Shown one piece after another: positions 1 to 64,000 of a stretch of DNA of 64,000 nucleotides; within the stretch, counting starts at the first letter, position 1; each line of letters starts with the position of its first letter. Source of the DNA: Pachyseris speciosa (taxonomy: Eukaryota > Cnidaria > Anthozoa > Scleractinia > Pachyseridae). The notes beneath the pieces are model-generated. The model was not told the origin of the DNA and ran no database searches. It was given only the letters and a program-made list of their open reading frames with translations. A program made the translations under genes and the position numbers. Location: positions 1,243,501-1,307,500 of the forward strand of contig JAEMWC010000049.1 in assembly GCA_016490735.1 (NCBI GenBank), read 5' to 3'.

Positions 1-11168: not shown

Positions 11169-12282
11169 TATTAGAGAGGAGGGCTTAATAAAGAGGAGGT
11201 GGGGGCGTATTTCAAATCTTAAACACCCTGTTTTTGTCTTTAAAAAGTTTTTGTATAAAACTCAAACAACTACAGTGAAATTTTATTATCTAATAAAGAG
11301 CAGCAAACAGTATCACGTGTTTGAGTGTATAATTGTTTAAAAACAAACCAATTGGGCCCCATGAAGTTGATTTCGCAGGAGGGAATAAGAGTGACTAATT
11401 ACCAATTCCCATGTCCCAACAGGGGGAGGGGGGCTTATGAGAGAAGGAGGCGTATTACAAAAACACGACTTCCAAACGTGGGGGATCATTACAGAGGGAG
11501 GCTCAATGGAAAAGGGGGGCTAATAGAGCTTTTTACAGTATTATATATTTGTTTCGATTCAGTCTAACCACCTTCTTTCTCATGAGCTGATGGGTTGGTC
11601 CCTTGCCTAAAAGAAAGAAAGAAAGAACGGAAATAGGGGATTCTAAGCGAACCCTCTTGCTCGGTCTTATGAAAATCATCGCCATTTTTCAGTGTATTGC
11701 TCATTTTTTTTTTCAGCGGATCGTTACGAAGGCTGGTTTAGATAGCAGAGTTCAATTAGAATTTAAATGACTCTGGATATATGAAATCCATATATTTGAA
11801 CTGCGGATTATGAAATAAAGACAAGAATGATCATCGCAGTTATGAACAATACTTAAGGTGCTATGGTACCCTAGACTACTTTTTTCTCCAAAATCAAACT
11901 AATGCAGAAGAAACCACCATCATGCAACTCGTTGCGGAGCCATGAATGATCGTTATGTGTTCACATTCGCTTTTCCACATTAATATTAGCTACTTAAGGT
12001 GGGGTGAAACTCTTTTAGGAAATATTGTAATTATCAATGATTTCCCAAAGTAAAGAAGTATAGCCAAAGTTATATGACAGAAGAAACAAAAAGGACGATT
12101 CATGATGTGATCAGTGAATGTTTAGCATTTTAATCACAGTCCCATTCTTTCAACCTGGGACTTTTTAAGGGGCTGGTAAGGTGATGGCCCAAGCCAGCTA
12201 ACCGTGCGGCCTTGCAATAATGTTAAAATTAAATATGTTCTTCTTCGTTCTCTTTAAACAAACAGATCCTTTGTTTCGAAAG
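11169..12282. other. 5' flank of copy B, no other gene seen
   Basis: No exon or repeat family is recognised. It must contain the promoter and any 5' untranslated exon of copy B, but I cannot point to a start site. An 80-codon open frame at 11325-11567 has no family features. Confidence 0.45.
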
Positions 12283-12568
12283 ATGGCATCAGCAGAAAGA
12301 ATTAACAATGAACGGTCTGCACTAATCGCAGACAGCAGCGCCAATCACGGTTCGGTGGCTATCTTGAGCAGCCCTAGCTCGTCTGTAAGGAATGCAGCTC
12401 ACTTCACTGGAAGCGGCCAGAAGCTGTTGGCCACCACGTGTATTCTTGTCACGGAGTTCTGTGAGCGTTTGACGTTCTACGGACTGACAGCAAATTTAGT
12501 GCTTCTTTGTAAAGATCAGTTAGATCTTAGTGCACCACTGCCGTCAACTATAAGTCTGGTATTCACTG
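12283..12568 (+). CDS. SLC15-like peptide transporter copy B, exon 1
   Basis: The chosen ATG (12283-12285) begins MASAERINNERSALIADSS, a polar cytoplasmic N terminus. It is followed by the first membrane segment (LLATTCILVTEFCERLTFYG), which contains the ExxER proton-coupling motif of POT transporters as EFCER. The exon ends ACT-G at 12568 with donor GTAAGT, phase 1, joining codon-perfectly to exon 2 at 19430. An upstream in-frame ATG at 12220 is less likely because it precedes a hydrophobic stretch unlike the family. The four exons total 1695 bases, 564 residues, the normal size of a 12-segment POT protein. Confidence 0.87.
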
Positions 12569-13367
12569 GTAAGTGCATCATTTCAAAAGTTATTTCTGTA
12601 AATTGTATGCCATCAGACATTAAGTTAAGTGGGTATAGACGAAAGGAGATTATTTAATAGAACTATTTAAAAAACCAGTAATATTACCGTATTTCATGTT
12701 CAGTACCCAAAGGTAGTAAGCAACAATCAAATCTCGGTTAGCATCTGGTGTACTGCGTGTCTGCATTGTTCATCAGTCGAGTAATCTCCACAACACGGCT
12801 CATAAAAATGTGGGACACTTGTCGAACTCGAGCGAAAACTAGCTAACTGGACACATTGCATAAGTCTACCCTTATGACAGTACCCGTTGCTCCTCTTTCA
12901 GCGCCGTTCTTCTTGGATTTCCCCTTTTCCTCCCCAGGGACTTTGAAACATTTCCGGCCGTCCTTGGACTATTCTTTCTATGTGAGAATCTCAAAACTCA
13001 ACATTGCAAAGGAGGAGTGCGGGGAAATGGGAACTGTACCAACACATATGAGCCCCATTGTATGGTAGTTATGGTACTTCTGACAAAGAGGTTGAAGAAG
13101 GCATGGAAATATCCATACCTCCACCGTGGAAAGTCAAAGGAAATTCCGAGAAGGACAAGCTAAGGGTCCCAAGAGCCAGAGTTTTCAAAGGGAAATATGA
13201 ATAAAAATCTTTTAGAAGGGTGGAGAAGTCCAAGCCAAAAATCTTTTCATGGAAATTGGAATGAACATTAGCTGTAGTAAGATTTTATTACTATCATTCC
13301 TTTGGGGGCGTGGGGAGGGCTTAGCAAGTCACATGGCAGAGCAGTAGACTAAATAACCGAAGATAGT
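12569..13367 (+). other. Intron 1 of copy B, part shared with copy A
   Basis: From about 12855 the sequence matches window positions 20-500, the same intron of copy A. The rest of this intron is 13380-19038 (insertion) and 19039-19429 (shared again). No coding signal. Confidence 0.7.
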
Positions 13368-13504
13368 GGTTTGGACCCCCTGGGGCTACTCCCTTAAATG
13401 GGCTATATAGGTATGTGCGGCCCGAAAGGGTATGGTTTTTTAACAGAGAGTATAAAAGCAAGGGCCGATACAACGTAGAATGGTTTTAAGTTTTGTGTAC
13501 TATA

Positions 13505-13533
13505 TTTCGGCTGGCCAAACCAGCCTTCTTCAG
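13505..13533 (-). ncRNA. Hammerhead-type ribozyme motif at 3' end of minus Penelope copy
   Basis: On the minus strand CTGAAGA is followed by a GGCTGG/CCAGCC stem with a short loop and then GAAA, the conserved hammerhead core (CUGANGA, stem II, GAAA). The arms that would give stems I and III were not modelled. It lies about 140 bases beyond the stop of the Penelope open frame, where such ribozymes are known in this class. Confidence 0.6.
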
Positions 13534-13672
13534 GTACAATGAAAATTTACATTGGAAGGGGTGTTTATGTAGTTATATACCGGAAACACGTAAAACTAAA
13601 CTGATTGACAGTGTAAAATAAAATACTAGAAAAAAGGTTTAAAAAAAGATAAACTTTATAAGAAAAAATTAA

Positions 13673-15750
13673 CTAATATGTTTCTTCGCGGATGTTAAGA
13701 CCTTCAGGATCAATTGCTCTGCCTTTTGAAATTAAGAAAGCTTCCCTGGCCTTACGGATTGAGTCTCTGTTAGAAAATATTTTCTCAATGGGGATTAATT
13801 GCATGTCATTAGCAGTGTGGTTAGGAGAGGAGAGGAAATGTTCCGCGACTGTGGTAGGTTTAGATTTGGTGTTAGGGTTATCTATGGTACGGCGGTGTTC
13901 ATTAAATCGGTCTTTTAAACGTCGTTTAGTCTCTCCTATGTATTGTAAATTACAGCGGTTGCATTGAATCATGTAAATGAGGTTTTTAGTGTCACAGGTC
14001 AGGTTAGATTTAATATGGCGCGTTTCACCTGTAGAAGAGAAAGTATAGCTTGTGAGTCCATCTGAAATGTAGGGACAAGTAGCGCAATTTTTACCGCAAC
14101 GGAAACAACCGGAAGGGAGTTGTAGGTCTGAATAAGTAGAATTAGAAGAAAGTTTAGCTGTGACTAGTAAGTCACGGAGATTAGGGCAACGTCTGAAGGC
14201 AACAACAGGCAAATGCTGAAAAATGTTTTTGCAGCGGTTAGAAGATAGCAGTAAATTGTAATGTTTTTTGATGATGCTAGAGATGTGAGGAAGTGATGGA
14301 TTAAAGGTCGTTATAAAAGGTATACGTTTCGGTTTGTTGACGTCTTTGGTTTGTAAAGTGAGTCTGCGGGGGATGTCGGCGGCACGTTGTATTTGTTTAG
14401 TGATGAAATTGCGGCTGTAACCGCGTTTGAGAAGATATGTAGTAAGTTGAGCAGCGCGAGTATTAAACGTTTCGTCGGTAGAACAAATACGTCGTAAACG
14501 GAGTGCTAGACTGAAAGGAATGGCTTTTTTAGTATGCATTGGATGGCAAGAAGAATAGAGTAAGTGTTGGTGCTTGTCTGTAGGTTTAGTATAGAGGTCG
14601 GTACAGATATGACCGTCGTTGGTTAATGAGACATTAACGTCAAGGAAAGGTACGCTAGTAAAAGAGTGTGAACTGGTGAATTTTATGGTAGGGTGAACGT
14701 TGTTAAGATAATCGATGAAAATTTTTAAATTATCCAGACCTTCAGTCCAGATCATAAAAATATCATCGATTTATCGCAGCCACGTGTGGGGTTGAAAAGG
14801 GGCATTTTCCAAAGCGTTGGCCTCGAAATACCCAAGAAAAAGGTTAGCAAAAGAAGGGGCCATTTTAGTGCCCATGGCTGTGCCGTGGACTTGAAGGTAG
14901 TGGTTATCATTAAAAGAAAAGTTGTTCATGGTGAGAATCATGCGAATGAGGTCACAAAGTGTGCCGGTGGGAATGATATTGTGAGGGGAAGTACGTAGAA
15001 AGTGATCACAGGCATTAATACCTTCATTATGTGGAATATTAGTGTATAATGATGAAACATCAAGTGTAACTAATAGTGAGTTAGCGGGTAAATTACCGAT
15101 GGTAAGTAATTTGTTAAGGAAATCGTTAGTATCTTTAACAAAGGATGGTAGTTTATGAACTAAAGGTTGAAGGTAGTAGTCAACGAACTGGGATATACGT
15201 TCAGTAGGATGGCTGTTAGATGAAACAATAGGGCGTCCTGGATTGCCGGGTTTATGTATTTTAGGAAGAATGTAAAAACGTCCTGGTTTTACGTCAGTCT
15301 GTATAAGGTATTGTTTGGTTTTGTCGTCGATAAGTTTGTCATGATGCATTCTGTTAACATAAACAGTGACCCGATTTTGTATGTCGGCAGTGATGTCTTC
15401 ATTTAAGTGTTGGTAGAATTTGGTGTCATTAAGTTGTCTCTTGCATTCGTCGATGTACCAAGTTTTGTCCATAACAACAGTACCAGAACCTTTGTCAGCG
15501 GGTTTTATAATTATGTCTTGTCGTTGTTTGATTTGGTGTATGGCTTGGCGTTCTGTTTCTGTGAGGTTGTCACGAATAGGTTTAGGTTTAGAGGTGGTTA
15601 TGTCCAGTTTAACAGCGTCTAAAAAAGTGTTTAGGGCTTGTTCTCTGTCGTTGGGGGGTTCCAAGTACTTTTGTTATGGAAGGGATTGTGGTCTTCGTTG
15701 GCGTTGGGTGTGTTAGTGTTATCGTCGAAAAAATACTCGGTTAGTCGCAT
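13673..15750 (-). pseudogene. Penelope-like reverse transcriptase with GIY-YIG domain, minus copy (broken)
   Basis: A near-identical mirror of the plus copy at 15859-18381. Two breaks are seen. A C-run near 15655 is one base shorter than in the sister, shifting the N-terminal frame. A TAA at 14771-14773 replaces the tyrosine codon of the YIDD catalytic motif. The remaining frames (15664-14771 and 14755-13673) keep LPKIHKPG, the finger and palm regions, a Cys-rich linker and the GIY-YIG nuclease region ending NIREETY. It is inactive as it stands. The start used here is ATG at 15748-15750, which precedes the shared N-terminal residues. Confidence 0.85.
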
Positions 15751-15764
15751 ACGTCGTGAAAAGT

Positions 15765-15848
15765 CATAAATGTCAGCTGAAATTTCCGACCAGTTTACCG
15801 ACCACGACACATAAACTGGTCGGAAATTTCAGCTGACATTTATGACTT
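15765..15848. repeat. Palindromic junction of the two head-to-head Penelope copies
   Basis: The 5' ends of the two copies meet here as inverted arms (15765-15798 and 15813-15848) around a 14-base spacer, CCGACCACGACACA. The whole pair is therefore an inverted repeat with arms of about 2.35 kb. Confidence 0.8.
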
Positions 15849-15858
15849 TTCACGACGT

Positions 15859-18381
15859 ATGCGACTAACCGAGTATTTTTTCGACGATAACACTAACACA
15901 CCAGGGGCACCCAACGACAAGTTTCGGTAGATATCTGTTCGGTGGAGGGTAGTTCGCCTTGGACTTTCGGCGACGATTAAAGAGTGCACTCGGATTTTCG
16001 TAAGTAAAACGTGGCCTAAAAGATTCGTAGTGTGGAAATCATAACCCCTGAGGTTTTCGGAGAAGTCGTTATTGCTGTTTTTGGCAGTAAAAAACGTCAG
16101 CTAGCATTTTCGGAAAGAAAAAAAGGTTCCCTAGAAAGTTCATTTCAGCTAGTATTTTCTCAAAGAAAGAGTTTGTTCCCTAAAATTCTCGGGCAATTAA
16201 CATTTCAGCTAGAGAATCCGAACAGATCAAAGTTTTCTAGCTAACCAAAACATCACTTTATACAGACTTCAAACACCATAAGGTACTTAAAAATGCCTTT
16301 CTATAGCTTTTGGCTGCTTTGGCTCGTTGGGTGCCCCTGACACACCCAACGCCAACGAAGACCACAATCCCTTCCATAACAAAAGTACTTGGAACCCCCC
16401 CAACGACAGAGAACAAGCCCTTAACACTTTTTTAGACGCTGTTAAACTGGACATAACCACCTCTAAACCTAAACCTATTCGTGACAACCTCACAGAAACA
16501 GAACACCAAGCCATACACCAAATCAAACAACGACAAGACATAATTATAAAACCCGCTGACAAAGGTTCTGGTACTGTTGTTATGGACAAAACTTGGTACA
16601 TCGACGAATGCAAGAGACAACTTAATGACACCAAATTCTACCAACACTTAAACGAAGACATCACTGCCGACATAAAAAAACGGGTCACTGTTTATGTTAA
16701 CAGAATGCATCATGACAAACTTATCGACGACAAAACCAAACAATACCTTTTTCAGACTGACGTAAAACCAGGACGTTTTTACATTCTTCCTAAAATACAT
16801 AAACCCGGCAATCCAGGACGCCCTATTGTTTCATCTAACAGCCATCCTACTGAACGTATATCCCAGTTCGTTGACTACTACCTTCAACCTTTAGTTCATA
16901 AACTACCATCCTTTGTTAAAGATACTAACGATTTCCTTAACAAATTACTTACCATCGGTAATTTACCCGCTAACTCACTATTAGTTACACTTGATGTTTC
17001 ATCATTATACACTAATATTCCACATAATGAAGGTATTAATGCCTGTGATCACTTTCTACGTACTTCCCCTCACAATATCATTCCCACCGGCACACTTTGT
17101 GACCTCATTCGCATGATTCTCACCATGAACAACTTTTCTTTTAATGATAACCACTACCTTCAAGTCCACGGCACAGCCATGGGCACTAAAATGGCCCCTT
17201 CTTTTGCTAACCTTTTTCTTGGGTATTTCGAGGCCAACGCTTTGGAAAATGCCCCTTTTCAACCCCACACGTGGCTGCGATATATCGATGATATTTTTAT
17301 GATCTGGACTGAAGGTCTGGATAATTTAAAAATTTTCATCGATTATCTTAACAACGTTCACCCTACCATAAAATTCACCAGTTCACACTCTTTTACTAGC
17401 GTACCTTTCCTTGACGTTAATGTCTCATTAACCAACGACGGTCATATCTGTACCGACCTCTATACTAAACCTACAGACAAGCACCAACACTTACTCTATT
17501 CTTCTTGCCATCCAATGCATACTAAAAAAGCCATTCCTTTCAGTCTAGCACTCCGTTTACGACGTATTTGTTCTACCGACGAAACGTTTAATACTCGCGC
17601 TGCTCAACTTACTACATATCTTCTCAAACGCGGTTACAGCCGCAATTTCATCACTAAACAAATACAACGTGCCGCCGACATCCCCCGCAGACTCACTTTA
17701 CAAACCAAAGACGTCAACAAACCGAAACGTATACCTTTTATAACGACCTTTAATCCATCACTTCCTCACATCTCTAGCATCATCAAAAAACATTACAATT
17801 TACTGCTATCTTCTAACCGCTGCAAAAACATTTTTCAGCATTTGCCTGTTGTTGCCTTCAGACGTTGCCCTAATCTCCGTGACTTACTAGTCACAGCTAA
17901 ACTTTCTTCTAATTCTACTTATTCACACCTACAACTCCCTTCCGGTTGTTTCCGTTGTGGTAAAAATTGCGCTACTTGTCCCTACATTTCAGATGGACTC
18001 ACAAGCTATACTTTCTCTTCTACAGGTGAAACGCGCCATATTAAATCTAACCTGACCTGTGACACTAAAAACCTCATTTACATGATTCAATGCAACCGCT
18101 GTAATTTACAATACATAGGAGAGACTAAACGACGTTTAAAAGACCGATTTAATGAACACCGCCGTACCATAGATAACCCTAACACCAAATCTAAACCTAC
18201 CACAGTCGCGGAACATTTCCTCTCCTCTCCTAACCACACTGCTAATGACATGCAATTAATCCCCATTGAGAAAATATTTTCTAACAGAGACTCAATCCGT
18301 AAGGCCAGGGAAGCTTTTTTAATTTCAAAAGGCAGAACAATTGATCCTGAAGGTCTTAACATCCGCGAAGAAACATATTAG
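15859..18381 (+). CDS. Penelope-like reverse transcriptase with GIY-YIG endonuclease, plus copy
   Basis: This encodes the single protein of a Penelope-like retroelement: reverse transcription plus nicking by a GIY-YIG nuclease for target-primed insertion. The frame from 16346 to 18381 is open. Seen in order: KPADKGSGTVVMD, LPKIHKPGNPGRPIV (fingers), SLLVTLDVSSLYTNIP (motif A), GTAMGTKMAPSFANLFLG, the catalytic YIDD at about 17281, a thumb, a linker with CFRCGKNCATCP, then IYMIQCNRCNLQYIGET with KDRFNEH, the GIY-YIG core. The likely start is ATG 15859-15861, but a 438-base MITE interrupts codon 15. Removing the MITE and one copy of its target duplication leaves the frame in register. Otherwise it looks undamaged. 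Confidence 0.85.
15902..16339. mobile_element. 438-bp MITE with 16-bp inverted ends inside the Penelope gene
   Basis: The ends are CAGGGGCACCCAACGA (15902-15917) and its exact complement (16324-16339). The flanks repeat ACACAC (15896-15901 and 16340-16345), and the sister copy shows only one such word, giving a 6-bp target duplication. The interior has repeated CATTTCAGCTAG-like words and no coding frame. The transposase family is not clear. Confidence 0.8.
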
Positions 18382-18520
18382 TTAATTTTTTCTTATAAAG
18401 TTTATCTTTTTTTAAACCTTTTTTCTAGTATTTTATTTTACACTGTCAATCATTTTAGTTTTACGTGTTTCCGGTATATAACTACATAAACACCCCTTCC
18501 AATGTAAATTCTCATTGTAC

Positions 18521-18549
18521 CTGAAGAAGGCTGGTTTGGCCAGCCGAAA
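18521..18549 (+). ncRNA. Hammerhead-type ribozyme motif at 3' end of plus Penelope copy
   Basis: CTGAAGA, a GGCTGG/CCAGCC stem with a short loop, then GAAA. This is the mirror of the motif at 13505-13533 and lies 140 bases past the stop codon of the plus copy. Confidence 0.6.
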
Positions 18550-18619
18550 TATAGTACACAAAACTTAAAACCATTCTACGTTGTATCGGCCCTTGCTTTT
18601 ATACTCTCTGTTGATTTTA

Positions 18620-19038
18620 TTACGCCGATCAGATCACCAGTTTGATCCAACGTATACCAGCAGGATTATTGTCCACGGTTGCTTGCTTGAACATTTGATG
18701 GTTTTTTAGCCGTTTTGGTCTGAAATAGGGTATCGATTTTGACCATTTCGGTCTAAAATAGGGTATGGTTTGTGCATTCTAGTCTTGAATTCGGTATGTT
18801 TCTTAAAAGAAGCTTCTTTTTCATCATTAGGCGATTAGTAATTTTAATTATGTATACGCCAACCGTGTACGTGAAATAGGGTATCGAATTTTTGATCAGG
18901 TCTGAAATAGGGTAGGGAAAATTGGCCGCACAACCTTATCAAATTTTTTCTGGGAAAGGGAAAGATTTTGGTCTGAAATAGGGTAAGGAAAGTGGGCCGC
19001 ACACCCCTACCAAATTTTTTCTGAGAGTACCCCCTCCG
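18620..19038. repeat. Repeat with five GAAATAGGGTA words (outer element, right part)
   Basis: TCTGAAATAGGGTA or a close variant occurs near 18719, 18751, 18870, 18902 and 18972. The right end, GTGGGCCGCACACCCCTACC and on to GAGAGTACCCCC, mirrors the left outer end at 13380-13440. No coding frame. Confidence 0.6.
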
Positions 19039-19429
19039 GGTTTGAACCCCTCCTCAGCCGATTACTAGCGTGAATGCCGAGTCCCCACTGAGCTACAGAA
19101 CCAACCAACTAGATTCATGTGGCAAACATGCAGCATGCTGCTATAATCTGAATGTCGATATGCGGCATTTCCACGATGATAAAAGTTAAACCTGGTAAAT
19201 AAACGATAGATATAGTGTCCAGCGAGTAGCACAGGCGAACAAGGAAAACGAAACCACAAAATTATTTCATTTTGCTTTTACACATTTTCTGCCAGTTTTT
19301 AAGGGGGTAGGGTACGGTAAAAAGTCCTTAGAAGAATTAAACCTGGGAAGCAAGTTTCAATTTACTAAATCGTTTATCTTAAAGGACTCTTGCTATTATT
19401 TAACATACGAGTCCTTGTCATTCCTCTAG

Positions 19430-20091
19430 GAACCTGCTACTTTACTCCTTTGCTCGGAGGATGGCTAGCTGACACTTACATGGGTCGCTTCAATGCTATT
19501 TTTGCCAGCTCATTATTGTACACTATTGGGATGCTCCTAATGCTACCCGTTTCCAAGGATACTGTCCATTATAACAGAGCAGCAAGACTAATTTACTTTG
19601 CGATTGCTCTGATAGCCATTGCACTCGGAACTGGAGGAATCAAATCTAACGTGGCACCATTTGGAGCCGACCAGGTGCAGCAGGATGGGCCCAGAGCCGT
19701 CCAGACATTTTTCAACTGGTTTTACTTTTTTATTAACCTCGGATCACTCATAGCATTTACCCTTGTTGTATGGGTACAACAAAAGGACGGTATATTTTAT
19801 GGTTATGTTATCACTACTGTTTCAATTATTCTTACTGTGATCATCTTTTTTGCTGGTCGAAACAAGTACTTGCGTAAGCCACCAGGCGGCAGCCAAGTGG
19901 CTTCAACTGCAAAGATAATTTATCAAGCTGTGAAAAGTCGACGCACAGCAAATGCACCAACGTGGATGGACAAGGCAAAGTGTAGGTTTGGAGGAACTTA
20001 TGCTGAAGACCAGGTTGAAGATGTCAAAGCATTACTAAGAATTATCCCAATCTTTCTTTTTTTCATCGCATACTGGACAAGTTACTCGCAG
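19430..20091 (+). CDS. SLC15-like peptide transporter copy B, exon 2
   Basis: 662 bases, bounded by TTCCTCTAG at 19421-19429 and donor GTAAAG at 20092. It contains both POT signatures (GGWLADTYMGRFNAIF and FNWFYFFINLGS) and the cytoplasmic WMDKAKCRFGGTYAEDQVEDVKALLRIIP-type linker leading to the seventh membrane segment. It differs from copy A at scattered positions only. The next exon is 30 kb away because mobile DNA has filled intron 2. Confidence 0.88.
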
Positions 20092-20103
20092 GTAAAGTAC
20101 AAT

Positions 20104-20187
20104 TAAATGAAGAATGATCCTCGCAGTTGTGAACGCAATTTATGCAATTGCGAAAATAAGCCTGAAAAAATTTCAGGACTTGAACGG

Positions 20188-20221
<34 letters not shown>

Positions 20222-20430
20222 TGCTCTAACCAACTGAGGTATGAAGCCACTGACGTTGGGAGCAGGTTAATTGTGGGTTCATATGTTCCCGTGAAAGAAA
20301 TGAGTGTGAATGATACATAAAATAAGGGCTTCTTTTTGTAATTGCATAAATTACTTTCGCTGCGAGGTTCATTCTTCATTTGATTTCATTTCTGCAGTTC
20401 ATATAGGATATATTTCGTATATCATTCACA
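20104..20430. repeat. MITE-like repeat with tRNA-like core, copy 3
   Basis: Sits 12 bases after exon 2, exactly where copy A has its copy (1566-1845). Inverted ends at 20104-20165 and 20327-20380, and a minus-strand tRNA-like core at about 20188-20250. From 20431 on, the sequence departs from copy A, so the 29-kb insertion block starts here. Confidence 0.65.
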
Positions 20431-20627
20431 AAGTACAATTAAGCCAACCTAGTTAGGGTCGTTATAAACTTTGAGTTTACTCCAAAAACCATTTTGTCAA
20501 CCCAATTCTGGCTGTTGTTTGTATTCAGCATAGAGATTCTTAAGAGGCTGCGGTATGTTTTCTTTATCCCTTAACTGGCTTTTAAATTGACTTTTAGTTT
20601 TTTTGCACGGTTCTCATTTTCGCCTTT
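20431..20627. other. No gene recognised
   Basis: Short spacer between the shared repeat and the GGAAC palindrome array. Nothing supported. Confidence 0.5.
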
Positions 20628-20953
20628 GGAACGTCTCTATTATGGGACGATTGTTCCTATTAGGAGTGGTCCTATGGTATGAAAAAGAACAAATTGTCAT
20701 GAAAAAATAGGAACAAAGTGTTCATTTAGAGATAAAAAGGAATCTTTTGTTCCGAATTGTTAACATTGAAAGGAACGTTTTGTTCCGAAATGAGTCGCTT
20801 AGGAACACGTGTTCCCATTGGTATTGTTCCTCTTTTTATCATTTTGGTCCTTTTTATTCACTTGAGGAACAACTGTTCCTGTTAGTGCGTTCCCTTTCAG
20901 AATAAGTGTTCCTTTATGCTGGCTTGCGGAACTTTCGTGGAACAATTTGTTCC
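20628..20953. repeat. Array of GGAAC-n-GTTCC palindromes
   Basis: Short palindromes with GGAAC and GTTCC half sites recur: GGAACAAAGTGTTC (20710), GGAATCTTTTGTTCC (20739), GGAACGTTTTGTTCC (20772), GGAACACGTGTTCC (20802), GGAACAACTGTTCC (20866), GGAACAATTTGTTCC (20939). A wider pair spans 20628-20657, with single half sites at 20826, 20889 and 20908. The first gaps are about 30 bases, near three helical turns. The array ends next to the recombinase coding region. It could be a MITE interior or an iteron-like protein-binding region; no outer inverted ends were found. Confidence 0.65.
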
Positions 20954-20956
20954 ATG

Positions 20957-21348
20957 CAAGCAGTGACATTTCACTCGCTACGTCACGAAAACATCGTAAC
21001 GATGTGCAAGAGCAAACCCAGTCAGACCTAACATCTGCCACGATATTTGTGTCCATTTACTTGTTCATGAAAGTGAAGGGGTCGCGCCCTATGACTTATC
21101 AGTATTTGACGGTGGACATGGTAAATGCAGCAAAGGCAAATGGAGGCTTCATTGATCAGAAAACTTTCAAGACTGCCGGAAAGTATGGCTTCGATTCGCT
21201 GATTCTGACTGATGCCAGCATGCAAGTGCTCGATAACTACATCACTTTCGTCAGGCCATTGCTGAACCCCCAGTGCGACTATGTTCTTGTCACGAGAAAT
21301 GGAGGCCAACACAGCAAATTGGGCGACGTCATGAGTAAACTAGTCTTT
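20957..21348 (+). pseudogene. Tyrosine recombinase (Crypton-like), N-terminal part of catalytic domain
   Basis: The open frame reads through SDLTSATIFVSIYLFMKVKG then SRPMTYQYLTVDMV, where the arginine fits box I of tyrosine recombinases, then SLILTDASMQVLDNYITF and CDYVLVTRNGGQHSKLGDVM. It stops matching at 21348, where a LINE insertion follows. The second half is at 23041. This resembles recombinases of Crypton-type DNA transposons and their domesticated vertebrate relatives, but that is from general family features. No start codon is assigned; the upstream part is missing or in another exon. Confidence 0.55.
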
Positions 21349-21370
21349 ATACTAATAATAACAATAATCA

Positions 21371-21490
21371 AATGAAGAATGATCCTCGCAGTTGTGAACG
21401 CAATTTATGCAATTGCGAAAAGAAGCCTGAAAAAAAAATTCAGGACTTCAACGGGGTTTGAACCAGTGACCGCGCGATTACCGGTGCGAT

Positions 21491-21531
<41 letters not shown>

Positions 21532-21590
21532 AGGTCAATTGTGGGTTCATATGTTCCCGTGGAAGAAATGAGTGTGAATGTTATATGAAA
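21371..21590. repeat. MITE-like repeat with tRNA-like core, copy 4
   Basis: The left arm (21371-21425) and minus-strand tRNA-like core (about 21445-21512) match the other copies, but the right inverted arm is missing. It lies within the LINE tail. Confidence 0.6.
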
Positions 21591-21788
21591 ATCACTGGCA
21601 TAAAAAAATATAGATCATAAAAACGTTACTCTATGCTAATTTAGGATTCTATTACATGATTGCACCAAAATACTTCCTGTACTATTCAGTGTCTCTCAAT
21701 GTTTCTATAATTTTTGACAACTTCTTAAACAATCTTAAATCTACAATATTTAATCTACTAAAATGCTAAAAAAGAAAAACGAGCTGAA

Positions 21789-21807
21789 CAACAACAACAA
21801 CAACAAC

Positions 21808-21845
<38 letters not shown>
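21789..21845. repeat. AAC/AAT microsatellite
   Basis: AAC units pass into AAT units. The asparagine-rich open frame over it is not a gene. Confidence 0.95.
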
Positions 21846-21847
<2 letters not shown>

Positions 21848-22107
21848 TCTCCTGCTGGTTTCTTTCATACGGATTTCCTCGCCATTTGCCTCCAATTAGT
21901 ATCACTACTAAAACAAAAATTTCAGTCATAATAATTATTATTCAGTAAAACTTCACAGTAAGAGAGATTAAGAGAGCTAAAAGAACGTTTGAATATTTAC
22001 ATAATAATTACATTCAATTATTTAAATATTACAACAAGTAATTCGTTAAACCATGAAACTATATTATACAGAAAAAAAGAAAAATGTATGTATAAAAATT
22101 ATAGGAC

Positions 22108-22780
22108 CTAGATTTTGGCAAGGCATCTATCTAATTCAAAGTCCGCTTCTTGAACATTACTTCTAATTGTTCTTTTAACTATTCTTGACCCTCTAAGACA
22201 GAGTAGAGCCGACCTAAGGATGGCAAAGGAGACTTTAGAGCGTATCCAAGAGACGGTGGTGGCATATTCCTCTCCTTTCTTCGCTGCGACTAGCTCTGCC
22301 AGCCTGTCATGGTATCTCTTGCACTCTTCTCCCATGCCGCCTGATGTTGTAAAGACTAATGGTGTAAATGTTCCCTGTTCCACGTCAATCACTCTCTGCG
22401 TATACAATCTCTTCTTGTCGTTCTCGTGCTGCTTGTATATCTGCTTGAGGTCCAGGTCTCTATAAGAATCAGCGTTGGGGTAACAAACCCGTACATCGAA
22501 GAACGCTGACCTTTGCCTTTCCCCAAAACCTCTGGCATGGATATCTAGGCGAGCATCGGGAGCTCTGTTAGCTCCGCTTGGCAGTGACTCTCCAGTGAGC
22601 TCCTGGAGGACGGGCTCAATTTCGACATCATTGCAGACCATGCTAAGCATGTCTGCCTCAAGATCTCTTAGCTCATTATGGCGCTGTATTATGAAGCCGC
22701 CACGCCTGGAGACCATGGCATGATCAACATTAAAAACATCGCCACACACGCAAATAGATGGCTTGTCGGCGATTTCCCCA
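22108..22780 (-). pseudogene. LINE C-terminal region with restriction-like endonuclease features (fragment)
   Basis: An open frame of about 220 codons with an [15 protein letters not shown]ys/His cluster, [14 protein letters not shown], and [21 protein letters not shown], then D some 45 residues later, fits the restriction-like (PD-(D/E)XK) endonuclease found C-terminal to the reverse transcriptase in R2/R4-type LINEs. The C-terminal [17 protein letters not shown] region is typical of one animal LINE group. The reverse transcriptase itself is absent (5' truncation at 22787). The first residues of the longer open frame come from flanking DNA. Confidence 0.6.
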
Positions 22781-23040
22781 ATAATAATAGTCTTTATTGC
22801 CAAAAGATAAAAGTACATCTCTTTTGTTACATTCTGCACACGTATACACTCAATAAAATCTACCCTAAAAATTTAAACTAGTTCAACTACAAACGGATGA
22901 TATTAAAACTACGGAGAAACTACATTATCTTGTGTTTAAAAATCAGTCAATTTATATAGGATGTCATAAATCGTTCGGTATTAACATTGGGGAGGGCACA
23001 CTGCTTTTTACGCAGATTATTTTTCGTCTCCTTTGTTAGT

Positions 23041-23622
23041 GGTAACGACGCAATAGGAAAGTATATTCACCCGACACGCTATCGTCAAATCGTCGAAACG
23101 CAAAGCCTCAATCAGCTCACTAGTAAAGAGCAAAAGATCTCTTCGGAAGATCAGAAACACAGCTCAGCCGTCGCCAAAGTTCACTATCAAAAGCAAAGGT
23201 CGCGTGAAGTTGCTGTGAAGGCTCACGAGTGTCTGCAAAAGCTACAAGATACCAAAGGCTCTGAGTTGGATAAAGAGGTGAACGATTCAACAAGCGATTC
23301 AACGTCGAGTTTTGCAGCACCGACAGAAAGCACAGAACCGAAAAGCGTGCCCGCTCACAGGGATGCCCCACCGACAAAGCGATTGCGAATCCAAAGAAGC
23401 CATCGCCGGTTGTTGAAATTTACGGCGGACGAGGACTAGTTTCTAAAGAATGAGATTGATAAGCACGGTATTGGGCAATGGTTTGCTATTTTCAGAGATC
23501 CCGACTTCAACTTTCAGAAAGGAAGAATGGCCGATTCTTTGAAGAAAAGGGCTGAACTAAAGCTTCTCTCAAACGAAAAAGATCTAAAGGACTGCCTTTA
23601 TTTGGAAAGTTTCGGACGTTGA
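23041..23622 (+). pseudogene. Tyrosine recombinase C-terminal part with Myb/telobox-like domain
   Basis: The frame opens with GNDAIGKYIHPTRYRQIVET (box II H-x-x-R at about 23068-23088), then SSEDQKHSSAVAKVHYQK, where H-S-S and the tyrosine at 23185-23187 occupy the positions of the catalytic H and Y in tyrosine recombinases. A basic linker (PPTKRLRIQRSHRR) leads to FTADED, a TAG stop at 23437-23439, then, still in frame, KHGIGQWFAIF and GRMADSLKKRAELK, a Myb/SANT fold most like telobox domains. The nonsense codon and the LINE upstream make this a pseudogene. The catalytic assignment is by motif order only. Confidence 0.55.
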
Positions 23623-24239
23623 GACTAATTTTCGCAAATTCAAAGCAGGACGACAAACTGAGACGAGAGGGCTTTTAATTCAATTTCTTTTTGCACGAAA
23701 TTAAGGGAAAAATTTAGGTCACGTGACCAGTACTTTTTACACCAAAAACTGAACGCCATGGCCAAGCCTAGCTTAAGCATAGGTTTACAATGTGGATTTT
23801 AGGTCAAAAGCTATTGTTTTGGCTTTAGGATTAAAGATCCGAGGCTTGGAGTAAAGCTAGATTGGTGGATTAGGGTTAGGTTAGGGCGAGGGGTAGAATT
23901 AGGGTTAGGTTTAGGGATATATTTAGCGTTAGGGTCAAAATATACAGTGTTCTTGCTTCTACACTTCCCTTTGCTACAGCACTAAGCTCTTAAGAGCTGT
24001 TGTAAGTACCCCACCCCCTCCAACTCTCCGTCATTTCCTTAGAATTTCACAAGCATTTGTAGAAATGCAATTTTCAATGACTTCTTCCAGTTTGTATAGT
24101 CCACAGTTTGAAAAAGTAAAATGAGCTACAAAGAGTATTTTTTGATTAACTCTTTTCCAACAGGTTCACCAAATATGGTACATTTTTGCACCCAGCCTTG
24201 AAAACCCACAACTTTCTCAAATCCCGGTCTATGTTTGAA
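23623..24239. other. No gene; degenerate TTAGGG tract at 23869-23935
   Basis: TTAGGG or near copies occur about seven times between 23869 and 23935. The remainder shows no coding or repeat signal. Interstitial telomere-like tracts are common, but this one lies 250 bases past a telobox-like coding region. Confidence 0.55.
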
Positions 24240-24720
24240 ATGAACCACTCTTATTGCCAAATAATCACTTGATTAGACTTTATATCACCCTCTAAACTGG
24301 CCAAATCTCCTAATTTCCAATGAATATGACCTTTTATTCTGTTGCAAAACAAAACACGCCCCCGGACAACACCGCAAAACACGTAACATTGTCTTGAAAA
24401 TTTTAAGACAAAAATTCCTCTTAGAGCTAAAAGTCTACCTTGCCAGCAAACGTCGACTCCACGTCTTACTATCTGTTCCACAATTTCCTGCTCACTTTTT
24501 TAGCGCGTCGTGGATAAAGCGTTTGATTTCAGTTGCTCTCACAGGTCTGTCATTTTCGCGTTTGTGACCCAAAGGAATTATGGGTAACTCTTGTATGTGG
24601 GGCGAGTGAAAGTCCGCCAATTTCCATTTCAGGCATTTTTTATAAGTGTCGAGCCACCCGGTCCTGCTGACGAAATATTGCACCGATTGCGTTATTTATG
24701 AGTTAAAACTCGCCGAAATT
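24240..24720 (-). pseudogene. Unrecognised minus-strand gene remnant
   Basis: Two open frames in series, 24683-24492 (with HIQELPIIPLGHKREN and RATEIKRFIHDAL) and 24481-24251 (with EQIVRRGVDVCWQGRLLALR and CYVFCGVVRGRVLFCN), have protein-like composition and a short break between them at a stop codon. They lie downstream of, and on the same strand as, the helicase-like gene, so they may be the next gene of the same mobile unit. I do not recognise the product. Confidence 0.35.
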
Positions 24721-24819
24721 GCCATGCCAGGTCCCGGAATCCACTCACAAACCGACTAAAAAAAAAAGGCGACCAAATAGCTTGGTTAGAGAGAAGAAGA
24801 AAGGACGAGTTGAATCAGT

Positions 24820-25720
24820 CTATTTGCCGCTGTGAAAATAATTGAAAAGAGTGTTCCTCGGCCTCTTTGTGCTCTGCTCTCCTCTGGATTTGTTTTCTCT
24901 GCGCCTCTTTGTTCCGTACATAATCAAAAGCTCCTCGGAGATGGCACAATCGTCCGGGACGCTGGAGGGGACGACACTAGCTGGCAGTTGACTAGAACTG
25001 GGATCGGGTATTTGGAAAAGCGCTTCCTCGTCACTGCTTTCGCTAACCGGGGAAAATTCAATTTGTGGCATGGGCTGCAGAAGATGCGTAATCAACATCT
25101 GATCTTCTTTCCGTGCTCTACACAGACCCTTCTGCGCTCTTCCAATGCCTCTGCTGGGTTGTAGGTCCCCACATTGCGTTGATGTACCTTGTGTTTGATA
25201 GGCCTGTAAATTTGTGCGCATGTACGGGTCTCGTTCCCGAGCTAGGTTCTGGAAGCACTCGTACAGCTCTCTTTCCGTCCTCAGCAACCACTTGCCTTCA
25301 AACGTTTGGCGGCTCCTCTCGCGACGTCTTTACTCTTCCACTCTTCTTTGTTCTTCATTGTATTATTCCAGCTCCTTGAGGATTGAGCTGGGCGTGGCTT
25401 CATCGGGGTCTTCAGGTAGTAACTCAATACTCTGGGTACTCACTCCCTTGCTTCTGAGAAAGTCTTTCCTCCCTTCGCGTCTCATCCTCTTGTCATTTTC
25501 CTCCTTGTCTCGTTTTCTTTCCTTGTCTTTGAGCACGTGTTCCAAGTGCCTGTATCTCAAGCTGTGGGGTTGCGTCTCGCTCATGCTGCGTTTCAAAATT
25601 TCCAGGACATCGCTTGACGATTCGCTGTCGACGACGGCCTCTTCCACTGAGTCCAATGAAAGAGTTTCCTCATTTTCGTCACGTGTGATTTTCTCTTGGC
25701 CGTGGGAAAGTGAATCAAGT
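24820..25720 (-). pseudogene. Helicase-like gene, C-terminal part (left of Polinton)
   Basis: The minus-strand frame continues from 45571 across the Polinton insertion: taking out the Polinton and one GTGGTC leaves the codons in register. Here it encodes an acidic stretch, a long charged helix (KDKERKRDKEENDKRMRREG), then two in-frame stops (at 25363-25365 and near 25330), and resumes in the same frame to 24820 with ERELYECFQNLARERDPYM and a basic tail (TKRRRENKSRG, KRPRNTLFNYF). The stops mark it as decayed. No enzymatic motif is in this part. Confidence 0.5.
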
Positions 25721-25726
25721 GTGGTC
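25721..25726. other. Left target-site duplication of the Polinton
   Basis: GTGGTC, identical to 45565-45570. Six bases is the length typical of Polinton/Maverick integration. Confidence 0.95.
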
Positions 25727-25789
25727 AGTAGTATAGTGTTTGGGGGTACGAGATCAATTGATCTCGTTTTCCCCAAACACTATACTACT
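25727..25789. repeat. Terminal hairpin-forming palindrome, left end
   Basis: The outermost 63 bases fold on themselves: AGTAGTATAGTGTTTGGGG at 25727-25745 pairs with its complement at 25771-25789, and CGAGATCAATTGATCTCG forms an inner palindrome. The arms are joined by unequal bulges (GTA on one side, TTTT on the other). The same structure is at 45502-45564. Confidence 0.9.
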
Positions 25790-25810
25790 GCCTTCTGGTC
25801 TCGTATTCTG

Positions 25811-25985
25811 GAATATATAGTTATTTAATTTGATGGAATATATAGTTATTTAATTTGATGGAATATATAGTTATTTAATTTGATGGAATATATAGTTATT
25901 TAATTTGATGGAATATATAGTTATTTAATTTGATGAAATATATAGTTATTTAATTTAATGGAATCTATAGTTGTTCAATCTGATG
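25811..25985. repeat. Seven 25-bp tandem repeats in left TIR
   Basis: Unit GAATATATAG-TTATTTAATTTGATG. Five units are identical and the inner two are diverged. Mirrored at 45306-45480 in the right TIR. Possible role in end recognition; not known. Confidence 0.95.
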
Positions 25986-26148
25986 GAACCAAGGTCTGCA
26001 CACTTCATAAAATGCGTGACATTCTCGGAAAAATCACCAAGCGTGACATTCTCGGAAAAACAGGAAATGAGTCATCGCCTATAGCTATTATTTCTCACGT
26101 GGAACCATCCGATGGTTACATAAAAATAAAATATCTCATATAATATAG

Positions 26149-26712
26149 ATGAGTTGTAATTTAGTAATCCACAATGAATTGAAGAATATGGGGGAGTTGA
26201 CATGTCCTTTTTGTGATCAGCTATTGGTCAAAGTTGTTAAAAGTGTGAAAGTACCTTGCTGTGATAAACAGAAAATGTTTAATGATGATGGTGAAAATGT
26301 TTGTCTAAATTGCGGTTCAGTCCACAGCTATGACTATTGTAAAGAGTACGTTGACTTTCATAATAATATGTATAAAATACGGCGAAAATCTGTATATCAT
26401 CGGAAGTACCATATTGAAAATGTGATAAATGGTATATGTTGTAAGAATGGACTTCAAATTTCTGTAAAAGATAAAGGCAAAATATTGAAAATATTCCAAG
26501 AGATAGACACTGTCCTTCCTTTGGTGAATAAGAATCGTAAAAGGATGATAAGTGCGAAATTTATGCTTAAGCAAATATTTTTAATGCTTGATCTTCCATT
26601 TGATAAAATAATAGTTACTAGATCAAAAAAGACGCTTGGATTTTATGATCGATATTGGGTTGAGATTCTATTGTTGAGATTTGATAAGATTATTAGTATT
26701 ATCAAGCAGTGA
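26149..26712 (+). CDS. VLTF3-like late transcription factor
   Basis: 187 residues. The N terminus has paired cysteines (CPFC at residue 20, CC at 37, CLNCG at 52) that look like a zinc ribbon. The C-terminal two thirds is helical, with a spaced pattern of VKDKGKILKIF, RKRMISAKFMLKQIFLML, SKKTLGFYDRYWVEILL, which fits the VLTF3-like family of nucleocytoplasmic large DNA viruses, where it drives late genes. No shared name can be proved without a profile search. ATG at 26149 follows an A/T-rich stretch, TCTCATATAATATAG, resembling but not matching the TCTAA motif of the structural genes. The stop overlaps the convergent gene 26702-27187 by 11 bases. The frame is intact. Confidence 0.5.
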   Translation: MSCNLVIHNELKNMGELTCPFCDQLLVKVVKSVKVPCCDKQKMFNDDGENVCLNCGSVHSYDYCKEYVDFHNNMYKIRRKSVYHRKYHIENVINGICCKNGLQISVKDKGKILKIFQEIDTVLPLVNKNRKRMISAKFMLKQIFLMLDLPFDKIIVTRSKKTLGFYDRYWVEILLLRFDKIISIIKQ

Positions 26713-27187
26713 ATTTTTCATCATATTTCAGTAGGTACTTATCAATAATTGGACTATTGTCAGTCACATAATCATCGATATTCTTCATTGAGATTTGTAT
26801 ACTTGAAGCATCAAAATCACCACTTCTCAACTTGTCTTTTATTGAATTGAGTAGATGTTGATAGCTTTGATAAGCATATGTGCAATTCTGGATTTTCAAA
26901 TCTAGGTTTTTATGCTTCATCCACCCTTGTATCAAAAGTGCAGCTGTACTGATGGCTACCAAACTAACACCACCTGTTGCCACACTTGTGGCGAGACCCC
27001 CAGTTGCAAAGATGATGGACAAGGAATTCCCCAGTAATTTCCATTTTTTGAACCGTTTAACAGCCTGTTTATGAGCCCAACACTTTCTGTGATATGTGTG
27101 GTAATAGGCTTTTAATTCATTTACCTGATCTTCTGTTAATTCACCTGAAATATGGTTCCAGCTGAATATGCTTTTTCGCTCTTTCAT
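26702..27187 (-). CDS. Two-membrane-segment protein of the Polinton
   Basis: 161 residues. An N-terminal amphipathic helix, then two close hydrophobic segments separated by a glycine turn (LLGNSLSIIFATGGLATSVA and GGVSLVAISTAALLIQGW), then a helical cytoplasmic tail. The architecture recalls SLATT-type two-segment proteins, but it could equally be a virion membrane or entry-associated protein; I cannot decide. It starts 9 bases after the stop of 27197-27616, so the two may share a transcript. Intact frame, not preceded by the TCTAA motif. Confidence 0.6.
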   Translation of the reverse strand: MKERKSIFSWNHISGELTEDQVNELKAYYHTYHRKCWAHKQAVKRFKKWKLLGNSLSIIFATGGLATSVATGGVSLVAISTAALLIQGWMKHKNLDLKIQNCTYAYQSYQHLLNSIKDKLRSGDFDASSIQISMKNIDDYVTDNSPIIDKYLLKYDEKFTA

Positions 27188-27196
27188 ACAATATGC

Positions 27197-27616
27197 TTAT
27201 ATAACGATTCTGTTCAACACACAGTACCACAAACCAGACAATTGTCCACTTAGAGGTGACAATTTGTTAAATTTCGTTGTCATGAAACGGGGGAAAGCAT
27301 AAGAATATCCTCTGTCAAGTGAATGTTTGACGTAGAATCGACCGAAAGCATCATGTAATATTGCATGTGTTTGCAACACATTAATCCATCCAAGAGTATG
27401 CTCCAACAAATGTGTCAGGCAACCATCACCATATCCAATTAATCCAATGTCTTCATGCTCCAAAAGGATATCTCTCACCTCAACATACTTGTTAAAATGT
27501 TTGTGATATAGAAACTGATAAACCAAAGCTGATTTCAAAATCCTCTTGTCAACACCAGGGTTTTTCCGTTCGGCATCCCGAGTAAACCATCTCACATATC
27601 TAATTATTTTGTTCAT
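27197..27616 (-). CDS. Polinton protein of unknown function
   Basis: 139 residues, basic and aromatic-rich, soluble-looking, with no signal peptide. It includes GYGDGCLTHLLEHTLGWI and HDAFGRFYVKHSLDRGYS. The start ATG (27614-27616) overlaps the last 17 bases of the fibre gene 27600-28610 in another frame, which suggests translational coupling or shared transcription. I recognise no family. Confidence 0.55.
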   Translation of the reverse strand: MNKIIRYVRWFTRDAERKNPGVDKRILKSALVYQFLYHKHFNKYVEVRDILLEHEDIGLIGYGDGCLTHLLEHTLGWINVLQTHAILHDAFGRFYVKHSLDRGYSYAFPRFMTTKFNKLSPLSGQLSGLWYCVLNRIVI

Positions 27617-28610
27617 TTATATTATATCGTTGGATTAAAATTTGATGATGATCTGAAATTGTTTTTTCGTCTAATATAGAATCCAAGTACACACAGAAAA
27701 AAATAACACTACCGTCAAGAGGTGCGATGGAGCTAGGATCCAAATCACCGAAAGTCATTTGCGTGCTACCAGTTCTATTAGCAGCTGTAAAACTTCCAAT
27801 ATGTTTTTTATTCCAATAGATTTTACTTGTGTTTGTTTTTGGAGAAGATAAATTATCCCAGTGAACAGACAAGCAGTGCCAAACATTTATTTGACCCAAA
27901 TCATTTACTGAATAATCTGCTATTTTTCTGAAACTTTGTATAGATGCTGCTGGACCAAAATATACACAATTTGATTCATCAACACCGCTTATTGCTAAAT
28001 TTGAACCATTGTAATAGCTGACAAACTTGTCATATCCTCCATCATCGTGGCCAAAAAGCCCATTTTTCCATGGATTACCACCAGTATTTGAATTCAATTT
28101 ATAAACAATGAAAATATTGACAGCATTATTATTCAAATTAACTTGACTTATCATTCTCTGTGATCCATTAAAGTCTAAATAATAACGTCCATTATGTTTC
28201 TCAGCCTTGGTACAAACAGTGGGTCTTATGTTCAAAGTCGGTTGCGTTGCATTATTTTCTTCATTCGAGAGATCGTACAATGTTTCAACTTTTCTGTCTG
28301 CATTCATATCTAGAAAATTATTATTCGCTCTGTCGATTTGATAAGTACATTTAGAGTATAATCTGATGAATTCAGAAACCCACAAATCCAAAAAACTATC
28401 TCTGACAATATCTGAAACTTGTGATTTGATTACAACATGATCAGAATCATTGCCTGCTTTTACATTAGTCAAATGTTTGTTTCCAAGATCATAGTGACCA
28501 TCTTGTGTTAATGTAAAACCATTTCCATTATCACCTTTAGGACCAATTGCACCAGTATCGCCTTTATCACCTTTATTATCTTGATTTTGTGGAGAATTAA
28601 AAACTCCCAT
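27600..28610 (-). CDS. Virion fibre-like protein 2 (collagen-like stalk, lectin-like head)
   Basis: 336 residues. MGVFNSPQNQD is followed by Gly-X-Y triplets (NKGDKGDTGAIGPKGDNG), a short repeat with DLGNKHLTNV, then about 220 residues with the beta-strand pattern of a concanavalin A/laminin-G-like domain (YYLDFNGSQRMISQ, WHCLSVHWDN, IYWNKKHIGSF). This is a plausible trimeric fibre for binding cell surfaces. The N terminus MGVFN is shared with fibre 1, probably the virion-anchoring part. The ATG follows TCTAA by 11 bases. The frame is intact. Confidence 0.75.
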   Translation of the reverse strand: MGVFNSPQNQDNKGDKGDTGAIGPKGDNGNGFTLTQDGHYDLGNKHLTNVKAGNDSDHVVIKSQVSDIVRDSFLDLWVSEFIRLYSKCTYQIDRANNNFLDMNADRKVETLYDLSNEENNATQPTLNIRPTVCTKAEKHNGRYYLDFNGSQRMISQVNLNNNAVNIFIVYKLNSNTGGNPWKNGLFGHDDGGYDKFVSYYNGSNLAISGVDESNCVYFGPAASIQSFRKIADYSVNDLGQINVWHCLSVHWDNLSSPKTNTSKIYWNKKHIGSFTAANRTGSTQMTFGDLDPSSIAPLDGSVIFFCVYLDSILDEKTISDHHQILIQRYNINEQNN

Positions 28611-28626
28611 ATAATATTATTTTAGA

Positions 28627-31600
28627 TTAATTCATAATTACTTCAAGTGTGAATGCTGTATCAAATGCTCCACTATTAGGATGTGAATAGTCAATTATAA
28701 AATAGCCTCTCGATAATGATTTATTGACGTTAACCGTTGTGATGTTTCTACTTAAAGAAGATTGTCTGTGTTCATAAATAGTTGCTGGTAATGGCAAAGG
28801 CCCACCACCTTCAGCTTTTGTCTTGAAGTAAAATATTCCGGGTTTTGTTCCTTGTATGATATACATTTTCTTAATATAAAAGTTATTGTTATGAATGACT
28901 AAAAAATCAGAGCCATTTATCAATACAGGCTTTAAAGCATTCTTATTATGTCCTTGTTTGGCTTTGACAGAGCAATTTAAATATTGTATTTGACCGATTA
29001 TATTATTCCCATTCAAATTTAGATCACCTCCTAATTTTGGCTGATAGAGAGCAAATCCTCCGAGATCGAAAGCTGTTTCCATAATTACACCTGTAACGCT
29101 TGAACGAAATAGATTCAAACTATTATTATGAATTCTATAGCCATTCAGATTTAAATCACCGCCAAGTTTAGCCTCACTTATAAGAAAGCTGTTCATATTA
29201 ATGTTATTTAGCATTGTCAATTCACCATTTTGACCATCAAATAAGTTTGATGAATTATTAATCAAGGCATGTCCATTCAAATCTAAATCAGTTTGTAATT
29301 GTATTTTTTCATTACGATTTTGAAAGGTTCAGAGAAGTCGTAAACACTTGATGGAACGTCTACAGCTTCAAAATCAATACCATATGCAACACAATGAACT
29401 TTGTACTTATTTGGATAAGTTGGGTTAGCATTAATATGAATCGTACAATATAAATATTCAGGTGGTGAACTTGCTGATGGTTTTTCAATCCATAATAAAT
29501 ATCTCGAATGATCTTCATTTCTGTTATCAAATTTTCTCCCTACAGTTTTATGAATTGTAATTCCACCAGTTGCACTGAATGTTACACTACTAAGACTCAT
29601 TCCTTCATAATCAGGAAATAGCCATTCAAGAATGAAAGTGTATTTTCCATCTTTTATTGTGTACATATTAAATCCAATTCTAGCTCTGTAAATATGATTA
29701 GCTTCTTTATTCAAGTCTATATCAATGACCTTTTTTGAAATCAAATGTGGTGAACGAGGTAAATTGACATATCCATTAACTTTCAAGCCATATTCAGTAC
29801 TGACTTCATCGATATCATTCATCAAATATTTGAAAGCATTCTTTGGATGAGAAGCAGATGAAATATGACTTTTTTCTAATTGATCTAAATTTACGGCATC
29901 GGTTTTATTTGTTCCTTCTTTTAAGTTAATGATTTTATGCCCTCCAAGTTTCATATCTGCTGCCATCGCATTTGTTCCATTCAATAATAAAGTGTTCGAT
30001 CTAATAGCTATTCCAGCTTGATTTAAAACTCTAAAGTTCACTGCATCAGTTTCATTCACCACGTCCGCTAAATTAGTCACTCTATTTCCACCCATCGACA
30101 AATCGCCATACATTGCAGTCGAACCGTCTCGTCGAAGAAAATACTCGTCAGTATATCTTTTTGTAACCGCATCATCTAAATTGACGGGTGGAGCAAGATC
30201 AGTAATGGCATTGTTGTTCATATTCAGATTTTGTTGTGCAATCGTATCGAGTTTGGTTTGCAACCTCTGGTCCACATAACTTTTGTTTACAGCATCTTGT
30301 GGGTTTGAGGGGTTATCCTGCAGGTTGAGGATTTTGTTTAGTTTCATGTCAATATTACTGCCAAATGCAACATGGCCGTTTTCAATTTCATAAGCCGGGT
30401 CATGGAGAAAGTAAGACAAATTGGTATGATAGCCATAGGCCCCATAAACGATGATATGTGTTTTGGTGTTAGACGCAGGAGCTGTGCTAAAAAGTAAAAC
30501 ATCAATTGACGCTTGACCGCCACCAGTTTTTTCGATTCGGAAAAGCTTCTTCATATAACCATCAACATACGGGGTTTTGAGAAAAGGTTTTTGAAATGGC
30601 TGTCCCGCATCTCGTATATTCAATGTGCGAAGATCGAGCCCAATTGTAGCTTGGCGTGGGTCTGATGGTGAGTAAAACTCAGTAACAAATGTGTACCGTC
30701 CATTTCTTAAAGATGTCACATTAAAACGAATTTTGGATGTAAAGTTGCCTCTTCGTTTAATGAAAAAAGACAATGATGACTTGTTTATGTGATAAGGTGA
30801 TCTGTCAAAATTCTCAATTTGAAGGTTTGTTGCACCACTAACTGCAGAAGACTTGGATATGTCTTTTAACAGAAAAGCGAATGGGTTGCGTTGAGCTCCT
30901 GATGCTGAAAAAACAAGGTCATCAACATACTTTTTGTTGGCAGAATCTTTATCAGAGTTTGGAGATCCAACATTTGTTATTTTATTGTCACCCATGTCAA
31001 GATCTCCAGTCATTGCAACACTTCCATCTTTTTTAAGAAATGGTGAAACATCAATGCCAGTAATTCCAGCAATTTCAGTATCAACATACCCCTTTGTGGC
31101 TGTATCATTGTTTGCTGTTGGCGCTGCTACATTAGTCAATTTGTTACCTCCAAGATTCAAATCAGAAGTCATTGCAACGCTTCCATCTTTTTTCACAAAG
31201 TTAGAATTAACATATGCTATATTCGCTTTATTATTCGACAGATATGCGACAGCATCATCAACGTATTTTTTATTTGCAGTCTTGTTGTAATATAGGGTGT
31301 GCAACATTGACTATTCTAAAAAACTCATTTTAAGCTCACGATCAAATACAATTCTTCCTTCTTCTATTTCAAAAGCTGGGTCGTGAATATGTGATAAAAT
31401 GATATTAGAAAATCCATAAACACCATAAACTATAACATAATGTTTTTTATTATTTTGTAAATATGGTGAAATCAACAATAACTCCATTGATGTGGAACCA
31501 TGACTTGTTTTTTCAAGGAAGAATATTCTTTTGAGATAACCATCAACAAGATGAGTCTTTGGAAATGCTCTTTTTATTGAATCCTTTCTTTCAATTAAAT

Positions 31601-32174
31601 TAGATGACAGATTGTCGTCATCGACTGTTGCATTATTTGGGCTACCATCAGTATAAAACTCAACAACTAAAGTGTACTTTGAAACTTCCAATTGTGTCAG
31701 ATCAAAACGAAGAACAGTTGTAAGACCAGCAGTAGGAATAACAAAAGACAAGGCTATTTTATTAAATGAGTAAGGGCTTTTGTCAAAATCTTCCAATTGC
31801 AGATTATTCGCATTTCTAAGAATAGTTGTTTTTGATGTATCTTCAAGAAGAAATTTGAATGGATTAACACGTGTTCCTTCAATTGATAAAACAGCATCAT
31901 TAACATATCCCAAGTTAGCAGAATCATAATGATTTACTGGATCACCAACATATGTCAAACGTTTATTTTCAATGTCATAATTACCATCTTGTGTTAATCT
32001 AAATCCATCACCTTTGGGACCAACAGCTCCAGTAGCTCCTTGTGGACCAATTGCACCTGTATTACCTTTTGGACCTCTATCACCTTTTTCACCTTTGGGA
32101 CCAATTGGACCAGCTGGGCCTCTTTCACCAGTTTCTGTTTTATCTTGATTTATTTGAGCATTAAAAACTCCCAT
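28627..32174 (-). pseudogene. Virion fibre-like protein 1 (long, two breaks)
   Basis: About 1180 codons. It begins MGVFNAQINQD, then about 15 Gly-X-Y triplets. Many copies follow of a phage-tail-fibre-like shaft repeat, whose core is DGSVAMTGDLDMGDNKITNV followed by DSANKKYVDD. Beta-rich head domains repeat three times (for example about 31840-31380, 30870-30380 and 29830-29290). Breaks: an in-frame TAG at 31311-31313 only two codons before the next part, and a shift where the frame ending at 29283 passes to the one ending at 28627. The head domains and shaft repeat suggest growth by internal duplication. The ATG follows TCTAA by 12 bases. Confidence 0.75.
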
Positions 32175-32186
32175 TATATCATCTTG

Positions 32187-32261
32187 TTAGATTAATTTTT
32201 CGATTCTTTCTGTTTTTGGATTCTCCTGTTTTTCAACATTTTGGAAATTATTGATTGCCAT
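32187..32261 (-). CDS. Possible 24-residue Polinton microprotein
   Basis: An open frame of 24 codons, MAINNFQNVEKQ onward, very polar, ending with TAA at 32187-32189. It is too short to call by itself. Support comes from the preceding TCTAATCTAATATTATATG, which has the exact spacing and near-identity of the fibre 2 start. That motif overlaps the stop region of the ATPase. It may instead be the 5' part of a leader for fibre 1. Confidence 0.4.
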   Translation of the reverse strand: MAINNFQNVEKQENPKTERIEKLI

Positions 32262-32277
32262 ATAATATTAGATTAGA

Positions 32278-32915
32278 TTAAACAGCACCATAAAAATTTC
32301 TCTTGATTGTTTTCATCGGCTTGTCAACATAACAGAAGGAATATGGTTTTTTGGTTGCTTCAATGTATTTCTTCTTGTCGATTCCAAGCTCCTGTGCAAT
32401 CAAGTTCCTTTCTCTTGAGGATGGGAAATCATAAAGGCAGAAGTGACTGCAATTGAGTCTGATTGATTTTGGACAGCCATAGAATGATTGTGTGAGATAT
32501 ATGACTGAACAGTTCTTGTGTCTCCCTGAATGAAATAGCTTATGATTTGATCTTGTTTTTTATCAGTGACAAAATCATCAAAAACAACCAATCGCTGCAA
32601 ATCTGTGTCTTTTATTTGTTCAACTGGCAATATCTCTTCTTGACTGCAAACCAAGGCAGGATATCCAATGTGACTGCTTATTTCATCCATTACTTTCCGA
32701 AGATATTTGTACTTGTCTTGATCCAAATTTTTTGCATAAAGATGTATCTGATCATAATAAACCAATGGTTCCATAATCAGATGCATGAACAATGTTGTCT
32801 TTCCAGATCCAGAATTACCAGCCAATAACATTCTAAATGTATCTTTTGGCATATACGGATACAACTGTCTGAATGAATTCTTTAAACCCTGAATATCATA
32901 ATTAGGGATTTCCAT
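32278..32915 (-). pseudogene. Genome-packaging ATPase (A32/FtsK-like), frameshifted
   Basis: The N-terminal frame has the Walker A motif LLAGNSGSGKTTLFMHL near residues 29-45 and Walker B as RLVVFDDFV near residue 110. This fits the A32-like ATPases that pump DNA into capsids in Polintons and large DNA viruses. Near 32540 the conserved reading passes to another frame and continues to TAA at 32278-32280; the ORF ending at 32400 has a non-family tail. Total length about 212 codons. It shares a 36-base promoter region head-to-head with the gene at 32952, and its ATG follows TCTAA by 11 bases. Confidence 0.85.
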
Positions 32916-32951
32916 ATGTAAATAGTTTAGATTAGTCTAACACAATTGTAT
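32916..32951. promoter_or_regulatory. Divergent late-type promoter between ATPase and coiled-coil gene
   Basis: Only 36 bases separate two diverging ATGs. Minus strand: TCTAAACTATTTACATATG. Plus strand: TCTAACACAATTGTATATG. Both have TCTAA exactly 11 bases before ATG, the two TCTAA words lying side by side in the centre. Confidence 0.65.
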
Positions 32952-33796
32952 ATGGATATAGAACGAATGAAAAGGCTTCTTAAAAGTGGAATTGAAGCCG
33001 GAAACAAAACAAGAGAAGTTCGTGATGTTATCAAGACTTATGAATACAGAAAACAGGATGCTTATGATACAACATCAGAATTGCTGAAACCCTCTATTGA
33101 TGTCCAGAAGAGTGTGAAAGAAAGTGTCGACAAAAAACAGGATGAAGTCATTAAACAGTTGAAAAAAAATCAAAAAGCCTTAACATCTGGTTTTGAAGAT
33201 CTTATGCTATTAAACACGTTACCTGAATCAGTACCTATGAAAACAACATTACCAATTGATTACAAACCTAAAATGATGACTGAAACAGAAGCACCATATA
33301 AGTCGAATCTTGATAAAGGTTTTTCACTTGAGGATATTCAAACATTGATGAAACATAATTTAGCTCCTCCATCACAGATATTTAAATCATATATTGATGG
33401 AACAATCGATATTAATGAGTATAACAGAAATATTGGTGAAATAACCAAAGATATTGGAAGAAAAAAAGCTCATCTATCAACAACCAAAACAAATAGGGAT
33501 AAAAATAAAGAAAAGATATATCAATTGACTCAAGAGATCAAATTATTGCAAAAGTACCGAAAAAGAATTGGCGCCGTTGAGGAAGGTGCACAAACTATTG
33601 GTTCAGGCATGGGAAGAAGAGGTGCATTTTTGGGTGACATGCTTTCAAGACTACAGTTGCTTGGTGGATCTATTTCAGCCGGCAACAACAGCAAAATGTT
33701 CAAAATGAATTCACAAAAATATTGCATACATTGAACAGACTGGGAATCCTGAAAACCGGTGAGTTGAATAAAATAATGATGAAATATCTAATGTAA
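32952..33796 (+). pseudogene. Coiled-coil virion-associated protein, 3' frameshift
   Basis: About 280 codons. MDIERMKRLLKSGIEAGNK opens a mostly helical, charged protein with two coiled-coil stretches (about residues 55-85 and 155-200) and a glycine-rich GSGMGRRGAFLGDMLSRLQLLGG. Near 33700 the reading shifts, and the better end is TAA at 33794-33796. I chose ATG 32952, not the TTG six bases upstream, because it fits the TCTAA-N11-ATG spacing. Polintons often have an uncharacterised gene here between ATPase and penton. Function unknown. Confidence 0.65.
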
Positions 33797-33802
33797 AAGT
33801 AT

Positions 33803-34590
33803 ATGACAGAAATTTCATTACGATTCAACAGTAAAAACAGAGACAAAATTGGTGTCAGCAAGAGTCATGATTTTGAAAAAAGATTCAATACACCTCTTAA
33901 ATTAACGAATGATTTGAAATATGAAATGGCTGTGAATGTCATCAATATGACATACAGTTGGTACAATATCAGAGATATTTTTGGGAATAATCAAATTAAA
34001 TACAGCTATGACAAAGGTGTAAACTGGGAAACAATAACATTCGTTAACGGGATGTATTCATACGACGATATCAATAGTTACATTCATAAGTATATGAAAA
34101 AAAAAACCATGTACTGAATCCATCTGAAACAGACAAAAAAAATTCAAGTATGGTATTAACATATTTCGTTTTGTCAACATATCGCATTTTGATTGAACTC
34201 AATGAAAATTATCGTGTGGATCTGAGAAATAATGATTTCAGAAAACTTATCGGTTTCGATTCAAAATTAGTTCCAGCCACAGAATATGGAACAAATCTAC
34301 CTGATATTACAAGAGGAGTAGATGAAATTTATATCAATTGTGATTTGGTGACAGATAGCATTGTTGATGGAAATAGCACAAATACAATCGCTGTTATTCC
34401 TGTCACAGATCTCGTTAGAAGTTTACCTTTCACTTACAAACCTCGTTTTCTTTCATGGAATCCAGTCTCAACACATAATATCAGCTCAATACGCTTTTAT
34501 GTCACAGACTCTTCTAGAGCTCCAGTCGATTTAAATGGGATAGATTGGTATATTGAGTTATTCTTGAGAGGACAGAATTATAAAACCTAA
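33803..34590 (+). pseudogene. Minor capsid (penton) protein, frameshifted
   Basis: About 262 codons in two frames joined near an A-run at 34097-34106. MTEISLRFNSKNRDK starts a beta-rich protein with SWYNIRDIFGNNQIKYSYD; the second part ends IDWYIELFLRGQ. The size, predicted single jelly-roll pattern and place just before the major capsid gene fit the Polinton penton. ATG follows TCTAA by 11 bases. The homopolymer site could be a sequencing error. Confidence 0.75.
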
Positions 34591-34596
34591 TAGTAT

Positions 34597-34827
34597 ATGA
34601 AACGGTTTGAGTTTAAAAAATATGAACAACATGGTGAAGGTATTGTGACTGATATGATCAAAACAGCTGGAAAAAAAGCAGCAACAACAATTGGTGAACA
34701 TGCTGGCAAAAAAGCTGGCGACAAAATCATAGAACTTTTGAAAAAGAGAAAGAGTGGAACTGAGAGTGTGAGCCAGACTGGTGGTTTAATCAAAAGAAAG
34801 AGAGGTCGACCTCGTAAAATAAAATAA
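34597..34827 (+). CDS. Small basic AT-hook protein (core-protein-like)
   Basis: 76 residues, strongly basic, with a helical AGKKAATTIGEHAGKKAGDK stretch and a C-terminal AT-hook, RKRGRPRK. Such proteins bind DNA in the minor groove; in adenoviruses and Polintons small basic proteins condense packaged DNA. The start at 34597 follows CCTAATAGTATATG, a shortened form of the late motif. It lies between penton and major capsid genes. Intact. Confidence 0.65.
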   Translation: MKRFEFKKYEQHGEGIVTDMIKTAGKKAATTIGEHAGKKAGDKIIELLKKRKSGTESVSQTGGLIKRKRGRPRKIK

Positions 34828-34849
34828 CTTTTATCTAACACAATAATAT

Positions 34850-36131
34850 ATGTCAAACTATCGTGACTCAAAATATATCGAAAGATATGAAGATGTAGTG
34901 TTCGAACTAGAGACAGCACTTAATACTGTAGTAGCAAACAATGCTCATCAGAGAAAACAGGTTACCGTTTCGTTGTTGATAACAGTGGAGAGACTACACC
35001 ATTTGACTGGTATAATGCCCGTTTTAATGTTATTTTCAAAGAAAATAAGCTTGCAGATGGAGCTAACATTGCTGCTGCAGATCGAAATGGTATTGTTAAT
35101 TCAGTTCACGCTCTTATTAACACCATTAATGTGAAAATGAATGGTCTTGATGTTTATGAATGCCGAGACGCTAACCAGGCCACAAATATTAAGTCATTGC
35201 TTGAGTATTCACAGGGTTATGTTGTAAGTCAGGGAACCAATGAGTTCTTCTATCTTGACACCAGCAGAGGTGCTGAAAACAGAGTGGCACAAGCTGCTTA
35301 TAACAAAGGATTCTCAGATCGTAAAGCTTTGCTTAATGATGGTGGTGAAGTAAATGCAGAGATAGCATTGAACAGATACGGTTTTTTCAAGAGCTTTTGG
35401 GATGAACTCATGCCTAACTCAAAAATAGAGGTGAAATTGACACTTGAGAGTGATGACAATATGATTTGGCAAGCTACTGATGAATGTCGTGTGGTACTAA
35501 CTAAATTCCAGCTAATTGTTCCTCGTATTATTTTTAATTCTACGGGAAAGTCCTTATACATGAGCAAGTATCTTGACAACAGAAAGTGGACTTACATGAG
35601 AGAAATGGTTGAGAGAGGCAATTCAACAAGACAACAGACTGCCAATTTCCGTATTTCCACAGGAATAAACAAACCCAGGCATGTCTTTGTATTCATCATC
35701 AATGATGCAAGTGATGCATCTCAGACAGCCAATAAATTTCTCTATAACACATTCTCAGTTGCAAATAACCAAACTTTGACTGATTGTTATCTTGAAGTTG
35801 GCAACGGAAATGATTATCCAGAGGTTCATTATAAACCATCAACAGAACCAACAAGAGTATTTAGAGATGTTTTGAAATATGTTCAAGCTGTAAATGATTT
35901 CAGTGAAAGTACCCTTCTTAACAGGGGCAATTTCGGTACAATATTCCCTTTCATTTATTTGATCTGACAAAACAGAAACAGGATATTAAAGATGGAATGA
36001 CAAAACTGACTTTCAAATACACTTTGAGTGCTGCAACAAATGCTGATTACAGTGTGTATGCATTGGTCCTCTATGAGCAGGATATTGAGATGAGAAAGAC
36101 TGATGGAAAATTAATTCTGAGATCAATGTAA
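34850..36131 (+). pseudogene. Major capsid protein (double jelly-roll), two frameshifts
   Basis: About 427 codons. It starts MSNYRDSKYIERYEDVVFEL. The main part, 35131-35945, has regions such as DVYECRDANQATNIKSLLEYS and IEVKLTLESDDNM and RKWTYMREMVERGNS, with beta-strand rhythm and size fitting the double jelly-roll capsid protein of Polintons. The frame changes near 34950 and near 35950; the last 60 codons end at TAA 36129-36131. The ATG follows TCTAACACAATAATATATG, almost the same word as at 32952. Without the breaks it would form the icosahedral shell. Confidence 0.8.
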
Positions 36132-36199
36132 ATTAAATAATTAAATAAATTAAATGATTGTTTTATATTAAATACAATTTAGTATAAACATATATTATA

Positions 36200-37018
36200 T
36201 GACTACTTATCATCCTCATGGAGTAAGACTTTCAGGAAGTCAGAAGGAAAGGCTTGCAAAAGCTATACAAACAAATTCACCGGTGGAGAGTTGGATCAAA
36301 TGATGTTGACAAAAACACAGATAAAAAAATTAGCCAAATCACAGAGAAATGGAACAGGTGCTGATGTAAAGATATCCAAAGCACAGATCAGAAAATCAGT
36401 CCAAGAAGGAGGCTCTCTTTGGTCCAGTCTTTTTTCACTTGGAACAAGACTATTGCCTTATGCAGGTAAAGCAGTAGCTAAAGCGGCTCCAGCATTGGCT
36501 ACAGGTGCTCTTTCTTCATTAGCAAGTCTCGGCATTGATAAACTATTTGGAAAGAAACAAAAAGGAGGATTTCTTATTCCTAATGCCAATTTATCCCAAT
36601 TATTGAATGTAGGAAATTTATTGAATACGAGACAGATGGCTGATGTTATCCAAAAAATGCAGTATGGTGGAGACGTTGTTATAAAACCAACAAAAGCGCA
36701 GACTGGAAAGGGTATTGGAACAATACTGCGAGCATTGGTATCCTTTAGCCATAGAAGCAATCAAAATTAACTGGAAAAGGTTTGCATGTTGAAAGCAGCC
36801 GTCCAAGACGGTCAATACCTGTTCATGTTCCAGATGACATTGTACCCAGAAAGAAAGGTGGGAAACATGCTATGATTCCATGGCAATCTCCTCCTGTTTT
36901 TGGTACATGGAATAACCCAATCGGTTATGGAATGAAAAAAAAAAAAAAAGGAAAAGGACTTCTACTGGGCAAAAACAGTCCATTCAATTCAATCCCCATA
37001 CTAGGAACCATTTTGTAA
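36200..37018 (+). pseudogene. PX-like Polinton structural protein, frameshifted
   Basis: The first frame opens MTTYHPHGVRLSGSQKERLA; near 36280 it passes to the frame holding LTKTQIKKLAKSQRNGTG, then a hydrophobic Ala/Leu-rich stretch (AAPALATGALSSLASLGIDK) and a Gly-rich end. Another shift near 36745 leads to the frame ending at 37018 with NSPFNSIPILGTIL. It sits between capsid and protease, where Polintons carry the uncharacterised PX protein. The hydrophobic stretch could interact with membranes. No TCTAA motif; upstream is CATATATTATATG. Confidence 0.6.
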
Positions 37019-37474
37019 ATAAACCCTTATCCAACTTTGATTTAATCAATTGGGTTAAACAACTTGGAATAAAACATTTTAGAGGAGTATTTTCAAGAGA
37101 CAATCTGCCGAACCTGAAATGAAAACAATGAATGTGGGATAGTCAATCTTGATTCCAAAATTGGACCTGGTACTCATTGGGTTTGTTATAGGAATTTCAA
37201 AAATGATAAATACTGTGAATACTTCGACTCTTTCGGTTTAATGATGCCAACAGAAGTACAGAAATACATGGCTGCAAGCGGTAAACAACTTGAATACTCT
37301 GGTGATGAGATACAAGAAAGGGAATCAGTATTATGTGGATATTGGTGTTTGTACTATCTTCTTGAGAGACAAAAAGGCAGATCCATTCTTAATACAATAC
37401 ATAATGCTGAATTTGATCCAACAGACACAAGAGTCAATCACAGATTCATCATAGACTACTTCAAAAATATCTAA
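37019..37474 (+). pseudogene. Adenain-like cysteine protease, one frameshift
   Basis: The first frame (from before 37019, overlapping the PX gene end) gives LSNFDLINWVKQLGIKHFRG. After a shift near 37115 the second frame shows GTHWVCY with the catalytic His, EYFDSFG with the acidic residue, and ESVLCGYWCLYYLL with the catalytic Cys, in the order of C5/Ulp-fold maturation proteases. This enzyme would cleave capsid precursors. The start codon is unclear because of overlap. Ends DYFKNI at 37474. Confidence 0.8.
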
Positions 37475-37486
37475 CTTAATGGTATA

Positions 37487-37645
37487 ATGGTAAAATCATA
37501 TTGTGTGAAACAGAAGAAGCAGACTGAGTGTGTACCAGGAAGTGAAAGATATCAAAAGACAAAAAATGGTCGAACTGTGATGAAATGTACTTGTGCTGAA
37601 TGTGGAATCACAAAGACTAAATTTGTCAGAAATCGGGGAAACTGA
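37487..37645 (+). CDS. Small zinc-ribbon protein
   Basis: 52 residues with KSYCVKQKKQ, KNGRTVMKCTCAECG and TKTKFV. One cysteine pair is clear (C-x-C-x-x-C), the other is reduced to a single Cys (YCVKQ). ATG follows TCTAA by 12 bases. It lies directly before the phospholipase gene, and the phospholipase frame is open upstream back to within this gene's stop, so the two were probably one protein before a one-base shift near 37640. Confidence 0.6.
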   Translation: MVKSYCVKQKKQTECVPGSERYQKTKNGRTVMKCTCAECGITKTKFVRNRGN

Positions 37646-37689
37646 ATAGCCCGTCTGAAGGGGCGGGCATACTAGATTCAGCCGCAGAT

Positions 37690-38427
37690 ATGGCGCTAAC
37701 AGGATTCTTAGAACATGGAGTCCCTTATTTAGCAAAGAAAGGTGTAGAAATGGGAAGATATTATGCTTCTGAAGCAATGAGAAATCCAAAGCTGCAAAAG
37801 AAATTAATTGACAAAGGACTTTCCCTCGCAAAGCCTGCAATCACAAAGGTTGGTAAAGAAGGCTTAATGCAATTGAGCACTGCTATTAGACCCAAACGCT
37901 CTGACAAGAAAAAAATGTATAAAACAGATATTGCTGGAGTTGATTATACACGTGGTGGCTCATTGCTTGGAGATATCATGTATGCAAAACCAGAAGATAT
38001 ACAAAAATGGGTAGCTAAAATCAATAAAATGGGAGGCGCGATTGATATCCATAAGGTAATTGGCAAGCTTCCTAAACCAAAAGCAGGTTGGACACCAAGT
38101 AAATATAAATATATGGGACCATACAATCCATTGCATGAGCAGTTGGAATATGATCCAAATACTGGCGAGGTCTTGAAATGGAATGTACAACCTTACAATA
38201 AGGTGGATGAAATAGCAGCTTACCACGATATTTGTTATGATATGGGAAAAAATAAAGGCGATTGTGATAGAACAATGGTCGAGTCACTAGATCAAATACC
38301 ATATGGTGAGATGCCAAAATGGGGTCAAACAGCTAGATTCTTAATCGACAAAAAACAGAAACTTGGTCTCGGTGTTTCAAAAAACGGAAAAAGCCGTCGA
38401 GTGAAGAAAACTGGCAAGAAAAACTAG
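37690..38427 (+). CDS. Phospholipase A2-like virion protein
   Basis: 245 residues from ATG 37690, probably longer upstream. An N-terminal helical part (LAKKGVEMGRYYASEAMRNP) is followed by a phospholipase A2-like core near residues 138-185: YMGPYNPLHEQL (calcium-loop-like), then AAYHDICYD with the catalytic His-Asp pair, and KGDCDRTM. Parvoviral VP1 and some Polinton-like elements use such domains to breach endosomes. A basic tail (KSRRVKKTGKK) overlaps the integrase reading frame. The catalytic pair is intact; fusion to the upstream zinc ribbon is inferred. Confidence 0.7.
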   Translation: MALTGFLEHGVPYLAKKGVEMGRYYASEAMRNPKLQKKLIDKGLSLAKPAITKVGKEGLMQLSTAIRPKRSDKKKMYKTDIAGVDYTRGGSLLGDIMYAKPEDIQKWVAKINKMGGAIDIHKVIGKLPKPKAGWTPSKYKYMGPYNPLHEQLEYDPNTGEVLKWNVQPYNKVDEIAAYHDICYDMGKNKGDCDRTMVESLDQIPYGEMPKWGQTARFLIDKKQKLGLGVSKNGKSRRVKKTGKKN

Positions 38428-39323
38428 CTGATGAATTACATGCACCCATAAAACGAAATTTCACTCGGCGGCGTGTGATTGTAAATAAAATTGATGAAAT
38501 ATGGGCAAGTGATCTAGTTGAAATGCAACAGTTCAGTAAATGGAATAAAGGTTATCGATATCTTCTTATGGTTATTGATGTCTTCAGCAAATATGGTTGG
38601 ATTGTCCCATTGAAGGATAAGAAAGGTGAATCTGTCACTGAAGCATTCAAAACAATATTCAAGGAAGGCAGAAAACCACAGTATTTATGGGTCGACAAGG
38701 AAAGGGACTTGCTAGAGAAACATAGTGTACAGATGTACTCAACTGAGAATGAAGAGAAGTCATCAGTAGTTGAAAGATGGAATAGGACAATTAAATCCAA
38801 AATGTGGAAGCAGTTCACTGTTCAAGGTAATACACAGTATTTAGACATGTTACCAAAATTAGTGAAACAGTATAATAATACCAAACATTCAAGCACAAAG
38901 ATGACACCCGTTGAAGCATCTGATAAGAGGAATGAAGGAACTGTTTACTTCAATTTGTATGGTGATATGAAAACATTAAAACAGAAACCAAAATTTAAAA
39001 TAGGTGACAAGGTCCGAATATCTAAGTATAAACGGAATGTGTTCGACAAGGGCTATACACCAAATTGGACTGAAGAAGTGTTTACAGTTGATAAGATCCA
39101 GTACACTAATCCAATAACATACAAACTAAAGATCTCAAAGGTGAAGATATTGAAGGGAGTTTTTATGAAGCTGAATTATTGAAAGCCAGACAGGATGTAT
39201 TCCGTATTGATAAAGTCATTCGCAGAGATTACAAGAAGAAACAAGCTTTGGTGAAGTGGAAGGGTTACAGTGACGAATTTGAACAGTTGGATACCGTTCA
39301 AGGATTTAAAAGACATATTATAA
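38390..39323 (+). pseudogene. Retroviral-type integrase with chromodomain, deleted and frameshifted
   Basis: The conserved reading starts in a frame overlapping the end of the phospholipase gene (no ATG seen), then gives DEIWASDLVEMQQFS with the first Asp, a second Asp in YLWVDK at about 38692, and Glu in SVVERWNRTIKS at about 38772. Only 25 residues lie between the second Asp and Glu, against about 35 in the family, so about 30 bases are missing. Near 39120 the frame shifts into a chromodomain (FRIDKVIRRDYKKKQALVKW), with a further shift near 39272; the likely end is TAA 39321-39323. Integrase would insert element ends. This copy is defective. Confidence 0.82.
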
Positions 39324-39472
39324 AGAGAAAATTATCTAACATATATGTGAGTAGACCCTACAGTAGTACATACTGTCATTTGCTATTATGTAGCCAAGAA
39401 TATTATTATTCCTGACTATATTTAAACACAGGTCGAAAATGAATTAAAAAAATAAATTACTATAATATACAA

Positions 39473-40311
39473 ATGCAAAAATATTCCTACAATAATAAAG
39501 AATTGGATGTATCAATAGATTGTTATCTTGATGATAAAATGACATTTGGTTCAGAGGAAGAGACATAGCTATTATTCTCGACTATAAAAATCCACAAAAG
39601 GCAATCAAGGATCATGTTTTATCTGATGATAGAATCTTAAGAGACCACAAAATAAGCATAAATTCACGATGTAACAAAACGTTACCTCGTGCTGAGGCCA
39701 CTGATTCACGATGTAACGAAACGTTACCTCGTGCTGAGACCATTGAAAAAACTTTCAAATGTTTTTTTATAAATGAATCAGGATTTTATTCACTAATACT
39801 GTCCTCTAAAAAACAGGAAGCAGTAAAATTCAAACATTGGGTTACATCAAAAGTATTACCATCAATCAGAAAACAGGGATATTACAGACAGTTCAATGAT
39901 AGAAGTAATAACATGCTGATGATTGAAAGTGAAAATGATCTGCACTGCAAGATTGTATCATTCATCAGAAAAAAATATGAAGATGCTTTAATGGTGGCGG
40001 GATTAGGTGAAAATCAAATAAGCTCAAATATGAGAATCAGAAGTTATAACAAAGGATATATGGCTGGTCAGTGTGATTTAATGCTGTTGAATCCCACAAG
40101 AAAATACAATGCTCTTTGTCTTGAATTTAAAAGCCCAACAGGTGTGTATAAAGTGTCAGACAAACAGTCTGATATGAAGCTAATGTATGAGAAAAACAAA
40201 TGCAAATACCTCATGAGCAATAGTTTTGAAGACTTGATTCATGAAATAACCAAACACTTGGAAGAAAGCAAATTATACTTATCACGAAGGAAAGATTTAA
40301 AAGAAAATTAA
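39473..40311 (+). pseudogene. BRO-N domain fused to VRR-NUC-like nuclease, frameshifted near start
   Basis: The first 27 codons from ATG 39473 end at a stop near 39568; conserved reading resumes one frame over. It has FFINESGFYSLILSSKKQEA and KHWVTSKVLPSIRKQGYY, the BRO-N (Bro/KilA-like) DNA-binding signature. From about 39913 a nuclease-like domain follows: MAGQCDLML, then LCLEFKSPTG, then KQSDMKLMYEKN, matching the D...ExK...Q layout of VRR-NUC proteins. Between the two halves is a 42-base tandem duplication (39662-39745). BRO proteins are common in large DNA viruses. Function here is inferred as DNA-binding nuclease. Confidence 0.65.
39662..39745. repeat. 42-bp in-frame tandem duplication in BRO-N gene
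   Basis: Units 39662-39703 and 39704-39745 differ at three or four bases and keep the reading frame, repeating SRCNxTLPRAE. Each unit contains GTAAC-n5-GTTAC, a small hairpin. Confidence 0.85.
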
Positions 40312-40344
40312 ATTGATATAAAAATAAAAATATATAGATTATAT

Positions 40345-40542
40345 ATGGAGAATCAAAATGTTAAGAGAGGTCGGGGAAGGCCTAGAGTTCTCAGTGATGA
40401 GGAAAGAAAAAAACACAAGACTACCTATATGCTAAATAAAGAATGGTACTGTAACATATGTAACACAGGACGTAACTACACAATGGCAGGAAAATCTTGT
40501 CATATTAAAACAAAAAAACATCAAAAAAATATTCTTCAATAA
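40345..40542 (+). CDS. AT-hook and C2H2 zinc-finger protein
   Basis: 65 residues. KRGRGRPRVLS is an AT-hook at residues 7-17, and YCNICNTGRNYTMAGKSCHI with KTKKH downstream is a C2H2-type finger. It is likely a small DNA-binding or regulatory protein of the element. The frame is intact, the start follows TATATAGATTATATATG, with no TCTAA. Confidence 0.65.
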   Translation: MENQNVKRGRGRPRVLSDEERKKHKTTYMLNKEWYCNICNTGRNYTMAGKSCHIKTKKHQKNILQ

Positions 40543-40646
40543 TTACAATTCAAAAGGATCCAGTAATTGGATCAATTGAATTCTCAACCATATTTAAACG
40601 CAGACGGAAATGTATTAAAGAAATAATAACTATAGATACATTATAA

Positions 40647-43600
40647 ATGAAAAAAATTATCGAAACTAGTAGTAATATGGATAAGAAAAGTCTCAAAAAA
40701 TTGAGCAAATCCAAGCTAATCGAATTGCTGTTGAAGCAGCAGAAAAAGCCTAAAGTTATTATAGTTGATGACACAAAACCAGTACCTAAACCAAGAACAA
40801 GACCAATTCCCGCCCCAAGGACGAAAAGACCAACTGTGAAAGAATTGATTGATTATTTTGAGAGGAAAAGATTACCAGCTCCACCTGCTGAATGGTTGGA
40901 AGAAATAGAGCAATTGAAAAAGAGACCAATTCCCGCCCCAAGAGCCAAAAAGCCTGTGCCGGTTCCAACACCCAGAACAAAAATAGAGCAAACAGAGAAA
41001 GCTCTGAAAGGTTTCACTAAGTCTTTTGAAATCAGTATAAAAAATAACAAAGACCCGCTTGCGCAACTGCAAAACGCAAGAAAGGCTGTTGCATATAATA
41101 TTATAAAATCGTTGAATGAAATGAAAGGACTGAAATTTGTTGAAACACTCAAGGTAATATTTGCAAAAATGACTGATGGAGAAATAGAATACAAAACCGC
41201 ATATTTCAACAGTGTAGCTCAAACAATTGTGAATAATCTGGAAGTAACTGAATCACTACAGTTGTCAAAAGACCAAATAATGAATAAGATTGCAGTTTGG
41301 GTATCTGAAGGTTCAGGTTGGACTGTTGATTCAGTTGATAGTCATTATCTTAATGTTGTGAAATATGCGCCAATGAAGGGCTCCTCATACATTAAACTAC
41401 CGAATGAACTCAGAAACAGTGCAAAGGGTTTGAATTAACTTGAAAAATGAGGATAATGAATGCTTCCGATGGTGTCACATCAGACACCTGAACCCACAAG
41501 AGAAATACCCACAGAGGATTAAAAAAGTTGACAAAAAATACATTGAAAAATTGGATTATACAGGGATTGAATTCCCAGTTGCAACCAAGCATTACAACAA
41601 GATAGAGAAACAAAATGAGATCAACATCAATGTTTTTGGTTATGAGAATAGACAGCCATATCCAATTTTTGTTTCAAAAGAGAAATATGAAGACTGCTTG
41701 AATCTGCTTCTAATAACTGAAAATGAAAACAAGCATTATGTGCTAATCAAAGATTTCAATAAGTTCATGTACAATCAAACAAAGCACAAAGAAAGAAAAC
41801 ATTTTTGTATGCACTGTCTTCAATGCTTCAGCTCTGAAAGGGTGTTGAATGATCACAAGGACAACTGCATGCAAGTAAATGGCACACAGGCAATAAAAAT
41901 GCCAAACAAAGATAACAGCATACTGAAATTCAACAACTTTCATAAACAACAGCGGGTACCATTTGTTATATATGCTGACTTTGAGGCCATCACTGAGAAA
42001 ATACATGGTTGTCAACCCAACAGTGATAAATCATATACTGAAGCCTATCAGAAGCATACTGACTGTGGCCACGGCTATAAAGTAGTTTGTTGTTATGATG
42101 ATAAATACAGCAAACCAGCAGTAATATACAGGGGTGAAAAGGCTGTGTACAAATTCATGAAAGCTATGTTGGAGGAGGTCAAATATTGCAAGAATGTTGT
42201 GAAAAAAAATTTTAACAAACCATTGAAAATGACTAAAGATGATGAAGAGAAATTCCGAAAAGCCAAAGTTTGTCACATCTGTGATAAGAAATATACTGAA
42301 AAGGATATTAGAGTCCGAGATCATTGTCACATCACTGGTAAATACAGAGGTTCTGCTCACCAAGATTGTAATCTGAAACTCAGAGTGAACCCAGAAGAAA
42401 TAAAAATACCAGTCATATTTCACAATCTAAGAGGCTATGATAGTCATTTTATTATGCAGGAGATTGGAGCTATTGTTAAGAAGCACACTTACAAAAACAA
42501 GAAAGGTGAAGACTGTCAAATGAATATCAATGCTATCCCAAATAACATGGAGAAGTATATGGCTTTCATGCTTGGCAACCACTTGACCTTCATTGATAGT
42601 TTCCAGTTCATGAGCTCCAGTTTGGAAAAACTTGTAGGCAATCTACCTAGAGAAGCCTTAAAATACACCTCACAAGAGTTTAAGGGAAAGGATCTTAATC
42701 TGATGGCACAGAAAGGTGTTTATCCTTACGACTACATGGACAGTTTCGATCAATTCAATCAGAAGCTGCCATCAAAAGATGAATTCTATAGCATACTGAG
42801 TGATACGCATATATCAGATGAAGACTACACACATGCTCAGACTGTTTGGAAAGCATTCTCTTTGAAAAACATGGGTGATTATCATGACCTGTACCTTAAA
42901 ACAGATGTACTCCTACTGGCTGATGTATTTGAAAACTTCAGAAAAACATGCCTTGAGTACTATAAACTGGACCCGTGTCACTATTTCACGTCTCCCGGTT
43001 TATCTTGGGACGCCATGCTAAAAATGACTGACATAAAATTAGAATTGATGACAGACATTGATATGTTCCAGTTCATTGAAAAGGGTATGCGTGGAGGAAT
43101 CAGCTATATAGCCAACCGTTACGGTAAAGCAAATAATAAATACATGAAAGAGTATGACGAGAAGGCGCCCTCGACGTACATCGTGTATCTTGATGCTAAT
43201 AATTTGTATGGTTGGGCTATGAGTCAATATTTACCAACCGGTGGTTTCAAATGGTTGACACAAAAACAGATCAATAATTTAGACCTAACTAAGTATAAAG
43301 AAGATGGCAACAAAGGTTTGATACTTGAAGTTGACCTTGAATACCCCCCAGAGTTACATGATCTTCACAATGACTATCCACTGGCACCGGAAAAGGTCAA
43401 AGTGACTGGGGACATGCTATCAGATTATTGTAAAAACATAGCGAAGAAATATAAAATATCAACTGGTCTGGTACATAAACTGATACCAACATTAAGCAAC
43501 AAAGAAAAATACGTGCTCCATTACAGGAACCTCCAATTATATACTGATCTCGGTTTGAAAATAACTAAAATCCATCGAGTTCTAGAGTTCAATCAGTCCG

Positions 43601-44460
43601 CGTGGCTCAGACAGTACATCGACTTCAACACGCAGAAAAGAACTAACGCTAAAAATGCCTTTGAGAAAGACTTCTTCAAGCTGATGAATAACAGTGTATT
43701 TGGAAAAACGATGGAAAACCTTAGAAAGCGAGTAGACGTTAGATTAGTCACCGATGAAAAGAAACTATTAAAAATGGCTGCTAAACCGACATATGTTAGC
43801 AGTAAAATCTTCAATGAAAATTTGGTAGCTGTTCATAACATAAAAGAAACACTCACCCTGAACAGGCCGGCATATGTGGGTATGTGCATCTTGGATCTAA
43901 GCAAGACACTGATGTACGATTTCCATTACAACTACATCAAAGAGAAATATGGAGATGAAGCAAAATTATTATTCACAGACACAGACAGTTTGACCTATGA
44001 AATTGGAACCCATGACATCTATAGAAATTTCTGGAAGGATAAAAATAAATTTGATAACAGTGACTATCCTGAAAGCTCGCCATTCTCCGATAAGACCAAT
44101 AAAAAAGTAATTGGTAAGATGAAAGATGAGACTGCTGGAGTCCCAATATGTGAATTCGTAGGACTGAGATCGAAGATGTATAGCTATATTAAAGATGATC
44201 AGAAAGGAGGGAAGACAGCAAAAGGTATTAGTAAGAATATTATTAAGAATAACATCAAACATGAAAATTATAAAGAGACACTATTTGATAATAAACAGAT
44301 GCATCATAGAATGAAAACAATTAGAAGTCAGAACCATCAACTTGGAAGTTATGAGATAAATAAAGTATCACTCAGCTGCTTTGACGACAAGCGGTATATT
44401 CATGATAATGGCGTGACAAGCTTTGCCTATGGACATAATGAAATCTATTGTAGCTGTTGA
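40647..44460 (+). pseudogene. Protein-primed type DNA polymerase B (one frameshift)
   Basis: A 263-codon N-terminal frame (40647-41438) with PxPAPR-type proline repeats flows, after a one-base shift near 41434, into a 1006-codon open frame. Seen in the latter: a C2H2-like finger (HFCMHCLQCFSSE, about residue 121), the exonuclease motifs YADFEA (178), GYDSHF (333) and FIDSFQFM (384), a Cys/His cluster with CHIC and DHCH (277-310), then polymerase motif A as YLDANNLYGW (583), KLMNNSVFGK (747) and motif C as FTDTDS (845). All catalytic residues are present. It would copy the element using a protein primer. Start ATG 40647 lacks the TCTAA motif. Confidence 0.93.
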
Positions 44461-45193
44461 CGTCACGCCATATGATTTTTGTGAGTTTTAAAATACTGCC
44501 CTCTTTGGGGGGTTTCCCTTTCGAATGAGTCATCAAACTACGTCAGATTTTTCGCTTTTTACACATGCGTATTATTTTTTATCTTTGTAAATTTCATTTA
44601 TGTACCACAAGCATAAAAATGAAAATACAAACGAACATATAAGGGTTGTTTCAAACAGATAAAGAGTGGCTTGTATGCAGAGTATACTAACGATTGGAAA
44701 AAGCGGGGGCCTTTCGTTAGCGAAATGTATACAAGCCACCCCATGGAATAATGAAAAACCCCCGCCGTTATTCCATGGGTTGAAATAATAAAAAAATAAT
44801 AAAAAATGAAAAATAAAAAAATGAAAAATAAAAAAAATGAAAAAAATGAAAAATAAAAAAAATGAAAAATAAAAAATCACCCTTAGATGGTGTCGGATTG
44901 TTGGGTAGAGCTATAGTGGAAGCTTAGGCTTTGACAGAAGTGCCGGTTCAATCTCAAGCCGGAGGGTGAAAAAAACAAATAAACAAATAATTAGCCCCAA
45001 GAGGGTCTGATAGGGCCAGAGCGGAGTGGAGGTGGGAAAGACATAAATGATAGTGCTCTGGTGGTGTGGAGGTGGGAATTCAAAAAAACAAAACAAAAAA
45101 ACCTCTCATGAGGGACGGGTGGTGATTCAAATTCCAAATTAAGTCCCTCATGAGAGGTTCTGGTGGCCACCAGTTTTGCTATTTTTTTTCTGC
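44461..45193. other. Right subterminal noncoding region with three hairpins
   Basis: Inverted pairs: GTGGCTTGTAT (44666-44676) with 44729-44739; CCATGGAATAA (44741-44751) with 44768-44778; CCTCTCATGAGGGAC (45102-45116) with 45143-45157. Between them (44788-44878) is an A-rich tract of repeated AAAAAATGAAAAAT. A T-arm-like GGTTCAATC occurs near 44945, but no tRNA folds. No gene. Confidence 0.65.
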
Positions 45194-45564
45194 AGCTATA
45201 GGCGATGACTCATTCCCTGTTTTCCGAGAATGTCACGCTTGGTGATTTTTCCGAGAATGTCACGCATTATAATAAACTATGGATGAAGTGTGCTGACCTT
45301 GGTTCCATCAGATTGAACAACTATAGATTCCATTAAATTAAATAACTATATATTTCATCAAATTAAATAACTATATATTCCATCAAATTAAATAACTATA
45401 TATTCCATCAAATTAAATAACTATATATTCCATCAAATTAAATAACTATATATTCCATCAAATTAAATAACTATATATTCCAGAATACGAGACCAGAAGG
45501 CAGTAGTATAGTGTTTGGGGAAAACGAGATCAATTGATCTCGTACCCCCAAACACTATACTACT
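45194..45564. repeat. Right terminal inverted repeat of the Polinton
   Basis: Mirror of 25727-26086, including seven 25-base units at 45306-45480 and the 63-base terminal palindrome at 45502-45564. It ends CTATACTACT and is followed by the duplicated GTGGTC. Confidence 0.95.
45306..45480. repeat. Seven 25-bp tandem repeats in right TIR
   Basis: Same count and same two diverged inner units as the left end, so the ends are homogenised. Confidence 0.95.
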
Positions 45565-45570
45565 GTGGTC
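45565..45570. other. Right target-site duplication of the Polinton
   Basis: GTGGTC, matching 25721-25726. Confidence 0.95.
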
Positions 45571-46902
45571 GGCAACGCGTCTGTGAATGACTTTGTTCTA
45601 AGAGCTTCTTTTTCAAGCTCAGGTAGAGTGCCATCGTGATTTTCTGCTTCTGAATCTTCGTCTCCCTCGGTGTAGTCCGACGTCTCTTCCTCCTCGTTTG
45701 GTTTTCGTGCCTTTCCTGCTGCCCACACTATGCATTCCATCGGGTGTTTTCGCAGCCATTCCGAGGCCCTTTTCTTGAGCGTGGCCAGACTCTTGAAAGT
45801 GTAATTACGCAGCCTGCGTTCCATTGCGGGATGATCTTCGGGTTTAAACTGCAACTTCCTGTTGGGCCGTGAGAAACATAGGACAGCAGTTCATGAACGA
45901 TCTGGCTGTTTGATACTTGTGTCAAAATTTTCCAATCGTCGATGTCCTTGGTTGACGTGGACGCTTCATCTATGAAGATCACTTCGGTAGACTTGGTTAT
46001 CGTGGCCTTGTTAAATACCCTTTGTTTGGTTATCGTAGCTATGTTGGAATAATGGATGAGGCCGAGGACGGGCTGGAAAAGGCTGTGGGCATCGCCGATC
46101 AAACACGGGTCCCTGTCCCTGTGACGTTTTTTGTTGAAGTTGAGCAACTTTAGTTAATCCTCGCAGAACTCACCAATTTCTTCAATTTCAGGAAGCGTCT
46201 GTCCTTAATCGACCAGCAATAACCAGCATCTACTTCAATAAGGTTGTAATCGATGGAAATCGGTCGTATCACTTCGTAGTCGGGGTCGGAAAGAATTTCA
46301 ATGACCTTTTCATGTCCCTGAGTGATCTCGCTTTAAAAAACTCGTTTGCCGCCAAACAGTTAACAAACGCTCGCACCTCGCACTTGTAGGCGTACGTGAA
46401 CTTGGCTGCTGCGACGTTTCTGTAAATTTTACCACGGAACGGGACGTGCTCCACTTTCTTCATGGCTATTCCAATGTCGTTCACAAGAAAGGTCTATCAG
46501 GTCTTATCAGACAATCGGGCTTCTTCATCCGATCGCGTCGTGTTTCTGACGCCATCCTCCAATCCAAACGTATTGATTTGCAGCTTTGCTTCTTGAAGTT
46601 TCGCGGCAGCAACCTGTAACTTGGAGTTGAAAGACGAATTTATGAGGCCAACTCTGGCGACGTTTTCTGTACCACACTGTTGAGAATCCATCGAATCTTC
46701 TTCGCCTAGCACACTCTCCACCTCGTTCCGGAAGCAATTTTCGTATGACAAATTCACTAACTCCTGTATTAAAGGGTCCATGTGGTCTTTTAGCACCTTG
46801 AAGAGTTCTTTCATGGCCGCCGACTCTTTTCCCTCGTTGCATGGTATCTATGGATAGAGCAATTGCATTATCAACTTGCATTTTGCACTGTAAAACATAC
46901 AT
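45571..46902 (-). pseudogene. Superfamily 3 helicase-like gene, N-terminal and core part (right of Polinton)
   Basis: Read leftward. An N-terminal helical part (46814-46497, KELFKVLKDHMDPLIQELVN) is followed in another frame by VEHVPFRGKIYRNVAAAKF (46484-46269). Near 46147-45990 comes the core: CLIGDA, where a P-loop is expected but its GKT/S is missing, then STEVIFIDEAS, a Walker B-like strand. After another shift, QFKPEDHPAMERRLRNYTF fits SF3 motif C and arginine-finger region, then WLRKHPMEC. Such helicases unwind DNA in parvovirus-like and other small replicons. Frame breaks near 46490, 46265-46150 and 45870, plus the P-loop loss, make it a pseudogene. Intron borders cannot be excluded. 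Confidence 0.5.
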
Positions 46903-47849
46903 AAAGATTTTCTCTCTCCGCAGAGTTGCTTCAGGGTTTAGCGTTCAAATAGAATTTAAATGTCTCATAAAGAGACACTTTTAATCATGTTCTCAGTCGC
47001 TAGTTTCGATGGTTTTTGTAATCGATCCAAGATATACGCCATTAAAACGAATGAGGACAAAGATCGAAGTTTGAAATGTTACAAATACTGTACTCAATCA
47101 TGCAAAGAATTTCAAGGCTGGGAAGGCAGTACGTTAGGAAACAAAAAGAAAAAAGAGAAAAAAGTATGCACCTGTTGTGTCACAGTCTCTACGCCGCATT
47201 CCAACAGGACACGGTGTATGATGAGAGGGTTTGCTAGGACACCGTTTGGCGTTGTTAGAGCAATCCAGTAATTGACAGAAGGACACAATTTATCATTTAT
47301 CGCGGACGGGTAGCTTGAAATCCAATCTTGGCTGACAGCACTTGCTCCTTGACTTGATGTTAATGATTCGTCGTCACTTTCGTCAAAACCGTCTTCCTCT
47401 TCATTTTTTTTCGTTCGGCTTTGCGCACTTACGATACTGCTCCAAAGAATAATGCTACATTTTGTATTCCTGTGGAGATACAAAATAAGTAAGATTCTCA
47501 AGCAAACTCGCGTCCTTTATAATAACAAACAAGAATGCATCAAGTTACTGATTCTTACCAGAAATTGCCTTGTCACAAGTATCTCTGGTTTTGCATACGT
47601 TCATCCAGGCCCTTTCAATTCCTACTTCGTTGACTTTGCACACACACTACGCCTTCACGATACTACATTTTCCTGCGATTATCGGACTCACATAAAACAA
47701 GGCTGCACTCTTAATCGCCTGACTGTTGAGTTGACGACAAGGATAGCTCGTCCTGTTCATGTTACAACTGGGTTGGTTTGTGCTGTAGATGGCTCTGATT
47801 TTATACCCAAATTGACTTGTAACGTCTCGTGGAATAAATTTTAAACTCA
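46903..47849. other. Flank of helicase-like gene, coding status uncertain
   Basis: A minus-strand frame at 47430-47112 has an acidic serine-rich stretch (NEEEDGFDESDDESLTSS) and could be an upstream exon of the helicase-like gene. A plus-strand frame at 46960-47271 is Cys- and Lys-rich. Neither has a recognised domain. The plus frame at 47452-47844 looks like chance. Confidence 0.3.
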
Positions 47850-48215
47850 GCGGAAACTTATAGAGGTGCCTAATTTAGAGTCTGGAATTCTAAACGTCTG
47901 CAAACTGTACAGTTGATGTCATTCCCCGGGGTTAAATTCCCAACCAAGTATGAAAGTCGTGCAATAGAAGTAACGAGTTTTGGTCATCTCAATTGCATCA
48001 AATGTCTACATTTGTCCTATTTATTTCTTCTAACGAAGAAGCTAACTAAAATTGAAAGAAGCGTTGTCTCTTGGTCAAGAAGGAATTTGATTCCCACAGC
48101 TTGGTCGCAAAAGAATCATTTGGGTGACATGTGTTGAGTTTGTTGAATGCATTGCACAGTTGTATTAATTGCTTCTCTTATCATCCGTGTTAATGAGTGG
48201 CATTAGTACGTAACC
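47850..48215. other. No gene recognised
   Basis: No open frame or repeat with support. Confidence 0.5.
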
Positions 48216-48218
48216 TTA

Positions 48219-48591
48219 AGCCCCGGCTACACGTTCAAACATTGTTATAAAACATTTTTTGGTTGAGCAATGTTAGAACGTGTAGCATGCATGTTTGATG
48301 ACGTTTGTTCAACATTTTTTGCTGGAAGAATGTTTTGATTTCAATCAAACATTTTCTCCAACATACAACAAATGTTGAAGCGTGTAGCCGCCGTTTCAAC
48401 AATGTTGTATTGCAGAGACCAATCAGAGTTAAGGACCCAGTCTCCAATCCGAGACCCTAATAATTGTTGAAGTCAAAACCCCGAAGCGACGTGTTTCCAA
48501 CAATGTTATATGCGTATCCAACATTGCTAGAAGCGTTCTTACAACAATGTTGGGACGTGTTCTTCTAATGTTATAACGTGTAGCCGGGGCT
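48219..48591. mobile_element. MITE with iterated AACATTGTT words
   Basis: The ends AGCCCCGGCTACACGTT (48219-48235) and its complement (48575-48591) are flanked by TTA on both sides (48216-48218 and 48592-48594), a 3-base duplication as in Harbinger-type elements. Inside, CAACAATGTT or its complement recurs about ten times. No coding frame. Confidence 0.75.
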
Positions 48592-48774
48592 TTAGTCTCT
48601 TGAGGAATCTCAAGTTCAAGTTTAGTTTACGTAGCTTGTGGTTATGCCTTTAGTCAACTCAGTAGAGGTAAGTTTATCTTATGCAAAATTCGTCTCGTCA
48701 TGCCCAAAAATAGGCAGCTCAAGAACATGTAATGAGCTTCCAGTTTGGCAAGAAACTTGCAGTTTGAAAGAAAA

Positions 48775-49660
48775 AATAGTGAAGAGTTTCCGTGAAGTCC
48801 GCGATATCCGGCCGAAATTCAATTTTCTTTACAGGCCTTAAACTTACAGTTTGATGGGGAAGAACTGCAAATGTCAAATCAAGAATTTCCGTGAAATCCG
48901 CGATATCAGGCCTAAATTGAAGCTTCTTTACAGGCCTTGAACTTACAGCCTGATGGGGAAGTTAACGGGCAAATTTGTGCGTGTGAAACACGGCTGATTT
49001 TACCGATTTCACGGAAACGCTTGATTTTATTAGTAACACATCTCTAGCTCTTACTGATTATAAATGTCACATCAATAGTTTCCGTGAAATCGGCGATATT
49101 CGGCCTAAATTGAATTTACCTTGCAGGCGTTGAACTTACAGTTTGATGGGGAAGTTGACGGGCGAATTTCTGTGAGTGACTTTTTTCTAAAACAGAGTGG
49201 ATTTTACGGATTTCACGGAAAAGCTTGATTTGATCAATTTAATACTTCTCTTTTTATCTGAAAATATCTTCTAAATTTGACATGACAGTACATTAAATTA
49301 AATCTTTCCATGAGATACTTAAAGTTTCAAAGAAAGGTATTATAAATGTCAAATCAAGAGTTTCCTTTAAATCCGCGATATCCGGCCTCAATTGGATTTT
49401 CTTTGCAGGCTTTGAACTTACAGTTTGACGGGAAAGTAAGTGTGTGTGTGTGTTACTTTCTTCTAAAACACAACGGATTTCACGAATTTCACAGAAAAGC
49501 TTGATTTGATCAATTTAATACTTCTCTTTTTATCTGTAAATATCTTCTAAGTAAGATGGGGAAGTTGACGGGTAAATGTGTGTATATGTGTTTGTGTAAC
49601 TTTCTAAAACACGGCGGATTCTACGTATTTCACAGAATAGCTTGATTTCATGAGTGTCAT
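48775..49660. repeat. Diverged tandem array with internal inverted repeats
   Basis: A block with GTTTCCGTGAAATCCGCGAT, then TTTACAGGCCTTGAACTTAC, then TTGATGGGGAAGTT-ACGGG, occurs from about 48785, 48880, 49077 and 49358, with a partial copy at 49555. Several units also hold the complement GATTTCACGGAAA...CTTGATTT about 100 bases later, so each can fold. Lies in copy B's intron 2; no coding signal. Confidence 0.75.
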
Positions 49661-50059
49661 ACATCTTTTCTTATATCATGTGTAAGTGTGTTCTTTTGAG
49701 AACACACATAACAGTGTTTTCTGTTTGAAAGAGAAGTCAAAACAAGATGAACGAGTTTTATTTCGCGAAGTTGTGGTGATATCCATTCAATTAATACTCT
49801 TGCCATGTGCAGAAACTAGATCGGTTTTTAGCAACGCTATTGTGAAAAAATCCGTCGCGAGCATGTGATCTGTACTTATGAGGGAACAGGAAGTTTGGGA
49901 AACGATCGTCTCCTTCTTCTTCTTATGATTATGATTGTGATTATGATTATGATTATGATTATTATAATCTATAAAACTGACAAATATAATTACCCACGAA
50001 TTTCATGTTGTAGCTGAATATTTAGTTTCGTAATGTCCATTATCTTCTCGATACCCCAG
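49661..50059 (+). other. End of intron 2 of copy B
   Basis: From about 49910 the sequence again matches copy A's intron 2 (TTC run, then ATTATAATCTATAAAACTGA), ending in CCCCAG at 50054-50059. Confidence 0.7.
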
Positions 50060-50447
50060 ATGCAGACCACATTCCTGATTCAAGGTACCTACATGAGACT
50101 GGAATTTCCAAGCTTCACTGTGCCAGCTGCATCCCTGTCACTTTTTGACATCGTCGCTGTTCTTGCACTCATTCCTATTATGGAGCACATTGTTTATCCT
50201 CTTCTTCAATACTGCGGCATCAATTTCACTCCTCTCCGCAGGATTGGAGTTGGTATGCTGGTAGCTGCAGCATCTATGGTGGTGGCCGGCCTGGTTGAAA
50301 TCAAGCGAAGGCATACGTGGGAACAAGGCCATGTTTACGATCAGGAGGTTAATGGCGAGAATCTAACTGCTGCAGAGTTAAATATCTTTTGGCAAATCCC
50401 ACAGTTTTTGTTGATTGGATCCAGTGAAGTGCTCTGTAGTATCACAG
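50060..50447 (+). CDS. SLC15-like peptide transporter copy B, exon 3
   Basis: 388 bases, same borders and phase as 2039-2426 in copy A, encoding MQTTFLIQGTYMRLEFPSF through FWQIPQFLLIGSSEVLCSIT. The donor GTACAAAA at 50448 is weak but the same as in copy A. Separated from exon 2 by about 30 kb of mobile DNA, so correct splicing of copy B depends on a very long intron. Confidence 0.86.
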
Positions 50448-50451
50448 GTAC

Positions 50452-50486
50452 AAAACAAACAAACAAACAAACAAACAAACAAACAG
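50452..50486. repeat. AAAC microsatellite at exon 3 donor
   Basis: Eight or nine ACAA units start five bases after the splice donor. Copy A has only two such units. Confidence 0.9.
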
Positions 50487-50854
50487 ACACTATTGTATGT
50501 TTTTAATTGCATGATTGTTATTATCCTTCACTGTAATACCTCAATTGATCCATTGTGCAGAATGGCAATTTGTTCTTTTAAATACAGTTTAAGGTGCTAA
50601 AAGTTGCGTAATGCAATTAACAAGTGACAAAAGAATATACTGCTAATAGTTGCGTCATGCTACTAAGAAAAGCAAAAGAAAGTATTAATTAATAATAGAA
50701 CCCCTACATTAAAACTCTCGAAAACATTACGGCACAAATATTAATTCTAAGCAAAAAGGCGGATGAAGTAGGGATAAAAGAGAATTTTTTTTCTATTTTT
50801 CAATATATTTTGCTCTACTTTAACGTATCGAGCACTGTACTACGGAATAAACGA

Positions 50855-51490
50855 AACATCCTAACCTTATCCACCCCAAATAATCATAAATTATTCATTA
50901 ATTGAATAAATGTTTGAAAGAAAATTTGCCCTGAGCGGGATTTGAACCCACGTTCCCCCGTATACTAGTCGGGTGTGAAGACCACTACACCATCAGGACA
51001 ACCATAGTGGCAACACGGCAATCGAAGATGTGATTTACGTGATCGAAGACGTGGTATCCCGGGAAATTTTACTTTCAAGGTGACAGGGCAGGGGAAGCCT
51101 ATAACTCCATTTGAAACCCAACTAAGGATCAACTACTGATACACGACCGAAGTCAACTTTGCGGATGACAAAGGAGGATCCAATTACGGATACCGGCTAT
51201 TTCAATTAATTAAATAATGTATATGAAGGAAACCCTAACCTTATACACCCCAAATAATCATATTTTAATTGAATAAATGTTTGAAAGAAAATCCGTAGAA
51301 TCCGTAGAATCCGTGTTTGAAAAGGTATCCGTAATTGGAGTCATACGCTAAGTTGACTTCGGTCGTGTATCAGTAATTGATCCTTAGTTGGGTTTCAAAT
51401 GGAGTTATAGGCTTCTCCTGCCTTGTCACCTTGAAAGTAAAATTTCCCGGGATACCACGTCTTCGATCACGTAAATCACGGGCCAACAAA
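50855..51490. repeat. Compound repeat: direct 70-bp and inverted 135-bp copies
   Basis: The block from CCTAACCTTAT-CACCCCAAATAATCAT to TTGAAAGAAAAT occurs at 50860-50925 and 51233-51292. Separately, 51028-51160 (from TGATTTACGTGATCGAAGAC) is the inverted copy of 51345-51480. No coding frame. It lies in intron 3 of copy B and is absent from copy A. Confidence 0.7.
50928..50999 (-). tRNA. tRNA-like gene or tRNA relic, possible Thr(AGU)
   Basis: Read on the minus strand, a 7-bp acceptor stem forms between GTCCTGA and TCAGGGC (one T-G pair). The T-arm GTGGG-TTCAAAT-CCCGC is sound. An anticodon arm with CTAGTAT in the loop gives AGT. The D-arm is weak and the last anticodon-stem pair is a mismatch. 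It sits inside a repeat, so it may be a tRNA-derived repeat. Confidence 0.35.
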
Positions 51491-51529
51491 GGTACTACGA
51501 CGCCAGGAGGATCTCGGAAGATTCACAGT

Positions 51530-51725
51530 CCAAGCCTCAATGTGTAGTATAAAAAGTTTAGAGAAAAAATCGAAGACGAACAACTTCTGGAATTAAAAAA
51601 GGTATAAAAACTAAAAATTTAATAAAAGCGTTTCGGTCTTCATCAGTTACCTTCCTCAGGTAACTGATGAAGACCGAAACGTTTTCATTAAATTTTTAGT
51701 TTTTATTAAATTTTGACGTTGGTGA
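51530..51725. repeat. Palindromic Penelope end fragment
   Basis: CGTTTCGGTCTTCATCAGTT (51631-51650) mirrors 51661-51682 around TTCCTCA. Each arm resembles the ribozyme-bearing end at 55324-55347 but with stem II collapsed (CTGATGA, AGACC, GAAA), so neither can be an active hammerhead. Confidence 0.6.
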
Positions 51726-51923
51726 TCCAAAGATAAATGAGGCAGTAAGTTGTTGTTATTTCCCTGCTCATCCTATACAATTCTTTCATATTTGGGGGTA
51801 AATTTACTGTGAATCGCTGATCAACTTGGATGTAGTGACGCGATCCTTACTGCAGAATATGTGTGATTCTCCTCAGAGCTTGCTATTCAAAGGTCCTTCC
51901 AACTCGGCTCAATGGCGGGGTTG

Positions 51924-51991
51924 GTTCAGTGGCCCAGTGGTAAGGCGTCTGACCGGCTACCAGGAGACCCGAGTTCGATTCCCGGCTGAAC
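51924..51991 (+). repeat. tRNA-like repeat with A and B boxes
   Basis: A 7-bp acceptor-like stem (GTTCAGT with GCTGAAC), an A-box TGGCCCAGTGG and a B-box GAGTTCGATTC at normal spacing. The anticodon loop does not close as a 5-bp stem with 7-base loop. Best seen as a tRNA-derived SINE head or relic. Confidence 0.45.
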
Positions 51992-51999
51992 ACATTTTC

Positions 52000-53100
52000 A
52001 CTCATTACTCGAGCTTCGTAGAGCGCCTGAGGTTAAAATTATCGTCCGTTCTTCTTTTCGTTCTTCGTCGTCGAATTTCATCCACAAAGCTCACTTCCGG
52101 CGTTTCTGCGCAAGCGCTAACTAACTAAAATCAGATAAGATCTCACAACAGCAAGAATGATGCCTGTTGTCACGTATCGGAAAACGTCGATTCACCTTGT
52201 GTCTTTGAAGTCTGAACACCCCTGAGACTTTGAGAGGTAGTTTATTTACTATTTTTTCACAATATCTCAATTTCTGGACATTAGTTTTTAAATGATAAGC
52301 GATTAGTTGTTACTTGCGTGACTTGAAACTGATCGCAGAAACGTTCCTTTCTTATGTTTCACTTGACCCTGGATTGACGAAATGTAAACAGTTACACCGT
52401 GCTAATTATTTTTCTCCTCAAATTTCGCCGAGACTCCATTAACGTTTATGCGAAAAAATCCTGCATCGTTCGATAAGCGTTTCCTTTCTCAAACAAATAT
52501 CCATCGAAGCGAAAACAAGTGTGCTTAGTTTTTTTTGGAATGAATACACTATTTTTATGCAATTATAATATGATATACCTCTGTGGTCTAGAGGTCATTG
52601 TCATTGTCCTGCCTCTGACGCAGATAACTTCTATTTGAGGCACATACCGCGGGCTTTCTTTTTTTTTTTTTTTCGTTTCTCTTTTACTTCTTCTTTTGAA
52701 ATATTTTTTACAAGTGTTATAAATTATTGTTCTTAATGGTTGAGCTGTAAAGCAATTTTGTAGTTCTAGAGGGAGATATGTTGATAGGGGTCTAAAGAAA
52801 TAGACTCCAACACAAGCTTTAGTGCAATGCATACGATGTAAGAAAGACAAACTTTTCTCTTTTCTTTTGTTTAGCGCTAAATTAGGGATACAATACTGTT
52901 TTTTGCAAGCCCGAGTTTAGGCTAATTGTAGCTTCTTGTTTTCTTTGTTGTTTCGATTTCTGTTCCCATCATACACTACCATTGAATATTTGTCAGAAAT
53001 CACTGTGAATCGCCTTCTGAAGGGAATAGGTTGGTGATCCAAAGATAAATGAGGCAGTAAGTTGTTGTTATTTCCCTGCTCATCCTTTACAACCATATTA
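52000..53100. other. Intron 3 of copy B, no gene recognised
   Basis: No recognised coding region. A block near 53025-53095 (GGTGATCCAAAGATAAATGA) repeats 51721-51790, showing a further shared repeat family. Confidence 0.5.
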
Positions 53101-53114
53101 TATATCCACAATTG

Positions 53115-53118
<4 letters not shown>

Positions 53119-53182
<64 letters not shown>
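53119..53182. repeat. AT dinucleotide run with inverted flanks
   Basis: About 30 TA units flanked by CCACAATTGAATATTA and its complement (about 53094 and 53178), so the locus can form a long hairpin. It lies at the end of a Penelope fragment. Confidence 0.9.
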
Positions 53183-53184
<2 letters not shown>

Positions 53185-53229
53185 CAATTGTGGAGTCGGA
53201 CTAGTTCAAACACATTTATTTGCAATCTT

Positions 53230-55080
53230 CAGGCAACTGACAACAATAACGGTTACATTTAAAGATATACAAAATTTGAAAATATGGAACAATGCTTACT
53301 GGCGTGACATGCCAAGATGTAATTGGTCGACTGAAGCACTAAGCGTTGAGCAATCACGGTATTTAACAGGAATTTCTTAGAATGTCTACAGATCGATGTC
53401 AGTTCATTTCTATGATTAAGTGTCGACATTTCTGGTGTACATATTATAAAATATTTTTCCCACAGACACAGATTACATTTTTTGTTGATATTTGAATACG
53501 ATCTGGCTTGCCTTACTTTTCGCCACTTAATACACCGAATGTAAATATCGCGGACCACTCGGTCTGCGCCCGGGACGAGCTACATGAAATCGAGGCTAGT
53601 CAGGCTTTGATGTTTTGTTTTGCAGAAAAGTCTTGGTTCGTTGTAGATCTGGTCTGTTTAATTTCGCTGTGCGTACGAGTTGCTGTGTTTCTGAATGCCT
53701 CGAGGAAGGATAAAAATCTTCCACCATTCACCTCTAAGGCAAAATAGTGGATTAATGCAATTCGTTGAGACGAAGAAAAGGAGTTCAGGATCGCCGCGGG
53801 AACTTAAGTTTGTTCGCTCATGTCCGATCATCATTTCAGGATAGAAGATCTTAGAAAAATCGGTTCAATGACGAGCTTATGTGGTGTCTGGTGGTGTTCC
53901 AACACGATTTGCATGGCCAGTACCTTCCCCAAGGTAAAGAAAAGCTCCTCTCGAAAGACATCCTCTGTCCCCATAGAAGAAGTTTTTGTTTACGTTCGCG
54001 TCCACTCGCACGGAATCGCACGACACAAATACTACAGGGTAGTAACCAAGCGAATGAACTTCAACTGCCCCGTCATTGAAGCCAGTAAAAACATTCAGCC
54101 AAATAACAACGACTTGGAGGTAAATGCGATCGCTTACACATTTTCTAAGATTTTCCAGGCTGAACTTAAACAGTTCCTTCGGAGATATAGTCAACTCCTT
54201 TCCTTCGTCAGTTTTCCCCTAAGAGGTAAATGGGGAAACTGAGAAAAACACTTTCTCTGCTGTGGAAGATTTCACTCCCTTCTGGTGGCATTCAGGAACA
54301 CAAAAACGCGTAGGGAGGGCGAAACAAAACGAGCCAAATCGACGTCGAACGAACTAGCCTTTCTGGGGATGTCAAAATAAAACATCGAAGCCTTACTAGC
54401 CTCGCTTTTATGCGACTCGTCCCGGGCGCCGACCGAGTGGTCCGCCATATTTGCATTCGGTGTATTTCGCAATTGATTTTTCGATCTTTCAGACTCCATA
54501 TGTGCTTGCTGAGTTCGGTTACATTTTTGTATCGTTCGTTCCTGAAGGAGCATGTGTGGTTTCTGTAACGTTCTTTGAATGTTGTGTCACACAGTCCGAT
54601 ATAAGTCTTTCTGGATTGCGGGGTGACAACCTCTGCTTGGTAGATAATGTTTCGCACATTACAATTCCGTTTAGGGGGCAAGATTTCTTTTTCCGGCAAT
54701 TACACGCGCTATTGGTTTCTTCTGATGGATTTAAGGGTTTGCCAATTTGAGCTTTGTTGTGGCTGGAGATTATCGTCTTTACGTTATTCATACAGCTATA
54801 CCTCAGTTTAAGAGTGTTCCGGTTAAAGATTTTGTGGAGTGGATTGGATTTAGGAAAGTGCCGATCAACAAGTGAAAGGAAGCATTTGCCGACTTGGGTT
54901 TCTACATTTTTACTGTATGGCGGGTTGAACCACGTTATGTTTCTTTGACGGTTTCTTTTCGCTCGTGGTGCATCGGGAGTTGTTTCTTTGTAGGACAGGT
55001 TGTAGTTGTAGCCACTTTTGTTAAGCGCGTCTTGGTACGTACTTTTGGCCTTGTCAAAACATTCCTTGTCAGATGATATT
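53230..55080 (-). pseudogene. Penelope-like element remnant (GIY-YIG region) with nested insertion
   Basis: Read leftward: [19 protein letters not shown] (linker Cys cluster, about 54715), [23 protein letters not shown] (GIY-YIG core, about 54650) and [15 protein letters not shown], up to SLKDRKIN; then a 930-base element; then [21 protein letters not shown] and the C terminus to about 53350. A second, uninterrupted copy of this part is at 57105-57493. No reverse transcriptase core is kept. Confidence 0.75.
53533..54462. mobile_element. 930-bp element with about 190-bp inverted ends inside Penelope GIY-YIG region
   Basis: The ends start CACCGAATG and are inverted copies over about 190 bases (53533-53720 and 54275-54462), flanked by TA on both sides (53531-53532 and 54463-54464). 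The sister at 57290-57320 shows the empty site. TA duplication suggests a Tc1/mariner-type mobiliser. The centre has a plus-strand frame (53820-54242) without recognised domain. The arms each read an HS-rich 60-residue frame; these are mirror images, not separate genes. Confidence 0.65.
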
Positions 55081-55086
55081 TTCGAA

Positions 55087-55088
<2 letters not shown>

Positions 55089-55149
<61 letters not shown>
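55089..55149. repeat. AT dinucleotide run
   Basis: About 30 AT units at the 5' side of the Penelope remnant. Confidence 0.95.
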
Positions 55150-55152
<3 letters not shown>

Positions 55153-55323
55153 GGTTGAAGGTGCTTCCTGGGCCAACGAAAGATGTAGAACCAAAAGGAT
55201 CACTGATGATTCACAGTCCTGATTCGGCGAATAATAAAAACCAGTTAAAAATTAAAGAGACCGAAAATGGACAACTTTTGGTTCAAAAAAGATAAAAAAT
55301 TTAAAAATTTATGAATAAAAACG

Positions 55324-55347
55324 TTTCGGTCTCTCGACCTTCGTCAG
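55324..55347 (-). ncRNA. Hammerhead-type ribozyme motif
   Basis: Minus strand: CTGACGA, stem AGGTC/GACC with GAGA loop, then GAAAC. All core bases are present. It lies 520 bases beyond the end of the Penelope frame 55870-56478 on the same strand. Confidence 0.6.
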
Positions 55348-55869
55348 TTACAAACAGAATATTAAAAACCTACGACTTAAATACGCTTTTACAACGATGG
55401 TTACAAATTACATACAAGTTACGTAACTCAGACAATGATAGTGGTAACGAAAATGAAACGAAAAACAATAGGTGTACAAAGAGTATGAAACAACTACGGT
55501 AAATTAACAGGATGTGAAATAACAAAAATAATAGAACTAGTGATAAATGTTATGTAATAGTCGCAGCGCAACAGGTTCCCCATCGAGGGCCTCTGAATCA
55601 ACATACCTGTCAGTATCATAACATCCCTAATGAGGGCCCTTAAACAATAAGTAATAACTTCCCAACAAAGGGCCTTTGAATGACATGGCTAGCACAAAAA
55701 TAACAGAATCCCCAAAAGAGGGCCCCTGAGCGCTGAAACAACTACAAGTGCTAAAGATTACAATTAATGAGTCGGTACGCCCTGACTTATTAAAATATAT
55801 ATATAAATAAATTCATTACCAATACGCACCTTAAGAAAATCGCAACCTATTGTCCAAACTCTGCTGAAA

Positions 55870-56478
55870 TTAAGTGTAATGGATGCGGTTTTTTGAATGA
55901 AATTCTTGTCTTTTATTAAGTCCATAAGGTGAAAGGGAAAATAACTGCGCACTCCAGTATGCTTCTTTCGTAATTAATAACTGTTCAGTGTTTTCGGACG
56001 TGTTAGTTTGGATTTGATCGATACATTGAAATGTAAAGTCCGATAGCACGTGTGGAGTTCGGTTGAAGTGTGTGGCGACCTCGCAAGTCTTCTTATTGGT
56101 TCTCATGGACGATTTGTGATTTCTAAATCTAACTTTAAATTCCGTGGTGGTCGAGCCAACATACTGGAGATTGCATTTCTTACAATGAACCAGATAAATC
56201 ACATTTGAGGAATTACACGAAAGTTTCTGCCGAACAAAATAGGTTTTACCAGTTTGTGCGCTAGAAAAAGTTTGGGAGCTGACAAAGAAGTTCTTGCAAA
56301 GATCGCATCTAGATTTATCACATGTGAAACAGCCGGCTGTGGATGCTGTATTTGATTGAAGCGAGCTCTTACTGCACTTAGAAGGTGCCAAAATTTCTTT
56401 GAGGTTCTTAGGTCTGCGGAAAGATGAAATAATAGAATTCGGTGGGAAAAGCTCCCTAAGTTTTGGAGATGAAAGCAA
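55870..56478 (-). pseudogene. Penelope-like element, linker and GIY-YIG fragment
   Basis: 202 codons. GCFTCDKSRCDLCKNF is the Cys-rich linker, NVIYLVHCKKCNLQYVGSTTT with VRFRNHKSS the GIY-YIG core, and ATHFN follows. No reverse transcriptase upstream; the conserved reading probably extends rightward to about 56640 in broken form. A different subfamily from the 13-18 kb pair. Confidence 0.8.
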
Positions 56479-56657
56479 AAGATGAATATGCTTCTAGATT
56501 AACCCATTAATAGACGGTAAATTGGGATTATATGTGAGAACAAAAGGAAAAATCTTTTTAGACTCCTTGACTTTGGCTTTAAGTAAGTCATTTCTCGGAA
56601 TATTCGCTGCCCTAAAAAATTCACGTGAGACCAATTCTGCCAATTCTCAATGAGACC

Positions 56658-56745
<88 letters not shown>
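56658..56745. repeat. CT then TA dinucleotide run
   Basis: About 37 CT units then TATA. The serine/leucine-rich frame over it is not a gene. Confidence 0.95.
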
Positions 56746-56746
<1 letters not shown>

Positions 56747-56801
56747 GAAAGAAAGTATGTGGAGACGGACTAGATCAAACACATATATTTGCTACTCCGA
56801 G

Positions 56802-56830
56802 TTTCATGCTTCTCTCGAAACAATCATCAG
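56802..56830 (-). ncRNA. Hammerhead-like motif (weak stem II)
   Basis: Minus strand: CTGATGA, an arm TTGTTTC/GAAGCA with GAGA loop (one G-T pair), then GAAAC. Related in sequence to the motif at 57607. Possibly degenerate. Confidence 0.4.
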
Positions 56831-57044
56831 GCAACTGCCCGAGAATAACGAATACATACAATATATACACATTTGAAAAGTAGGAACAATACCTTCTAGC
56901 GTGACGTGACGTGACGTGTCGTGACGTAGCAAATATATGTGTTTGATCTAGTCCGTCTCCACAAACTTTCTTTCTATACCAAGCTCTGGTTTACCCATTG
57001 AGCACTTTTATAGCAGATGAAGAGTTCAATTTTTCCTCTACTAG

Positions 57045-57045
<1 letters not shown>

Positions 57046-57101
<56 letters not shown>
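57046..57101. repeat. AT dinucleotide run
   Basis: About 27 AT units just upstream of the Penelope fragment at 57105. Confidence 0.95.
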
Positions 57102-57104
<3 letters not shown>

Positions 57105-57105
<1 letters not shown>

Positions 57106-57493
57106 GGGGGGAAATGTGCGGAACATTATCTACCAAGCAGAGGTCGTCACCCCGCAATCCAAAGAGACTTATATCGGACTGTGTGACACAACATTCAAAG
57201 AACGTTACAGAAACCACACATGCTCCTTCAGGAACGAAAGATACAAAAATGTAACCGAACTCAGCAAGCACATATGGAGTCTGAAAGATCGAAAAATCAA
57301 TTACGTAATTAAGTGGCGAAAAGTAAGGCAAGCCAGATCGTATTCAAATATCAACAAAAAATGTAATCTGTGTCTGTGGGAAAAATATTTTATAATATGT
57401 AAACCAGAAATGTCGACACTTAATCATAGAAATGAACTGACATCGATCTGTAGACATTCTAAGAAATTCCTGTTAAATACCGTGATTGCTTAA
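57105..57493 (+). pseudogene. Penelope-like GIY-YIG fragment, uninterrupted copy
   Basis: [38 protein letters not shown], then [21 protein letters not shown] and [14 protein letters not shown], ending with TAA at 57493. Same subfamily as 53230-55080 and gives its empty site. 5' truncated at the AT run. Confidence 0.8.
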
Positions 57494-57606
57494 CGTTTAG
57501 TGCTTCCGTCGACCAATTACATCTTGGCATGTCACGCCAGTAAGCATTGTTCCATATTTTCAAATTTTGTATATCTTTTAATGTAACCGTTATTGTTGTC
57601 AGTTGC

Positions 57607-57635
57607 CTGATGATTGCTTCGTGAGAGGTATGAAA
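57607..57635 (+). ncRNA. Hammerhead-like motif
   Basis: CTGATGA, stem TGCTTC/GAGGTA (with G-T pairs) and a short loop, then GAAAC. It follows the Penelope frame ending at 57493 by 114 bases, as expected for this class. Confidence 0.45.
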
Positions 57636-57839
57636 CTCGGAGTAGCAAATAAATGTGTTTGAATTAGTCCGACTCCACAATTGAATATTATATTCACAGC
57701 TCTGGTTTTTCCATTGAGCACTTTTATAGCAGATGAAGTCTTTATATATATAAAGAAACTGTAAACTTCTGTGTCGAATGATGATACTAAAAACAATGAA
57801 AACCCAAAGTCTTCTGTTACTTTGCTTTTGCGCTACGCG

Positions 57840-57864
57840 TTTCACCGCTGTTGCGGTTCTTCAG
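57840..57864 (-). ncRNA. Hammerhead-type ribozyme motif
   Basis: Minus strand: CTGAAGA, stem ACCGC/GCGGT, then GAAAC. A strong core. It lies 119 bases beyond the Penelope frame end at 57959 on the same strand. Confidence 0.6.
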
Positions 57865-57958
57865 GCATAGCAAAGTGTGTTTATTGACGTATTGCGTCAC
57901 AGATGTAATTGTAATTACAATTATAATGCCTATTGTAATTCTAAGCGCGCGCGAGCAA

Positions 57959-58577
57959 TTAGCGTAATTTCAAATCATTAAGAACGGGTTTATACTTCAA
58001 AATAAAAAACCTCTCTTTGTTCTTTCTCATGCCCTCTGAGGGGCTGAGAATCTTATAAAACGGAAAGATAGTGAACTGAGGTGTCAATCCCGCAGCACAT
58101 TCATCAATATGCTTGCTGACTCCTAGCATACATGTGTGCGGGTCTCTAATTTGCTGTTTATGAACTGTCACTATTTCTCAGGACATCACCCGTTTCTCCT
58201 ATGTAATTATGTCCACATCCTGCACATGTTATTACGTAAATCAAATTCGTTGAGGTGCAGTTCATCGAGTGCTTTATCCGAAATTCTTTACCCTGTTTCA
58301 AATAGGGGCATGTTCCGCAACGTTTTGTTTCACAAATTTTAACTTCCGGATTAGTGTCCTTTTGCCCGGAGAAATAGGAGTTTGTTAGCATCCGTTTGAG
58401 GTTTCTGGGTTGTCGCTGACTGTGAATTACTTTAGTCTTGCTCATAATGGATTTTAATGAGGAGTTTTGGTTCAACATGGGAAGTGTTTTCCTGACCAGC
58501 TGAAATACTTGCGGATTGTTGGGATTGTAAGTTGTTACCAGACAGAGGAGGTTATTTTCGCTAGCTTGTTCTCTCAC
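57959..58577 (-). pseudogene. Penelope-like GIY-YIG fragment, frameshifted
   Basis: The first part (58577-58165) has RRNLKRML-like basic residues, ETKRCGTCPYL (linker), and NLIYVITCAGCGHNYIGETGD, the GIY-YIG core. Near 58168 the frame shifts to HKQQIRDPHTCMLGVSKHID and an FYKI end at 57959. 5' part missing. A third subfamily in this cluster. Confidence 0.8.
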
Positions 58578-58733
58578 CCTTCTTAACTTGGATTGTTACG
58601 TTGAATCGGGTACGTAACTTCTGTCACTCACCTTTTCAGTATTTGTTAATCACCTGACTTATATAAGCTAGGACCTCAGACTAGCACTACCATTGTAAAT
58701 AGTTTTTAGTTCTTAGTTTTTAAACTTTTTAAT

Positions 58734-58757
58734 CTGAAGAAGGCTGAACAGCCGAAA
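58734..58757 (+). ncRNA. Hammerhead-type ribozyme motif
   Basis: CTGAAGA, stem GGCTG/CAGCC with AA loop, then GAAACGTC, where GTC is a usual cleavage triplet. No Penelope coding frame is left on this strand upstream, so it is a solo end. Confidence 0.6.
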
Positions 58758-59138
58758 CGTCATTACATTCGTCAGATCAGCTAGAAGTTCGCCCCACTGT
58801 CCTTATTTCTTATTTATCTGCAAATTCACGTGGTGGTATAGTATCCTTCGGATCATATATATATATGTATATATAGCTGAGTGGCAATCTGTGTTTGCAG
58901 GGTTCGGTAATTAGATACAACTCGCTGTGACTCACTCTCAATGTGCGCGCAGCGCGCGCGTTGGGCTTGCTACAATTTAGTCCGGGAACTTATTGGCGTT
59001 GGCTTATCACCCAATGTTTGACATCACTATAAGCGCGGTATTCTCATTAGCTTTACGAATGAGTTAATATTAATTGCTAATGTCTCTGCTTATTCAGTTA
59101 ATTAGTGGCCTCATGTGGTTTGTTGCCATTTCTTTCAG

Positions 59139-59497
59139 GGCTGGAGTTCGCCTATTCTCAAGCTCCCAAACACATGAAAGGTGTAGTGATGGGATGTTTT
59201 TTGATCACCACTGCATTGGGAAGCTACGTCACTAGTCTTCTTGTTGTTATAGTTAGATCAGCTTGCAACGGTGTTTGGTATCCGAGCAAGAATCCTAATG
59301 AAGGAAAACTGGAAAACTTCTTTTTCTTATTAGCTGGACTAATGATGATCACTTTTTTCGTTTTTCTCTTGATTGCTCGCTCGTATAAATATAAGACCCC
59401 AACAACACCAAAGAGGGAAACAGATAACAATGGCTGCTGGGTGGACACACCCCAAATTACACCATTACATATACCCGACCTTGCTATTTTGAATTAA
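59139..59497 (+). CDS. SLC15-like peptide transporter copy B, last exon
   Basis: Begins after TTTCAG at 59133-59138 and ends TAA at 59495-59497. LEFAYSQAPKHMKGVVMG and FFFLLAGLMMITFFVFLLIA match copy A; the tail differs. A deletion of about 135 bases relative to copy A (its 3690-3825) removed the old stop, and the frame now ends HIPDLAILN in what is 3' flank in copy A. Confidence 0.86.
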
Positions 59498-60234
59498 TGG
59501 CTTATTACTTGAATTCGCAGAAAGGAAACATTACCCCCGGCTAAAAAATAATGAAAAGTAGTATTATCAGTGACAATTAACTTTCGCTAAATGATTAGTC
59601 TAAATCTACCAGCGTTCTATCACGAATGCCGTTCTTTGACTGGCTACGCTACTCGCTATCTATTCTGTAATAGATATTAAGCAGCAGTTGTGAACAAAAT
59701 TAATGGCGGCCGCTTCTTCGCATTTTCGAAGTGTCTGCGAGGAGGGTTTAGATAATTTACTTGTTTGGTTTTGAACGACGGGTGTATTTATACTGAAACA
59801 ATTAGATTATTCGCTCTCGATCTAGCTCGAGCTCATAATCCAACTCTTAAGTACAATATCGTTATTATTAATTACCCTGGGTGAACGCAAATATGTTTTA
59901 GTGTTTATCTATTCATGTCTTGTAGCTATAGTACTCTGGTCATGTTTCACTTGAAAGGAAATCACAGCATTTAATGCATCGTTTAATACAAAAATACGCC
60001 ATCCTAAGAGAGAGTAATTTTAAAGTTAAAAGGCTTTAATATTATTGTTTATATCTTTGCACATAGATTTTCCTTTTACTTATCTATAGTCTATTTATCT
60101 TAATTGTTGTAATTTTTATTCAATATTTTTATTTTTAGAGGGCCACTAGGGAGAATACTTTTATAGTAATAGGTGTTACCCTCTTTAAGATTATTGATTG
60201 ATTTTGTCTCGTGCACGAACTCTCAAGTCGAATA
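59498..60234. other. 3' flank of copy B
   Basis: Co-linear with 3840-4200 and 4660-4760 downstream of copy A, without the tandem array at 4231. No gene. Confidence 0.6.
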
Positions 60235-60905
60235 CCAATATACCATCCACGTGTAACCTTTGGAGGCTGCCGAACACCACAAATACCTCTGTGTAACTCT
60301 GTCCAGTGATATATTAAACTGGAACAAACATATTGCTGGTACTATAGGCAAGGCCAATAGATCTCTTGGCTTCATAAGAGGAAACTTACATAAGTGCCAA
60401 GAAAAAGTAAAAGAGCAAGCCTACTTCAGTTTGCTATAGTTAGACCGCAGCTTGAATACGGATGCTGTGCATAGGACCCTCATAATCAGAAACAGATAAA
60501 GGGCATTGAAAGTGTGCAGAGAAGAGCGGCACTCTTTGTGAAAAATGAATATAGCACCACTCCTGGTACTGTCACAAAACTTTTGAATGGTTTGAAATGG
60601 CCAACACTCGAAAAAAGAAGGCAAATGGCACGACTTACAATGATGTTTAAAGTGATTTCTGGTCAGTCGGCAGAGCAAAGTCCATCCTACATCTTAGCTA
60701 AGAAGAGGCAGGGTACCAGACAGTTCCATCCCAAGAATTTATCGAAGTCAGTGGAAGGACAGACAAATTTAAACCAAGAGAGGATAAACACAGTTTTCTA
60801 GCGCGCAAAATTAGGGACTAAACCTTATTAGCAAACCACATTGAAGAACAAACAGTGGAGGCTTTTGAAAAGGCCGCCATGAGCTATGTCTGAGTGACGC
60901 TGAAC
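60235..60905 (+). pseudogene. LINE remnant, duplicate of 4711-5452
   Basis: Same reverse-transcriptase C-terminal relic (QRRAALFVKNEY, WPTLEKRRQMARL), with its own indels. Duplicated together with the transporter gene. Confidence 0.7.
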
Positions 60906-61532
60906 CCCGCCGGGCACTTGCACTCACTTGCACCTAGTTGTAGAGTTTAACACAGCACCTGCACTTCTGCACATCTGTAGTGATGGGCTGTGCCCTTTGC
61001 GGATTATTCAATTAGAATTAGAATTAGAATTAGAATTTATTTTTAGATTTCCACAAAGTTGTTGAAATATAAATTATCACGCAGTGGTAGCTTTCTGTTT
61101 CAAAGTTGCAAAAACTCCAGTTTTGAAGTTAAAGGCAACACAAATTCCTCTTCAATATATTAATAAGGTGTTTAAGTAAACTTAAAAAAGACATTATTAA
61201 ATTAGCTCCAAATGTTTATCTATCTTAGATGAAAAGGGAACACTAGGGATCTCCAACTGTCGTCCATTTCTTTTTCAGTTTGTCCTTGCGGGGCTAATGT
61301 TAGCCGGCTTACACTTGTAACAGTTGAGGTACACAACCGCTTCATTGTGATATATGTCTTTGTGTTGCCAGTAATGAACGCTTCGACATCATGAAACGTT
61401 TGCTGATCAAGAAACTTTGCAAGCTGTTAGTGATGACGAAATGCGTTCTTTTTGCCTTAAACACGTTGAGCGTTGTTGAATAGAATACTGAACCCGGCTC
61501 TAACACCCGGCCCCTTTTAATTTCCCAATTTA
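60906..61532. other. 3' flank of copy B, no gene
   Basis: Matches copy A flank at 5453-6110. Nothing coding. Confidence 0.55.
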
Positions 61533-61814
61533 GAGCGCTTTTCAATTGAGTATCGTAAAACCAAAACCAAAGCAATTACTTTTACCAATCACAACGGTCG
61601 CAAACAGCGCAATGGGCCAATCAGAATACAAAGCAATTACATGTAGCCGACGCAAAGCGCGGGAAAATGCGCGCGTGCAAGTCACGATTGGTTTTGGTTT
61701 TGCTTCTCATTGATTGAGAAAGTGGCGCGAGTTTTCCTGGCCAATCACAGAGCGAAGCAATGCAAAACTAAAGCAAAACGAGAATTACTTTCGACACTCA
61801 ATTGAAAACCGCTC
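61533..61814. mobile_element. MITE with TA duplication
   Basis: The ends GAGCG-CTTTTCAATTGAGT and the complementary ACTCAATTGAAAACCGCTC are flanked by TA (61531-61532 and 61815-61816). The interior has AAAGCAATTAC and CCAATCAC words in both orientations. No coding frame; absent from copy A. Confidence 0.65.
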
Positions 61815-62164
61815 TATCGGACAGCAATCGTCGCATTTGCTAATGCGAAAATGTTGACCTGTGTATCACTGGCTTCGGTGCGTATGAATGTAGTTTAAAA
61901 CTACATTCATTATCATTGAAATAACGACTGTTAATTATAAAAAAAATATATAATATGGGAGTAGATCACTTGTAAGAATAGAGTTATCTAATAAAAAAAT
62001 GACAGAAACATGTATCGTTATTTTAGAGTTTCCATTTTGAATTAATCATAATGTATCATTTATACGGCATAGGTAACACCTATTGCTTTAATTATGAGCT
62101 TTGATTTGTTGTGTTCACTGGGGCGTTGGTCGACTAGATTTTACTGATAATTTGGTTGATCAAG

Positions 62165-62195
<31 letters not shown>

Positions 62196-62213
62196 GGATT
62201 CGATTAGCTGACG

Positions 62214-62237
62214 TTTCGAGCGTCAGCCCTTCGTCGG
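62214..62237 (-). ncRNA. Hammerhead-like motif with a core substitution
   Basis: Minus strand: CCGACGA (expected CTGACGA), an AGGGC-TGACGCTC arm, then GAAACGTC. The U to C change in the core would be expected to destroy activity. It lies 65 bases from the 3' end of the inserted element. Confidence 0.4.
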
Positions 62238-62333
62238 AGCGAATCAAGGAATTGTGGGTTGTGTATGGTTTATATACAGAATATGGAGCTACGCTATTGG
62301 TGGTAACATGGTAACGTGAGAAAAAAGAATAGA

Positions 62334-63025
62334 TTAATTGAATGAAAAGCGCTCGTTGATACCGTGGGGATTAAGAAGGCCGATTTGAAAGATCAAGTTT
62401 TGCTCGAGATTTTTACGGCTTCCCGTGGTACCTTGACGTAGGGAAAGGCCGGAGATCGACATGTGCTTTTTGGAATGGCTAAGGCAGGAGATTAAAATGC
62501 CGAGCCACTGGTTTGGATGCATCTTTGTCATCTTTCTCAACATCACCGACGTAGATGTTCTCCGAATCGGTCACCCAGTCGTCTTCCTGTTTCGCCGATG
62601 TATAACTTTTTGCATAATGTACAAGTTATGCAATAGATAAAATTTGCGGGGGTACACGTGAAACGATCAGTGATCTTAAAAGATGGCTTAGCGCCCGATA
62701 GTTTGTCAGTGTTTTGAATGAAAGGACAAGTTTTACATCGCGAGCGCGCGCATTTAAAGGTGCCAGGTTGCTCAGTTGTTTTAAATGGGCTTCTGACTAG
62801 AAAGTTAGCAGCTTCTGGATAATTTTGCAGCATTTTAAAGTTACTCAGAATGATGGCTTTAACTGGTTTATCATGCGGGTGAAATGTGAGGGTAAATGGA
62901 ATTCTGTCATTCTTTTCCTTTTGTGACGTCTGTAGTGCTGACTGTTGATCAAATTGCTGGGCGCGGTGATGGCCCGATTGAACCACAGAATCAGGATAGC
63001 CGCGTTTCTCGAAGAACTGGCACAT
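62334..63025 (-). pseudogene. Penelope-like GIY-YIG part of the 62-64 kb insertion
   Basis: CARSRCKTCPFIQ (linker) and NFIYCITCTLCKKLYIGETGRR with RFGEHLRR. The frame then shifts near 62545, and the C terminus reads in another frame to about 62490. Confidence 0.8.
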
Positions 63026-63795
63026 TTCCTCTGATTTGTTGGAAAATCAGACGTCGAAGTCTAAGAAATTTAGAATAAGGAATGGCGTTTTTGACGTGAG
63101 ATGGATGTGAACTAGATGAATACAACAAATAACTGTGAGAATCCGTGGGTTTGTAGAGCACACTGGTACATAAACCGTTGCCACTGATAGAAACTTTGAT
63201 ATCTAGAAAAGCCAGCGAAGTTTCTGAAATTTCCCAGGTATTTTTTAGAGTCGGATGAAAGGACGGAGTTTATCAATTGATTGAGTTCATCCTCGCTAGA
63301 GGAAATTGTGCAGATGTAGTCGTCAATGTAGCGACCGTAGAGTTCAGGTTTAGGGCCGTTGTACTGATTGAAGAATTGGTGCTCGAGGTAACCCGGCTAC
63401 ATAAAGATTGGCGTTGCTAGGTCCCATTTTTGTGCCCATCGCTACACCATTGATTAAGTGTTAAAACTGGTTCAGCTAGGCGGAGCAGCGTTTTCGAGCT
63501 TGGTTCCTGGACGGTGCGTCGGTCGAAAAAAGACTTAAGTGCTTGAAGACCTTCGCCGTTGGGAATGACGGTGTATAAGGATGTAATATCCATAGTGAAA
63601 ATTGGTTTTTCTTCACCGGCGAAATTGAAATCGCGGAAAATTTCAAGTGCGTGTTGACTTCTTTAATGTAACATGGCAAAGATTTGACGATGGGCACCAT
63701 AATCTTGTCTAAATAGCTAGAAACGATAGGTCGACCCGGCTGTTAGGTTTGTGGATTTTGGGTAAAACTAAAGTAAATACACGAGGTTCTCGGAG
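63026..63795 (-). pseudogene. Penelope-like reverse transcriptase part (broken)
   Basis: Pieces in several frames: LPKIHKP near 63750, a motif-A region with SLYT-like residues near 63560, and YGRYIDDYI, the catalytic YIDD, at about 63316-63342. Multiple shifts; inactive. Confidence 0.7.
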
Positions 63796-63809
63796 TAGAT
63801 TTTACTGAT

Positions 63810-64000
63810 GTCTAAATACACCACAGCTGGACATATATAGAGCAACAACAAACAACAAAAACAACAAAAACAAAAACAAATAAAAAGAAAAACAAAATAA
63901 AAGAAACCAAAAGAAGACCAAAGATAGCCAGTTGGTGTGCACGCTAGCACAAAGTGTGTCTTCATTTACATCTTTAAACATTTGAGAAAACACTGCTATA
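63810..64000. other. Shared 3' flank of the transporter copies
   Basis: Matches 6800-6995 downstream of copy A. No gene. Confidence 0.6.

Follow-up and report, generated by a model that had tools for sequence, protein, structure and literature searches.

A TCTAA-N8-TATA motif at gene starts of a Polinton in the Pachyseris speciosa genome and its reading as a probable late promoter

The element and its gene starts

The window, by which we mean the whole stretch of 64,000 nucleotides analyzed, contains a Polinton whose limits were set from its terminal inverted repeat (TIR) arms and end sequences.

25727..45564, no strand assigned: whole Polinton element, 19,838 bp
25727..26008, + strand: left terminal inverted repeat core, 282 nt, containing 25-bp tandem repeats
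45283..45564, - strand: right terminal inverted repeat core, from comparison of the TIR arms
26149..26712, + strand: VLTF3-like gene without a TCTAA motif, coding for a candidate late factor
38379..38473, + strand: candidate signal for a -1 frameshift from PX into integrase (A_AAA_AAC at 38379-38385, 7-nt spacer, 13-bp stem)

Terminal inverted repeats with a 6-bp target duplication, characteristic of Polinton/Maverick elements, were present: the TIR cores, each of 282 nt, were 100% complementary (the computed arms of 283 nt include one flanking base), and GTGGTC stood on both sides of the element (25721-25726 and 45565-45570). Also characteristic was an A32-like packaging ATPase (PF04665, 31.8 bits against a cut-off of 22.8, E 1.3e-7), with which a protein homology search returned 1195 proteins at E <= 0.001. 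The integrase, presumed to be of the retroviral type, was a weak profile match (rve, PF00665, 20.4 bits, under the cut-off of 32.6), the zinc-ribbon protein matched DUF5679 under the cut-off (E 1.5e-4), and the VLTF3-like gene matched PF04947 barely above the gathering score (25.4 bits versus 25, E 1.3e-5). Relatives of the VLTF3-like gene were identified in five of six left-end pieces; the structure model of its protein was unusable (mean pLDDT 41). No Pfam match to the PolB, capsid, penton or protease families was obtained in the frames or pieces scanned, and what we presume to be a protein-primed PolB, a capsid, a penton and a protease are named from the initial annotation and gene order. 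The frames at 31307, 29214 and 34150 seem to be internal fragments of disrupted genes.

The initial annotation had described eight genes preceded by TCTAA, a spacer of 11 or 12 bases and ATG, on both strands, and its positions and individual spacings were all borne out. A motif-matrix scan added three degenerate sites.

28608..28626, - strand: candidate late motif TCTAAAATAATATTATATG, fibre 2, start 28610, N11
32172..32191, - strand: candidate late motif TCTAACAAGATGATATAATG, fibre 1, start 32174, N12
32259..32277, - strand: candidate late motif TCTAATCTAATATTATATG, 24-aa microprotein, start 32261, N11
32913..32931, - strand: candidate late motif TCTAAACTATTTACATATG, A32-like ATPase, start 32915, N11; paired divergently with the coiled-coil gene
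32936..32954, + strand: candidate late motif TCTAACACAATTGTATATG, coiled-coil gene, start 32952, N11
33787..33805, + strand: candidate late motif TCTAATGTAAAAGTATATG, penton gene, start 33803, N11
34834..34852, + strand: candidate late motif TCTAACACAATAATATATG, capsid gene, start 34850, N11
37470..37489, + strand: candidate late motif TCTAACTTAATGGTATAATG, zinc-ribbon gene, start 37487, N12
27614..27634, - strand: degenerate motif TCCAA-N8-TATAAATG, gene starting 27616, N13 (matrix scan)
34581..34599, + strand: degenerate motif TAAAA-N8-TATATG in the same register, basic-protein gene, start 34597 (matrix scan)
36183..36201, + strand: degenerate motif TATAAACATATATTATATG, gene starting 36199 (matrix scan)

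The sequence at the eight start codons was TATATG (one CATATG included) or TATAATG, and TATAAATG was seen at the start codon of only the 27616 gene and the L131 zinc-ribbon gene. The ATPase and coiled-coil start codons lie 36 bp apart, and the TAA of TCTAACTTAATGGTATAATG is the stop codon of the upstream frame. The microprotein of one copy, L135, was 83% identical over 23 aa to that of the window and had the same motif in front. Two more TCTAA-N11-ATG sites in the element, at 39021 and 43896, fall within open frames and do not mark a gene start. Matches to a tRNA-like pattern, TCTAACCAACTGAG[CG]TATG, outside the element were considered and then rejected.

Statistics and geometry of the motif

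TCTAA-N11-ATG occurred 13 times in the window against 3.27 expected, a number reached in 0 of 100 shuffles, and is no chance result; TCTAA-N12-ATG alone showed no enrichment across the window as a whole (3 versus 3.61 expected). In an unbiased test, all pentamers at all spacings within the 40 nt preceding the element's ORFs were compared with dinucleotide shuffles. The top pair was TCTAA at spacing 11, found at 5 of the 31 ORFs of at least 60 aa, and only 4 of 5000 shuffles reached five for any pair. With the 18 ORFs of at least 100 aa, the pair was found at 4, which 38 of 5000 shuffles matched. When the 2347 ATGs of the window were ranked by the matrix, the training genes took ranks 1-8 and three of ranks 9-13 were gene starts outside the training set; the best false ATG scored 13.9, level with rank 9.

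Exact TCTAA at a spacing of 9-14 preceded 56 of 71 late-gene starts (11 in the window and 60 in pieces). TAT lay 8 bases past the TCTAA in 48 of these 56, and in 9 of the 9 whose spacing differs from 11. The constant unit is thus TCTAA-N8-TAT(A) and not TCTAA-N11/12-ATG, with the ATG overlapping or following the box, so that spacings of 9, 11, 12, 13 and 14 represent one geometry. The motif had originally been taken as anchored on the ATG in two spacing classes; the data anchor TCTAA on the TATA box, and the two classes, though correctly counted, collapse into one with TAT fixed at 8 bases. The spacer was also exact across the host genome, where TCTAA-N8-TATATG occurred 7957 times (4020+3937) against 512 for the reversed control (265+247), compared with 575 (309+266) against 493 (244+249) for an N9 spacer.

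Conservation in related copies and the genes without the motif

Every related copy compared comes from one host genome; copies L130-L137 were located through the motif itself, and two samples of 20 copies were chosen by ATPase homology. The check for motif and spacing in related Polintons that the initial annotation had suggested was therefore run within this genome, and most copies examined keep both. TCTAA or a one-base variant preceded the ATPase in 39 of the 40 homology-chosen copies. All 20 from the window's clade had TCTAA at spacing 11 ahead of both the ATPase and the coiled-coil gene. The 20 divergent copies had 8 exact motifs, 11 one-base variants and 1 without at the ATPase; their coiled-coil genes had exact TCTAA in 16 of 18 and none in 2, and in 15 of the 18 it stood 9 nt upstream of an ATG that forms part of TATG. 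In L131, L132 and L137, the ATPase and the coiled-coil gene each retain their own motif or a variant, with a spacer between the genes that is 48-64 bp long and dissimilar (36 bp in the window) and with ATPase third codon positions only about 0.43-0.62 identical. Exact TCTAA was found at the basic-protein gene in 1 of 7 copies (L131) and at the 36199 gene in 3 of 6 (L131, L132 and L137). The motif was absent from 23 of 23 ATGs that open mere gene pieces (PRO 4, INT 7, PolB 5, VRR 7). One of the 20 copies of the window's clade has ATA in place of the ATPase ATG.

Searches outside the host genome returned no relative, either in viral_contigs (PolB, ATPase, ATPase alignment and a degenerate PolB DNA pattern), in genome_contigs (ATPase alignment) or in phages (PolB). 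A motif scan of viral_contigs yielded no multi-copy contig among the matches listed plus L001 (121 loci), 120 being single-copy and one having two. L001, the single contig there matching the divergent-pair pattern, is a repetitive collagen-like stretch and was dismissed as chance.

The motif had been reported as lacking from PolB, BRO-N, the AT-hook gene, PX and the VLTF3-like gene. For PolB, BRO-N, AT-hook and VLTF3 in the window we found the same. PX is not a clean negative, since no ATG was present at its conserved beginning in three aligned copies and its frame runs upstream into the zinc-ribbon gene. SLATT had no clear TCTAA upstream. Another signal, TATTTAAA, lay 53-58 nt upstream of the ATG of PolB in 4 of 5 copies and of BRO-N in 4 of 6, in several cases 39-41 nt ahead of CTATA.

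39419..39475, + strand: putative early promoter of BRO-N, TATTTAAA 54 nt and CTATA 13 nt before ATG 39473
40591..40649, + strand: putative early promoter of ORF 40647, TATTTAAA 56 nt and CTATA 17 nt before the ATG

We take ORF 40647, from its position, to be the N-terminal part of PolB. The TATTTAAA arrangement was also present on some AT-hook genes, with a related form on VLTF3 in one lineage; in the window, neither signal was clear at the VLTF3 and AT-hook genes. BRO-N showed exceptions: TCTAA stood 23 nt upstream in L139 and 21 nt upstream in L141, and 2 of 5 copies had a one-base variant at 11-13. The split between TCTAA genes and the others holds, imperfectly.

A proposed late promoter, its alternatives and known systems

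The initial annotation had read the split by gene class as a sign of late promoters, a reading strengthened by the divergent copies, the exact genomic spacer and the separate signal, TATTTAAA, that most copies have upstream of PolB and BRO-N. We consider it probable that TCTAA-N8-TATA(T)ATG is a virus-type late core promoter yielding nearly leaderless mRNAs. In the programme that we infer, genes of the TATTTAAA type (in most copies PolB and BRO-N, besides some AT-hook genes and, with the related form, the VLTF3 gene of one lineage) would suit host RNA polymerase II and be expressed first, after which the TCTAA class would be turned on by the VLTF3-like product or by a partner of it, for instance the zinc-ribbon protein. 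This class would comprise the fibres, ATPase, coiled-coil, penton, basic-protein, capsid and 36199 genes and the zinc-ribbon gene, which heads the PX-integrase region. A sequence-specific factor on TCTAA would set the polymerase at a fixed downstream distance. The TATA box overlaps or adjoins the ATG, and transcription would start within this box or next to it. Late mRNA leaders would be a few bases at most, and every late gene would be translated from its own cap-proximal AUG, though neighbors abut.

A translation signal in the mRNA leader, positioning the ribosome on the ATG, would agree with the distance to ATG always being 9-14 nt in the 56 exact late starts. We rejected it as very improbable, as the fixed distance runs to TAT and not to ATG in the nine off-register cases and the 15 divergent coiled-coil genes keep the TAT distance. 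Still less credible, to a negligible level, is a by-product of compaction in which the TAA is the preceding gene's stop and the spacer short A/T-rich DNA. The TAA does serve as a stop for the frames before fibre 1 and the zinc-ribbon gene, but the rarity of equally common pairs in shuffles of the same upstream DNA speaks against this, and the divergent ATPase/coiled-coil pair, having no preceding stop, excludes it there. If TCTAA were instead a host factor site and TATA a host core element, neither a viral factor nor late timing would be involved. The TATA could suit host machinery, and a general domain scan of frames of the element showed no viral RNA polymerase domain among those scanned. 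However, a host TATA box lies about 30 bp ahead of the start site, so starts would fall inside coding sequence; among 100 listed of the 7957 genomic sites, most were in clusters resembling element copies, and the exact arrangement had zero occurrences in the 44 kb of the window outside the element. We regard a host-only promoter as unlikely.

We judge about equally unlikely a virophage-like dependence, in which TCTAA would be the signal for late genes in an unknown giant virus infecting this host, and this virus would activate the element's late genes as CroV does those of type-4 EMALEs/mavirus. The TCTA in A/T-rich flanks shared by CroV late genes and type-4 EMALEs/mavirus (excerpts of PMC8547959 and PMC5294985) is in its favor, as is the response to CroV of type 4 alone among eight EMALE types (excerpt of PMC10945749). 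Against it, the mavirus motif precedes all genes (excerpt of PMC6723459), whereas PolB and the window's BRO-N and AT-hook genes are without it here, PolB and BRO-N have TATTTAAA in most copies, and the element encodes its own VLTF3-like gene.

Returning to the late-promoter reading, we tentatively speculate that a Polinton in the nucleus carries out a two-stage transcription programme of its own that needs no viral RNA polymerase, with TATA-type promoters for replication genes and then an element-coded VLTF3-like factor redirecting host RNA polymerase II to TCTAA-N8-TATA promoters with nearly leaderless mRNAs. Polintons are thought to be near the root of several eukaryotic dsDNA virus groups. 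If this speculation is correct, the TCTA late-promoter system would predate the polymerases of giant viruses and virophages and have been inherited from Polinton-like ancestors. A limited literature search found no description of how Polinton virion genes are switched on, the terms looked for having zero occurrences in PMC11071296, PMC11071308, PMC9952930 and PMC10120064. With a rigid, class-specific promoter and a candidate factor encoded by the element itself, this switching becomes testable, and TCTAA-N8-TATA offers a one-line signature, shown in one genome, for placing Polinton gene starts.

Poxvirus late transcription uses a VLTF3-type factor, and African swine fever virus has its own polymerase. 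The poxvirus late promoter has its initiator (TAAAT) at the start codon and no 5' UTR (excerpt of PMC5294985), and that of the element would likewise initiate at the ATG; the element differs in having TATATG or TATAATG and not TAAATG at the eight sites, and TCTAA and not a T-rich tract upstream. The late promoter of African swine fever virus is similarly bipartite, needing a TATA-like sequence at the initiation site, with no TCTAA element in the partial description in PMC5294985. Mimivirus and Sputnik exemplify a small dsDNA virus using its helper's late promoter (excerpt of PMC6723459), with an unrelated motif of two 10-nt segments (excerpt of PMC5294985).

Closest is the CroV late promoter and that of mavirus/type-4 EMALEs, the giant-virus and virophage motif named in the initial annotation: as in the element, a TCTA core in A/T-rich DNA stands close upstream of late or virion genes (excerpts of PMC8547959 and PMC5294985), and ChlorV has TCTA likewise (excerpt of PMC13196603). 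The element differs from CroV/mavirus in the fifth base and the absence from PolB, and may differ from CroV in the fixed 8-bp spacer to a TATA at the start codon; in the window, BRO-N, AT-hook and VLTF3 lack it too, unlike the mavirus genes. Through this motif, Polintons are linked with virophages and with giant viruses of the CroV type, whose late promoters contain TCTA.

The TCTAA motif and its geometry

Inspection of the window confirmed all eight TCTAA motifs described in the initial annotation, each lying 11 or 12 bases before the ATG of a virion-type gene:

28610 (-), fibre 2, 11 bases
32174 (-), fibre 1, 12 bases
32261 (-), microprotein, 11 bases
32915 (-), ATPase, 11 bases
32952 (+), coiled-coil protein, 11 bases
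33803 (+), penton, 11 bases
34850 (+), capsid, 11 bases
37487 (+), zinc ribbon, 12 bases

TCTAA-N11-ATG occurred 13 times in the window versus 3.27 expected, a number reached in none of 100 shuffles, while TCTAA-N12-ATG alone was not enriched (3 versus 3.61 expected). Six of the 13 sites were the N11 gene starts listed here, two lay within open frames of the element and five were outside it, three of these being a tRNA-like string. Beyond the element, TCTAACCAACTGAG[CG]TATG has matches at 7649, 20225 and 21493 that resemble repeats derived from tRNA, an origin that we assume. An unbiased count compared all pentamers at all spacings in 40-nt upstream stretches, available for 31 ATG-started ORFs of the element that reached 60 aa. 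TCTAA at 11 bases ranked first, with 5 of the 31 ORFs, and any pentamer-spacing pair became that common in only 4 of 5000 dinucleotide shuffles, so the 11-base spacing withstood comparison with shuffled upstream DNA. Among the 18 ORFs of at least 100 aa, TCTAA was at 11 bases in four (matched by 38 of 5000 shuffles).

A matrix built from the eight sites (columns -5 to +16) was scanned over the window and, cut to its first 21 columns, was used to score each of the 2347 ATGs for spacings of 11–13. Leave-one-out scores of the eight ranged from 8.2 (ATPase, by itself not outstanding) to 22.6 (fibre 2). Three of the five sites ranked 9–13, after the training genes, were gene starts:

34597, start of the basic protein gene
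10596, outside the element, opening a 10-aa frame and attributed to chance
27616, start of a 139-aa gene
40677, within the ORF starting at 40647 and not a gene start
36199, gene start

When the eight sites were aligned on TCTAA, A, A and T occupied +8 to +10 (each column 7/8) and T, A, T, A occupied +13 to +16 (7/8, 8/8, 8/8 and 8/8). In the N11 class the ATG overlaps this box (TATATG, and one CATATG), the final A of TATA being the A of ATG; in the N12 class the ATG follows it (TATAATG). The two spacing classes are therefore one geometry, TCTAA-N8-TATA. Thus the sites of the initially proposed TCTAA-N11/12-ATG stood, but its two ATG-anchored classes gave way to this constant unit. A second TCTAA was often observed inside the spacer, five bases on (TCTAATCTAATATTATATG), e.g., at 32259-32277 and at other starts. 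This second TCTAA may have left the general motif's AAT as a remnant.

The motif in other copies of the element

Copy number in the host genome (983.7 Mb, 2368 contigs scanned) was high, two ATPase searches giving 4158 and 3338 first-look candidates (150 scored in each). Exact TCTAA-N8-TATATG occurred 4020 times forward and 3937 reverse (7957), versus 265 and 247 for a backwards-read control; with a spacer one base longer the counts were 309 and 266, versus 244 and 249. Most of the 100 places listed, of the 7957, were in clusters representing other element copies. Eight such copies were read, with ATPases 51–99% identical to that of the window. As they were found via the motif (L137 via the 36199 site itself), they are no measure of its frequency.

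Motif at aligned starts in the eight motif-found copies
ATPase: TCTAA at 11 in 7/8; TCCAA at 11 in 1/8
Coiled-coil: TCTAA at 11 in 7/8; at 9 in 1/8
Penton: TCTAA in 6/7; TCTAC in 1/7
Capsid: at 11 in 5/7; at 12 in 1/7; TGTAA in 1/7
Fibres: 12/12 at 11 or 12
36199 gene: exact TCTAA in 3/6 (intact in L131, L132 and L137); TATAA in 3/6 (the window has TATAA only)
Basic protein: exact in 1/7; others a one-base variant, each at a spacing within 11–13
Zinc ribbon (n = 5): at 12 in 2; at 13 in 1; at 14 in 1; without ATG in 1
27616 gene: ATG absent at the aligned start (one copy aligned)

Copies were also chosen by homology. The 30 best ATPase loci, the window among them, were taken from the 150 scored of the 4158 candidates. 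TCTAA at 11 bases preceded the ATPase in all 30, the coiled-coil gene in 28 (start string absent in two) and the penton in 29 (absent in one); the fibre start had the motif in 24, lacked it in two and had no start string in four. Twenty hand-picked copies of 80–89% identity from the same list had TCTAA at 11 before both the ATPase (20/20, one with ATA for ATG) and the coiled-coil gene (20/20).

A divergent sample came from the search with P0011, one of the ATPases that the protein search had yielded (150 scored of 3338), from which 20 of the first 35 rows were taken by place only. The 15 skipped, their DNA unseen, comprised two not starting from residue 1, five already in the earlier list and eight left out by no rule. 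The 20 upstream stretches were all distinct. Their ATPases had TCTAA at 11 (6) or 9 (2), TCCAA at 11 (8) or 12 (1), TTTAA at 11 (1), TATAA at 13 (1) or none (1), exact TCTAA thus being a minority (8/20) and TCCAA the commonest variant. Coiled-coil starts, present in 18 of the 20 pieces, had TCTAA at 9 in 15 (three with extra copies), at 7 in one and none in two. The related Polintons examined in the same genome had therefore mostly kept the motif and spacing, with divergent ATPases exact in 8/20.

In the window clade the ATPase and coiled-coil genes diverge from start codons 36 bp apart. In L131, L132 and L137 this spacer is 48–64 bp and unlike, with its own motif or variant at each gene; their identities to the window at ATPase third codon positions were about 0.62, 0.43 and 0.58, respectively, approximate figures from overlapping alignment pieces. 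The motif was absent from all 23 ATGs opening mere gene pieces (PRO 4, INT 7, PolB 5, VRR 7).

Gene content and other signals of the element

The element (25727-45564) is 19,838 bp long, flanked on both sides by the 6-bp duplication GTGGTC. Its terminal inverted repeats have a 282-nt core that is 100% complementary (arms as called 283 nt, one flanking base included). Within them, 25-bp tandem repeats (25809-25988 and 45303-45482) bear an outward-pointing AACTATATA string resembling the CTATA of the putative early genes. The penton (33803-34590), capsid (34850-36131) and fibre (28627-32174) genes appear broken into several frames. With terminal repeats identical over this core, the element appears to be a young yet interrupted copy, or to contain sequencing error.

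Pfam matches of element proteins
A32-like ATPase: 31.8 bits, cut-off 22.8
VLTF3-like protein: 25.4 bits, cut-off 25
Phospholipase-like PX protein: 31.9 bits, cut-off 23.9
rve integrase: below cut-off
DUF5679 zinc ribbon: below cut-off

The frames or pieces scanned gave no own-family match for capsid, penton, protease or PolB, names that we adopt from the initial annotation and from gene order. The long frame at 41767-44460 (+), called PolB, has a recombination endonuclease VII match over residues 153-204 (24.6 bits, cut-off 23.6) and fits none of the Pfam families of DNA polymerases at E 0.05. VLTF3-like relatives were in five of six left-end pieces (40–94% identity). Tail to tail with this gene is a SLATT-like two-transmembrane gene, 26702-27187 (-) (PF18181, E 2.5e-4, below cut-off), in four of the six (L148-L151, 67–96% identity).

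PX overlaps integrase, which is in another frame, at 38379-38473 (+) and in L131, L140, L141, L142, L144 and L145, and the open integrase frame contains no ATG at all in 6/6 copies examined. In all seven copies found with the overlap, the PX frame has A_AAA_AAC, a slippery heptamer of the -1 type, followed after a 7-nt spacer by a stem of 13 bp. All 13 pairs are preserved; two changes keep their pair by altering one side, none alters both sides, and the stretch has a z-score of -2.9 (0.3 and -0.7 for adjoining 100-nt stretches). From sequence, this looks like a candidate retrovirus-style frameshift yielding a PX-integrase fusion. Upstream (37487-37690 (+), L131, L141 and L142 examined), PX lacked an ATG where its conserved part begins in the three copies aligned there, and its frame opens into the zinc-ribbon gene. 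The two are one open frame in L141; in L142 an ATG lies 51 nt upstream of the conserved PX string. Zinc ribbon, PX and integrase may belong to a single late unit, with the 37470 motif at its head.

The string ATATTTAAAC[AG]CAG has just two exact matches in the window, one upstream of BRO-N (39473) and one upstream of the ORF at 40647, which we take to be the PolB N-terminal part; when up to two mismatches were allowed, the count was at chance level. Across copies, TATTTAAA lay 51–58 nt upstream of the ATG at 4/6 BRO-N, 4/5 PolB and 2/5 AT-hook starts, and at none of six VLTF3 upstream stretches. CTATA followed it by 39–41 nt at BRO-N of the window and L138, at those four PolB starts and at one AT-hook start.

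Early-type signal TATTTAAA
39419, window
40591, window
L138, L140, L143, L145 and L146, other copies (in L146, VLTF3 has a related form, GTTTAAACGCA ... AATAATAACTATAG, before the ATG taken as its start)

The proposed split by gene class was upheld, with exceptions: most PolB and BRO-N starts carry this separate putative early signal, but BRO-N of L139 and L141 has no TATTTAAA and instead TCTAA 23 and 21 nt upstream.

A promoter or a translation signal

A motif so close to start codons might be a translation signal, which would be expected to keep its distance from the ATG. Among 71 pooled late starts (11 in the window, 60 in pieces of other copies), 56 had exact TCTAA, at spacings of 9 (1), 11 (47), 12 (6), 13 (1) and 14 (1). 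TAT lay exactly 8 bases past TCTAA in 48 of the 56 (otherwise CAT 6, TTT 1, TGT 1), including all nine with a spacing other than 11. Similarly, the 15 divergent coiled-coil genes of spacing 9 read TCTAA-N8-TATG: the ATG is two bases closer and the TCTAA-TAT distance unchanged. TCTAA is anchored on the TATA box rather than on the ATG, and this constancy argues against a translation signal; a virus-type late core promoter is the likeliest reading.

Late genes abut their neighbors, and at fibre 1 and zinc ribbon the motif includes the neighbor's stop. For such a block, an mRNA of its own for each late gene, beginning just before the ATG, would be the easiest route to eukaryotic translation. We propose that the VLTF3-like protein reads TCTAA. 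As no RNA polymerase domain was found among the frames scanned, it would have to act through the host's RNA polymerase II or with some helper.

The titles and abstracts listed, mostly from outside subscription journals, described no promoter of an animal Polinton. The signal can be classed with the TCTA-type late promoters already described; in this nuclear Polinton it has an exact bipartite geometry and is largely confined to one gene class.
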